From NCBI GenBank assembly GCA_028386065.3, contig JAKUCV010000281.1, positions 78,214-142,213 of the forward strand: a stretch of 64,000 nucleotides of DNA. Reading direction: 5' to 3'. The first letter of the stretch is position 1. The number at the start of each line of letters is the position of its first letter. This DNA is from Turnera subulata (lineage: Eukaryota; Streptophyta; Magnoliopsida; Malpighiales; Passifloraceae). Under the pieces are notes generated by a model. The model did not search any database and had not been told where the DNA came from. It was given only the letters and a program-made list of their open reading frames with translations. The position numbers were made by a program, and so were the translations under genes. Shown piece after piece: positions 1 through 64,000 of the stretch.

Positions 1-806
1 TACCGGACCAGACGACGGCGCATGGACGACGATGGCGGCAGGTTCGAGTTCTCACACCTCGGGTCCTCGGTCGTTCGTCCTCCTCGGGTTCCTCACACCT
101 GGACGACGGACCAAAGCCCAGCCCGCCGTCGAGTCGACCCGTCTGGTTCTCCCCCGGTTTGTAATGGCGGCAGCGATTACCGATGGTGAGGTGTGATGTG
201 CTGTGGCGGCTCAAAGAGAAGTAGGAAGCAAGAAGAGAAAACAAGGAGGAAGAGGAGAAGAGATGATGGTGGCCTCGGTTGATTTCAAAGGAGAGAGGAT
301 TTGAGGAAGAGAAGTAAAGAGAGAAAGTAGAGAAAGTGAGGCAGCCGTTCGGTGAGAAAGAAGAAAAAGAAAGAATAAGGAGAGAGGGAGAAAAGAGATG
401 AATTTATACCACCACTCCAGGGTTAGGTTTTTGTCAAAAGCAAAACGGCGTCGTTTTGCTTCCAAACGACGTCACATCGTCTTCAAGCCCTCCCTTGGTC
501 AACCCAAAAGTCAAAACACACCTGAGTATGTGTTTTATGTTATAGCTCAGCCCAAAACTACGTAGTTTTAGACTAAACTACACCATGCCTTGTGTTTCAC
601 GACAAAATACAAATAAACTCCAAAAGGAATCCAATTACGGATTAATTTCACCATTGAATAAATCTTTCCAAAGAAAAGAAGAAGAAATTAATAACAATTT
701 TCTTGACCAAAAATCCGAGAATTCCTCAAGGGTAAAATTGGAAATAAAATTTCAAAAATTCTGAAAATCCCTAATAATTTAAATATCGAAAATCCGGGGC
801 GTTACA
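1..806 (-). mobile_element. LTR of the TGTAACG gypsy family (cut by the window edge)
   Basis: On the minus strand this begins TGTAACGCCCCGG at 806 and runs off the left edge. The first few hundred bases match the beginning of the LTR that starts at 7015 (shared stretches about fixed-spacing TTTTACCCTTGAGG and the GA-rich block). It directly abuts a cut-off RNase H coding region. It is either the 3' LTR after an internal deletion or a second LTR inserted into pol; the outer end is not in the window, so this cannot be decided. The 60-250 stretch is GC-rich and holds no supported gene. Confidence 0.75.
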
Positions 807-3805
807 AAACTCTTGTGATCCGTGAAAATCCTACACTTCTCACCATACAGATGGTGTCTCTAGATTTTCAAAGCAAAGATCACAACAGCTAACTCCAGAT
901 CATGGGTCGGATAGTTCCTCTCATGAGTTCTCAACTGCCTGGAGGCATAAGCAATCACCCGACCCTCCTGCATCAATATACATCCCAGGCCCAGACCAGA
1001 AGCATCACTAAACACCGTGTACTCCACTCCGGGTCTCGTAACAGTCAAAACCGGTGCAGAAGTCAACCGACTCTTCAACTCCTCAAAACTCTTCTGGCAA
1101 TTGTCATCCCAAGCAAAAGTACAGTCTTTCCTCAACAGCTTAGTCATGGGACCCGCTATTAAGGAAAAACCCTCAATGAACCTCCGGTAGTAACCAGCAA
1201 GTCCAAGAAAACTCCGTATCTCAGATACACTCTTCGGTGGCTCCCAATCCATGACTGCCTTGATCTTGGCCGGATCCACCTTAATGCCTTCACAGAAGAC
1301 AATATGCCCAAGAAATGCGACCTCATCCAACCAAAACTCACACTTGCTGAGCTTGGCATAGAGTTTTTCTTCTCTCAACCTCTGCAAAACCTGTCTCAAG
1401 TGGTCCTCATGTTCGGCCTTACTGCTCGAGTAGACCAAGATATCATCAATGAACACTACCACAAACCGGTCCAGAAATTCATGGAAGACCTGTTGCATCA
1501 TACACATGAACACTGCCGGTGCATTCGTCAGACCAAAAGGTACAACCACAAACTCGTAATGACCATACCGAGTGCGGAATGCAGTCTTCGGTATGTCTTG
1601 CTCTGCAATCCGAACCTGATGGTAACCAGATCGCAGATCAATCTTCGAGAACACGGATGCACCCTGCAACTGATCGAACAAGTCATCGATCCTAGGCAAG
1701 GGATACTTGCTCTTCACAGTCACCTTGTTCAACTGCCTATAATCCACACACATCCTCATACTACCGTCCTTCTTCTTCACAAGCAAGACCGGGGCACCCC
1801 AAGGTGAGATGCTCGGTCTAATAAAACCCTTATCCAACAACTCCTCCAGTTGTTTCTTCAACTCCTGAAGTTCTGTCGGAGCCATTCTGTAGGGCGGTAT
1901 AGAAATAGGTGAAACTCCCGGTACCAGGTCAACTGTATACTCCACCTCACGCTCCGGAGGCAACCCAGGTAAGTCATCAGGAAATACATCAGGAAACTCC
2001 CGAACAATTGGGATATCTTCCACTCCAAGTACTGGTACCGAAGAATCGACCACATGAGCTAGAAAGGCATCACAACCCTCTCAGATCATCCTGAAAGCTT
2101 GGATGGCCGAGATACAACACGCCGATAGAGCTCTTCGCTCTCCAACAAATACCAACCTATGCCCCAACAAAGAAGACAGAGAAACTTCCCTAGCCCGACA
2201 ATCAACTATTGCTTGGTGTCTGGACAACTAATCCATGCCTAAGATAACATCAAATTCTCCCAAGTCCATGACAGCAAGATCAGAAGGAAAACTCTCACTA
2301 TCATACTCTATTGATACATCTCTACAAACTCGATCAACAACTACTATGTCTCCAGTAGGTAATCGGACTCTCAAGGGTCTACTAAGGTTATCATCCTCTA
2401 TGTTAAGAGTAGTCATGAATGCACGTGATACAAAAGAATGTGTTGAACCTGGATCAACTAATGCATGTGCAAACTGACCAAAAACCATAAAGGTACCTGC
2501 TATGACCTTTGGAGCGTCAGCAGCCTCCTCCCGGGTGATGGCATAAACCCTAGGAGCTGCAGCAGACTGGGTCGCACCCCCGCGGTTCGAAGCTCCAGAA
2601 CCCCCATGACCCCAACCCTGTTGTCCGCCACCTCGGTTCGGACAAGAAGAAACAGCACCACTAGCCACAGAACTCTGCACAGTATACTAGGAACCACTGC
2701 CACCATTATCTTTAATCCACTTGTAGCAAGATGACTTCTGGTGTCCCGGCGTGTTGCAATACCAGCATGTACCTGAGAACCGTGCCAAGAAACCCCGTCC
2801 CCGAGAGCCAGACTGATAGGACCGTCCTCCTGAGGATCTGCCTGGTCCACCCTGATAACTCTGCCCTCGGTACTTCTTCGAACCCTGGCACGAAGAACTC
2901 TATCCAACAGAATAATCTGCACCTCCGACATCAGAATACTGCCTCTTCTGACCCGAAGCAGATGACTGCTTCCTCTGCTCGGCTGTCCGAGCCTCCTTCC
3001 CGATCAACTGGACCCTCTCAGCATCAAATGCAGCCTCACAAACTGCCTCCCAAGTCTTGTGCCCTCCACCAGCCACAGCTAATGCCAGCTCTGTACGTAA
3101 GCCATTAACAAACCGCCTATACTTCGTCACCTCATCAGGCACAAACTCCCTAGCATAAGATAGAAGGATGCTGAACCAGATCCTGAAAGCAGACACAGTC
3201 TCATTTAGACCTTGTTTGACCTCAAGAAAATGCTTCTTCTGCTCCTCCAGAAAACCAATAGTGAGAAACTCCTTGTAGAATCTCTCTTTGAAATCCTCCC
3301 AAGGCATCTCCACAGGCTTCGGTAAGTTGGCCACAAGTTCCTACCACCAAGTCAATGCATACCCTGTGAACTTGTGTGCCGCTAATCGAGCCCTCTGCTC
3401 AGGTGCACAGGTGAACTTCTCCAGAACATTCTCCACCTGGCGAAACCAATCATCAAAATCCTTGACTTTGCCATCTTCACCTGAGAATTCCTTCATTGCA
3501 GACTTATCCATGTGCTTATACCCACTCTCCATACCACCTGTTGCAGCAGGTGCTACCGGCTGGGCACCCTGCTGCTGCTGAAACTGTTGGAACTGCTGCC
3601 ACTGCAGAAAGGCCTGATACTGCTGGAACGCTAGGTCCACAACAGGTGGCACAGGTCGCACAACATTCTGTCCACCTCCACCTGCAGCATTATTCTCTGC
3701 TGCATTATTGTTCCCCTGACCTACGGGAATCTGCATCACCGACACATTGTTGGAGACATGAGTAGCGGCGTCATCCTCAGCATTGTGCTGCCCCTAGTGA
3801 TCCAT
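807..3805 (-). pseudogene. Ty3/gypsy gag-protease-RT-RNase H polyprotein, broken by seven in-frame stops
   Basis: One frame runs from an ATG at 3805 to the LTR junction at 807. In order I see a gag domain, a CCHC knuckle CWYCNTPGHQKSSC near 2725-2766, an aspartic protease core DPGSTHSF (Ser/Thr usual at the Pro), reverse transcriptase with VDYRQLN and FIDDILVYS, and the start of RNase H (SDASGLGLG, then IFTDHKS). Integrase is absent because the frame ends at the LTR. In-frame stops lie at 3796-3794, 3343-3341, 2902-2900, 2689-2687, 2230-2228, 2083-2081 and 862-860; no frameshift is needed to follow the frame. The family makes a polyprotein for replication through an RNA intermediate; this copy cannot. 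Domain order and long LTR fit a chromovirus-like gypsy element, but without integrase the lineage is not fixed. Confidence 0.93.
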
Positions 3806-3934
3806 ATACACGCCTATATGAATGCAAGTGAGTCAAAACACTTTTAAAGTAATAAATCCGGAAACAGGCTTAAACACAGAAAACACGTTGAAACCACAGT
3901 TAAAAACACTTTTTTCAAAACCAAAGATCTGAAG

Positions 3935-3949
3935 CCTGCTCCGCTACCA
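3935..3949 (-). other. Primer binding site of the gypsy element
   Basis: Minus-strand TGGTAGCGGAGCAGG follows the 5' LTR after a 3-bp spacer. It resembles the initiator-tRNA-Met site TGGTATCAGAGC but differs at several positions. The same variant occurs at 13765, 24139 and 36835. Confidence 0.8.
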
Positions 3950-3952
3950 AGC

Positions 3953-6900
3953 TGAAACACCCGTGTCCCAATTTAACAATAAAATACTTAAATACAAGGA
4001 AATTACCAAAATACCCTTGAAACCCAGGACACGAAATCCAATATCAACAATATCCAAAACTCTTAATAAAACGAGATGTGATAAAGAATAAAATCAAACC
4101 GGCTTAACAAGCCATGCGTCAACCCGACATACTGCCGATACATCATCAAAAACCAAATCCCGGCAACCCGCCGATAAAAATAGACAAAATCATTATGACA
4201 TCTCATCAGAATCCAGTGCAGCGGAAGGTAAAGATAAAATAAAACAAAAGTAAAAATGGGATGCAAGTCGGCTCTATGGATCCAACCGGGAGAAGAAGCA
4301 CAACTACCTGCTGAGATAACCACGTCCGTACTCTGGAAGGGTAGAAAGTGACTGCACGCTAACTAAAGTCTGAAAAACAACGTTGGCGATTATGTGAGTC
4401 GCCTACTCAGTGAACAATATAAATCTAATTATGAAGGTGTGCAGATCAAGTTCGAAAGGAAAGAAGAGATACAAGGCAAGTGTGCAAACATACAACAACC
4501 AGTACTAACATGCCAAGTCATTCAAACGAACAGTTCATTATTCTCCATCTGTTGTGTGTTAAGTTTTCTTATTATGATTTATTATTCAGGGCCCCTTACT
4601 GTGTGCGTCGAGCTCGGTCCCGTCTCATGAGACAACCAGGCATAAGCCCAAATAAACCAGGCACGAAGCCCAAACATATCCATAGAGAGAGAGAGAGATA
4701 GAGAGAAAGAGGGAGGTAGAAAGGGGGAGGTAGAAGGAGGGAGGTAGAACCGGTCATCACAGACCCGTATGCAAATCCGCATACCACATGCTAACCCGCA
4801 TGCAAACCCGAGGGGTATCACTTCCCGCTCGAAACAACCGGTCATCAGCACACAGTAGCCTATCTTCTACTGTACATTATTCTTATTCACAAATTATGAG
4901 TTTATGTGTGACATTAGTTGTGATTTAACAGGGTTGTGTGATAAATCAACTTAAACAAATAACCGGGTCTCCGACCCACAATACATCACACAAAACACCC
5001 AAAATCACTCCACCTGTTATATTCCGTAACAAATCAAATATCATGCTCACAACAAAACAGTACACTTAGGCACACAATACGGATCACAGCATGTTAGCAA
5101 ACAAGCATGCAACTCAAACAAACCAATCCAACAAGCTCATGCATACAGACATAAAAAGACGTATAAAGTCACCGCAACGACGATTGTCCTGTGGAGTTTT
5201 TCCCAAAACAGATCCTCCAGCTCCTGAGGTAATACCCGTGCCTGAATACCGGAACACACACATATTACAAAACAATAATCACAACTGTGCATGCATGATA
5301 CCTATATGCTCAACTGAGTTAATCCCGACCCTAACTACCCGACTATGTCATTTCCGGATCTGAGTCCAACAAGGTGTCCACCCACCTAAACTCCAAACGT
5401 TCAGGTCCTAATGTCCACCGGGCTTAAGCCTATCTAAGTCCAAAGAAGGTCCTCGGACCTAAAGCCCACATCCTTAAGTCCGATTAGTCCAAATATGACA
5501 TTAGCCTAAAACCCATTTCTTACGAGTCCATTAAACAACTTTTATCATATAAGGTCAGAATGTCGGGCCTGGGCCCGGTTTTTCCTAAATGTTGTTCTAA
5601 GGTCATTCCCGAGCCCAAGTCCATCCCGGCCTAAGGTTCTACCCGTGTCGGTAATTACCGGCCTCATACTACTCACACTCTCGGTTTCCACCAAACACAA
5701 TTAAGTACATAACCCAATTCTGAATTATAAGTACATGTCGGATATAAAATACAAATTACACAACCAAGTAATACCGTTAAGTACCGGAACAGAAACCCGA
5801 GCCTTCGCCGGAAAATCCCGAGCCTCGCCGGAAAATTTCCGAGCCTCGCCGGATTCCGGTGAACTCGCCGGAAAACACCCAAAGCTGCCACAACCAACAC
5901 CAACAACATATTCACATCACGGCAAAGACAAAGCACAACACTATACCCCCACGGATCCTTAAAACAAACTACAAAAGAAAAAATCAAATGGATCCTTACC
6001 CGGAAAAAGTTGTTCACGAACGGATCCTGCCCAACCTGCAGTCAATCCAAACCCAACTCACAACACCTCTGCCGGAGGAACACACACACTCACCCGAGCA
6101 CCTCACTGCCGGGACACACACCCGCAGCCACGCACCACACAGAAATACCACCGGCAGCAACAACACACCCAACACCAACCACACGCATGCAAACAACCAC
6201 AGTCCACCACCAATCCAATAAAACCAAGAAACAACAATCCCAAATCGGATTAGCCCCGACAAATAGAATGGGAAAAGAGAAAACGCGAAGGAGGAAGGGA
6301 GAGTAGAGCATGGGCTTACCGACGAGGGACGGAAGCGGCGGCAATCAGTACCCCCACGTGAAGGTGAGAGGAGACCGACGTACGATGGCTGTGGTACAGA
6401 GCGAACGGAGTGGAGATGGTAACGGTGGAGATGGTTTCCGGGAGAGAAAAAAACAAAACAGAGAATTGAAGAGAGAAAGAGTAAAAAGAGTTATAGGGGG
6501 TATAGCTGTTAACAACACGATTTCGTGGAGAGGGTCACGGAAAATCGTGGGAGAGGGAGAGGAAGATGAGGGGAAGAGAGAGAGAGAGAAAAGGAAAAAG
6601 GATAGGGTGCGGCGGCCAAAAGGATGAAAAGGAGGGAGAAAAAGAAAAGAGAAGAAGAAGAGAAAAGGGGGAGGCCGGCTAGGGTTGGCTGCCCTAGTGG
6701 ACGACCCGTCGTCCGCTTAGGCGCGGTCAACCCCTGCCTGGTCAACGCCCTCATATCTCTTTTGTTTTTTTTTTTAAACAATTTCCAGAACGACGTAGTT
6801 TCACTAGTAACCACGTTAACCTTCGCGTTTCACCCCGATCTCAAATCCGTTTCCCTCGGGACCCGAACCATGAACAATACCAACTCAAAATTGACATTTC

Positions 6901-7015
6901 TAAGGCATGATAATTTATTTCCTCGACTAAAACTCGAAAATTACCTCAAGGGTAAAATTGGAATAAAAATTTCGAAAAATCCGAAAATCCAACTATGAAA
7001 ATTCGCGGCGTTACA
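3953..7015 (-). mobile_element. 5' LTR (about 3.06 kb) of the minus-strand gypsy element
   Basis: On the minus strand it starts TGTAACGCCGCG at 7015 and ends ...GGGTGTTTCA at 3953, next to the primer binding site. It is unusually long for an LTR. It includes GA-rich blocks (4680-4750, 6540-6680), a short GCCGGAAAA-type tandem repeat near 5805-5885, and many repeats of the GGCCTAAG/CTTAGGCC type at 5400-5650. ORFs here have no recognisable domain and I do not call genes. Relatives occur at 1-806, 10711-11152, 29245-41727 and 53440-56229. Confidence 0.85.
5805..5885 (+). repeat. Short tandem repeat of GCCGGAAAA-type units inside the LTR
   Basis: About four imperfect units of 20-25 bp with the core CGCCGGAAAATCCCGAGCCT. 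The related LTR repeats it at about 54985-55090, and a looser version is seen at 56950-57075, so the repeat belongs to the LTR family. Confidence 0.7.
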
Positions 7016-7989
7016 TTGAGCCAAACATCATGTTCACAGATACGTAGGTAATCCGGCAACGGGCCCGGTCAATAGATATTTGGTTCCCAGATTGATTCAA
7101 TAGAAAGATTGGAGTCGTTGTCACATAGACATGCCACACTGTTGATTGTATTCGGGCTTCTTTTGTAGTCGTAAGATTTCTCTTTTTGACTTGAATTTTA
7201 TCGAGTCCGCCTCTCTTATGAAGATTCATTGTGAATTAGGTCATCATGAAGTGCATCTCTCCAATGGTCTCTTAGACATAGCTCAGCTCGATGGTTCTCG
7301 ATTAAGGTTGAAGGTTCACCTCTCCATAAGTCGTTCGAATATACCTTGCCTGCGTGATCTTGATCTTGCCCAAACTCCATGGTCTCAACATTCTATGTCT
7401 ACGGCTGCTATCCCCATGATGAAAAAAAAAAGAAAAAAAAAAAGAAGAGTCCGCTAGATTGAAAACCCAAAAGGGCGGTCTAGGCAAAAGTTAGGACAAG
7501 CCTGCTAGATTGAAAACCCGAAAGGGCAGTCTAGGCAAAAGTTAAGGCCAAGAGGAAATTGGGGATAGTAGCTAATGACAAGGGGCATCCATGGGGTAGA
7601 CAACATCACCTTGAACACGATTCACTTGGTTAGTCATGAACGAGCATCTAGGCACATCTCCTCCATTTGTTTTTGAAGGGGTATCCACGTATCCATTGAT
7701 TTCGCTTTACGAGTCTTCATCCGTCAAACCTTTTTCAACGAGGAATATTCACCCCTGGGGCTCTAGGCAAGAGCTTGAAATGAATGGGTTCATGGTCGCC
7801 AGGCGTCTTTTTCTTTGAGACTTTTGTTTTTTTGATGGGATAACTCACTTTTTTTCAAGTTTCTTAACTTCCACCTCTAGCTCGAACGATTTTCACTACT
7901 CATGCATCATACTAGGGGCATTCACATGCAATATATCTAGATAGAATGCACACACATTCAAACACACATGTAGTAATAAAAAGCATCTA

Positions 7990-8235
7990 CATTGAAAGGG
8001 AAAGGGGAGAGGGAAAGAGAAGAAAAAAAAAAAGAGAAGAGAGAACATAAGATATGGAGAGAATAGAAGAGAAGATGAGAGATAGAGATAAAGGGTGAGG
8101 CGAGGAAAGAAGAGAAAAAAGAGGGGCGAGAAGAGAGAAATCGAGAGAAAAGATGAGAGGAAAGAAGAGGAAGAGAGGAAAACATAAAGACAGGGAAAAA
8201 TTGAGCAGAGGAGAGGAAAAGAGGGGAAAAACATG
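7990..8235 (+). repeat. GA-rich low-complexity block
   Basis: Almost pure purine on the + strand. It creates overlapping 111-119-codon minus-strand frames rich in Ser, Phe and Leu that are not genes. Confidence 0.85.
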
Positions 8236-8689
8236 ACATTGGCACACACATCCATGTAGGACTAGAAAGCACTTGCATTCGAGAGGCAAACAAATCATTG
8301 TATAATTAGGGGACACTTGCATCCAAAGACAAACATGTAGAATTTAGGGGCACCCTCATTGATTGATAAGTACATTGTAGACATGCTCATGCATCACTTA
8401 CATCTAGATCATAGATTTTTTGATGAGGTAGACTTGGTTGAGGGTAAATGATCAACGAAAGTGGCAACATCAGAAATTCATCATTTGATGTAGACTTACA
8501 TTCCCTAGGGCTCATGACTGAAGGGGCATGGCATGCCCGACTTTTTGAAAGACCTTATTTGTAGAATAACGGTCACGCCATTCCCTCACCCGAGATGTAG
8601 TTCACCTGTAGACTCTAGGGGTACGGCGGTCCCCAGCTTTTGATTGATGTTGGGCATTCCTGAGAAGATGTAAGGCCCAGTGTTTTTAA

Positions 8690-9055
8690 AGTTGATGTGT
8701 GTTGTCTTGGGCATTCAAGGAGATGTAAGCCCCAACTTTTTTTGGTGAGTCAAGTTGTGAGTTTGGGCATTCAAGGAGATGTAAGCCCCAATTTTTGTTG
8801 ATGAATCGAGTTGTGAGTTTGGGCATTCAAGGAGATGTAAGCCCCAATTTTTGTTGATGAATCGAGTTGTGAGTTTGGGAATTCAAGGAGATGTAAGCCC
8901 CAACTTTTGTTGATGAGTCTAGTTGTGAGTTTGGGCATTCAAGGAGATGTAAGCCCCAATTTTTGTTGATGAATCGAGTTGTGAGTTTGGGCGTTCAAGG
9001 TGATGTAAGCCCCAACTCTTGTTGATGGGTTTGGGCTTCTCAACATGAGTTGTAA
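8690..9055 (+). repeat. About 60-bp tandem repeat, six to seven copies
   Basis: Each unit has GGGCATTCAAGGAGATGTAA followed by GCCCCAA and then a T-rich linker with GATGAATCGAGTTGTGAG. GGGC and GCCC at the ends of the core can pair. It is the first of several different tandem families lying one after the other before the 3' LTR. Confidence 0.9.
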
Positions 9056-9079
9056 GACCCAACCTTTTCTATGAAATGA

Positions 9080-9650
9080 TGATAGGGGCATGCTACCCCA
9101 TTAGAGTTAATGTCTGATCCTAAGGGCATAGTTGCCCATGTTTCTTTGAATAAATGCATCAGGGGCATAGCTGCCCTAGTTTTTGAACATGAAGGGCATA
9201 GCTGCCCAAATTTGTTAATTGAATGCATCAGGGGCATAGCTGCCCGAGTTTTTGAACACATGAAGGGCATAGCTGCACGAGTTTTTTTCGTTTGATCACA
9301 GGGATGGCATAACTGCCCAAGTTTCTGAATTTGAATGCACGAAGGGCATAGCTGCCCGTGCTTTCCAGTGTGATTGCATGAAGGGCATAGCTGCCCAAGT
9401 TTTTACTTTGATCGCATGAAGGGCATAGCTGCCCAAATATTTGAATTTGAAGGGTATAGCTACTCGAATTTTTGAATTTAATCGAAAGGCATAGCTGTCT
9501 GAATTGTTGAGTGCATTAAGGGGCATAGCTTCCCGAATTTTTATTTAAATGCATGGAGGGCATAGCTGCCTGATTTGTTAATGTTAAAGGCATAGCTGCC
9601 TGTATTGCTGATTACATCATGGGGCATAGCTGCCCGAGTTTTTATTTGAT
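9080..9650 (+). repeat. GGGCATAGCTGCCC tandem hairpin repeat, about 14 copies
   Basis: The core GGGCATAGCTGCCC is an inverted repeat (GGGCA...TGCCC). It recurs about every 40-50 bp with AGTTTTTGAATTTGA-like linkers that vary in length. Small frames crossing it on both strands simply translate the repeat. Confidence 0.93.
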
Positions 9651-9651
9651 T

Positions 9652-9775
9652 GCACAAGGGGCAGGTGCCCTTAAGAAAGATGGAGCTGATGAGAGTTACC
9701 AGGGGCAGATGTCCCTAAGCTAGGAGTAGATTTGATGATAGTTGCTAGGGGCAGATGCCCTATTGGTGAAGGAGT
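9652..9775 (+). repeat. GGGGCAGATGCCC short hairpin repeats, three copies
   Basis: GGGGCAGGTGCCC, GGGGCAGATGTCCC and GGGGCAGATGCCC, each followed by GATGAG-type linkers. They have the same stem-loop character as the array before, with a different loop. Confidence 0.8.
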
Positions 9776-9844
9776 TGATGAGTAGATGTCTTAGGGACGA
9801 CGTCCTGACTTGGATGATATAGATGAGCCACGGGATGTCTCCTG

Positions 9845-10195
9845 TTATCTTTTGGGACCAGGAAAAACCCAAAAGACCCCTTGATGTAGAATTTCCCATG
9901 GGAGGTAGATAATATCCCTAGTTAACACGGGTTTGTTGACCCTTTGTTAATGACTTTTGGGACTAGGAAAATCCCAAAAGACCCCTTTGATGCAGAATTC
10001 CCCGTGGGAGGTAGATAATATCCCTAGTTAGCACGGGTTTATCGACCCATTTTTAGTGAGTTTTGGGACCAGGAAAATCCCAAAAGACCCTTGATGTAGA
10101 ATTCCCCATGGGAGGTAGATAATATCCCTAGTTAACACGGGTTTGTCGACCCTTTGTTAATGACTATTGAGACCAGAAAAATCCCAAAAGAAACC
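9845..10195 (+). repeat. About 105-bp tandem repeat, three full copies and a partial one
   Basis: The unit carries TTTTGGGACCAGGAAAATCC then CAAAAGACCCCTTGATGTAG, and later GGGAGGTAGATAATATCCCT. TTTTGGGA and TCCCAAAA flank a short loop in each unit. Confidence 0.9.
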
Positions 10196-10316
10196 TCGGG
10201 ATGAGATCCTTGAGGTGGAGCATGTGATGCTCCAATCATCAGTTCACTACATTAGTCATTCAAATTTGGTTGTTCCTTTCTCGCGTTGTTTCGTCCTTAG
10301 CTTCTAAGGACTCATC

Positions 10317-10329
10317 AACGAGGGGCATC
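10317..10329 (+). other. Polypurine tract before the 3' LTR
   Basis: ACGAGGGGCATC lies directly before TGTGAACACC, as expected for plus-strand priming of a +-oriented LTR retrotransposon. Confidence 0.6.
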
Positions 10330-10710
10330 TGTGAACACCCAAATTTGACTCACGGAAATTTTATTGAATTAAGATTTGTATATGTGTAGACCTAGGATCA
10401 ATGAGATGATTTGGTCCAAGGTTCAAGCATAATATGAGCTTAACTTGATAGAATTAATGTATCTAGACCTTTCTGCACATAAATCCTAGGATTAATGAGA
10501 TGATTTAATCTTAGGACAAAAGATATGATAAGGTTTATTTGCATTAAGATACCTTTGGGCCTTTTCTTTATTTCTTACCCAATTATGATGAGATGTTTTG
10601 TTTTTGGGTTAAAAATGAGTTTAAGGGTCCAAATCAATTCTCTAGAGTTTGTCCAGCCCATTAACACTTTTCTTGCTGGTTAATCTTGGCTCTGATTTTC
10701 GTGGAAGATG

Positions 10711-11152
10711 AAGCTAAGGGTGGTGGCGGCGGCTTGAGAGCACACGAGAGAGAGATAGAGAGGTTAGAGGGTGCAGCGGCAAAAGCAAAGAGAGAAAAGA
10801 GAAGAGAGAAAATAAAAGAAAGGAAAAGAGGAGAAAAAGAGAAAGGGATTTAGGGTTTGAGCCGGCCCTAGTCCAAACGATGCCGTTTTGGACTGAGGCG
10901 CGGTCAACACGCGCACAAGGCTTTCAAAACTACATCATTTTAGTTAAAACTACACCAAACCTTGAGTTTCAACTCCAAGACCCGATTTAACTCCAACAAA
11001 GGCTCGATAAGGAAGGAATCCGACATAAAACTCAACAATTTGAGGTAATTAAATACCATTAGGTCCAAAACTCCGAAACTCACGAGGATAAAATTGGAAA
11101 TAAATTTTCGAAAATTCCATAAATAAAATTATGAAAAATCGGGGAGTTACAT
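10711..11152 (-). mobile_element. TGTAACG-family LTR fragment
   Basis: The minus strand starts TGTAACTCCCCGATTTTTC at 11152 and shows the family's order: TTTCCAATTTTATCCTCGTGAG, the GCGCGGTCAAC block and the GA-rich block. Only about 440 bp are present. The boundary at 10711 is approximate and no clear TSD is seen. Confidence 0.7.
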
Positions 11153-11429
11153 TGAATTTGATCTTTTAGGTGCATGCTACCGCTTTTATGTGATTTAATA
11201 TCTCGGGGCAAGATACCCCCATTGTATTTGATCCAGTTTTCTAGGGACAAATACCCCGTCAAACCCATGTTTCTCGAGTCTACACTTCTTAGGGCAATTA
11301 CCCCATCAGACCATTTTCGATACCCAACTGCTGAACTAATGACTGATGTGAAGACATGACAAACTTTGGATCGGATCACCCTATGATCATTAGAATTCAC
11401 TCTCCCCAACACTATTGATAGACTCCTCA

Positions 11430-11815
11430 GACGAGATCCAGTTCAGATTCTAGTTCTGAGTTACCCAGAATAGGTTACGGGTTAGGCGCGTCCTTTCCTA
11501 CACCGAATCCAGTTTCTAAAATCCAGTTATCCAGTCCAGAACCCAGTTTCCGAGTTATCCAGAATAGGTTACGGTTTAGGCATGTCCTTTCCTACACCAT
11601 ATCCAGTTTCCAGTTTCTGAGTTATCCAGAATAGGTTACGGGTTAGGCGTGTCCTTTCCTACACCATATCCAGTTTCTAGTTTCCGAGTTATCCAGAATA
11701 GGTTACGAGTTAGGCGTGTCCTTTCCTACACCATATCCAGTTTCCAATTTCTGAGTTGTCTAGAGTAGGTTACGGGTTAGGAGTGTCCATTCCTACACCG
11801 AGTTCAGAATCCAGT
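11430..11815 (+). repeat. CCAGTATAGG-type tandem repeat, first block
   Basis: About six 55-65-bp units with GGTTACGGGTTAGGC, GTGTCCTTTCCTACACC and a CCAGTTTCC linker. The array is interrupted by the solo LTR starting at 11816 and continues at 25968. Confidence 0.9.
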
Positions 11816-12268
11816 TGTGAACACCGATATTTAACCCACGAATTTTCTACTAAAGTTAGAATTTAAACATACTTGAGCTTCGGATTGATGAGAAGATTCA
11901 ATCCTAGGAATAAAACATGTTAAGAACTTAATCTAGTAGAAATAAAATATTTTAGTAATTTGGACCCTTATGTATTTGAATACTAGGATTAATGAGATGA
12001 TTTAAACATAAGATAAAATATATATTAAGGTTTATTAAACTCAAATATGTTTTAGTTCATTGCTTGGGCCTTTTATTTATGTTTAACCCAATTATATTGA
12101 GATGATTTATTTTTTGGTCAAGAATAGATATAGGGGCAAAAGTTAATGGATTATCCAGAGTTTAATTAGCCCACAAACACTTTACTTGCAAACTAATTTT
12201 GGTTCTGATTTTTATGGAAAATTAGAATCAAATCACCCTTCAATTGGTAAATGTATTTTTGGTATGAT

Positions 12269-13763
12269 TGTTAGTGTAATATGCCCAAAAGCCAATCGAT
12301 GGATGTATATTTTGAGTCATGTATACACATTAAGGTTATTCCAATAAGTATCGTTTATGAGATAAACGCTTGCACATACTTATAACCCTAGAATATTTCA
12401 TATTCTTAAATTGTCCCTAGTCGATTATTATTATGGATGGGTTGTAATAATAAATTAAGACTAGCGTATGTTGAGAGTTTATATGTGATATGAATTCAAC
12501 ATACGGGTACAAGTTGGAGAAATTGTGGACTGGACCGACCCACATAAGAATGCTACATGGAACGTTATATGTTTGTCGATAGCGATTCTTATATGTATTG
12601 TCCTTAGACCTGAGATCGTCACATATGAATCGTATACTTTGATATTACTCTTGGCTATTTGGTGAATGAGTAGACTTAGTGTAATCATTGGGTATACGAT
12701 GAGTGTGTAGTGGGTTTTGTATGATCCAGAGGGGATTCGTCCAACCCATATTGGAGGGTTTCTTGATAGAGTTGAACCGTAAATACATGGCCATGCTCGG
12801 ATGATGATATGTGATATCATTGGTATCCGTTTTATCAGTTAACTTGAGGATCAAGAGACCGAGATTAGACATATGCGAGATTGACTTATTCCATGTCTCG
12901 TGTTTAATCTTGATAATGGGACGAAGGGACGATGACATGTTCCGAGGCACATGAAATCAGTATTGATCTCGTCGTTCGGGTAGCAATGATGTGTTGCTAG
13001 ATGTCGCTCTTTGTTTATAATTGTAAAATGAGATTTTACAATTATTGTCGGACGTTACAAGTGCCTACAGGGTCACACACATACAGTCGTTGATTCGAAC
13101 AGGTGGTCGGACCATGGTTGGACCAAGGTGTTGTTAGACTTTGGTTGGACCAGGGTCATTTTTTGGCTGGTTTGGTCAAGTAATTAGCTAAATTATTAGA
13201 CCAACTAGTGCTGAGTTGTGTGTGTTAGTGCTAGTGGGAGACATGATTATGTGTAGATATAATCATGTTGTTTAATGGTCCACTATGTTGGCCATTAAAC
13301 ACCCCTCCATTATGCATCTGATGTATTGAGTGATCAGATCACTATTGATCATTTTCCTCACTTGTCTTGAGAGTTTTTAGAGCTTAAGAAGTGTTTTTGA
13401 GAGGTCTGAAAATTGAGAGAAAACACACACATCTTCTTGGAGAAAGAAGAGAGAAAAATACCACACACAAACCTCCCGGAAATTCTGTTGCTAGCACACC
13501 AGTTCGGGAGAGCTCGGGGTTGAGAACGTGAGACGTCCATCAACCGGTTACAGCGGTTCGTGTGGATACCATAGAGGGGCAAGGCGTTTGTCTGGCTCTT
13601 GCTAGTTCGGCTCTACAGTTGGGTGAAAGACTTCAACCGTTCCAGGTACGAAAAATTGTTATTCGGTTTAGCTCCCTTCACATGGATCCTCCATGTGTTT
13701 CCGGTTTTTCCACTGCGTATTTGTGCATATGAGTGTCATATTTGCATGACCCGAAAACTCGCA
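12269..13763 (+). mobile_element. 5' LTR of the Angela-like element
   Basis: TGTTAGTGTAATATGCCCAA to ...ACTCGCA, about 1.5 kb, followed after one base by the primer binding site. It matches the 3' LTR at 19000-21282 apart from the 733-bp MITE there, and the solo LTR at 39536-41065. Short frames in it are LTR translation, not genes. Confidence 0.93.
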
Positions 13764-13764
13764 A

Positions 13765-13777
13765 TGGTAGCGGAGCC
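13765..13777 (+). other. Primer binding site
   Basis: TGGTAGCGGAGCC lies one base after the LTR end. It is the same variant as in the gypsy and SIRE-like elements of this window. Confidence 0.85.
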
Positions 13778-14052
13778 TCTTGTGAAGTCCTAAACCAAAT
13801 TTTGTGTGTTCATATGTTATATGTGATATAGCTTGAACATGCTAGGCATATGTGATATGTTGTTTTCAATTATGTATATGTGATATATGTGTTGATGTTG
13901 GTGTTTGTGAAAAGAGTTTTGACAACAAGAGCTTGATTGGTATGTGATATCAGTCAAGGTGTTCTTGGCAGTAGGTCGAAAGAGTTCGACTAGGAAAAAC
14001 CGAGAGTCGGTTTATGGATAGAACGATTGTCGTTCTAGTTCCGCAGGGCCAG

Positions 14053-14485
14053 AACATCGATGTTGGTGTGACTAACATCGATGTTCACATGGTGATTGGC
14101 CTTGGCCGAGTCTATTAAACATCTCTTGGCCGAACACTCACAACATCGATGTTTAAGTGTTGAACATCGATATTATTTGAGCTCGGCCAAAATTGGTTTG
14201 AGTTCCAGAACTCCAACAACATCGATGTTCTTGAGTTCTAGAACCTAAAAATTGATGTTTGAATGTTAAACATCGATGTTAAAATGCTACTGCCAAAACT
14301 TGAACTTTTCGAATCTCAACAACATAACATCGATGTTATTTGAGCTCGGCCAAATAGTTTGGAGTTCAAGTTACTCAAAACATGGATGTTTAATTCTTGA
14401 ACATCGATGTTCTTGAGCCTCGGCCAATTAGTTGGGAGAATTAGATTCTCATAACATCGATGTTCCAAACTTGAACATCGATGTT
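14053..14485 (+). repeat. Paired AACATCGATGTT palindromes in the copia leader
   Basis: Twelve or so copies of the 12-bp palindrome, perfect or with one or two changes, mostly as pairs. Start-to-start distance in the pairs is 21 bp (14053/14074, 14453/14474 and others). Between pairs a motif with GAGCTCGGCCAAA recurs. The block lies between primer binding site and gag and is not coding. Confidence 0.93.
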
Positions 14486-15050
14486 CTTATGTATGTTAGT
14501 TTTCAAATTTACATAACATCAATATATGATTTATCAAGAACAAGCATGTGATGTGTAGGAATTATATGTAGATGAAAATATTAAGTTCTTAGTTGTCTTC
14601 CATGGTAAGTACTCATCATTGCTTCGATCAACAATTGGTAGGTTTTGCCAAAGCAAGGTGCCATTGTTTATCTTAGCAAGGTGCGACGCGATAATTGTAA
14701 TATCGGAACTGCTTATTATGGTGTTGGACTTAACTAGGTCATCTTATTAGGATTAAGGACTTAGAGGCAAGGAGTTGAGCAAACTCTATAAGATAGACTA
14801 GAACAAAATGTTGTTCACTCAACTATCCAAGAGTTACATGAGATGTAATTGACAAGATTTGTCTACCTAAATAACTATTGATGTATGCGATCAGCCAAAG
14901 CTGACATATGTTGTAGTGAAATATGGATCTTGGCCTACTTATATAATTGTCTTGATTTATGTAGTAGGAGCACATTTAAACGAATTCCTTATTAAATGTA
15001 TTTGTATATGACTCTTATTTGTGTGAGTTGATCATTGTTGTAGAGTTTCA

Positions 15051-18000
15051 ATGGCACAAAACACTAGCACATTGTCACTACGATCGGTCCTTGAGAAGGA
15101 AAAGTTGAACGGGAATAATTTCCTGAAATGGTATCGTAACTTGAGGATAGTCCTCAAACAAGAAAAGAAACTGTATGTCCTCGAAGGGCCTGTTCCGAGT
15201 GAACCGGCGCCTAGTGCAGCAAGGTCAGAAAGGGATGCTTAGAAGAAGCATCTCGATGATGCATTGGACATTTCATGCCTAATGCTAATCACCATGGACT
15301 CTGAGCTTCAGAAGCAACATGAGAACATGGGGGCGTTCGATATGATCGAACATCTTAAGATGCTCTTTGAGGAGCAAGCAAGGCATGAGAGGTATAAGAC
15401 CTCTAAGGAATTGTTCCAATGCAGAATGGCTGAATCATCTCCCGTCAGACCTCATGTGCTTAAAATGATTGGATACATTGAAAGCCTTGAGGGTCTAGGG
15501 TTTCCTTTGCAAAAGGAGTTGGCCATTGATCTAGTCCTGCAATCGTTGCCGGATAGTTACGGTCAATTTGTCATGAACTTCAATATGAACCATCTTGACT
15601 AGTCCTTGTCTGAGTTGTTCAACATGTTGGGAATAGCTGAGCAACAAATGAAGGCAAGTAAATCCAACAGCATATTGATGCTTGGAGGAGGCAAAGGAAA
15701 GGGTAAAGCTAATGTGAAGAAATCCGCCAAAAAGTTTGGTGCTTCTTCTTCACAAGTGTTGAAACCTAAAGGTGGTGTTGCAAAGGAAGGCCAATGCTTC
15801 CATTGCAAGAAGTCCGGCCATTGGAGACATAACTGCCCGGTTTATCTTCAAGAGTTGAAGAAACAGAAGGGAAGCGAGGCTTCCACTTCAGGTATGTTCG
15901 TTATAGAAGCGAATATCTCTATGTCTGCATCATGGGTATTGGATACCGGATGTAGTTCTCACATTTGTGTAAATATGCAAGAACTAAGAAAGAGTAGGAG
16001 ATTGGCAAAGGGTGAGATAGACCTACGTGTGGGAAATGGAGCAAGAGTTGTTGCATTAGCCGTAGGAACTTACTATCTATCCTTACCGAGTGGTTTGGTT
16101 TTGGAACTAGACAACTGTTATTATGTACCAACCATAAGCATGAATTTGATTTCTGTGTCTTGTCTTGACAAGAAAGGATTTTCATTTGTAATAAAGGACA
16201 ATTCTTGTTCCATTTATTTCAATGATGTTTATTATGGTGGTGCATATTTGAGCAATGGTTTGTATGTTCTAAACCTAGAAACCGCGATCTATAACGTTAA
16301 TATGAAGAAGGTTAGAACGAACGATTCGAATGAAACGTACCTTTGGCATTGTTGTTTAGGCCATGTAAACGAGACTCAAATATCTAAACTCCATAAAGAT
16401 GGACTTTTAGACTCATTTGATTATGAATCGTTTGAGACATGTGAGTCGTGTTTGTAGGAAAAATGACAAAGGCTCCTTTTACCGGTAAGGGTGAGAGAGC
16501 ATCGGACTTGTTAGGTCTTATACATAGTGACGTATGCGGACCTATGTCCACACAGGCTAGAGGCGGTTTTTCATACTTCATTACTTTTACTGATGATTTT
16601 AGTAGATATGGCTATGTGTATCTAATGAGACACAAGTCGGAATCCTTTGAAAAGTTCAAAGAATTCAAGAATGAAGTACAGAATCAACTCGGTAAAAGTA
16701 TTAAGATGCTTCGATCAGAACGAGGAGGTGAATACTTAGACCGAGAATTCCTTGATCATCTAAAGGAGTGTGGTATAGTATCACAGCTCACTCCGCCGGG
16801 TACGCCTCAATGGAATGGTGTATCCAAAAATAGGAAATGAACCTTGTTGGACATGGTTCGTTCGATGATGAGTCAAGCTGACCTTCCTCCTTCATTTTGG
16901 GGACATGCATTATTAAGTGTTGCATTCACACTAAACCGTGTTCCATCAAAATCCGTCGAAAAGACACCATATAAGATATGGACTGGGAAGCGTCCCAATT
17001 TGTCTTTTATGAGAATTTGGGGTTGTGAGGCTTACATGAGACGTGAAGCTTCGGATAATCTCGGCCCCAAATCCGACAAGTGCCTCTTTGTAGGATACCC
17101 TAAGGAAATGAAAGGGTATTATTTCTATAATCCTTTAGAGCACAAAGTGTTTGTTGCTTGGACTGCTATTTTTCTAGAAAGAGAATTTATTTCTAGAAGA
17201 ATCAGTGGAAGGAAAATAAAACTCGAAGAAGTTCAAGAAACAGAGGCTGAGATGGAACAAGGGCAGGAACCACAAGATTTTGTGGATGAGATTCCTGCGC
17301 CTATAACACATGGACCGCGTAGGTCGGATAGGTCTCGGTATGAGCCTGAGAGATATGGATTTCTCATGACTCATACTGGAGACGTGATGCTCATAGAAGA
17401 CGATGAGCCCACTTCCTACCAGCAGGCCATCACGGGTTCGGACTCTAAGAAGTGGCTAGAGGCCATGAATTCGGAAATGGAATCCATGTACGAAAACAAG
17501 GTATGGATCTTGGTTGATCCACCTGAAGGGGTAAAACCCATAGGGTGCAAATGGGTCTTTAAGAGAAAGACCGACATGGATGGTAATGTGATTACCTATA
17601 AAGGGCAATTGGTTGCGAAAGGTTTCAAGCAAGTTCATGGTATTGACTATGATGAAACTTTCTCACAAGTTGCCATGGTTAAATCCATCCGGATTCTGTT
17701 GGCAATAGCGGCATACTATGATTATGAGATATGGCAAATGGATGTCAAAACCGCTTTTCTTAATGGAAATCTTTCAGAGGATGTGTACATGACACAACCC
17801 GAGGGTTTTGTCAATCCAGAGAATGCCAATATGGTATGCAAGTTGCAGAGATCCATTTATGGATAGAAGCAAGCTTCTAGGAGTTAAAATCTTCCTTTCA
17901 ATGATGTAATCAAAGAGTTTGGTTTCATTAAGAACGAAGATGAACCATGTGTTTACAAGAAGGTTAGTGGGAGCACTATTATTTTCTTGTTGTTGTATGT

Positions 18001-18985
18001 TGACGACATCTTGCTCATTAGGAATGATATTCCGACACTACAGTCTGTAAAGGCTTGGTTAGGAAAGAATTTCTCGATGAAGGACTTAGGAGAAGCTGCC
18101 TATGTGTTAGGTATAAAGATCTATAGAGATAGATCGAAAAGGCTTCTCGGGCTAAGTCAGAGTACGTATATTGACAAGGTGCTAAAGAGGTTTAGCATGC
18201 AAGATTCTAAGAAAGGATTCTTGCCCTTGTCAAATGGCATATCTCTCTCAAAGAATCAATGTCCTAGTACATCTAAGGAGAGAGAGCAGATGAGTAAGAT
18301 TCCTTACGCTTCGGCAATAGGATCTATCATGTATGCCATGTTATGTACTAGACCGGATGTCGCTTATGCTTTGAGTGTCACAAGCAGATACCATGCTGAT
18401 CCCGGTGAGAGTCACTGGACAGCGGTAAAGAACATCCTTAAGTACTTGAGAAGGACTAAGGATGCATTCCTGGTTTACGGAAGCGTGGATGAGCTCGTTA
18501 TAAAGGGTTACACCGATGCTAGCTTCCAAACCGATAGGGATGATTTTAGATCGCAGTCAGGTTATGTGTTTTGTCTTGGAGGTGGGGCTGTTAGCTGGAA
18601 GAGTTCAAAGCAAGAGACAGTAGCCGACTCTACAACTGAGGCTGAGTACATTGCTGTCTCAGATGCGGCGAAAGAGGCCGTTTGGATCAAGAAGTTCGTA
18701 ACAGAAATTGGTGTGGTTCCGAGCATCGAGAGTCTGATTGAGCTCTATTGTGACAACAATGGGACAATCGCACTGGCTCAGGAACCGAGATACCACCAGA
18801 GATCCAAACATATACTCCGATGCTATCATCTTATTAGAGAGATCATAGATAGAGGCGATGTCAGCTTGTGCAGAGTTCCTTCGGAGAACAATGTAGCAGA
18901 TCCATTGACTAAGCCACTCACACAGCAGAAGCATGATGGTCATGCTGCGTCCATTGGTATTAGATACATGTATGATTGGCTTTAG
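15051..18985 (+). pseudogene. Ty1/copia gag-pol polyprotein, broken
   Basis: The ATG at 15051 opens a gag of the UBN2 type, followed by CCHC knuckle CFHCKKSGHWRHNC, protease LDTGCSSHIC, the pre-integrase domain (LWHCCLGHVNE), integrase (HSDVCGP, TDDFSRY), reverse transcriptase (VAKGFKQVHGIDYDETF, LLYVDDILLI) and RNase H (YTDASFQTD, ADSTTEAEY), ending YDWL at 18985. Inactivating changes are stops at 15240-15242, 15600-15602, 16838-16840, 17864-17866 and near 17885, and a one-base shift near 16455. The second catalytic Asp of integrase reads Glu (RSERGGEY for the usual RSDRGGEY). All domains remain recognisable, so it is a fairly recent casualty. Confidence 0.95.
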
Positions 18986-18987
18986 CG

Positions 18988-18999
18988 CAAGTGGGAGAT
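18988..18999 (+). other. Polypurine tract
   Basis: CAAGTGGGAGAT directly precedes the 3' LTR, a classic copia arrangement. Confidence 0.85.
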
Positions 19000-21282
19000 T
19001 GTTAGTGTAATATGACCAAAAGCCAATTGATGGATGTATATTTTGAGTCATGTATACACATTAAGGTTATTCCAATAAGTATCGTTTATGAGATAAACGC
19101 TTGCACATACTTATAACCCTAGAATATTTCATATTCTTAAGTTGTCCCTAGTCGATTATTATTATGGATGGGTTGTAATAATAAATTAAGACTAGCGTAT
19201 GTTGAGAGTTTATATGTGATATGAATTCAACATACAGGTACAAGTTGGAGAACTTGTGGACTGGACTGACCCACATAAGAACGCTACATGGAACGTTTTA
19301 TGTTTGTCGATAGCGATTCTTATATGTATTGTCCTTAGACCTAAGATCGTCAAGGTTCCCAACATATGAATTGTATACTTTGATATTACTCTTGGCTATT
19401 TCATAAATGAGTAGACTTTGTGTAATCATTGGGTATACGATGAGTGTGTAGTGGGTTTTGTATGATCCAGAGGGGATTCGTCCAACCCATATAACAGGTA
19501 TATTATCGGAGGGTTTCTTGATAGAGTTGAACCGTAAATGCATGGCCATGCTCGAATGATGATATGTGATATCATTGGTATCCATTTTACCGGTTAACTC
19601 GAGGATCAAGAAACCGAGATTAGTCATATGCGAGATTGACTTATTCCATGTCTCGTGTTTATTCTTGATAATGGGACGAAGGGACAATGACATGTTGAGT
19701 AAATAGTTTTTTATGTCCCTCCACTTTATCGATTTCACATTTATTGTCCCTCTTCGTTTTTTTTCACTCTTGTCGTCCCTCAACTCTTGATTTACCGGGT
19801 CAGGTGGTCCTTTTTACCTGCTGCAACAGGTTAGTAGCTGTGGAGCTGACACGTGGCAGTGGGGCCCATGATCTGCATATTTTTTATTATTTTTATCCAT
19901 TTTTATATTTTTCCAAAAATTTAAGCCTTAAAAATTTTTATATAAATTAAAATTTTTTAGAAAATAAATATTAATTTCAAAATATGCAGTGAGAAAAAAA
20001 TTAAATATGATCATCATCTCACCTAATCCCTCTATAATATTCCGGTTAACGAAATTGAACAAAATTAACAAAAATTAGAACTAAAAAAAAAAACTAAAAC
20101 AATGAGAGGCATATCTAATTCTAACCTATAAATTAAAAAAAAAAACAAACAGTGGAGGATACCAGTATATAATGAGGAAAATTAAGATTTATTAATTTTA
20201 AAGGATTTTAAAAATAAAATTTGATTAAAAAAAATAATCAAATAAATAAGTTGTGTGTGGGCCCCACTGTCACTTGTCAACTCCATAGCTATCAACCTGC
20301 TGTTGCAGGTAAAAAGGACCACGTGACCCGGTAAATCAAGAGTTGAGGGACGACATGAGTGAAAAAAAACGAAGAGGGACAATAAATGCGAAATCGATAA
20401 AGTGGAGGGACAGAAAAAACTATTTACTCATGACATGTTCCGAGGCACGTGGAATCAGTATTGATCTTGTCGTTCGGGTAGCAATGATGTCTTGCTAGAC
20501 GCCGCTCTTTGTTTATAATTGTAAAATGAGATTTTACAATTATTGCCGGATGTTACAAGTGCCTACAGGGTCACACACATATAGTCGTTGATTCGAGCAG
20601 GTGGTTGAACCGTTGTTGGACCATGGTTGGACCAAGGTGTTGTTGGACTGCGGTTGGACCGTGGTTGGACCAGGGTCGTTTTTGGGTTGGTTTGGTCAAG
20701 TAAACAGCTGAATTATTAGACCAACTAGTGTTGAGTTGTGTGTGTTAGTGCTAGTGGGAGACATGATTATGTGTAGACATAATCATGTTTTTTAATGGTC
20801 CACCATGTTGGCCATTAAACACCCCTCCATTATGCATTTGATTTATTGAGTGATCAGATCACTATTGATCATCTTCCTCACTTGTCTTGAGAGTTTTCAG
20901 AGCTTAAGAATTGTTTTTAAGAGGTCTAAAAATTGAGAGCAAACACACACATCTTCTTAGAGAAAGAAGAGAGAAAAACACCACACACAAACCTCCCGGA
21001 AATTCTGTTGCTAGCATACCAGTTCGGGAGAGCTCGGGTTGAGAATGTGAGACGTCCTTCAACCGGTTACAGCGGTTCGTGTGGATACCATAGAGGGGCA
21101 AGGCGTTTGTCTGGCTCTTGCTGGTTTGGCTCTACAGGTGGGTGAAAGACTTCAACCGTTCCAGGTACGAAAAATTGTTATTCGGTTTAGCTCCCTTCAC
21201 ATGGATCCTCCATGTGTTTCCGGTTTTTCCGCTGCGTATTTGTGCATATAAGTGTCATATTTGCATGACCCAGAAACTTACA
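19000..21282 (+). mobile_element. 3' LTR of the Angela-like element, interrupted by a MITE
   Basis: TGTTAGTGTAATATGACC to ...ACTTACA. Removing 19697-20439 (MITE plus one TSD copy) leaves an LTR colinear with 12269-13763. Confidence 0.93.
19697..20429. mobile_element. Mutator-like MITE, 733 bp, 10-bp TSD
   Basis: Ends are GAGTAAATAGTTTTTT and its inverse. The inverted repeats are about 180 bp and highly similar. The flanking duplication ATGACATGTT at 19687-19696 and 20430-20439 is perfect, and the empty site is visible in the 5' LTR at about 12934-12943. TSD of 9-11 bp plus long inverted repeats points to the Mutator superfamily. The interior is AT-rich and non-coding; frames at 19744-19950 and 20182-20382 are the two inverted repeats. 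Confidence 0.92.
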
Positions 21283-21815
21283 ATGATTTTGCTTAATATG
21301 GGAGTAAATGTGTAGTCAATTAGTTTTGGAATGATTTAGAGGAGTAATAATTAAGTAATGGAGTGATTCTGGGTTTATTAGGGGTTGATTACGTGGTAGG
21401 ATCAAATCAAAGCTGAATTAGGGGGATTGGGGTTCGGAAAAGGAAAGAACGGGTGATACGCGGAGTGACAAGCGGTCATTTCGCGATGACTGTCGGGTGT
21501 CGTCAGACATCCACACATGACCGCCGGCCCTGGCGGCCATCAGTGCCCAGAATCCCTGATTTTGCCGATTTTTGTTTCTAATTCAATCCTATGCGGTTTT
21601 GGACTAGATTTTCGGGCATAATCTTCACCATTAAGCAGGTCCATGCATCTAGGCTTCCCAGAATACTATAAATAGGACCCCTCACTCACATTTCAAGAGA
21701 TCAAGCTCTCATTACACACACACCTCATAAGCTTTGTTTGCTTGGAGAAACTCTACTTCTCCAAGCCTAAAAACATTACTATAGGCAGAAACTCTGGAGA
21801 AATTTCATGGGAATG

Positions 21816-24800
21816 TGTCACGCCCTCGTTTAAGCATGACCAGCCAGGTACCGTGTGCACCTACATCATGCCACAAGGCACCCTAAGGCCTATACTCGTT
21901 CTCACATAAGCTAGTCGCAATTGCCTAGCGGGTTACTAACCAAGTATAACGCACAGCGTGAACGGAAGCAAAATCAACATAGCAAAGGCAACAAAAGAAA
22001 CTAACTATTTAAAACTCATTTATTAAGCCATATCCATTACTGTTATAGAATTCTGCTACAAGGGGCACTAACTCATACAACCCAAGACATAACCTCTTTA
22101 GTAATAAATTCAATAATACAATGAAGGAAACTGACTCGGCTATACCCATCGACCTACTATCCGTACACTCATTCTTGCACCTGCAAGGCAAGGGGAGAAA
22201 TGGAGGGATGAGTATAAAACTCAGCAAGTAAATAGGCAATGCAAGAAAGCAACTACAACTGCACACAAAGCTCGACATGAGCAACACACATCCATGCAGC
22301 ACATAAAATGGTGCAAAGAATCAATCCCGGGCACTCACGCCCTAAAGCAATCCATCGTGTCCCAGACACATAATGGTCTCATTCCACCCCGACCTGCTAG
22401 GGTATTATGCGCCCCAAGGCAGCCTATGTAGTTTGGTAGCATATACAGGTGTTACTCCTTAGCCCACAGCCCCACGTACGTGGCATAACCAAGAAGTCAC
22501 GGGAAGTGCATGTGACTCGCTACCACAACTCACACACCTCCTAGTGGACATCGTATCACACCTATAACAGACCAAGCGGGCAATATCCTCTGCAAGGTTC
22601 AACAACCTGTACAAGCACCCAGTGCCAATATCTCGTGGCGCACAAGTTTACTACAAGTGCCCACCATCTCATGGTATGTGCAAGCCTCACTAGCACTACC
22701 CGTGCACCTCAACCAACTGGCCAGTGGTACCACAATCACAAGCATTCTCGAAGGATAAGTAACACCCGACTCTCATCATAAGAGTATCCCTCTAGGTACT
22801 TGGGGTATCACATCATCCCCTCCTTCAAGAATTTCGTCCGCGAAATTCAGATGTTACTATATCCTTACAGGTAACATCAACCCGTTTATGTAACTCTCAA
22901 TCATCTTCCCGAAAAATGTTGATATGCTATTCCATTATTCCTCATTACTTCAAATATATCTCAACTTGCTACTCAGCTCTTAACTCATTCCAATTTATCT
23001 CCAATCCATTTACCTCGAAATTCATTCTCGAGTTCAACCTTAACTCCTTAGTGTCTTCCAAGCTTGAAACTTACAATGTACAATCCCCATATATCCTTAT
23101 GATCATATCTCACATTAACCCGTTTCACATATCTTGACGACTCAATCGGAATCTTATAGATTCTAATTCTATCAACTATCTATCACTCCTTACCACGGTA
23201 CAAATGGTTAGGCTAAACAGTAATTGCATATTTTCTTTTAAAACATTACAAAAATATTATAAATTGTGGCCACATAGCAAAATTAAATAAAATAGTGCAA
23301 TGTACTACTAACCTTCCAAATGTAACCGTACAAGTTCATACCATAACTCTTCCACACGATACATCGCTGATTAAGCTATCATAATCTATATGTTCATTTT
23401 CTCATCACTAAAACCTCCTATCTCTTGTTCACTCAATTACAGGTGCACTACCGGTATACAATTGTGCCAATTGGCCCTCAAGGCTAATTATCCCCAACCG
23501 AAACTCAAAATGCACCACTCGCACAAAAGCGCGTGTACTCGGATAGTAAACAGCCTATCGGGAAACAAAATGCACCAATCGCACCCTGGTGCATGCACTG
23601 GCACTCTAATTGGCCAACCGAATCAATTGCCCCAACCGGGCCACAAGGTACACTACTCTCACAGTGATGCCCACTATTGCATACACAAGTACACTAGTTG
23701 TACCAGCTAAGCCAACAAAATATTCTGCTCGGACCAATTGGACAACCACGGGTCCAATTGCATCCCAAACAACCCAGCCACGCTTCCGCAGCGCCACTCC
23801 GCTTATACCTCACAAAGGGTATAATATTTCATATTCGTCCCCAATTCCACCATCATACTCGATTCATCGATAAACTTTCCCCACCACTCTTAACACATCT
23901 TTAAATTCATCCAAAACATTGCTTGCTTCCATTAGTACCTTATTCCCAACCTCTCCATACCATCATGGCATGTCCACTAATTGCGATTAGTACATCAAGC
24001 AAACTCAAAAATACAACAACATATAAAACACAACAACACATATAAGACGCAAGTCTCTCACCAAACCCCCAACCTCTAACTCGATGGGTACTAGCCAAGA
24101 CTCAACAGCCTATGCCCCTTAGCAAAATTTTATAACTATGCTCCGCTACCATTTTGTCACGCCCCCGCTTAAGCATGACCGGCCAGCTACCGTGTGCACC
24201 TACATCATGCCACAAGGCACCCCAAGGCCTATACTCGTTCTCACAGAAGCTAGTCGCAATTGCCTAGCGGGTTACTAACCAAGTATAACGCGCAGCGTGA
24301 ACGGAAGCAAAATCAACATAGCAAAGGCAACAATAAAACACATTTATTAAGCCATATCCATTAATGTTACAGAATTCTGCTACAAAGGGCACTAACTCAT
24401 ACAACCCAAGACATAACCTCTGTAGTAATAAATTCAATAATACAATGAAGGAAACCGACTCGGCTATACCCATCGACCTACTATCCGAACACTCATTCTC
24501 GCACCTGCAAGGCAAGGGGAGATATGGGGGGTGAGTATAAAACTCAGCAAGTAAATAGGCAATGCAAGAAAGCAACTACAACTGCACACAGAGCTCGACA
24601 TGAGCAACACACAGTCATGCATCACATAAAATGGTGCAAAGAATCAATCCCGGGCACTCACGCCCTAAAGCAATCCATCGTGTCCCAGACACATACTGGT
24701 CTCATTCCCCTCCGACCAGCTAGGGTATGATGCGCCTCAAGGTAGCCTATGTAGTTTGGTAGCATATACAGGTGTTACTCCTTAGCCCACAGCCCCACGT

Positions 24801-25143
24801 ACGAGGGATAACTGAGAAGTCACGGGAAGTGCGCGTGACTCGCTACCACAACTCACACAGCTCCTGTCGGACATCGTATCACACCTGTAATAGACCAAGC
24901 GGGCAATATCCTCCGCAAGGTTCAACAACCTGTACAAGCACCCAGTGCTAATATCTCATGGCGCACAAGTTTACTACAAGTGCCCACCATCTCATGTACG
25001 TGCAAGCCTCGCTAGCACTACCCGTGCACCTAGTGCACCTCAACCAACTGGCCAGTGGTACCACAATCACAAGCATTCTCGAAGGATAAGTAACACCCGA
25101 CTCTCATCATAAGAGTATCCCTCTAGGTACCTGGGGTATCACA
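21816..25143 (-). mobile_element. Non-coding LTR element (LTRs 21816-22812 and 24155-25143)
   Basis: Two direct repeats of about 1 kb read TGTGATACCCC...GGGCGTGACA on the minus strand. The primer binding site TGGTAGCGGAGCA lies at 24151-24139 beside the 5' LTR, and a purine tract (minus TCTTGAAGGAGGGGATGA) at 22830-22813 beside the 3' LTR. The 1.3-kb interior has no frame with a known domain, so it must have depended on an autonomous partner. Flanks GAATG and AAAAG do not make a clean TSD. Confidence 0.85.
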
Positions 25144-25967
25144 AAAAGCATCAAGGAAATCAAGAGGAGATCAAGAGGAGGAAGCAATCAAAAGCAATAA
25201 AGGAGCCAAGAAGGTGGGCAATCCGAGTAGAAGGACCTGGTGCAAGAGGTCTCAGAAAACAATTCATATCTCGAGTTCTAGAAGTCGGATTGTTGTGATC
25301 TTGAACTCCATGGAAAGCTAAGAGGGAGTGATACAACTTTGCTGTTGAGACCAGAAGCTGAATCGGCTATTTTCATTGTCCAAAATCAAGTAGAAGACGA
25401 CCCATAGTTTCTGTCCAACAATCGAGATAAGTGTTCTAACCCTTTTAGATTGCGCACTTTATTGATTGCAACGTGCTGGTTATTTGATGGTGGTTTTGTT
25501 GATTATGTGATTTATGTGATGCCATGTCAAGAACTACGTGGGCTTTGAACCCGGTTGCCTGGGTACGTAGGTAGTCTCTAGTGGTGGAGACTCAAGCCCA
25601 AATATTTTTATTTTTTCTTTTTGTTCTGTACCATCTTCTCCTTCCCCTCCAAATCAATTTTGTTATTTTTATGTGATTTGCTTCCATGCCTGCACACTTG
25701 CACAAGGCATACTTGTATTCTCCAATTGCACAAGTTTCGACCCAACACGGATGGGTGCCTAACACCTTCCCATCCGTGACGAACCCCCGATCCAATGTCT
25801 TTGGTTTGCCATGACCATGTCGCCTAAAGGAGTCATACAAAGGTTTTCCCCAATTTTTCCCTTAATAAAATTTGGGTGGCGACTCCAATGACATGAGATT
25901 GACCCGAGGAAGAAGGTGAAAAGGAATAGGTAAGAAGGCCCAAGTGATTTTGGGTCAGGTTCTCACA

Positions 25968-26240
25968 CCAGTATAGGTTACGGGTTAGGTGTGTCCTTTC
26001 CTACACCAAGTCCAGAATCTAGTATAGGTTACAGGTTAGGTGTGTCCTTTCCTACACCGAGTCTAGAATCCAGTATAGGTTACGTGTTAGACATGTGTTT
26101 TCCTACACCGAGTCCAGAATCCAGTATAGGTTACGGGTTAGGCATGTCCTTTCCTACACGGAGTCCAAAATCCAGTATAGGTTACGGGTTAGGCATGTCC
26201 TTTCCTACACCGAGTCCAGAATCCAGTATAGGTTTCGGGT
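25968..26240 (+). repeat. CCAGTATAGG-type tandem repeat, second block
   Basis: Five units continuing the array interrupted at 11816; a unit is about 50 bp with TATAGGTTACGGGTTAGGC and TCCTTTCCTACACCGAGTCC. It is cut by the copia LTR at 26241. Confidence 0.9.
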
Positions 26241-27596
26241 ACACATATAGGGAGTTAACACGCAGCAGAATCAAATCTGAAACCATCACAGGGTCCTTGT
26301 GAAATGGGATAAATCGAATAGATGAGAATTAGTACCTGTTTTGGTCGAGATCTTTCACTCAACTGTTGAGCTGAATCAGTTTAAAAACCAGACAAAGATT
26401 CTAATTTCTCTAAGGTATCCACACGAACTATTAATCTCCAGGAACCGTCACACGATCACTGGATTGAGCCCTCACAATCTCTCTTCTCACAGTGCTAGCT
26501 ATTTCTAAGAATGAGAGAATAGCTAGGGTTTTCTGTCTACTAATTTTGTGATGTGAAGAACACACTTAAAATCACATATCATCACACATATATAGAGACT
26601 TAAAACCTTGGGTGTATTGGACTAACCCCAATCATATTTGGGTTGTAATTTTTGGGCTTAATAATAAGCTTAACGGGCTTATTATTAGTAATTCAAAAAC
26701 AGGTCCAATAACTTATCCAAACTTTTTCGGACTCACAGCTCAAATTAACAGTCCTAAGTGTACGACCCTGTAGGCTCTAATCACATTAGAAATAATTATA
26801 AAATCACATTTTTAATTATAAATAATGAGCGGTATCTAGCAACACATCACTACTACCCAAGTGACAAGATCAATACCGATTCAACAAGCCTTGTTATTAT
26901 TGTGTCTTTGTCCCTTTGTCCTATAATATCAAGATCAAGCACGAGACATTGAATATGTCATTCTCGCATATGTTTAATCTATGGTTTCTTGAATCCGAGT
27001 TAACTGTCCAAAACAAATACAATTGATATCCCATATCAATCAAGCATTTACAGTTCAACTCTATCAAGGGGCCCAGCAGTTATATTTCCCATTACATGGG
27101 CTAGACAAATTCCATCTTGACCAAACAAATCCCACTACATATTATATTATTTGCCAAACAATAACTCTAATGTCTACCGAGCTACGAGTAACCAAGAATA
27201 ATATCAAAACACATGACTCATATGTTAGAAACCTTGATGATCTTAGGTCGAAGGACAACACTAATAAGAACCACCAATGATAACATGCAATGATCCAGGT
27301 GCTGTTCTTAAGTTGGGTCGGTCCAGTCCACAAGTTTCCTAACTTGTACCCATATGCAGACCTCATATCTCATATGACTCTCAACACAAGCTAGTCTTAA
27401 TTTATTATTACAACCCATCCATAATTGTAATCGACTAGGGACTTTTAGAATATAAAATATTCTTCAGTTATAAATATGTCAAAGCAATCTTCACATATAT
27501 AAATAAATAAATGAACACATTTATCGGAATAAAACCTTAATGACTCTAATAGTAACATAATCATCCAATGATTGGTTTTTGGGCATTACACTAACA
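26241..27596 (-). mobile_element. Copia LTR related to the Angela-like family, diverged and end-truncated
   Basis: On the minus strand it begins TGTTAGTGTAATGCCCAAAA at 27596 and follows the same order of motifs as 12269-13763 (for example TTCGTGTGGATACC and GGTGAAAGA-like blocks). The far end near 26241 lacks the usual ...CTCACA terminus and there is no TSD, so one end was lost. No coding content. Confidence 0.75.
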
Positions 27597-27905
27597 CTTT
27601 CCTACACTGAGTCCAGAATCCAGTATAGGTTACGGGTAAGGCGTGTCCTCTCTTACACCGAGTCCAGAATCCAGTATAGGTTACGGGTTAGGCGTGTCCT
27701 TTCCTACACTGAGTCCAGAATCCAGTATAGGTTACGGGTTAGGCGTGTCCTTTCCAACACCGAGTCAAGAATCCAATATAGGTTACGGGTTTGGCGTGTC
27801 CATTCCTACACCTAGACCAGTTGTCCAGTAACCACATCGAGTTTTATCCAGTATAGGTTACGGGTTGGGCGTGTCCCTTCCTACACCAGGCCAAATTATC
27901 AAGCA
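27597..27905 (+). repeat. CCAGTATAGG-type tandem repeat, third block
   Basis: Five or six further units of the same array, some with small changes. The LTR then continues to 29244 as single-copy sequence with TATAAATAG at about 27950. Confidence 0.88.
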
Positions 27906-30900
27906 TAGGTTAAGGGTTAGAATTTTGAACATTCTCTCCTTGAACATTATAAATAGAAACCCCATTATACATTAGAGGGGGACATTAGAATTATTCTCTA
28001 CACACTTATAAGCTTAGAGTGCTTGGAGAAATCCTAGTTCTATGAGTTTAGGATTTATTTTAGGAGCCTATTTTCTGGAGAGATTTCATAGAGAGGAGTT
28101 GTAACAACCCAGTAGTAAGAGGAGAGCAAGAGGGTTACAAGAAGGAGGCCAATTAGAGCAAATCATTGGAGAACAGAGTGCAAACCCGAGAGGAGTGTTC
28201 TTCCCTACACAATCTCAGGAAAATCGCGATATCTCAGGCCACAGATGTCAGATTGTTGCGTCCTTGGTGTCCCTGGAAAGCTAAGAGAGAGAGTGAAAGA
28301 TCGATTACTGGCGAACTTCTGGGTAGAGCCAAAAAGAGGTGAACTGTACAAGTTCAATTGACTCCAAATGCTGATTCGACCTTCTTCAACACCAGTTTTC
28401 GATTGAATTCAAGTCAAGATTCTGTTGCGGAGCGGAAAGCTATCAGGAGCGAGAGGAGCGCTTCAAGAGGTAACCCTAACATTTTTAATCGATTTTTGCC
28501 ACTGAGATTGCATTACTCTGATGCTATTAGTGATGATACTTTGATCGCTGTTTGAATCCATGCTTAGAACTATGTGAACTTTGACCCCAGTCTCATGGGT
28601 AGTAGGTAGTCTCGCTCTGAAAACGGGAAGCAAGCCAAGCTATGTGTTCTTTTTGTTTCTCTATGTTGTTGTGTTGTGTTGATGCTGTGATGTCGCTACG
28701 ATATGGATGTTACTGCTGTGATATAGATGTTTTTATCACGATGTTGACATTGCTATTATGATGTCGACGTTACTGTGATGTTAGTGTTGTGGCTTTGATG
28801 TCAATATTGTTGTAGTAATGTCGATGTTGATGTAATGTTGCTGCATTTTCTGTTGTGTTGCGTGATGCCATGTAAGAACTATGTGAGCTTTGAATCCGGT
28901 CGCCAGAGTACGTAGGTGGATTCTAGCAGTGGAATCTCAAGCTCAATTATGTGTTTATTTTCTATTCTGTCTTTGTTTTCGTTCTTTTTTGTTTTTGTGT
29001 TGTTTGTGCATGAGGCATGCAGGGATCTTCAATTGCACACGATTTCGCCCCAATATGGATGGGTGCCTAACACCTTCCCATCTGTGACGAACCCCTGAAT
29101 CCTACATCTTTGCGAATGCTATGGCCAGTTGCTGCGGGTTATGGATGTCAAGGTTTTTCCCTGAATTTTGTCCTTATTAAAATTCGGGTGATGACTCCTT
29201 TAATGTAGTGAGGGACCAAATTAACTTTTGGTCGGGTCCTCACAGTGGGTATGTTTGGCGGTGGATGGTGTTCAGTTGTGGTGTTTGGCCGGAACCAGGC
29301 TTGTTCAGTGTAGGGGCTAGTTCGAGGCTGTGTTGGTGCTCGAGTTTGGTCACCTGTAGAGATTCGGGATACTGCAATTCAACAGATCATAAAGGACCGG
29401 TTCTGGGCAGTACTCTTTTCCTTGGTAAGGATTAAATCTTTCCATTCTTCCTTTTTCTTCAATTCGTGTTAATGTCTGCGGTGGTTGAGTTTGAATTGTA
29501 TGTAGTTTTGGGTTTTGGTGTTGATTGTTGTTTTGGATGTTTTCCGGGTTGTGGCAATTTTGAGTGGTCTGTTTTGGACTTTCGTGAATTTACGACGAAG
29601 TTGATCGGAATCCGACGAGGCTCGGGTCACTGTTTCGGCAGACAGGTATTTATTCCCTGTTTTTGTTTCGATTTTATCTGTACATAAATAGCCGGGTTTA
29701 TCGGTTGTGTACATTTATTTATCTAAGAGAATTAGTGGAATACTAAGAGCGGGGAGTGAGTGTGTGTAGCCAAAAATTTACCGACACGGATAGATCCCTA
29801 GGCTAGGAAACACTTGGGCTCGGGAATGACCTTATAATGGAAAACTAGGAAACCGGGCCCAGGCCCAACAACCTAACTCAAATAGGCTTAGGATGTTTTA
29901 TGGACTTTAACAAATGGGCTTAAGGCCCAATTACATAATTGAATAGTTCTGGACTCAAGGAAGTGGGCTTTAGGCCCTGGAATCGGTTAATGGACTTAGA
30001 TGGGCTTAAGCCCGGTGAACCTTAGGTCCCTATCTTTTGGAGTTATCGATGAGAGAATACTTTATTGGGCCTTGACCCTGAAATTTTTATGATTGTACGA
30101 TTAGGGCCGAGATTATTCAATTGAGCGTTTCAATAGCATCCATTCACCATATGCTTTGTGAACCTTATGTCTGATTGTATTTTGATTACAATATAGGATT
30201 TTTGAGGCTGATTAAGGCTTCCGGTTTCGAGGTAAATACTATAGCCCAGGTGAGGACATATAAATCTTTGTATGCATTACTGCCTACAACACTAGGAAAT
30301 ATTAGTAATGGTAACTTATGTGAATTCTCGTTTGGCGTTGAATGCTGAATGCATGTATGCCTGTTGTGCTATTGCTTTGTTTGCACTGTGTAATACAATT
30401 AACGATTTTGTTGTGACTGGAATTGTGTGCAAGATTGCTCTTACTTGCCTAAATTTCGGATAAAGGAATTTGTTATGGAATATAACATGTTATTATGTTT
30501 TGGTGATAGTGTGAGGTTGTATGGGCCAAAGGCCCAGTTATGAGAATAATACATAAAGTTCAGACATCCATGGATAAATATAATATATGGAACACAAAGA
30601 TGTATAAGAATAACTAAGAATAAAATACTTAGTTCTACTGTGAAGTCGACAGGTAGCCCGAGGGGAAGGTTGGATACCTCTCGGTCACTTTATGCAGTTT
30701 AGCATGATTACCCCAGGAGAAGGTAGGTGCACCCTGGAAGATTTGCACCAGTTAGGTGTGTCTAAGCGCACCCTTAGGGAGCTAGCGGCCACTCGAGGTT
30801 TATCGGTGGTTTTTATGCCTCAGAATCTATACCTTCTAAGGTACGACACTTGGGTTTCACAAAATCAGATATGCTACCAAGACTTGACTCACAGTAGAGC

Positions 30901-31223
30901 CCCCTAAATAATAAAGTACACAAACCATAATTAGATGTTTAATGACAATAAACTTTCATCACTGATAACCGATTTAAGCATGATAATAAACAGACATTAT
31001 GTGTTGTGCACAATGGCTCTTTTTTTGCATTGTGGCTGTGACTGCCAGATTTCGGTGTGACTGTAGTTGATTTGTATACTTTGGTTTATTTGTTTGTGGT
31101 GAGACAGAGGTTGGTCTCACCCCCTCACTTTTCCATACAGATTGGCTGATCGTGGGTTAGGGAATACATTCAGGTAACTGTGCCTATTTACCTTTGGGTC
31201 GGATCTGTAGTCGACATGCATAT

Positions 31224-32717
31224 TGTTAGAACAATAGCCCTTCGCTAGAGGGGAGGTGAATAGCGATAATCGAATAAAAAACGAAATACGCAGGAATTAA
31301 ATGCGGAATTGAAAGAATGAAGGACACAAAGATTTTTATACTGGTTCACACACAACTAACTTGTGGCTAATCCAGTCCTTCAAGGCTCACTTGAAGAGTT
31401 CACTATCTAGTGTTAAGCTTCCGGGTGCTTAACAAACCGTTTTACAACCTGAGAGTTCAAATCACATGAACCTCAGTACACTTGCTTGAAGATACCTCAC
31501 TTCAAGACTTCCTAGGATTTCTAATCACAAGCTTAAGGATACCACACCTTAAGACTTCTCTCAAGGGAACAATCCTCCCTTATGGTGTATCAATAACACT
31601 TACAATCTCTCAAGCAAAACTCTCTAATAGAGTGGATATGAGTACAACAGAAAGCTCTATTGAACAACTCAGAATTTTCACAAGTTATGGCTCAAAAATT
31701 TGTTGAATGATTTTCAAAGAATGCTTGAATGTATATGGGAGTTGATCAATCTGAAAATGAGGTTTAAGGCCTCTATTTATAGTCTAAAAAGATGCATATA
31801 ATTGTTGGGAACAATTTTTGAAACCTTTATGAAAGTTTAGCATGCTTGTCTGCAAAAGGTTTCTGCCCACAACGGCACAACATCGATGTTTTGTTCAAGA
31901 ACATCGATGTTTAGCCGTTGCATTCAAATAATTGAGCCAATGGCTAGTAAAACATCGATGTTTGTCTGAGCAACATCGACGTTTTCAAATACAACATAGA
32001 TGTTCTCAGAGTAAACATCGATGTTTTTAAGCTTCGCAAAAATCATGTTTGAAAACACTTTGTCACAACATCGATGTTTATAATCCAACATCAATGTTTT
32101 GGTACTTCTGCCAAATTTTGGAAAACCTGAGAATTACACAACATCGATGTTTAAAGTACAACATCGATGTTTTCATACTTCGTAAAAATTTTGGAAAGCT
32201 TTGAAATACACAACATCGATGTTTAAAATGACAACATCGATGTTTTTATACTTCTGTCAAAAATTGGGAAAAGTTTGGAAAACTCAACATCGATGTTCTG
32301 TACACAACATTGATGTTTATTCAAAACAACATCGATGTTGTGGACAGAACATCGATGTTTTTTTTTACTACGGAAAAAAACTTAATAAAACTTAAATGCA
32401 ATAACATCGATGTTGGTTACTAGAACATCGATGTTTAGGACTCAAAAAATTGTTTTATGATATGAATGCATGAAGAAAAATGATTTTTGGTTTGAGCCTT
32501 AACTTGGAGTATTTGAGTTACCATATACAAGGTTTTCTTATATATAAATCCTATATATATCTGCATCCTTGTTGCTTCAAAACTTGTACTCCTTTGTCTT
32601 TAGACTTATGCTTCTTTGATTGGTGTCTTTTTGCTTTAAGGAGTTCATCAATGGAGCTTTGGTTGGTTTGTCATTATCAAAACCCTAAAATGAAACATGG
32701 AAGCATTAGTTCTAACA
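31224..32717 (-). mobile_element. 3' LTR of the SIRE-like derivative
   Basis: Matches 36850-38345 closely over its full length. It contains 18 palindrome sites at 31879-32435. A 74-codon + frame (31482-31706) is repeated exactly in the other LTR; identical LTRs explain that without a gene. Confidence 0.92.
31879..32435 (+). repeat. Paired AACATCGATGTT array in the 3' LTR
   Basis: Eighteen sites in nine pairs; about 14 are perfect and four carry one change (for example TCAATG, TTGATG in the core). Within pairs the spacing is 20-21 bp; pairs lie roughly 40-90 bp apart with ACTTCGTAAAAATTTTGG-like linkers. Confidence 0.95.
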
Positions 32718-32731
32718 ATTTCCCCTTTTTT
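32718..32731 (-). other. Polypurine tract of the SIRE-like derivative
   Basis: Minus-strand AAAAAAGGGGAAAT ends at the 3' LTR start. Confidence 0.85.
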
Positions 32732-32959
32732 GATAATGACAAACTCATGTTAGTATATGCCAAGTTTTATGAGTTCTTAAGGAGATTAATTCCCCCTGTG
32801 TTTTTCAATTTATGATTCCCCCTAACTTGGTGCATATACTTGATTATCTTCTCCCTTTTGTCATTAGCAAAAAGAAACAATAATAAGAAGCATTTTATTG
32901 AATTGAAAGATACTTAAACATGGAAAGACATAAATTTAAACAGAGCAAGGAACAAGAGT

Positions 32960-33199
32960 TTAAAAAGATGGGCTAATGTCATCATCATCATCATTATCAT
33001 CATCATCATCATCCTCTCCATCATTGTTGTCCTCATCACCAGCATCTTCTTCTGGATCATCTTCCTCCATGGGTTGGCTCCCAACGGCTATATTTTTTTT
33101 TTTAAAACTGTAACGTCCAAACATCGATGTTTTTAGCACTCGAAATTTTTTGAAAATCAAGCTCAGAGGTGCAAACATCGATGTTTGGTGTTTGAACAT
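32960..33199 (-). CDS. Acidic C-terminal tail frame, probably a remnant
   Basis: A 79-codon minus frame in the sense direction of the element ends in a run of Asp and Glu encoded by a (CAT/ATC)n tract at 32978-33065. Its first third is translated palindrome array, so the frame as it stands is not a natural protein. Plant transposon-encoded proteins often have such acidic tails; I suspect the last codons of a lost gene of the parent element. Low certainty. Confidence 0.25.
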   Translation of the reverse strand: MFKHQTSMFAPLSLIFKKFRVLKTSMFGRYSFKKKNIAVGSQPMEEDDPEEDAGDEDNNDGEDDDDDDNDDDDDISPSF

Positions 33200-33331
33200 C
33201 GATGTTATAATGAAGAATTTGAAAGACTTACCTGAACATCGATGTTGTGAAAGGCAACATCGATGTTTTCAACACTCTGCCACTTGTGTGATGTATCCAA
33301 CATCGATGTTGGTCAGGGCAACATCGATGTT
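33120..33331 (+). repeat. Paired AACATCGATGTT array upstream of the captured gene
   Basis: Seven sites, six of them as three pairs with 21-bp spacing, all perfect palindromes. It lies between the acidic frame and the promoter of the antisense gene. Confidence 0.93.
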
Positions 33332-33902
33332 GCTCTGTTTGTTTGGTAAGATTCTTACTTGTTCATCCTTGCTGAGTGTCCAAAATGAAGTGTCCCTACA
33401 AGACAAAGTTAATAGAGCCTTGGATGCTCAAATTAGCAATGGATAATACATGAGTTTTATGGAGATGAAACATGTGTGACAATTTCAAGGATAGTAAGAT
33501 AGCCTCACTCGCCAAGAATCATTTTCTTGGATTTCTATCCTCCCGGGATGTGGAGGTCTTCCTTGTTGTAATTGCACCGGGCTCGAGAAGATGTCTTGTC
33601 AGTTGGACTTTGGTTGCCTCTGATGCCCAGCTAACCAGACAGTAAATCCCGTGATGGATCAATAATGCAATTTAGGCCATGATTTTCAACAAAGCAGATG
33701 CTTGGTTCTGAAAAATTGGACGTTAGTAATAAATGAATTTGCAAGTGTCTAAAAAAAATCTTGAAAATCGAGGCAATCTGGAGGGGCCTTCTTCTGAGCG
33801 TTGTTCATGACGCTCCAAGGATAGGTAGGGGTCACCTCCTGAACGCTTCTGGACACTCTAGATAATAGTAGGGGTCACAGAAATGCAATGCAATTGTGTT
33901 TC

Positions 33903-33910
33903 TATAAATA
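33903..33910 (+). promoter_or_regulatory. TATA box of the captured gene
   Basis: TATAAATA about 80 bp before the ATG at 33992, in a good position for a plant core promoter with a short 5' UTR. Confidence 0.6.
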
Positions 33911-33991
33911 GGCATACAGTTAAGCTAATTTAAACACAGAAAATTATAAACCAATTTCTGAAAGAGAGTTAAAAAAAAATCAAAAGCAAGA

Positions 33992-34675
33992 ATGCCTTCC
34001 CCTTCTACTGTCTATTTCGTTGAGGGTGCTGCCGTAGGTAGGAGAAACCGATTAGCCTATAGCATTGTAAGTGAACCGCCTGAGGGGCTGCCTGTTGAAC
34101 TAGGTAGGATGCCTCGCTTAGTGTTTGTTGATGAGCTTTATTCCTCTAGGTTTTTTGTTACACCCATGGAAGAAACTGTATTTCTTGAGAGTCAAAGCCC
34201 ACTTAGAGCATCCTTCTATGGTACCGCCAATGCCACCATGTTCTTCATCTCTAAACGGCTTGAAAGTTTTCAACTGGAGTCTACCCATCAATCCTTAGAG
34301 CAAGGAAGTTATTACCGTCTATCAATGACTGCTCAGAGTGCTGCACAGGCCCCTGGCTTACCACCAACGTGGCCAAAGGTTCGCCTACTAGTGTGGAATT
34401 ACAGAGGAGTCACGAGGCGCTCTGAAGACTTTGCAAGAATGTTGAAAGACCTGAAGAACCAGTACAAGCCCAACATGGTCCTGCTCACCGAGACATTATG
34501 GCAACCTGGCGAAAACCACGGGGTCATCCCTCTTCGTTTTCCATCAGTGAACCGATTTGAAGTCCCTAGCCAGAACAACACGGGTGGAATGTGGTTTGCA
34601 TGGAACGATAGTGTGAGGGTTAATATAGTCAGTGACCCCAATAGCTTCTCTGTAACTGCTGTACCAAATCGTTAG
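33992..34675 (+). CDS. Antisense gene carried by the SIRE-like element; C-terminal endonuclease/exonuclease-like half
   Basis: An intact 227-codon frame runs against the direction of its host element. Residues about 128-220 resemble the beginning of the endonuclease/exonuclease/phosphatase domain of plant LINE-like elements: LLVWNYRGV (usual WNCRG), then KPNMVLLTETLW (the metal-binding Glu of the TET motif is present), and NTGGMWFAWND. The frame stops before the catalytic Asp/His motifs of that fold, so it can hardly be a full nuclease. Residues 1-125 are not recognised. A TATA box lies 80 bp upstream and AATAAA about 70 bp downstream, so it looks like a complete transcription unit. It is flanked on both sides by paired palindrome arrays. 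It could be a real gene or a captured fragment fused to an unknown N-terminus. Confidence 0.6.
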   Translation: MPSPSTVYFVEGAAVGRRNRLAYSIVSEPPEGLPVELGRMPRLVFVDELYSSRFFVTPMEETVFLESQSPLRASFYGTANATMFFISKRLESFQLESTHQSLEQGSYYRLSMTAQSAAQAPGLPPTWPKVRLLVWNYRGVTRRSEDFARMLKDLKNQYKPNMVLLTETLWQPGENHGVIPLRFPSVNRFEVPSQNNTGGMWFAWNDSVRVNIVSDPNSFSVTAVPNR

Positions 34676-34743
34676 GAGCTAGATTATGATAATTGTAATA
34701 AGTATGTTTTAAGTTCCAGTGGCTGTACTTAATCTTTATAATC

Positions 34744-34749
34744 AATAAA
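34744..34749 (+). terminator. Poly(A) signal AATAAA of the captured gene
   Basis: AATAAA lies 69 bp after the stop codon, followed by a T-rich stretch. Confidence 0.5.
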
Positions 34750-34983
34750 AGTATTTATGTTTTCAGCATGTGAGTGACATAAAATTCTTTCATTTGAATG
34801 TTCATCAAACAAGCTAGTGTTTTTCAATTTGATCAATTGTGCACTAACTACTAGCTTAGCTTAATTTGAAAGAAATTTGAATATTCTTCCTGAGACATTT
34901 AGTCATGAACATGCTACCTAAAATTCTTAACTTAAGTGAGAAAATTAACTTATTTCTAAGCTGTGAAAATGCAACAAAGGCAG

Positions 34984-35297
34984 AACTTCGATGTTCAAGA
35001 ATGAGATATTGATGTTTTGACTATTAGACAGAAATTTTAAACAGCTTGGAATGAATAACATCGATATGTAGAAAACGAACATCGACGTTTAAAGACTACT
35101 GGAAAAATATAGTTCTTACCGAACATCGATGTTTGATACAAAACATCGATGTGCATGTTCGATTTATGGCTTGGCATCTCTCATGGGAACATCGATGTTG
35201 GCGATACAACATCGATGTTTTTCAGCTACTGGTTGAAAAACACAAGTGAGCTGAGAAATATGGAACATCGATGTTGCTTATTATGAACATCGATGTT
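34984..35297 (+). repeat. Paired AACATCGATGTT array downstream of the captured gene
   Basis: Ten sites in five pairs with 20-22 bp spacing; several are imperfect (AACTTCGATGTT, GATATTGATGTT, AACATCGATATG). Confidence 0.92.
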
Positions 35298-35369
35298 TTC
35301 ATCTTCTGGTCTGGTTTTGCACTATCACTCAACCTTGCATTTCTATCGAAATCGAACAAGTATGGCCAC

Positions 35370-36794
35370 ATTCAAGAACTTGGATGCTTCTTTGGTCATT
35401 TGCTTGGAGCATCCGCAATCAAGGTACCAAAGTACACTTGATGCCTTCAAGCATACCTGCCAAACAAATCAAAAGGATTTTGGTACCCAAATCTTTTTGG
35501 GTCCTTGAGAGTGAGTAGATGCATGCTGATAATGAGCTTCTTGTTGTGCCCAATGCCTATGCCTAGAAAAACATACCGGGGCAATGTGTCCTATCCTATT
35601 ACAATAGTGACAAATAACATTAGGATTATGCATCCTCCTTGGTTGATAATAGTTGCCATATTGCCTATGTTTATGCACTCTATTATACTTGTCTTCCTTA
35701 GGTATAACCCTGTTTTTCCTAGGTTGAGCTATGTGTGTCCTAGGTTTAGTGTAATGAGATTTTTCATTCCTACCATTGTAGGCATACATTTTAGCATAGT
35801 GAGCTCTTCCACTACTTGCATTTGGTTTGGCATTTTGAGCATATGACCTTCTATGATGAATGTGTGATCTCCTATCATGAACATGTGATCTAGTATGATG
35901 AATAGAAGATGAAACACCATGTTTATGTGTCTTAGCATTAAGCACAGTAGGTTTGACATCATTTGACATATTAGATGCACCTAATCCTTCTTTCTGTGTT
36001 GGACTTCTTTGTTGTCCTAGGAGAAGATTAAGACTATCTCTACCATTTGTAAATTTCTCTAATGTTTTCTTCAAATCATCAACGTGATACTTAAGAGATT
36101 CATTCTCTTTTCCTAATTCAACACAAGCACATACATTTGAGGATATCTTCTCATTAAGTTCATTGCAAGATATATTAAGAGCATGTTTTTCTTTTTCAAG
36201 CTTATCAATTTTACTTGATAACTCATCCTTATCACTTGATAATTTCTCATTATCTTTTTCTAAGGTTGTAATTTGTTTCTTTAAATTCTTATTGACCTTA
36301 GAAACTGAAATGAATTTACTATATACTTCACTAAATGCATCTTGCAGCTCTTCAAATGTATAATCATCACTCGAATAGGAAGTACTTACCTGTTCCGGAG
36401 ATTCTTCCTTTGCCATGAAACAAAGGTTGACAGTCTCATCTTGCTTGCTGTCGGTTTCCTCATAGATGGTTCCCAACATTTCCCACATCTCCTTGGCTAT
36501 TGCGCAGCGCGAGATTATTTGATAGTCATTCGGATTGACCTCACATTGGAGCATGTGTATTGCCTTGGAGTTGTTTTCGATTCTCTGGATGTCATCTTCG
36601 TTGTACCCCGCTTCCGTCCTTGTTGGAACTTGAACACCATTCTTTATCACCAGTCAAGCTGCGAAATTATTGGCTTGGAAGAAAATTCTCATCCTTTCCT
36701 TCCAATATGCGTAATTTGTCCCGTCAAAGAACGGTGCACGGGTAGTGGATTGTCCTTCAGCGATTCCTGCATACAAATAACTTGAAGAAGCCAT
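35370..36794 (-). pseudogene. SIRE-like gag and protease remnant
   Basis: The ATG at 36794 opens gag (SSYLYAGIAEG, FFDGTNYAYWKERM), interrupted by one TGA at 36656-36654 at a place where Trp is usual. The frame then continues to 35469 with a coiled-coil region rich in Lys, Glu and Leu (about 36330-36060), a His/Arg-rich stretch and a CCHC knuckle CHYCNRIGHIAPVC near 35620-35580, ending KKIWVPKSF. In another frame just beyond, WYLDCGCSKQMT at about 35425-35390 is the copia protease motif, with Cys for the usual Ser. Nothing of integrase or RT follows. Gag would bind element RNA and form particles; this copy is nearly intact. Confidence 0.9.
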
Positions 36795-36834
36795 AGAAAA
36801 TTTCTCTCAAACGGTTAAGTCTTTCAGAGAGTTA

Positions 36835-36847
36835 GGCTCCGCTACCA
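36835..36847 (-). other. Primer binding site
   Basis: Minus TGGTAGCGGAGCC two bases after the 5' LTR. Confidence 0.85.
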
Positions 36848-36849
36848 AT

Positions 36850-38345
36850 TGTTAGAACAATATCCCTTCGCTAGAGGGGGGGTGAATAGCGATAATCGAA
36901 TAAAAAACGAAATACGCAGGAATTAAATGCGGAATTGAAAGAATGAAGGACACAACGATTTTTATACTGGTTCACACACAACTAACTTGTGGCTAATCCA
37001 GTCCTTCAAGGCTCACTTGAAGAGTTCACTATCTAGTGTTAAGCTTCCGGGTGCTTAACAAACCGTTTTACAACCTGAGAGTTCAAATCACATGAACCTC
37101 AGTACACTTGCTTGAAGATACCTCACTTCAAGACTTCCTAGGATTTCTAATCACAAGCTTAAGGATACCACACCTTAAGACTTCTCTCAAGGGAACAATC
37201 CTCCCTTATGGTGTATCAATAACACTTACAATCTCTCAAGCAAAACTCTCTAATAGAGTGGATATGAGTACAACAGAAAGCTCTATTGAACAACTCAGAA
37301 TTTTCACAAGTTATGGCTCAAAAATTTGTTGAATGATTTTCAAAGAATGCTTGAAAGTATATGGGAGTTGATCAATCTGAAAATGAGGTTTAAGGCCTCT
37401 ATTTATAGTCTAAAAAGATGCATATAATTGTTGGGAACAATTTTTGAAACCTTTATGAAAGTTTAGCATGCTTGTCTGAAAAAGGTTTCTGCCCACAACG
37501 GCACAACATCGATGTTTTGTTCAAGAACATCGATGTTTAGCCGTTGCATTCAAATAATTGAGCCAACGGCTAGTAAAACATCGATGTTTGTCTGAGCAAC
37601 ATCGATGTTTTCAAATACAACATCGATGTTCTCAGAGTAAACATCGATGTTTTTAAGCTTCGCAAAAATCATGTTTGAAAACACTTTGTCACAACATCGA
37701 TGTTTATAATCCAACATCGATGTTTTGGTACTTCTGCCAAATTTTGAAAAACCTGAGAATTACACAACATCGATATTTAAAGTACAACATCGATGTTTTC
37801 ATACTTCGTAAAAATTTTGGAAAGCTTTGAAAGACACAACATCGATGTTTAAAATGACAACATCGATGTTTTTATACTTCTATCAAAAATTGGGAAAAGT
37901 TTAGAAAACTCAACATCGATGTTCTGTACACAACATCGATGCTTATTCAAAACAACATCGATGTTGTGGACAGAACATCGATGTTTTTTTTTACTACGGC
38001 AAAAAACTTAATAAAACTTAAATGCAATAACATCGATGTTGGTTACTACAACATCGATGTTTAGGACTCAAAAAATTGTTTTATGATATGAATGCATGAA
38101 GAAAAATGATTTTTGGTTTGAGCCTTAACTTGGAGTATTTGAGTTACCATATACAAGGATTTCTTATATATAAATCCTATATATATATCTGCATCCTTGT
38201 TGCTTCAAAACTTGTACTCCTTTGTCTTTAGACTTATGCTTCTTTGATTGGTGTCTTTTTGCTTCAAGGAGTTCATCAATGGAGCTTTGGTTGGTTTGTC
38301 ATTATCAAAACCCTGAAATGAAACTTGGAAGCATTAGTTCTAACA
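36850..38345 (-). mobile_element. 5' LTR of the SIRE-like derivative
   Basis: About 1.5 kb and nearly identical to 31224-32717, which suggests a recent insertion. TATATAAATCC near 38166 lies in the U3 part on the + strand only by chance of palindromic AT sequence; I do not assign a promoter. Confidence 0.92.
37505..38061 (+). repeat. Paired AACATCGATGTT array in the 5' LTR
   Basis: Eighteen sites in nine pairs, 16 perfect; the two changed sites (GATATT, GATGCT) are perfect in the other LTR, and the four changed there are perfect here. Confidence 0.95.
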
Positions 38346-38448
38346 CATAATTGTTGAAGCTTGATTATTGATTTATATTCCGTTGCATTTCTTTGTGATA
38401 TTATTGTTCAGGCTTGATTTTGATATGTGGTTCCGATTACTAGGCGGC

Positions 38449-41400
38449 TGTGAGAACCCGACCTAAAATCAGTTGGGCCTTCTCACCTATTCCTTTTCAC
38501 CTTCTTCCTCGGGTCAATCTCATTTCAATGGAGTCGCCACCCAAATTTTATTAAGGACAAAATTTAGGAAAAACCTTTGTATGACTCCTTTAGGCAACAT
38601 GATCATAGCGAACCAATGACATGTGATTGGGGGTTCGTCACGGATGGGAAGGTGTTAGGCACCCATCCATGTTGGGTCAGAACCTTATGCAATTGAAGAG
38701 TACGAGTGTGCCTTGTGCAGTTGTGCAAATGTGGAAAATAAAAGAAAAGAGAAGAAGAAGAAGATTTGGCTTACATCCCATTGTAAAATCGAGACTACCT
38801 ACGTGCCCGAGTGACCGGGGTCAAAGCCACATAGTTCTAAACATGGCATTAAGTCGCCACTTACATCATCAAAAGCGTCCTTATATAGTCAGCAAAAATA
38901 AAACAAAAAGGGTTTAGTGTTACCTATTGTAGCCTTCCTCTAGCTCCTTGTGTTGGGTTGTGTTCTTCACCCACCTTCTTGTCATTTCTTAGCTCAATGG
39001 TTAATCCCCTTCTTGATTCCTCATTTTTGGACTATTGCTGATGCTTCCCACAGAAATTCTCCAGAGTTTCTACTTAAGAATATATCCCAAAGGTTGGAGA
39101 GGCAGAGTTTCTCCAAGCAGCAAAGCTTATGAGTGTATATGTGAATAATAATGTGTGTGTCCTCTGAAATGTAAGTGAAGGGTCCTATTTATAGTGCTTT
39201 GGGAAGCCTAGGAGCGTGTACCTGCTTAATGGTGAAGATTATGCCGGAAAATCTGGTCCAAAACCGCTTAGGATCGATTTAGAGACAAAAATCGAAAACA
39301 TCGGAGAATATGGGCACTGGTGATCGCCATCTGCTGGATGACCACCAGGGCCGGCGGTCATCTGTGGATGTCCGCCGGCACCCAGCGGTCATCGCGAGAG
39401 GACCGCTGGTCGCCCCGCGTGTCACCCATTCTTTCCTTTTTCGAACCCAAATCCCCCTAATTCAGCTCTGGTTTGATCCTACCGCATAATCAAACCCCTA
39501 ATCAACCTAGAATCACTCCATTACTTGATTATTACTGTTAGTGTAATATGCCCAAAAGCCAATCAATTGATGTTTATTTGTAGTCATGTATACACATTAA
39601 TGTTATTCCAATAAGTATCGTTTATGAGATAAACGCTTGCACATACTTATAACCCTAGAATATTTCATATTCTTAAATTGTCCCTAGTCGATTATTATTA
39701 TGGATGGGTTGTAATAATAAATTAAGACTAGCGTATGTTGAGAGTTTATATGTGATATGAATTCAACATACAGGTACAAGTTGGAGAACTTGTGGACTGT
39801 ACCGACCCACATAAGAACGCTACATGGAACGTTATATGTTTGTCGATGGCGGTTCTTATATGTATTGTCCTTAGACCTGAGATCGTCAAGGTTCCCAACA
39901 TATGAATCATATACTTTGATATTACTCTTGGCTATTTCGTAAATGAGTAGATTTAGTGTAATCATTGGGTATACGATGAATATGTAGTGGGTTTTGTATG
40001 ATCAAGACGGGATTCGTCCAACCCATATAACGGGTATATTATCGGATGGTTTCTTGATAGAGTTGAACTGTAAATGCATGGCCATGCTCAGATGATGATA
40101 TGTGATATCATTGGTATCTGTCTTTACCGGTTAACTCGAGGATCGAGAAACCGAGATTAAACATATGCGAGATTGACATATTCCATGTCTCGTGTTTAAT
40201 CTTGATAATGGGACGAAGGGACGATGACAAGTTCCGAGGCACATGGAATCAGTATCGATCTTGTCGTTCGGGTGGCAATGATGTGTTGCTAGACCCCGCT
40301 CTTTGCTTATAATTGTAAAATGAGATTTTACGATTATTGACGGACGTTACAAGTGCCTACAGGGTCACACACTTACAGCCGTTGATTCGAGCAGGTGGTT
40401 GAACTGTGGTTGGACCACGGTTCGACCAAGGTGTGGTTGGACCGCAGTTGGACTGTGGTTGGACCAGGGTCATTTTTGGGCTGGTTTGGATCAATTATAG
40501 TCAGAATAATTGAACAAACTAGTGCTGTGATGTGTTGTTAGTGTTAGTGGGAGACATGATTATGTGGAGACATAATCATGGTGGATTATGGGCCAATGTG
40601 TTGGCCACAATCCCATTGTCTCCTTGCACTAATTGGGGGTAAGAGTAATCAGATTACTCTTGATCTTTTGAGCCCTCTCTTTCTGAGTTTTCAGAGTTTG
40701 AGCATACACATACACACCTTCTTCATTCTTTGAGAAAGAAAGAAGAAACCAAACACCACACAGCTCCCAGAAATTCTGTTGCTAGCACACCAGTTCGGGA
40801 GAGATCGGGTTGAGGATCGTGAGACGTCCTTCAGTCAGTTACAATGGTTCGTGTGGATACCGTTGAGGGGCGAGGCTTACGTCTGGCTCTTGCTGGTTCG
40901 GTTCTATAGTTGGGTGAAAGACCTCAACCGTTACAGGTATGTAAAAATTGTTATTCGATTTAGCTCCCTTCACTTGGATCCTCCATGTGTATCCGGTATT
41001 TCCGTTGCGCACCTTGTTGTATTTTGTTGCTTTTGATTGTCAATTGCATGAACCGAATACTCACAATTACTCCTCTAAATCATTCCATAACTTATTGATC
41101 ACACATTAACACCCATTTTAAGCAAAAACATACAAAAAAACACAAAATCTAATTAAAAGATGACTTAACTCTGATTTTCTATGAAAATCAGAGCTAAAAT
41201 TAACTTGCAAGAAATGCGTTAGTGGGCTTATTAAAATCTGGATAATCCTCATTTCATTAACTTGGGCCCCTAATTTTATTCCTAACCTAAAAGAGAATCA
41301 TCTCATCATAATTGGGTTGAAACTAAACAAGAAAGCCCAAATAATAAAATAAAACATATTTTAGTTTAATAAACCTTAGTATATATTTTATTCTAAGATT

Positions 41401-41587
41401 AAATCATCTTATTAATCCTAGAGTTCAAATACATATTGGTTTAAATTACCAAAACACATTAATTCTACAAAATTAAATTTGTACTATGTCTTAATTTAAG
41501 GTCAAATCATCTCATTAATCCAAAGTTCAAACGTGTTCGAAATCTGATTTTAGTAGAAAATTTGTGGGTCAAATTTGGATGTTCACA
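38449..41587 (-). mobile_element. Solo LTR of the TGTGAACA family, with nested copia solo LTR
   Basis: On the minus strand it starts TGTGAACATCC at 41587 and ends ...GGTTCTCACA at 38449. Flanks GCGGC (38444-38448) and GAGGC (41588-41592) match at four of five bases. Its own sequence is 38449-39535 and 41066-41587. It matches the solo LTR at 11816-25967 in reverse orientation, including the block with CACGGATGGGAAGGTGTTAG. Frames at 38627 and 38950 are LTR translation. Confidence 0.85.
39536..41065 (+). mobile_element. Solo Angela-like copia LTR with TSD ATTAC
   Basis: TGTTAGTGTAATATG to ...ACTCACA, flanked by ATTAC at 39531-39535 and 41066-41070. It is colinear with 12269-13763. A complete element was once here and recombined out. 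Confidence 0.93.
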
Positions 41588-41727
41588 GAGGCACTGCCAA
41601 TTTAAGTTACTTGTGTGATATTATGCATTAGTTGATGATTTTCGTGTCCCGAGGATGATGAGGGCAATTTAGTCATTTCATGTTTTATTTATGGTTTATC
41701 TTAACAAATTGGGATACGGGCGTTTCA

Positions 41728-43520
41728 AGACCAATAGCATTCAGATGCATTTTAGTATCTAATACCCCTGGAAAAAATTTTCTTCCGGAAATATGAAGGG
41801 CCTCAAATTCAAGTTTTATAATATTGGTCATAATGACAATAACAAAATAATAATGAAAGAAATAAGAACAAAAAAAAAGAGTAGTAAAATGATAATACAG
41901 AAAATGGAATATATATAAGCTTACTGGATAAATCTTTCAGCAATATTAATAGAATAACAATATAGATTATGTAATATATATGCTTACTGGATGAATTTTT
42001 TAGCATTATTAGTAGAATAACAATATAGTATATATAATGTATATATGCTTACTCGAAAAATTTTTCAGCAATAATAGTAGAATAATAATATAGAATGTAT
42101 AATATATATAAAAGATGAAAGTAGTAATAAGAAAAGTTTAAGAAATCAATACCATATTTCGGTAGAGACTCGTGCTGATAACGTCTTGTAAAATTGATGA
42201 TGGAATTCACTCTTTGATAGAAAATTACAAGCTTGATCAAACTTGTTCAAGGTAATAATACAACTTTGTTGGAAGTAATACACCTTTGATTTAGAGTGGT
42301 TCCCCCTCACCAGGTACTCCACTGCCTAAAGGTTCCTCGCTTTAGGATTTCAAACTCTCACTATCCTTGGATTTTTGCCGATTCAACCTTAACCTTTACA
42401 ATCATATGCTTTTCTAGGCTAAGCTCAAACCTTTACAAGCTTTAATAGGCTAAGCTCTAACCTACCCTCAAATCTAATCCTAGACTTGAATACCCAGCAA
42501 ATCTAATCTAAGACTTGCTTACAAATTGCCCTTAGAATGTATTTTAAAAAACACATAGAAAAATCAGATTAGAAACCAGCTGGGATAAATCTTCAGATGT
42601 GTAATGGATCCCTTTTATAGAATCTGAGTATGGGAGAAAGCAGATGCAACGTATCTTTGTACTCCTAGTTGACTTCAGTTCATTAAAGCTTCGGCTTGGT
42701 ACCATTGCGCCATGTCAACTCTTTGGTAGCAAAGAATTACCAAATCTGGAAAGTTTGCACCACCATCTTAAGTTGAGTAGGAGTTAGGTGGAAAGGTTCT
42801 CTACACTTCAATAATGTCTTCCCTTTTACTTGTTCATCAGTTCAGATCGTTGGAAGTGGGTTTTAATTGCCTGGAGGATCACACGCAACTTGTACAAAAT
42901 ATTGAAAGTGACAGTTCGCAGATATGATTGCAACAAAAACCATCTGGCGTATTTGTGGGATATGGTTTCAGCAAAAACCATAATTCCTCCTGTAAATCAA
43001 AATCAACGCAAGGAAGGCTAAAAGCACCCTTGTAATTTGTTAGTCATCAAAACCATTACTGCACCATGACAAAACATGGTTAACCCACTAATCAATATCA
43101 GGAGGCGATCAACCCAATTTTTTGTCAACATATGTAATGTAGATTATGTAATATATAAACGCTTACTCGAAAAATCTTTCAGCAATATTAATAGAATAAG
43201 AATATAGACTATGTAATATATATACGCTTATTGGATAAATCTTTTAGCATTATTAGTTGAATAATAATACAGTGTATATAATGTATATATGCTTACTCGA
43301 TAAATCTTTCAGCAATAATAGTAGAATAATAATATAGAATGTGTAATATATATAAAAGATGAAAGTAGTAATAAGAAAAGTTTAAGAAATCAATACCATA
43401 TTTGCGTAGGGACTCGTGCTGATAACGAGTTGTAAAATTGTTGTAGAAAATTACAAGCTTGATCAAACTTGTTCAAGGTAATAATACAACTTTGTTGGAA
43501 GTAATACACCTTTAATAATA
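41728..43520. repeat. AT-rich repeat region, about 350-bp segment in two direct copies
   Basis: Segments 41920-42290 and 43140-43515 share three 65-bp subunits (GCTTACTCGATAAATCTTTC, then AGCAATAATAGTAGAATAA) followed by ACTCGTGCTGATAACG and CAAGCTTGATCAAACTTGTT. The 850 bp between them are single copy and contain CTATAAAAGG on the minus strand near 42620. A single subunit recurs at 57163. The pattern suggests an old transposable element, but I cannot classify it. No gene is supported. Confidence 0.6.
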
Positions 43521-44067
43521 ATGTAAAAAGTAAATTAATGAAGGAGAGAGAGAGATTAATTAAAGGTGGAGGGAGATTTGAAAGAAAGGTGTATGGGAAT
43601 TAGAAGAAGGGGAGTCTTTATAGGGAGATTAAAAGGTATAAGTGTGTATGAATGAATGGGGTATTTGTAGATGAAAATGGGAGGATAAAAACAAAGAGGT
43701 ATGATTAAGTAAATAAGATAACACGAAAAGGATTTTAAGTAAAGGAAAATGGTATTAAGGTTAGGACAAATGGAATTATGGAGGGTAAATGGCTAAAGAT
43801 AAGAATCCAATTGGATGTTAGGTGCAGGAATAAAATTTTTAACGATGGTAAATTCGGATACGGTAAAAGCTGGAAGGTAACAATGACATGATAATTTATA
43901 TAAAACAATTTAGTATTTTTGAAAAAAAAATATTTAGTATTGGCAAAAAAAAAAGAAAATGTATTTAGTAAGTGTGTGTTGGGCGGTATTCAACCACATA
44001 GGCTTTAGTTGTCAATTAAACAATGCCCAGGACAAATCAATCATTTATCAAACTTCTCAAACAACCG
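43521..44067. other. Intergenic, no feature seen
   Basis: AG- and AT-rich sequence with no supported frame. From about 43970 it resembles the region before the duplicate gene (60676 onwards), so the gene duplication included this upstream sequence. Confidence 0.6.
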
Positions 44068-44467
44068 GGAATTCTATTCAGTCTAGTCACCACTCGTGGA
44101 GTGCGTTTGAAACGGTTAGGATAACGAACTTGAAACGCGGAATAGCAAGCCCAATAGTACGTACGCGGAACCATGTATATATTACTGACTAGCAGGCCCA
44201 TCAATGAATAAAATTAAAGGATCACAAATGCGAATCAACTATATAAATATAGAATTTTCCTTTAAAAGGAATTCTATTCAGTCTAGTCACCACTCGTGGA
44301 GTGCGTTTGAAACGGTTAGGATAACGAACTTGAAACGCGGAATAGCAAGCCCAATAGTACGTACGCGGAACCATGTATATATTACTGACTAGCAGGCCCA
44401 TCAATGAATAAAATTAAAGGATCACAAATGCGAATCAACTATATAAATATAGAATTTTCCTTTAAAA
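44068..44467 (+). repeat. Perfect 200-bp tandem duplication in the promoter of the seven-exon gene
   Basis: 44068-44267 and 44268-44467 read the same at every base I compared. Each has CTATATAAATATAG near its end (44239 and 44439), so the presumed TATA region is doubled. The upstream region of the duplicate gene has a single, diverged version. Confidence 0.93.
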
Positions 44468-44576
44468 AAAAACTATAAATGTAGAATGAAGACCTCCTCA
44501 AAAGGGTATTTCTATTTGGGATTTAGGGTTTGACAAAAAAATAAATAAATTGGGGATTTAGGGTTACTCGATCGTC

Positions 44577-47118
44577 ATGGCTTCGCCGATGCTTGGGATT
44601 CGTTGTCTGGGTTTTAAAGGTTGGTCTCTTTCGGGTTGGTCGTCGTCTCATTTATCTCTGGTGGGTCGTCGGCCGACTTCTGTGAATGACACCCCAATTT
44701 GGAAAAAGGATGCACATCTTCCTAAACCACCATTGTTTGATAGGGCAAGCCTCGACTTCTGCGACATTGAGGTGGACGACGACTCCGACGAGTTCGACAC
44801 CGACAGTGAAGCAGAAGCAGAAGACTGCGATTCACGGCGTAGACGATTTTTAACTCCTTATTATGGAGATCTTGGAGAGGAGGCGATTAAGGAGGTCGAG
44901 GAATATATCTTCGAAGTCCGCAGAAGACATAATACAGTATATATGTTTCTCTTGTCTATGGTTTATTCATATTATTTATCATTGGTTTAGTTTAATAATA
45001 ATAATAATTATTATTATCCTTGTGTTTGTTATATATCACAGTTTCCTTATGAAATTAAGCTTGCGGTACCGAAACCGGTTCAGGAAAGACACCATACAAC
45101 TTATAGGTGTGCAGTGAGTTGTCCTCCCATTCCTCTTGATGGAAGCGTTCCTTTGCGTGACAGTTGGAAGGACAGATTGAAGGACCGAGACATACCGTGT
45201 GGTCTCTGGGCTGTTGACGATTATAATAACAGAATGGTTCGTTTGCTCCACACTCTAATTTTCCCTCCCTCCTTAATAATTGTAATAGCAGTACCTCCTT
45301 TCTACTAATATTTATGTTGTTTCCCTTTTTTATAGGACCAAGATATGCTTTATGTGCGTAGCATCTGGGCCTATTACGGCGCGGTTGCCCATGAATTCTT
45401 CTTAAGTTTCGTGGCTCTCGACAGACGTACCGGTGAATATCATCCTTGTCAGGCTCGGGTGGTCCATCTCACTTTCCTCCCTCCTGATGTGAAAGAAAGT
45501 TCTGTTTCGGCATTTTTCCGCCTGCCTCCGCAAGGTCATATAGGTATTCGGCCAGATGCTGTAGCCCTTAGGTGGTGTACTCAGGGGGTTCTAAGGTTTT
45601 GTCTTTTACACGAAGATCAGAGGATGGTATATACCAAGAAGGTAAAAAGTAAAAACTTGCCTGCTCTTTCCATACTTCATGAGAATTACAGATTCAAGAA
45701 CGTATTTGGATGAAAATTGTTTTCTTTTCCTCTGCTTCTGTTTCTTTTATTTCACTCTTGTGTCAAAGGCACAAGAGGGGTGAGGTCTCGGGTTCGAGTC
45801 TCACCTTCCTCGACTAGCATAAAAAAAAAAAAAAAAAAAAACTCAATCCTGTATGACCAACCGCAAGTTGTCAGTCCTGAAATTATTCTGCCTGGCTGTT
45901 CATAGGTGCTGTTATGGTTTTTCTGACATGGCCTCTCTTCTTAAATGCAGATAAACCTTATGTTGATCTCAGTAAGCCAGAATCATTCTCATTCATCACT
46001 GACTGTGCCGAAACTGCAGTTGAGCTATACAAAAAGCAAATGGTTTACATCTGATTCATTTTCTGTTCTTTTGGAATGAGATTGTGCTTGTTTGCTCATT
46101 ATACATATCGTGACACTGTTTTGCGATTTCAATTTCATCTGACTTAGGGTGTATATATGGGTCCTCCAAAAGTTATGATGGCATACCATTCTCTGTCCTT
46201 GGGCGCAAATGCTTACCACATTAGATTCAAGTCCCCGAGGTCTTCTAGACATGTATCTATATGTTCTGCTACGGTTATTTATGATGTTGATGATGTTGAG
46301 GTTGGAAAAACACAGAGATTTGTGTGGTCTAAAAAGCAAGGAGAAAAGACACATAACTATATGGTGGACTCCTTTATCATATGCCCAGGCGATTGGCAGG
46401 TAGGAATCTGATTCAGCACCCTTTTTTTATTCATTACTATGGATCATGGCTGTTCGCGTTTGTGATTGTACGTTATTACGCTTGCAGTCTTGCACTATCT
46501 TTGTTCCTTAAAAGTAATGCCGAAACCTATATGGTATCGGGAGCGCGAGTTGAATCGTTAAGCTCACTAAAAGCACACTGGTTGAAGTAATAGTATTTTA
46601 AAAGCTGAAAAGCATAAATTGAAAGGGCTTGCTTCCATTGCTATTCCAGAAATGAATCCTAAGACAACGATCTTTCAAGTCACTCTTGTCTCTCTTTTAC
46701 TTCCCCTAATTCACTCGCTACTCTGCATTTTCATTCATATTTTGATTTTGTTTTCTGGGTTTTGTGATGGGTAGGATGGTGATTTGCACACAAAGCAAAC
46801 TGGGCAGGCTGAGTTCCAAGACAAGACGGCAGAGACGGCGAAGGAGATTAGCTTAGAATTTCAAAAGGCAGCAGCTATGAATGTGGACGACGAGTCTCCT
46901 GCTGACACCTCATCTGGCACCCGATCCGAAGGTAATTCCTTGAGAAATTCGTGGTTTGTTTTTCAGTTGTTCCGGTTATTTATAATGTATAAATCTGGGG
47001 AGGGGCTTGCATTTCAGTGGTAGGAGGAGGTGCATGGGATTCAGCCGACGAACAAGTAGAGGGAGGAGCAACATTGGCTGATGTTAGCCATGGGAGCTCA
47101 AAACGGAAGCGACAGTAG
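44577..47118 (+). CDS. Seven-exon gene of unknown function, about 489 aa
   Basis: I join exons 44577-44936, 45042-45236, 45336-45648, 45951-46042, 46148-46399, 46775-46931 and 47018-47118; every border has GT/AG and phases agree, giving 1470 nt. The exon 3 end is the least certain (45641 is an alternative donor but breaks the frame). The N-terminus is basic (GWSLSGWSS), followed by an acidic stretch (DSDEFDTDSEAEAED) and PYYGDLGEEAIKEVEEYIF. Exons 2-5 form a globular part with WAVDDYNNRM, AHEFFLSFVALDRRTGEYHP and GANAYHIRFKSPRS. The C-terminus ends SSKRKRQ, a possible nuclear signal. I do not recognise a family. A broken duplicate lies at 60952-63027. The TATA region is duplicated upstream. 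Confidence 0.8.
45755..45842 (+). mobile_element. Short tRNA-like SINE remnant in intron 3
   Basis: GGTCTCGGGTTCGAGTCTCACC resembles a tRNA B box (GGTTCGANTCC), and the unit ends in a run of about 22 A. The matching intron in the duplicate gene (around 62745) lacks it, so it inserted after duplication. No A box is clear, so it may be truncated. Confidence 0.65.
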
Positions 47119-48260
47119 AGTTGCAAAGCGAATGGATGCTGCACAATGGGATTCTTAGTTCCTGCAAACAGATTTGTATTAATATGTTTCTTCTTAATGA
47201 CGTGATGAGGTTTCTGAAATGTTTGTATTTTCATCAATTTAATATCCGTGATTGTATTGCTATGGAAAAAGATTACTGGTTTTCTCGTTCTTGTTGCATA
47301 AATTTTAGACCATCATATAAGCCATGAAGCAAGGAGGATTGGCAGCCTTATGGGGTCGGCCCAAAGATATATATGTTTTTACTAAGTGAATTGTAGGCTG
47401 TGACTGTGTTCAAACTTCAAACCATTGTCCCATAATATGCTAATCGAGTTTGATATAATTTTTATTTGAAATAAAAACACATATGCCGTACGGTTTGTAT
47501 TTTTTAAAAGGTTTGATGAGATATATGGGGTCTAGTATCATTCTCATTGTATTTTTTTACGGTGGGTATTTGTATTTTGATCTTCTGTATTTGTATTTTG
47601 ATCTTTTTATAAATCTATTAGAATATGATTTATCACTTTAGGGGTTTTTGTCACAAACATTACTTGTCCTGAGTTGGCTCAGAGCCTCTTTGCTCATCTC
47701 GATATATCAATCATCATCTCAACCACAGTCAACAACATAGTATTATGGCAGCATATCAAGCTAACTATCAACGATATGAACATATTATCAAGCAGTTCAA
47801 ACAAGAGTTAAGCTCTCACGGGCAGTATACCGAAGTTTATAATTCTGTATCTTTACCTGGTACTCCTTGAATGTTGGCACTGGTCCAGTTTTGTCATACT
47901 CGTTCTGATGGTCTCCTGCCTTTGGGTTATGTCTTGCCAAAAAGCACCCGAGTCTTTGACAGAAAATTCCTGAGTCGTCTGATTCTGGCCAGGTTACTGT
48001 TCATGGCAGTCCATTACGCCCTTCTTGCTACTGTTCATCCAGCAACAGATTAACCTAGTTCCACCACCACGGCAACCAAGACACTCGTCATTCCCACAGC
48101 GACCATCTGGTGGCCGGAACACCACCAAACCACCGTGTCAGCCACCCAAAACACCAAAACCCACGCCCACAACAGCCACATCAACACCATCGCAACTATC
48201 ACACCCTCACAACACAATGCCAGCGACGACAATCCGGGGGAGGCGAAGGCACGTGAGCGG
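47119..48260. other. Intergenic, no supported gene
   Basis: Contains the 3' flank of the seven-exon gene and frames of under 85 codons with no recognised domain. A short stretch at 47743-47870 reads MAAYQANYQRYEHII and stops; I see no homology for it. Confidence 0.5.
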
Positions 48261-48279
48261 CAGCCGTGAGTGAAGTCGA

Positions 48280-48832
48280 AAAGTAAAAACCACAAGGGAG
48301 ATCAAAGTTTTACGTAGAAACCCTCTTCAAACCGAAAAGTAAAAACCACCAGACCCAAGTTCCAACAAATCAACTACAGTATGTCAAAAAGTATTTTACA
48401 AAACCTCCCTTCAGAAGGTACCAACAGCACCACTAAGTAAGAGAGAGTAGATAGCAACACTACAACACAGAACAAGAAGTGTTACAGAGAAATTCACCGA
48501 AAGCTATAACAGAATTCGACCTCCCTAAGTAACAACTCCACAACTCCAAATTCGAGCTCCACTGTTCAGATTGTAGATGAAAATGTCTGGAACCTCCTGA
48601 CAAAATTGATCCAACGGTTAATGAACCTGGGAATTTGGCTTTGAACAAAACTGGGCAGAACAGAAAAAGTTACCGCAAAAATTTGAATTTTTTTATTTTA
48701 TCTTGCATTTTCTGAAAACCTACATTATTTTCAGGTTTAATATAACATATATATTATAAGTATAGTGTCATAAAGATGGGATAATCCAGATTAGGCTATT
48801 TAGCATAGGAGGAGAAACCCACCAGACCCAAC
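48280..48832 (-). mobile_element. Possible copia LTR fragment
   Basis: Minus strand begins TGTTGGGTCTGGTGGG at 48832; a similar GGGTCTGGTGG block recurs at 48355-48343 and GGTTTTTACTTTTCG twice at 48345-48275. TG start and position suggest an LTR, but the other end and TSD are not resolved. Confidence 0.4.
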
Positions 48833-49273
48833 AACTTTCAAAACTCGAAAGCATGTAATTTTGTTGTTTTTTTATGACAGGCCTGCCTTTCTTTCCAGTA
48901 GTCTGAGCCTAATATGCGTGTTTTTAATTCCATCAGTTGACCATTTTAATTTAAAGGATTAATTTGGTTTTTTTTTTTGGGTAAAATTAATTTGGTTTGT
49001 TCTGCGATGGTTTAATGAATCTATACCTTAATATTTTTTCTATTCTACACATATGATATGAAGGAAATTACGTAAATGTAAGTTTGCAACAGTAATGAGA
49101 GCATCGCCGCCGTAGACCAAACCATAGAACAATAAGTAAACACAATCCAACATGGAAAAAGAAAAGACAACACCACCGCCGCCGCCGCCAGCACAATACA
49201 AGACAAACTAACCTAAAGAAAAGAAAAGACGACACCGCCGTAGCAAACCGTAGAGGGTGAATATAGTGATTTT

Positions 49274-49786
49274 TCAATTAATTTCACCACAATCAGAAAT
49301 CACTACCTCCTTCCTCAGATGGCCATCTTCATCCACCGCCACCTCGACCCGTTTGAGCACATCCCACCCGTCCACAACCTTCCCGAAAACCGGGTACCTC
49401 TGTTTCAGCCAACGGATCTTGACGAAGGTGATGAAGAACTGGGACGAATGCACGCCGTCGACGTAGCCCATGGCGAGGTCGCCGGGGCCGGTGAAATCAT
49501 TGACCCCCTCGCTCTCGAAGTCCGCGCCGTAGATCGACTCCCCACAGCTCCCATCGTTCTCTACGATGTCGCCGCCGCAGCACCAGTAGCCAGGCTTCAC
49601 CAGGAAGAATTTCGACCCCATGAACCACAGCGGACGCCCGCTCTTCCCCGTGCCTTTCTCGCCGGTGCATAGTGCGCGGAAGTTCTCTGCGGTCCTGGGG
49701 AACAACCCCGCGTTCAGCTCCATCGTTATCCGCCCAGCCTGCTCACCGTCGATCATGATGTCCAAGTAGACTCTAGGGTTTGCCAT
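49274..49786 (-). CDS. Cyclophilin-like protein with altered active site, intronless, 170 aa
   Basis: The frame covers a full single-domain cyclophilin (peptidyl-prolyl isomerase family, cytosolic in plants, usually about 172 aa). NPRVYLDIMIDGEQAGRI, PRTAENFRALCTGEKG, GPGDLAM, SSQFFI, VFGKVVDG and the end VVISDCGEIN match the family. Against human CypA numbering, Arg55 is Leu (FFLVKPG for FHRVIPG), Gln63 is Cys (CCGGD), Asn102 is lost and His126 is Tyr; Phe113 and Trp121 remain. Arg55 is the key catalytic residue, so isomerase activity is unlikely. The plant-type loop GTGKSGRPL is present. The frame is undamaged, so it may be a pseudoenzyme or a young retrogene. The reverse-strand frames are shadows. 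Confidence 0.85.
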   Translation of the reverse strand: MANPRVYLDIMIDGEQAGRITMELNAGLFPRTAENFRALCTGEKGTGKSGRPLWFMGSKFFLVKPGYWCCGGDIVENDGSCGESIYGADFESEGVNDFTGPGDLAMGYVDGVHSSQFFITFVKIRWLKQRYPVFGKVVDGWDVLKRVEVAVDEDGHLRKEVVISDCGEIN

Positions 49787-49984
49787 CGATACTAGTACAC
49801 TCTAGGTTTTGTTTTCTTCCCTTGGTAAAACATCCAAGACTAGTGTATTAGTGATTTTATAGGCAGTTTATGGGGTAAGACATTTACTCTTTAATCAAAA
49901 CAACCGTATCAGACTAACCAGTGTGGGATATTTATTATTAATCCTATTATATATTAAATTATATAATTTTAATTATTAAATTAT

Positions 49985-50323
49985 NNNNNNNNNNNNNNNN
50001 NNNNNNNNNNNNNNNNNNNNNNNNNNNNNNNNNNNNNNNNNNNNNNNNNNNNNNNNNNNNNNNNNNNNNNNNNNNNNNNNNNNNNNNNNNNNNNNNNNNN
50101 NNNNNNNNNNNNNNNNNNNNNNNNNNNNNNNNNNNNNNNNNNNNNNNNNNNNNNNNNNNNNNNNNNNNNNNNNNNNNNNNNNNNNNNNNNNNNNNNNNNN
50201 NNNNNNNNNNNNNNNNNNNNNNNNNNNNNNNNNNNNNNNNNNNNNNNNNNNNNNNNNNNNNNNNNNNNNNNNNNNNNNNNNNNNNNNNNNNNNNNNNNNN
50301 NNNNNNNNNNNNNNNNNNNNNNN
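49985..50323. other. Assembly gap (N)
   Basis: 339 undetermined bases; frames crossing it are artefacts. It is AT-rich on the left flank. Confidence 0.99.
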
Positions 50324-50399
50324 ATCCATATGAATAGGCTGTAATAGCATGCACTAGATGCATTTCAAATTCTTTTCATATAATGCCAGACTTATTAAC

Positions 50400-51250
50400 A
50401 TAATTGCATCCACCACAGGGGAGTAAATCTCCTCATAATTAAAATCAGGTCGTTCGGGTAAAACCTTGTGCAACCGTGCTTTATATCTCATTTATATTTG
50501 CCGCACAAATACCCGTTTCTACGACTAATCAATTTTACACCCTCTGGTGTACGGACTACAGGTCCGAAAATATCTCGCTTCATAAGCGAGTCTAATACAG
50601 CCTTTGATTATATCTCTTTAATTTGGCCAATCATACAACGCCTACATTCATCAATGTAGGTTCATGATCCTCATTTTATTTAGCGCTATATATTAAATAA
50701 GACAAATATTCCGTCGACGATTATTTCTCGTTGGTTCCAACTTATTTCTGACACTATAACTGAGATCTCATCATACTTATTTATTTCAGGTACCTGAGTT
50801 ACTTCTGGAACTTTATCAATTTGTGTCAGGAGATCAACCTCTTTTGGAGGATTTTTAATTCAAACCTCTACTGGAGGTATTATTTTCTCACTGGGGTCAT
50901 CTTATCACTTTGCTCCTTTTTCTCTATTGAGAATTTTGCTTTCATTTGGAACCGAGTATAATCTATAGATTCATTTGCATACTTACATTGTTCTTCAGGA
51001 ACATCAATCTCAAATAGGAGCATTTACAGCTGGTATATGGTCACACTTAATTTAAATGTGTCTGGCAATTGCATATCAATTTTTCTACAAATGAATCATC
51101 TTTTGAACTTCAGGTTCATACTAATTTATTCGAGGATCAAAAACTAGATATTGATAAATCATTTCAATAATCTCTTGATCCAGCTGCTTCTTTCCTCTCC
51201 CCCTGATGTTGGGTAAAACATCAACTAATAAGCAAACATTGCTATAAATG
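50400..51250 (-). pseudogene. Decayed Ty1/copia pol (integrase C-end to RT start)
   Basis: Read right to left on the minus strand in shifting frames: VFPTLGG-like start near 51225, YEPEVQKMIHL near 51120, DHIPAVNAP near 51030, VPEEQCKYA near 51000, then KRDIFGPVVRTPEGVK near 50590-50540 and PERPDFNYEEIYSPVVDA near 50455-50405. These are well-known signposts of one plant copia lineage between integrase and RT. Stops and shifts are frequent, so the copy is old. Its RT continues into the N gap or is lost. Confidence 0.85.
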
Positions 51251-53262
51251 AATCTCCAATCCCCTGTCATAGGTTTCAATTATCATTATAATATATGGAG
51301 ATACATACTCAACGTAGATTCCCAATCTTCTTTAAGGGACCAATTTCACAATCCTGTGGTGGAGCATTATATAACTCAAGACCCGAAGATGGGAGATACT
51401 ATGTATGTGACCATTAATCAATTAAATGGGGGGTTCTCATAACATCATGTTGGCTTGATGCACAGTGTTGCTGCATATAAAATATCGATTACTCAAGCAA
51501 TAATATTTCATCAACAGTTGTGCAATCAATTGTCAATGTTCCCCCAGATTTGTTTGGGTTTATTTCCAATGATATACAGTCTCTTATTGATGAAATATCC
51601 CAGCAATATCTAGACATATAGTCTAGTAATATAAGTAGGGACATGTGCCCGCAAGTGGCATAATAAGTGCGCACTTATGCCAACTTGTGTCACACAATAA
51701 ACCATCTAGTCGATGCATCGTAAAATTACCTAGATGGTTAACACCGCGGATATATCAGTCCGCGTTCATGTCCCTGAATTATTCTCAAAATTGTTGGTGA
51801 TACTAGGCCATTCTCATCTTAGGAGGGCCGTATAATAACTTTCGCAGCAAACAAACTCATAGAAATTCATTGATTGTAAAACTTCTGGTTTTTCAATGAA
51901 TGACCAAATAAATTTCATGCATCATTATTGACCCGGGATGGCCCAACCGGTCATACCAAACAAGATATCCAATAATTAACTTCTAGTTGATCTCAACTTC
52001 AGGCTGTACAGAAAATATGTATTTAAACACTTAAAAATTGCTAGCTTCAGGCTAGTGCCAGCTTTGGGCTATTATGTAACAGCTTCAGGTTGTTGTGTGC
52101 AAGCTTCAGGCTGCTATGTGCTATTCTAGAGCATAATATAACTTGTGTTCTTCCGGAGCTTAGATATATACGCTACTAAAGTATAGTGAAAAATTACGCT
52201 CTTCTGGAGCTTAAATATATACTCTTCTAGAGTATGGTAAACTTGTGCTCTCCTAGAGCATATTAATTTTCTTGAGATTGTACTATCATTGTTACTTATG
52301 AATAATTTTCGTTTATTAAATGCGGAATATGTCACTGCATTGTCTTCAGGACAAATGCCCGAGTCAACGATAATTTTATGTTCACATTAAAATTTAACAG
52401 TAATAACATGCATGAAATAAACATAATGTAATAAATATAACAAATAATAATAAAATTGGACATAAAAATAAAATCATTCAATATTAGTTTGTACAGTCAG
52501 GGTATATCTGCTTGCACCTTCAGGGTAAGCAACGGGTTTGTCAATATTAGATTTGCCCTTCAGGGACATTTGATAACCATATACTCAATGCCTTATTATA
52601 AGGTTTGTTAAAGCACATGTATGAGAATAATTTCTTATTTTGAATGTTCTCCTGTTATGGATCCATAGATGCAAGCATAATATGCAACTTTAGCTTTTAC
52701 ATTATTATCTTATTTATGCCCACAGGCACAAATAATTATACTATCTTATTCGCTTCAGGGAATAAAACAGAGTCAAATTCGGGATCCATAATAATATCTT
52801 TTATTTCCGGGGGTGTTTGTACTCTTCAAGAGTATATTCTCTTCCAGAGCGTATATGATCTTCTAGATCATATTAAAACATGCGTTCTTCAGGAACGTAT
52901 TCGAATTTATGCTCTTCTGGAGCGCGTTAATCTTTTTCTCATTTCGAGATATTATATATTATATTGACATCCACACATATAAACATATACAAATAATTCT
53001 CCCCCTGTGGATGTCAATTAGCATTGTCTCCATGACTAATGCAATGAGCCATTATACAAGAAATAATTGTAAAGTACTTAAAATAAAATAAATTGCAATG
53101 CGTAATAATTGAAACTGAACATAAAATAAATTGCTCATTCAGGGTAAGCAAATATAATATTCACCTTCTGGTGGTAATAGTGTTTATTTTCGATTTCCTT
53201 TAAAGGATTTTCAGGATGGTAAGACTTCCAGTCTTCGTTATATTTTCTTTTATTGAGTCTGC
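51251..53262. other. Decayed copia 5' part with many short TTCNR-loop inverted repeats
   Basis: No intact gene. Short inverted repeats with a common loop TTCNR and differing stems lie at about 52120-52260 and 52805-52925, for example GCTCTTCTGGAGC, ACTCTTCTAGAGT, TGATCTTCTAGATCA and CGTTCTTCAGGAACG. CTTCAGG-type motifs also recur at 52000-52120. The minus frame 52126-52335 has TLEEYIFKLQK and a diverged echo of it. Confidence 0.5.
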
Positions 53263-53439
53263 GGGACTGTGAAGGCCCTCCCCCCGAGGGACCCACCATA
53301 TTCAGGTATTGTTACATCACATCCCTCAGCCCACACCTCTTGGGTTTAATCCTTTACCGTGCTGCAGCACTAGGGATTCGAACTCGGGACGTGATGCTTT
53401 TTATCCCCCTCAAGGAGAGCACCTTCACCATCTGCAGAA

Positions 53440-56229
53440 GGTATAAGTGAGTCTGCACGCTAACTAAAGTCTGAAAAACAATGGTGGCGATTATGTGAGT
53501 CGCCTACTCAGTGAACATTAAAAGTCTAAATATACATGAAAGTGAAGTCATGCTCGTAGGGTGAGCAGCTCACGAGCACAAGTACAGCATACAAGCAAAT
53601 CAGAATCACACACCATCACATAAATGTTTTATTGTATTATAGCTCGTATTGTTTGAGCTCAATGCGTTATCTTATTGTTATCATTATTATTATTTTTATT
53701 ATTATGGGCCCTCTACTGTGAGTCAAGTCTCGGTAGCGCATCTGATCAGATCAGGGTGTGAAACCCAAATGTCGAACCTCAGAAGGGGTAGATTCTGAGG
53801 CCAAAAACCACTGATAAATCTCAAGTGGCCGCTAGCTACCTGAGGGTGCACTCAGACACACCTAACCGGTGCAAGTCTTCCAGGGGTGCACCTACATCCC
53901 CTGGGCATGCTAAACAGCATAATGTGACCCGAGGTACCCAACCCTCCTCGGGGCTACCAACTGACACCACAGTAGAAATTAGTATTTTATTCTTAATTAA
54001 ACCTTTATATTTCTGTTTGAAGTACACTATGTCTTTCAGGGAAGTAAGTATGTGTCCCTGTATCATCCGGGCCTTCGGCCCATAACCACATATTATCACA
54101 AAAGTGTATTACATAGTATATAACAGTTTTTCATGTAGAATTTAGACATGTGAGTCAATCAAGCATACAATTCCAATCATCGCATGTAGCAAACAAGGCA
54201 AGTAAACAAACAAACCACACCAACATGCATTCACAAAACATATATAAAAAGACTTGTAATGTCACCTCAAAATGTGAATTTTGACCTCTTCCCGATCCGA
54301 GCCTACAGCTCCCGAGGTATCTCCCGTGCCTGAATACCGGCACATAATATAATCACTAAACCAATTTTAGGAATAATAACGTGTATGTATGCTAAGGTAT
54401 GTTCTAATCGAGTATCTCCCGACCCTAACTATCCGATTAAGATTTTCGGGTCTAAGTCCAAAAGAATATTTTATCTTCCATAACTCCAACGATTACGGAT
54501 CTAAGGTTCATCGGTTTAAGTTCGTTAACATTTCTCGGGCCTAAGGCCCACTAAATCCTTAATCACCAATTCCGGGCCGTGGGCCCACTTCCTTAAGTTC
54601 ATATTTTACCGATTATGAAATTGGGCTTCGAGCCCGTTCTTAACACCCGTGAGTTTAATTTCCCGTGATTAAGTCCTAAGTCCGTACTTTAGGTCCAATT
54701 AAATATCCTAAGCTTCAATTTGAGGTTATTGGGCCTGGGCTCGGTTTTTCCTAAAACCATCCTAAATCCATCCCGAGCCCAAGGTTAATCGGCCTAAAGT
54801 CTATTCATGTCGGTAGGTTCTCCCGGCCACACACTCTAATTCTCCGCTCTCGGTAAACCGTAATTCACTAAATAAAAATAAATGTATATTACGGTAAATA
54901 ATTCAAAATTCAAGTACACGACAAAACTGAGACAAATCATAGATCATTACCAACTAACACTCGTAAAAACGAGAATTATCGTCCGCCGGCAGAACCCGAG
55001 TCTTCGCCGGAAAAGTCCCCGAGCCCTCGCCGGAACAGTAAACCTTCGCCGGATTCCGGCCAACCTCGCCGGAACAGTAACCCGAGATGCTGGAAAACTC
55101 AACAAACTGCCAGAGTCGAAACAAATCACAACTCACATTCAATCCCCAATCTCCAGACAATAATCATCCATCAACTAAATCAATTGCAGAACATCCAACG
55201 AATTGAGGAAGGAGGAAATTGCTCACCTATGGGTATTGTTCTCGCCGGTCTTGTCCACTGCCGAGTTCAGGACCCGTGGAAGACAGCACCCCGGACACGT
55301 TTCCCCTTCTGCCGCACGGTCTCACCGACCAGCCCCGATCCACACGCACACGGCCAACCCACGAACACAGCCAACCCTCTATCAACCCCAGCCCATCTAC
55401 AAGCCACCACCCGCGAACCACCAACACAACACCCGAGCACCACCCTAAACCCGCCACCGATCTAACACCCTCAACAGCAAAGAGAGAGGGAGACCCGATT
55501 ATCAAACACATCAAACATGAGAGTTAAGGAAGGAAGGGGGGGACGGAAACAGAGAAGGGGAACGTCGAGTTACCTGAATCCAACTCGCCGAGCCTCGATT
55601 TCTCGTGCTCGATCCAAAACTCAAGCTCCTCGCCTCGAACCCTCCTTTGATTTGCTAGCGGCGGCGCGGCGAGTGCTCCACGGTGACGGTGGCAGTGGAG
55701 GAAATCGTGGAGGAAGGAGATGGGAGGAAGAGAGAATAAGAGGAAGAGGGAGTGGTGTTTGATGCCGTTGGCATCGTGGTGGAGTTGAGAAGTGGAACAA
55801 TGTCGTTGGGTGTCGGCTGGGTGGAGAAGAAACGGAAAAAGAAAAGTAAAGAAGAGAAAGAAGAGGTGAAGGAGAAAGAAGAAGGGGGGGCTGCTGGGGT
55901 TAGGGTGTGACCCGCCAGCCGACGACGCGTCGTTGGCTGGGCGCGGTCAACCCGCCTCAGTTGACCAGCCCTTTCTCTTTTTTTTTTTTTTTAAAACCTA
56001 CAAAACGACGTAGTTTCGATCGAAGACTCAACAAGACCCGTGCTTCACCCCGAAACACATTCCGATATCAACGAAACCCGAACTACGAACAATACCGACT
56101 TAGAATGGACATTCTCATGGCAAAATAATTTATTTCCTCAACTAAAACTCGAAAATACCTCAAGGGTAAAATCGGAATAAATTTCCAAAAATGCCGAAAA
56201 TCAACTTATGAAAGATTCGGGGCGTTACA
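53440..56229 (-). mobile_element. TGTAACG-family LTR, 3' end missing
   Basis: Starts TGTAACGCCCCG at 56229 on the minus strand and is colinear with 7015 down to about 4340; the last 390 bp of the LTR are absent. Contains the CGCCGGAA repeat at 54985-55090. Frames here (for example 55184-55527) overlap on all frames of a C-rich stretch and are not genes. Confidence 0.8.
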
Positions 56230-56233
56230 GTTC

Positions 56234-56577
56234 TGTGAAGGCCCTCTCCCCGAGGGACCCACCATATTCAGGTATTGTTACATCACATCCCTCAGCCCAC
56301 ACCTCTTGGGTTTAATCCTTTACCGTGCTGCAGCACTAGGGATTCGAACTCGGGACGTGATGCTTTTTATCCCCCTCAAGGAGAGCACCTTCACCAACTC
56401 ATCTGCAAATGGATTGGTGAAGGTGCTCTCCTTGAGGGGGATAAAAAGCATCACGTCCCGAGTTCGAATCCCTAGTGCTGCAGCATGGTAAAGGATTAAA
56501 CCCAAGAGGTGTGGGCTGAGGGATGTGATATAACAATACCTGAATATGGTGGGTCCCTCGGGGAGAGGGCCTTCACA
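56234..56577. repeat. Long perfect-looking hairpin, two arms of about 165 bp
   Basis: Arm 56234-56397 and its inverse 56411-56577 are separated by about 13 bp. Each arm contains CGAGTTCGAATCCCTAG (on one strand), which looks like a tRNA B box but lacks the rest of a tRNA gene. Confidence 0.92.
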
Positions 56578-56582
56578 GGGAC

Positions 56583-57265
56583 TCTTATATTTAGTCTTCC
56601 AGACCATTATCATATAAATTCCTGTCCGCATTTGATACCTATAATAAATTTCTTCAGGAAATTATAAGGGTTTTGAATAACATAATTTAAATAAAATTAA
56701 AGACTGAAAATGAAAGAAATAAACATGGGCCTTTCGTTAATTAGCCCAATGAAGAATTAAATAACCGAAAAATTTAAAGCAATGGGCCTTACATAAATTA
56801 GCCCAATTAAAAATTAAATTATCGCAAAATAAATGCGATGGGCCTGATACGAGCCCAATAAAATCGTAAAGGACAGAATATTAAAATGTAATGGGCCTAA
56901 TATGAGCCCAAGCTGAATATAAATGAAAAACAATAAAAATAAATACAATAGCCTTCCGGGCTTGCTAGGAAAAACCCAAGGTATCGAATTCCGGCCAAAC
57001 ACTTCTGGGCTTGCCGGGAAAATCTCAAGACGTTGGATTCCGGTTAAACACTTCTGGGTTCGCCGGATTCCGACCAAAATCACTGTTCACCGTGTAGGAA
57101 AATTAAATGCTATGGGCCTTTTAATAGCCCAATCGGAATTTAAATAAAAAAAACGTAAAATATGCTTACTCGATAAATCTTTCAGCAATAATATATATAA
57201 TATATCATATTAATACCATATTACTGTTTACACCAAGACCAAAATCGTAAAGGCCCATTCGTTTG
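56583..57265. other. No gene; repeated GGGCCT/AGCCCA motifs
   Basis: Motifs such as ATGGGCCTAATATGAGCCCA recur about every 60 bp (56725-56915, 57110), and CTTCTGGGCTTGCCGGGAAA three times at 56950-57075. One 65-bp subunit of the repeat at 41.9 kb is seen at 57163. No supported coding frame. Confidence 0.6.
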
Positions 57266-57272
57266 GTCCAAG

Positions 57273-57480
57273 ACCAATGTCCACTACAGGTCCAAGATCA
57301 GTGTCATCCGCAGGTCCAAGACCGATGTCATCCGCAGGTCCAAGACCGATGTCATCCGCAGGTCCAAGACCGATGTCATCCGCAGGTCCAGGACCGGTGT
57401 CATCCGCAGATCCAGGACCGTTGTCATTCATCGGGCTAGGATCGATGTCATTCATCGGGCTACGGTCGGTGCCTTGGGTC
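57273..57480 (+). repeat. 24-bp minisatellite, about eight units
   Basis: Unit GGTCCAAGACCGATGTCATC plus CGCA; the central four are almost identical and the outer ones diverge (CATTCATCGGGCTAGG). Length divisible by three leaves open repetitive frames on both strands (SAGPRPMS; GPADDIGL), which I do not take as genes. Confidence 0.92.
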
Positions 57481-58173
57481 ACTCGTCTTTCATTGGACTA
57501 AAGCCCGATATCTAATACAGGTCGGGGACGCTGGATTGGGATCGATATCTTTTTAAGTCCAATGTTTTATGCTGGTCAAGGATCGGTCCTTGAACTCGAA
57601 TTCGAATTGTGAGTTTGGGATCAATGATTTCCACAGATCGCGTTTGAGCCTGCGCAATCTTCCATGATTTCTCTTGGGTTTTGAAAGTTAAAAGGGAAGT
57701 GTCGGGATTAGAGGGTATCCCGCTTCAAGTGGTGTTTTAGAATTTGAAATAAGGGTTATTAGGCATTTTGTGATTTTATTAATTGTTTTTGGATAACCTA
57801 TATAAGGTTATGGATAACACTTGTACCAGGATGGCAAATTCCTCAATGAAAGAACAATTTTTACCTTTTATTAGTTTATCATTATCATGCTTTCTTAGTT
57901 TAGTGTAACTTAGAAAACCCAAAACACAAAACCCGATTTAGGGCGTTTGACGTTCGTCCGTTCGGCCTTTCATTCAAAGGTCGGATTCGGTTGTCGATCT
58001 GGCCTTTTCATCGGTCGGATCGGCAGGTCAGCATCAAAACCCAGTCCAGGACGCGCGACACCGTCCGTTCGGCCTTTCAACGGTCGAATCTGGTCATCGG
58101 TTTGGCTCTTCAAACAGTCGAATCGGTGAGTTGAGGGTCGCTCGCTGTTCGTGCGCGAACAATTACTATTCCG

Positions 58174-58228
<55 letters not shown>

Positions 58229-58790
58229 CAGATTTTTTTTTCATTTTGCTTCACAGCCATCAGTATTTAAAACTATTTTGCAAGTGCCAAGCATCAAACA
58301 AAAAAAAACAGACAAGAAATGAGGTGTTTTCATGCGTTTGGTAAGCATAATTATTGAAGTCAAATTTGATGGCACCGAAAGCCATCATCCAATGTGCTTC
58401 TTGTTTCCAACTTTTCAAAAGCACCACACAAGTAGAGCAACATCCCTACCAACTAGGCTAGGAAATTCGAATCTGACTTCCATCTTCCATCTCAAAAAAA
58501 ACTCTAGTAATTGCTCAATAATGACTTTGACATCCCAGTTAGGATGGGTAGTGTTTTTCCTTTTTTTTTTTTTTTTGGTTTCCATTTCCTTTTAGAGGGT
58601 TATATTTACATCCCCACCAATTCTTCCCCAATTTTTTTCGTCGAAATTCTTCCCTAATTGCTTTTCAAAGACTGACAATACTCTCATTTAAAGTTGCCAT
58701 CAATCCTTCCAACCACCATATTGTTTACTGGCTCCCTCTATATGTTTTCACCAATCAAGATACACATTTTTTTTTTTAAATTCTCCACGG
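57481..58790. other. Intergenic with a TATA-bearing unknown repeat and a (TA)n tract
   Basis: CCTATATAAGG at 57797 with AATGAAAGAACAATTTTTACC after it looks like the promoter part of an LTR, but no LTR boundaries are found. A CGTTCGGCCTTTCA motif occurs twice with variations at 57955-58110. A (TA)n microsatellite lies at about 58175-58223. No supported gene. Confidence 0.45.
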
Positions 58791-58827
58791 TTCTATATGA
58801 TACAAAAATAGTGGAAATGTAGTTTAC

Positions 58828-59181
58828 CTGGAGGAGTTGTACTTGGTGATTGAGCAGTTGTAGCTTTGCACTGACTGATATCAGCAGGGATGTTGCATCT
58901 TCCAGTGAGCTCTATGGCCTGGGTGACATTGACATTCAAGCTAGCAAGCAAGTTTGGATCATTATAAAGATTGCAAAGACAAGTCAAGTCCTTGGTTACA
59001 GCTTCCTTGATGGGGTTGCAGCAGTTGGCCGGTGGTGTTACTGTCTAGTTGAGGTAAGGCTGGCATGGGATGAGATTCTGTGTACAAGACAGGACATCCT
59101 GTGCTTCTGTGAAGGATGTGGTGGTTGCCATGAAAAGAACCACCATGATCATCACCCCATGGATGTCTTGAAAGAAGCCAT
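58828..59181 (-). pseudogene. Lipid-transfer-like protein (LTP/LTPG type), nonsense-mutated
   Basis: From an ATG at 59152 a signal peptide (MIMVVLFMATTTSFTEAQ) is followed by the eight-cysteine pattern of plant lipid-transfer proteins: SC, PC, ANCC, TCLC, GRC and QC, with NLLASLNVNVTQAIEL between. A TAG at 59047-59045 interrupts the frame between the second cysteine and the CC pair. An upstream ATG at 59181 is out of frame. A donor-like GTAAAC follows at 58827, as in LTPG genes with a 3' exon for a GPI-anchor signal, but I find no second exon. Such proteins are secreted and bind lipids at the cell surface. AACACGTTATCAGCACG lies just upstream (59257-59235), as in the repeat at 42.2 kb, so it may sit in an old element. 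Confidence 0.8.
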
Positions 59182-59259
59182 TTTTCTTTCTTTTCTTCAT
59201 TGGTTTCATGCTTCTCGGTATGGTCGGGTAGAGACGTTATCGTGCTGATAACGTGTTAT

Positions 59260-60675
59260 AAATCTAATGAATCTAAGGAGAATTTGAGAAAGAAAATTAA
59301 TGGAGAAAGGGAAGAATGAGGCTGAAGAATGGGGAGGAGCCGGTCATCTGCTCATCCACAATCTCCCAATTTTTATTTATTTCCTGTAATATATATAATA
59401 CAAGAGAGGAGATAAAGTATCACTTTGGTCCCTGTAAATGACATTCACTACATTTGGTCCCTCAAAATAATATATATTCATAACAATTATAATATTAATA
59501 ATTTTTTTCTAGTAATTAATGCCACAATAGCTGACATAACATAAGTTTGCGTTAAAAAAAAACTGATTGATCAAAGAAGTAACTGTGAGATCGGAAGTGA
59601 TGCCTTATCTCCCTCCCTTGCCTGGAAGGAATTTGGCTTCGCGTGATAGGAAGAATATTATCAGTGCTGGGAATTTGGCAAGCAAAGAGTGGCTGCTCTT
59701 TTATATATATGGACTGTTACTAATTTTTTTTTTGGTATATTAAAGGAAGATCAAAGATTACATGGACTGTTACTGGTTTAAGATTGGTGACGGGAGGCTA
59801 TTTAATTTTGCACGACAATGGTTGGAGTGCGGCCGGGCTTTTAATTATGATCACCATTTTCTCAAGCGTGCCCTCTGTGTTGTGAGAGTAGAGATTATCT
59901 GCTCTTACGAACCGTCAAACGAAATTGATTGAAATGTAAATTTTATTATAATCAATTGAATATACAGAAAAATTCCTACTAAATACTAAAAATAATGATT
60001 AGTATTACTCTTATTTTAGTAAGACGATTATCATAAACAATGAATAACATATAATTTTTTTATTATAATTGCAATATAATTGTATCATAATTGAGACAAT
60101 ATCCTATGGAATAAATTTAATCATAATACTTCATTAATACAACTAAATTTATATGTAAAAAGAATAAACATGGGAAGGATAATACAAAATTTTATGTTTA
60201 ACAAAGAAAATGGAGAAAAACTTATTAATGTAACCTAACAAAACGAGGATAAGTAGTACAAATTAGTATAGAGGAGAGAAAAACTACTGAAATAATTAAA
60301 CAATTAGTATAAATTCCAATAAAAAAAGTACTCATGAAAAAACACTAAGAGAAAATAATAAGTATGAAGAGAGGTGATCAGCATAGTTATTATATTTTAA
60401 AAGATATCCATAGGACAAAAATAGGAGAAACAAGAGAAGAAATAGAATTAATACAACTTAAACCGCCATGTAATATTTGAAAAAGGAGTAAAAACTGAAA
60501 AAAAAAAAAACTAAAAGGGAGTAGTTAATAACTGATATAGTTATTTGTGTTTCTTTACAGTCCATGTTACTAGTTAATTTTAAAAAGGAGTATTTTTGTC
60601 TTTCAATAAAATTGAAAAAGAAAAACTAAATGGAAGGAAGTTTCGGCCAAAAAAAATGTATTTTTTTTTATAAGT
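59260..60675. other. AT-rich intergenic, no gene seen
   Basis: About 1.4 kb of AT-rich sequence with frequent stops on all frames and no repeat family that I recognise. Confidence 0.6.
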
Positions 60676-60951
60676 GTGTGTTGGGCGGTATTGAAACACA
60701 TAGGCTTTAGTTGTCAATTAAGAAAATAGCAAGCCCAATAGTACGTAGGCCGAACTTGTATACATTAATGACATGCAAGCCCATCAATAAATAAAATTAA
60801 AAGGATTACAAAAGCGAGCCACTATAAATGCAGAATCAAAAAAATAAATACAGAATCAAAACCTCAAAAGGGTATTTCTGTTCGGGATTTAGGGTTTGAC
60901 AAAAGAGAAAAAAAAAAAAAAATTTGGGGATTGAGGGATACTCGATTGGTC

Positions 60952-63027
60952 ATGGCTCCGGCGATGCTTGGGATTCGTTGTCGGGGTTTTAAAGGTTGGT
61001 CACTTTCGGGTTGGTCGTCGTTGCGTTTATATCGGGTGGGTCGTCGGCCGAGTCATATGAATGACAACCCAACTTGGGACAAGGATGCACATCTTACTAA
61101 ACCATCATTATTCAACTATAAGGCATGCTTCGACGACGACGACGACAGCAGTAGTGAAGAAGATGAAGAAGAAGATTCACCGGTTAGACAACATTTAAAT
61201 CCTTATTATGGAGATCTTGGAGAGGAGGCGATTAAGGAGATCGAGAAATATATCTTCAGTGTCTACAAAAGACTTAATAGCGTATATATGTTTCTCTTGT
61301 CTATGGTTTATTCATATTATCATTGGTTTAGTTTAATAATAATTATTATTCTTGTGTTTGTTATCGCAGTTTCCTTATGAAATTAAGCTTGGGGTGCCAT
61401 AACCGGTCCTGGAAAGATTTCATAAAAATTATGATTGTGTAGTAGGTTGTCCCGTTCCTTTTCGTCAAGACCTTAACCTTATCTTGCATGACAGTTGGAA
61501 GGGCAATTTGGAGGAACGAGACAGACTGAGTGCTTCGTGGGCTATTGACGATTATAATAAGAGAATGGTTCGTTTATTCCACACTCTTTTCCCTTAATAA
61601 TTGTAGTTGTGATAATTTAATTTATGTTGTTTCCCCTTTTTTTACGGCCAAGATATGAGTTATTTGTTTGGCATCTGGGCCTATATCGACACAGTTGCCC
61701 ATGCATTCTTCATAAGTTTCATGGCTTTAAACAACCGTACCGGTGAACACCATCGTTGTCAGGCTCGGGTGGTCCATTACTTTTTCGTCCCTTCTGATAC
61801 GGAACATAGTTCTGTTTCGGCATTTGCCCGCCTGCCTCCTCAAGATCATAAAGGTATTCAACCAGCTGCTGTAGCTCTTAATTTGGAAATTAATTAAAAA
61901 CCCCCGAATGTTTCTGTGATTCAATATCTCTGATGATAATCAAATCGATCACTGATTCAATAAAACACAATAGCAATATCTTCCGGTGTATTATAGTTGC
62001 TGATGATACTTCTTTTGCCGTTGGTTCTGTCGTTCATCGAAATAGAGTCTTGTGTATATTTTGCCTTTTGGTTCGTATTACTTTATAGGAACGTTCGTAT
62101 TTATTTGATGCCTTCCCTCCTCTTGCAGATGCCTTGCTTGTCCCGGATAGTGTCTGCCAACATATTTCTCCCCACCTACCTGCTCAATCTTTTTCGACTG
62201 AATATCATAGTCCTATTATCGAATCTCTTGGGGCAGCTATGTATTTTTTCGAGCACACAACCGTTAGTGTTACTCTCCATATAGGATTATTTGACCGCTG
62301 TCCCGTGCACATGTGCACGGGCATGGGCTCATATTCAAGATATAATTTTCCTGCAGAAGCACATGCATGCCTCTCTTTTGCATTCTTCCAGCGATGGACA
62401 TGATCTTGCTTGTCAAATTTATTCTTTGTTCTTATTATCTTGTAGGGTATACCTCTTAATTTTCAACGCTGTCAATCTGTAAAAATTCGCAAAAAGGACT
62501 GGCCAACGCACTACGACCTCTACATAACCTTCGTTGCCAAAGCAATGGATGGTACCTTTTATTGCGACACTAAGGTTGGGTGGCGTACTCGGCGTTTTGA
62601 GGTTTTCTCTTTTTCACGAAGATCAGAGGATGGTATATACAGACAAGGTAAAAACTTGCCTGCTCTTTCCGTACTTCATGGAAATTTCTGATTCAAAAAA
62701 ATGTATTTGGATGAAAATTGTTTTCTTTTTCTCTCTGCTGCTGTTACTGGTTATCATCTCAAACTTGAATGACCAACCGTAAGTTTGGTTAGACCTGAAA
62801 TTACTCGGCCTGGCTGTTCATAGGTGCTGTTATGGTTTTTCTGACATGGCCTCTCTTTTTAAATGCAGATAAACCTTATGTTGATCTCAATAACCAAAAA
62901 TCATTGTCACTCATAACTAAGTGTGCCATTGCTGCAGTTGAGCTATACAAAAAGGAAATGGTTTGCATCTGATTCATTTTCTGTTTCTTTTGGAATGAGA
63001 TTGTGCTTGTTGGCTCATTATCCATAT
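60952..63027 (+). pseudogene. Chimeric broken duplicate of the seven-exon gene
   Basis: Exon 1 (60952-61281) starts MAPAMLGIRCRGFKGW and keeps PYYGDLGEEAIKEIEKYIF. Exon 2 (61370-61567) has a TAA at 61400-61402 where the first gene has an AAA codon. The exon 3 acceptor AG is CG (61645-61646). In exon 3 the homology breaks near 61884 and about 680 bp of other sequence follow; these include exon-like pieces with LLVPDSVCQHISPHL (62128 on) and GIPLNFQRCQSVKIRKKDWP (62446 on). The original exon 3 resumes near 62566 (HEDQRMVYTDK) and exon 4 at 62869. Homology ends at 63027 where an LTR begins. Exons 5-7 are missing. Confidence 0.85.
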
Positions 63028-63362
63028 TGATGTAGGGTAGAGAATAGGATAGAGAATAGAAAACTCAAAATAGCAGAAAATCTAGCGGAATACGCAATCA
63101 GAATTATTTAGGAACAATAGGATTGATAATTAGGGTTCAAAAACCACTAGAGACGTATAGTCAAAATAAGATAATAATAAGCTACCGAAAACTAGAGCTA
63201 ACATAACTTATTTATACTAGAGAAAACCTAAATATAAAAAGAATACTCGCGAACAGTACCGGCTTACTACAGTAACCTGTGAATAGTTACCGTGAACAGT
63301 AACCGACCCAAAATAAAAATAAAATAAAATATTAAAATATTAATAATTTTGCTCCTGCATCA
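63028..63362 (-). mobile_element. 335-bp 3' LTR of a gypsy element
   Basis: Minus strand TGATGCAGGAGC...CTACATCA, with a purine tract (GAGGGGAT) directly before it at 63370-63363. It truncates the duplicate gene. The 5' LTR would be right of the window. Confidence 0.7.
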
Positions 63363-64000
63363 ATCCCCTCAGGTTGAAAACAACTTGTTTGCAAGTTGAT
63401 CTTGCCCCGATCATGTGGATGTCCTGTCAGACCTTGCCAACCTTTCTTCCTTTGAAACTTCAAACATAGATTCTCTTTCAGCTTGCTGCTAGAAAATACT
63501 AAGCATCGAACACACACTCCACAAGATCCAAGCTCCTTGGAAGTTGATGAAGACAATTGAAGTTGACCAGAATCCACATTCCTCAAGCTTCCTTCAATGA
63601 TTTTCTTAACTTCTGTTTTCATTCTAGCACTTTGCTGTTCAGTTTCATTCTCCACAAAGTTCAACCATATAGAATCAATTACATCTATATCACCTGTCAC
63701 ATGGGAGACCCCATACATGCCAGAGTAGTTATCCATCTTTGTCCAAACTTCTTCCGGACACTTTTCAAAATTTGGCTGCACAAAATTGTTATTATAATCT
63801 ATCTTTGAAAGAGTTTGAGCAGCACATTCAAAAGGGTCATGGAAATCTATTATTGTTGCTGCAATGTTCTCTTTATTATCATCTTGCTTGTTCATAGCAA
63901 TCTCTTCTAGAGGAAAGACATCATCATCATCACTATAAGTGTCATAGATTGGTGGAGAATTCCAATCTTCTTCCTCACATTTGTTTGTCATCAACAACAA
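63363..64000 (-). CDS. 3' coding end of a gypsy-type element (open at the window edge)
   Basis: An open minus frame enters from the right edge. It contains EEEDWNSPPIYDTYSDDDDV, a kind of acidic linker with PPIYD that I know from plant gypsy Gag-Pol proteins, and near the end HDRGKINLQTSCFQPEGIDAG overlapping the purine tract. The middle (EEVWTKMDNYSGMYGVSHVTG) is not recognised, and reading past 63550 includes a Cys-rich stretch that may be out of the natural frame. No RT, RNase H or integrase motif falls in this window. Confidence 0.5.

Follow-up and report, generated by a model that had tools for sequence, protein, structure and literature searches.

Helically spaced arrays of a 12-bp palindrome in two copia lineages of Turnera subulata as candidate protein-binding lattices

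Retrotransposons of two copia lineages in Turnera subulata carry arrays of one 12-bp palindrome, AACATCGATGTT, whose copies stand near multiples of the DNA helical turn from one another and differ less between elements than do the spacers separating them. We consider it likely (probability roughly 0.65) that these arrays serve in cis-regulation, as lattices bound by a single putative DNA-binding protein that is sequence-specific and probably homodimeric. The window, a stretch of 64 kb, contains 51 exact copies, where 100 dinucleotide shuffles gave a mean of 0.01 and a maximum of 1. Between 31879 and 38061 a motif scan found 42 exact copies, or 52 sites at up to two mismatches, so that the original prediction of about 53 copies of a perfect palindrome was right in number although 10 of the sites are imperfect. 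The four blocks it had delimited were correctly placed: 31879-32435, 33120-33331, 34984-35297 and 37505-38061 hold 18, 7, 9 and 18 sites (14, 7, 5 and 16 exact), with start-to-start intervals of 20–22 bp in 11/17, 3/6, 4/8 and 11/17 cases, respectively. The two outer blocks are one array, present in both long terminal repeats (LTRs) of a single insertion, element A. The phenomenon is real and larger than first described, with copies genome-wide and a fifth array in the window (14053-14485; 12 sites, 9 exact), in a different element, B.

Element A is, judging by its marks, Sirevirus-like. Self-BLAST placed its 5′ LTR at 36850-38345 (reverse strand; 1496 bp, TGTTAG...CTAACA, from ends and junction as well) and its 3′ LTR at 31224-32717 (reverse strand; 1494 bp), the two being 98.4% identical across 1498 columns. 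A perfect target duplication was rejected, the flanking 5 bp reading CATAT and CATAA (4/5 alike). The 5′ junction, CTAACA/ATTGGTAGCGGAGCC, matches the Sirevirus mark CA/ATTGG exactly; ATTGG and the primer binding site TAGCGGAGCC, identified from the junction sequence, occupy 36835-36849 (reverse strand), and this site differs from the Sirevirus initiator-Met sequence TATCAGAGC, yet matches tRNA-like ends of the host. The polypurine tract (32718-32731, reverse strand) adjoins the 3′ LTR, and the Sirevirus inverted repeat across this junction is present with perfect 17-bp arms, one ending 10 bp before the LTR and the other starting 35 bp inside it. The exact Sirevirus octamer AGGGGGAG, expected about 10 bp before the 3′ LTR, is absent, a variant AGGGG[AG]A starting 9 bp before the LTR with three further copies upstream. 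The C-rich integrase signal, typically ∼21 bp before the LTR end, is present as CCCCCCC 26 bp (5′ LTR) and CACCTCCC 27 bp (3′ LTR) before the end.

The LTR array of element A also agrees with the Sirevirus cluster of repeated motifs (RMs), its 18 sites spanning LTR positions 285–841 of 1496 with the TATA box at 938. The core is ATCGAT in place of the RM signature CGG-CCG, as in the published exception Tnd-1; because RMs are recorded for 13 of the published Sireviruses, the CGG-CCG core is not required for the genus. The CpG observed/expected ratio is 1.57 in the array against 0.34 in the remainder of the LTR. The TATA box CTATAAATAG (37399-37408, reverse strand; counterpart in the 3′ LTR at 31773-31782, reverse strand) lies 108 bp past the start of the last array site. 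Twelve class A LTR sequences, including both LTRs of A, were compared for this distance: it was 106–109 bp in nine, and the remaining three gave no TATA match. Internally, one array (34984-35297) lies ∼170 bp downstream of the gag frame and the other (33120-33331) ∼390 bp upstream of the polypurine tract. The gag frame (35469-36653, reverse strand; 394 aa) matched Retrotran_gag_2 at E 1.6e-5, under the curated cut-off, and had seven weakly matching homologues, of which the one with the lowest E-value shared 31% identity. No pol was found in element A, gag alone being recovered, and a frame at 33962-34675 (forward strand) had no Pfam match with the threshold relaxed to E 1.

Element B is bounded by the target duplication ATGAT (12264-12268 and 21283-21287). 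Its 5′ LTR (12269-13763, forward strand; 1495 bp, by self-BLAST) contains no exact palindrome; the array lies instead in the 5′ leader, its first site 288 bp past the start of the primer binding site TGGTAGCGGAGCC (13765-13777, forward strand). Broken gag-pol frames (15243-18985, forward strand), searched as separate pieces, gave Retrotran_gag_2, gag_pre-integrs, SH3_retrovirus and RVT_2, and are followed by a 3′ LTR (19000-21282, forward strand) interrupted by ∼730 bp. In place of the CA/ATTGG junction B has CGCA/ATGGTAGC, one base shorter, and five other B-type loci with a primer-site match have TTACA/GTGGTAGC, also one base short. The only counterpart of the C-rich signal is CCCC, 458 bp from the LTR end, and the best inverted repeat across the polypurine tract junction is 9 bp, against 17 bp in A. 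The copia lineage of B is without the Sirevirus marks tested, yet has the same palindrome in its 5′ leader. Reverse transcriptase-like pieces beside arrays at other loci mostly showed 33–38% identity to that of B.

In the host genome (518.7 Mb) we counted 76,101 exact copies of AACATCGATGTT against 63 for a control. Exact pairs numbered 30,184 at 20–22 bp (control 15), only 98 at 23–29 bp and 21,289 at 23–52 bp (control 8). Among 50 listed pairs of the latter class, some of which are not nearest neighbours, none fell at 23–29 bp, 4 at 30–33, 2 at 39, 23 at 42–44, none at 45–49 and 21 at 50–52 bp. Random genome windows (18 loci, 168,951 bp) yielded 7 exact sites, all in one locus, which was too clumped a distribution for sampling arrays; loci were therefore sampled around single-variant pairs. 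Twenty-two such loci and four window arrays (L003-L005, which overlap L002, left uncounted; L006, L038 and L041 with no clean array position assigned) provided 344 neighbouring intervals, with peaks at 20–22, 30–33, 42–44, 51–54 and 73–75 bp, near multiples of 10.5. Ninety-five per cent of these intervals were no more than 2 bp away from a multiple of 10.5, where 48% was expected, as did 90% of the 156 intervals longer than 24 bp. The period was fitted on distinct spacers after leaving out the 21/344 intervals used to choose loci; the array winA3, a repeat of winA5, was excluded here and from the variant and compensation analysis. The best-fitting period on 174 distinct spacers was 10.75, not 10.5, and periodicity at 10.5 bp gave p∼0.03 on 10 mutually unrelated spacer clusters and 0.016 on 14 cluster-by-class units. 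Off-phase pairs at 34–39 bp (855 in all) were 39-bp triplets, a 21-bp plus an 18-bp pair, in 48 of 50 listed; off-phase single spacings were 46, 47, 49, 57, 58 (twice) and 68 bp. Whether the 20–22 bp peak extends beyond one family had been set beforehand as a point on which the proposal could fall; arrays occur in both the Sirevirus-like LTR type and the copia leader type, and the peak is present in this second lineage too. A scan of IMG/VR for the palindrome pair found it on one contig, once and within an open frame, a match that we judged unrelated.

Sites and spacers diverge at different rates between elements. Counting every column that is site in either copy, nine disjoint element pairs differed at 117/1614 site positions (7.2%), 565/2292 spacer positions (24.7%) and 1252/10077 flank positions (12.4%). 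Sites lay below spacers in 9/9 pairs and below flanks in 8/9, the exception being L025-L028, where sites were kept no better than flanks (8.3% versus 7.5%). Palindromes mutating as fast as spacers across copies had been named in advance as grounds for rejecting the proposal. Between elements they do not, so that neither of the two points named beforehand overturned it, but within one insertion they do: the LTR pair of A differs at 6/216 site, 7/341 spacer and 9/939 flank positions, the site and spacer counts being biased towards conservation because both copies must be recognisable sites. A one-sided rule that takes the exact sites of one copy only gave 49/1077 for sites and 539/2507 for spacers over 10 pairs (L043 used twice), and 1/168 versus 12/389 on the LTR pair of A, the latter an artefact of the rule. 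Since this rule is one-sided and the LTR-pair rule leans towards conservation, we relied on the either-copy columns. Sites are unprotected between the LTRs of one insertion, and constraint therefore acts while elements replicate.

In the mechanism we propose, each AACATCGATGTT, a fixed 12-mer, would be a full site, and sites stand mostly 2, 3, 4, 5 or 7 B-DNA turns from their neighbours, so placed that putative bound dimers would lie on one helix face, able to contact each other. In the Sirevirus-like lineage the presumed lattice lies within the LTR's first half and stops ∼108 bp short of the TATA box, a position suited to an upstream activating region; additional copies lie in the internal domain. 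The second copia lineage has it in the leader past the primer binding site, where it might act as an enhancer from downstream or help to open chromatin. Elements retaining the lattice would be transcribed and copied, and the inserted copy would then decay freely, as seen for one insertion. The original prediction is thus partly supported: for its cooperative DNA-binding protein speaks a site that stays fixed while the spacer drifts and the helical phase hardly varies, genome-wide and beyond one family, but inside one insertion sites changed at the pace of spacers. The binder may be a host factor or an element-encoded anti-silencer. To judge by residual linker similarity, the lattice was probably passed between the lineages as a module of ∼73 bp. 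That one trans-acting protein reads a phased lattice handed on in this way between two copia lineages, non-relatives thereby sharing an activation or anti-silencing system, is a tentative extension to which we give distinctly less credence.

The arrays might alternatively be ordinary minisatellites: unequal exchange or template switching would spread a 73-bp unit containing two 12-mers, the spacings would be copied from the founder unit, and homogenisation rather than selection would keep the 12-mers alike. Tandem Repeats Finder indeed reported a 73-bp unit (3.5 copies, 79% matches) and 20–21-bp units in the LTR arrays of A and 74- and 21-bp units in B, and 101 of 104 linkers of 49–58 bp chain into one similarity cluster; since part of each LTR or leader array is a 73–74 bp tandem repeat, many spacings share ancestry. 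Homogenisation should nevertheless keep spacers like sites, which is at odds with their 24.7% and 7.2% divergence, and predicts no fixed relation among unrelated spacers of 30–33, 40–47 and 49–58 bp (4, 9 and 3 clusters). At 30–50% divergence, length shifts of at least 3 bp affected 11% of 79 spacers versus 35% of 20 flank segments in a small, pseudo-replicated sample; in the 10–20% bin mean length change was greater in spacers (5.4) than in flanks (3.0). We think this origin unlikely.

A function of the RNA, through 12-bp hairpins between neighbouring sites, dimerisation of genomic RNA for packaging or hairpins feeding small RNAs, appears improbable. Any two sites are mutually complementary, and in maize, according to excerpts of PMC10760457 and PMC5311732, the palindrome-rich regions of Sirevirus LTRs are hotspots of small RNAs. 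Strong dyad symmetry of the long linkers, suspected by eye, proved weak (z 1.8, 2.6 and 2.2 in three classes and 3.4 for four others). However, variant site positions were compensated in the partner in only 2/122 cases and within the site in 0/12 double variants, and genome-wide, at the one position tested, 0 compensated pairs stood against 72 uncompensated, single-variant pairs. Such uncompensated change is evidence against RNA hairpins, phasing by B-DNA turns is not expected of RNA, and the earlier suggestion that the RNA forms or dimerises through these sites is not supported; small-RNA production may be a side effect. Least probable is a purely chromatin-structural role, in which phased AA/TT and central CG steps would by themselves position nucleosomes or keep them away, no specific protein being involved, for although spacing near multiples of 10.5 and the 73–74 bp superperiod (73.5 being half of 147) fit it, nucleosome preference needs dinucleotide periodicity rather than one nearly invariant 12-mer; of 372 sites, only 4, 2, 8 and 2 were altered at the inner A/T positions 4, 5, 8 and 9, respectively.

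Should one protein indeed serve both lineages, its ∼76,000 sites would place it among the most highly multiplied systems of binding sites in a plant genome. With helical spacing, a near-fixed TATA distance and a second lineage, what was ‘possibly regulatory’ becomes a claim open to test, namely that one protein binds full sites on the same face of the helix. The motif could be used directly as bait for its putative protein, and its presence in two lineages is relevant to the question whether transposons recruit host factors or one another's anti-silencers.

Palindromic arrays in plant LTRs are themselves not new, contrary to the original prediction that none had been described. According to excerpts of Bousios 2010 (PMC2829016), Sirevirus LTRs carry an element-specific palindromic RM in 8–32 copies per element, CpG-rich, located for the most part in the upper LTR half ahead of the TATA box, in a cluster that begins 200–400 bp into the LTR and extends 300–500 bp; env-bearing members have more copies in the internal domain, and the sequence flanking RMs has diverged. 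That study, as excerpted, found no common binding factor and described the RM as Sirevirus-specific. Our literature search for the 12-mer returned only matches on other subjects, and CATCGATG with ‘transcription factor’ and ‘plant’ gave nothing that looked relevant among the matches listed. Element A resembles these RM boxes in palindrome copies, LTR placement, CpG richness, TATA box and internal copies, the closest RM in the excerpts being the ATCGAT-centred ACAATCGATTGT of tobacco Tnd-1, present in 8 copies. The maize Sirevirus palindrome CACCGGACNNNGTCCGGTG likewise clusters in Copia LTRs, and is also reported in Helitrons; it differs in sequence and, in the available part of PMC10760457, is discussed for giving rise to secondary structure and small RNAs. 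The Arabidopsis VANC/VANDAL system, as excerpts of PMC5735166 and PMC10398659 present it, similarly multiplies a short motif in tandem in non-coding transposon parts, VANC6 motifs occurring in the unrelated element AT9TSD1 as well. There, however, the binder is element-encoded and known, whereas here it is putative, and the VANC21 motif YAGTATTAY is non-palindromic, unlike AACATCGATGTT. Set against the Sirevirus RM, the present system differs in its ATCGAT rather than CGG-CCG core, in having 18 sites per LTR plus 16 internal ones, in a helical spacing not encountered in the excerpts of PMC2829016 and in extending to a lineage without the tested Sirevirus marks. Palindromic RMs in Sireviruses were thus already known; new here are the spacing by helical turns, the number of copies and the recurrence of the motif in another copia lineage, which has it in the 5′ leader and is without the Sirevirus marks tested.

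The window contains 51 exact copies of the 12-bp palindrome AACATCGATGTT, against a mean of 0.01 in 100 shuffles, and 66 sites when up to two mismatches are allowed, nearly all of which are held by two copia elements. Element A, a Sirevirus-like copia element of 7,122 bp on the minus strand (38345 to 31224), carries a primer binding site, LTRs of 1,496 and 1,494 bp that are 98.4% identical and a gag frame (35469-36653); pol was not found in it. Its arrays occupy LTR positions 285-841 in both LTRs, with two internal arrays, one past gag and one ahead of the polypurine tract. Element B is a plus-strand copia element (12269-21282) flanked on both sides by the target duplication ATGAT, with a broken gag-pol, a 5' LTR free of exact palindromes, and an array (14053-14485) that starts 288 bp past the start of the primer binding site. 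The palindrome arrays of the original prediction are real and far beyond chance; the array of element B had been missed. Further LTR-like copies akin to the LTR of B, at 39530-41067 (plus strand, 83%) and 26738-27596 (minus strand, 72-75%), suggest nested or rearranged B-type insertions. A 237-aa open frame in element A (33962-34675, plus strand, opposite to gag) gave no Pfam match, even at an E-value of 1; we presume that it resembles a plant LINE endonuclease, and the internal domain of element A may contain a foreign fragment in place of the missing pol.

Scanning the host genome (518,689,335 bp in 7,125 contigs) returned 76,101 exact copies of AACATCGATGTT and 63 of the reversed control pattern. 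Over 400 aa of a single phytochrome-E-like exon, identity was 84-88% to named sequences of Rhizophora, Carya and Forsythia and reached 89% with unnamed ones, which points to a probable eudicot host. Exact pairs numbered 30,184 at 20-22 bp start to start (control 15) and 98 at 23-29 bp (control 0), which bears out genome-wide the 20-22 bp pair spacing first proposed from the window. Among 50 listed of these 98 pairs, the extremes of the range accounted for 21 (23 bp) and 14 (29 bp), and spacings of 25-28 bp for the other 15. Pairs at 23-52 bp numbered 21,289 (control 8), those at 53-82 bp 46,008 (control 10; non-neighbours included) and those at 34-39 bp 855 (control 0). Among 50 listed of the last, 48 were 39-bp triplets enclosing a third site (exact in 45, with 1-2 changes in 3) and just 2 had plain spacings of 35 and 37 bp. 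The 39-bp triplets are a true exception to phasing. Most belong to a single recurrent type that includes an 18-bp pair; in this type, seen for instance at C251:31310-31381 and C23:17019-17090 (contig:positions), the sites stand at 21 and 18 bp, ∼3 bp off helical phase. Variant palindromes with ACATCGATGT cores and G/C flanks (GACATCGATGTC, AACATCGATGTCC) also occur between canonical sites (C33:161459-161521, C15:29967-30044).

Neighbouring intervals (n=323, from 22 genomic loci and four window arrays, excluding 21 intervals used in choosing loci) peaked at 20-22, 30-33, 42-44, 51-54 and 73-75 bp. Multiples of 10.5 bp were matched to within 2 bp by 95% of the full set of 344 intervals and by 90% of those longer than 24 bp (n=156), against 48% expected; the intervals are not independent, because arrays grow in part through duplication of a 73-74 bp unit. 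When spacers longer than 24 bp were grouped by sequence similarity into 10 unrelated clusters, the best period for the median cluster lengths was 10.5 among periods 6-16 (p∼0.03); 14 cluster-by-class units gave p=0.016 for the same periodicity, and the best period on the 174 distinct spacers, ungrouped, was 10.75.

We compared nine disjoint pairs of elements, scoring a column as site whenever either copy had a site there (two mismatches or fewer). Substitutions amounted to 117/1,614 in sites (7.2%), 565/2,292 in array spacers (24.7%) and 1,252/10,077 in flanks (12.4%); sites diverged less than flanks in eight of the nine pairs, and spacers changed faster than flanks. The two LTRs of one insertion should start identical, and between those of element A we counted changes at 6/216 site, 7/341 spacer and 9/939 flank positions; in this single insertion (22 changes) sites were unprotected after insertion. 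This argues that the constraint acts on the replicating element and that some of the 7.2% site divergence is post-insertion decay. The expectation that palindromes are kept while spacers drift thus held between elements, in 9/9 pairs, but not within the LTR pair of element A. Length changes of at least 3 bp at 30-50% divergence affected 11% of 79 spacers versus 35% of 20 flank segments, and at 10-20% divergence spacers changed in length by 5.4 bp on average, flanks by 3.0 bp; spacer length therefore looks steadier than flank length at 30-50% divergence but not in the 10-20% means. Exact sites made up 256 of 372; the commonest changes were CpG transitions (28), followed by the outermost base, the frequency of C-G swaps being inflated by how loci were chosen.

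Were the sites to act through RNA pairing, the alternative raised in the original prediction, a change in one site should be mirrored in its neighbouring partner. Across 186 pairs, 2 positions were compensated versus 120 uncompensated, 0/12 double-variant sites kept the palindrome and, for one particular transversion, the host genome held 72 pairs with a single-partner change and 0 with a compensated double. That changes are mostly uncompensated favours recognition of the site letters themselves in double-stranded DNA over RNA pairing. The reading that we favour is that the arrays form a DNA lattice for a putative dimeric protein, built on a known type of Sirevirus feature; past constrained, phased DNA sites, the mechanism is one that we infer.

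The arrays are also more general than first reported, since a second copia lineage carries them. Among 22 sampled loci, 10 have A-like LTR arrays (L002, assigned through a 90.6% match with L026, and L024, L026, L027, L033, L035, L036, L037, L039 and L043), 6 have arrays in B-type leaders (L029, L030, L031, L034, L040 and L042), 3 have arrays directly behind RT-like pieces (L025, L028 and L032) and 3 have no clear array position (L006, L038 and L041). RT-like pieces by A-type or linker arrays were mostly 33-38% identical to the RT frames of B. Linkers of B (31) matched those of A (76) with a mean best local score of 13.4, versus 11.0 for reversed B, 10.9 for shuffled B and 10.9 for B against non-array DNA of A; the word CTGCCAA occurs in 8/76 A and 8/31 B linkers. 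This likeness reflects either a unit exchanged between the lineages or a second common site in the linker. Words of the CAACGGTCA type, which we take to resemble the mitosis-specific MYB3R element, recur in class A linkers (for example, in L002, L026, L033, L037 and L039), and AACGGTC is found in 9/76.

Elements A (36835-36849, minus strand) and B (13765-13777, plus strand) have the primer binding site TGGTAGCGGAGCC in common. An initiator-Met-like tRNA end pattern had 32 host matches, presumably initiator-Met genes by plant consensus, of which 28 end in CTCCGCTA and 4 in CTCTGCTA; the canonical CTCTGATA end was seen in 0/32, although the pattern permitted it. The host initiator tRNA acceptor stem may have changed, with both copia lineages following. 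The distance from primer binding site to first site was 259-321 bp in five B-type sequences and 442 bp in one, 2/8 giving no match. In 9/12 A-type LTR sequences (two being A's own pair) the last site starts 106-109 bp ahead of a TATA box; the remaining three gave no match to the TATA pattern. CpG observed/expected is 1.57 in the LTR array of A versus 0.34 in the rest of the LTR.

The original prediction knew of no described plant LTR with such an array; palindromic repeated motifs were, however, published in 2010 for 13 Sireviruses, at 8-32 per element (Bousios et al. 2010, PMC2829016). In the accessible portion of that paper these motifs sit mostly in the upper LTR half and ahead of the env-like gene, precede the TATA box, make CpG islands in most elements and are termed Sirevirus-specific, being missing from classic copia elements; that of Tnd-1 is ACAATCGATTGT. 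Element A matches this description as far as that portion gives it. It has the Sirevirus junction, inverted-repeat and C-rich marks; its polypurine tract is a variant, and its palindrome departs from the CGG-CCG type. Element B lacks the Sirevirus marks tested. Searches of the accessible literature gave no published account of helical spacing in such arrays; 'helical' occurs once in the accessible text of PMC2829016, in a reference title. What is new is the near-helical quantised spacing, the extreme copy number and the second copia lineage. The closest mechanistic analogue is provided by the target motifs of VANC, the anti-silencing proteins of VANDAL transposons in Arabidopsis, where, in the accessible portions of the reports, one motif is common to an unrelated transposable element (PMC5735166, PMC10398659).
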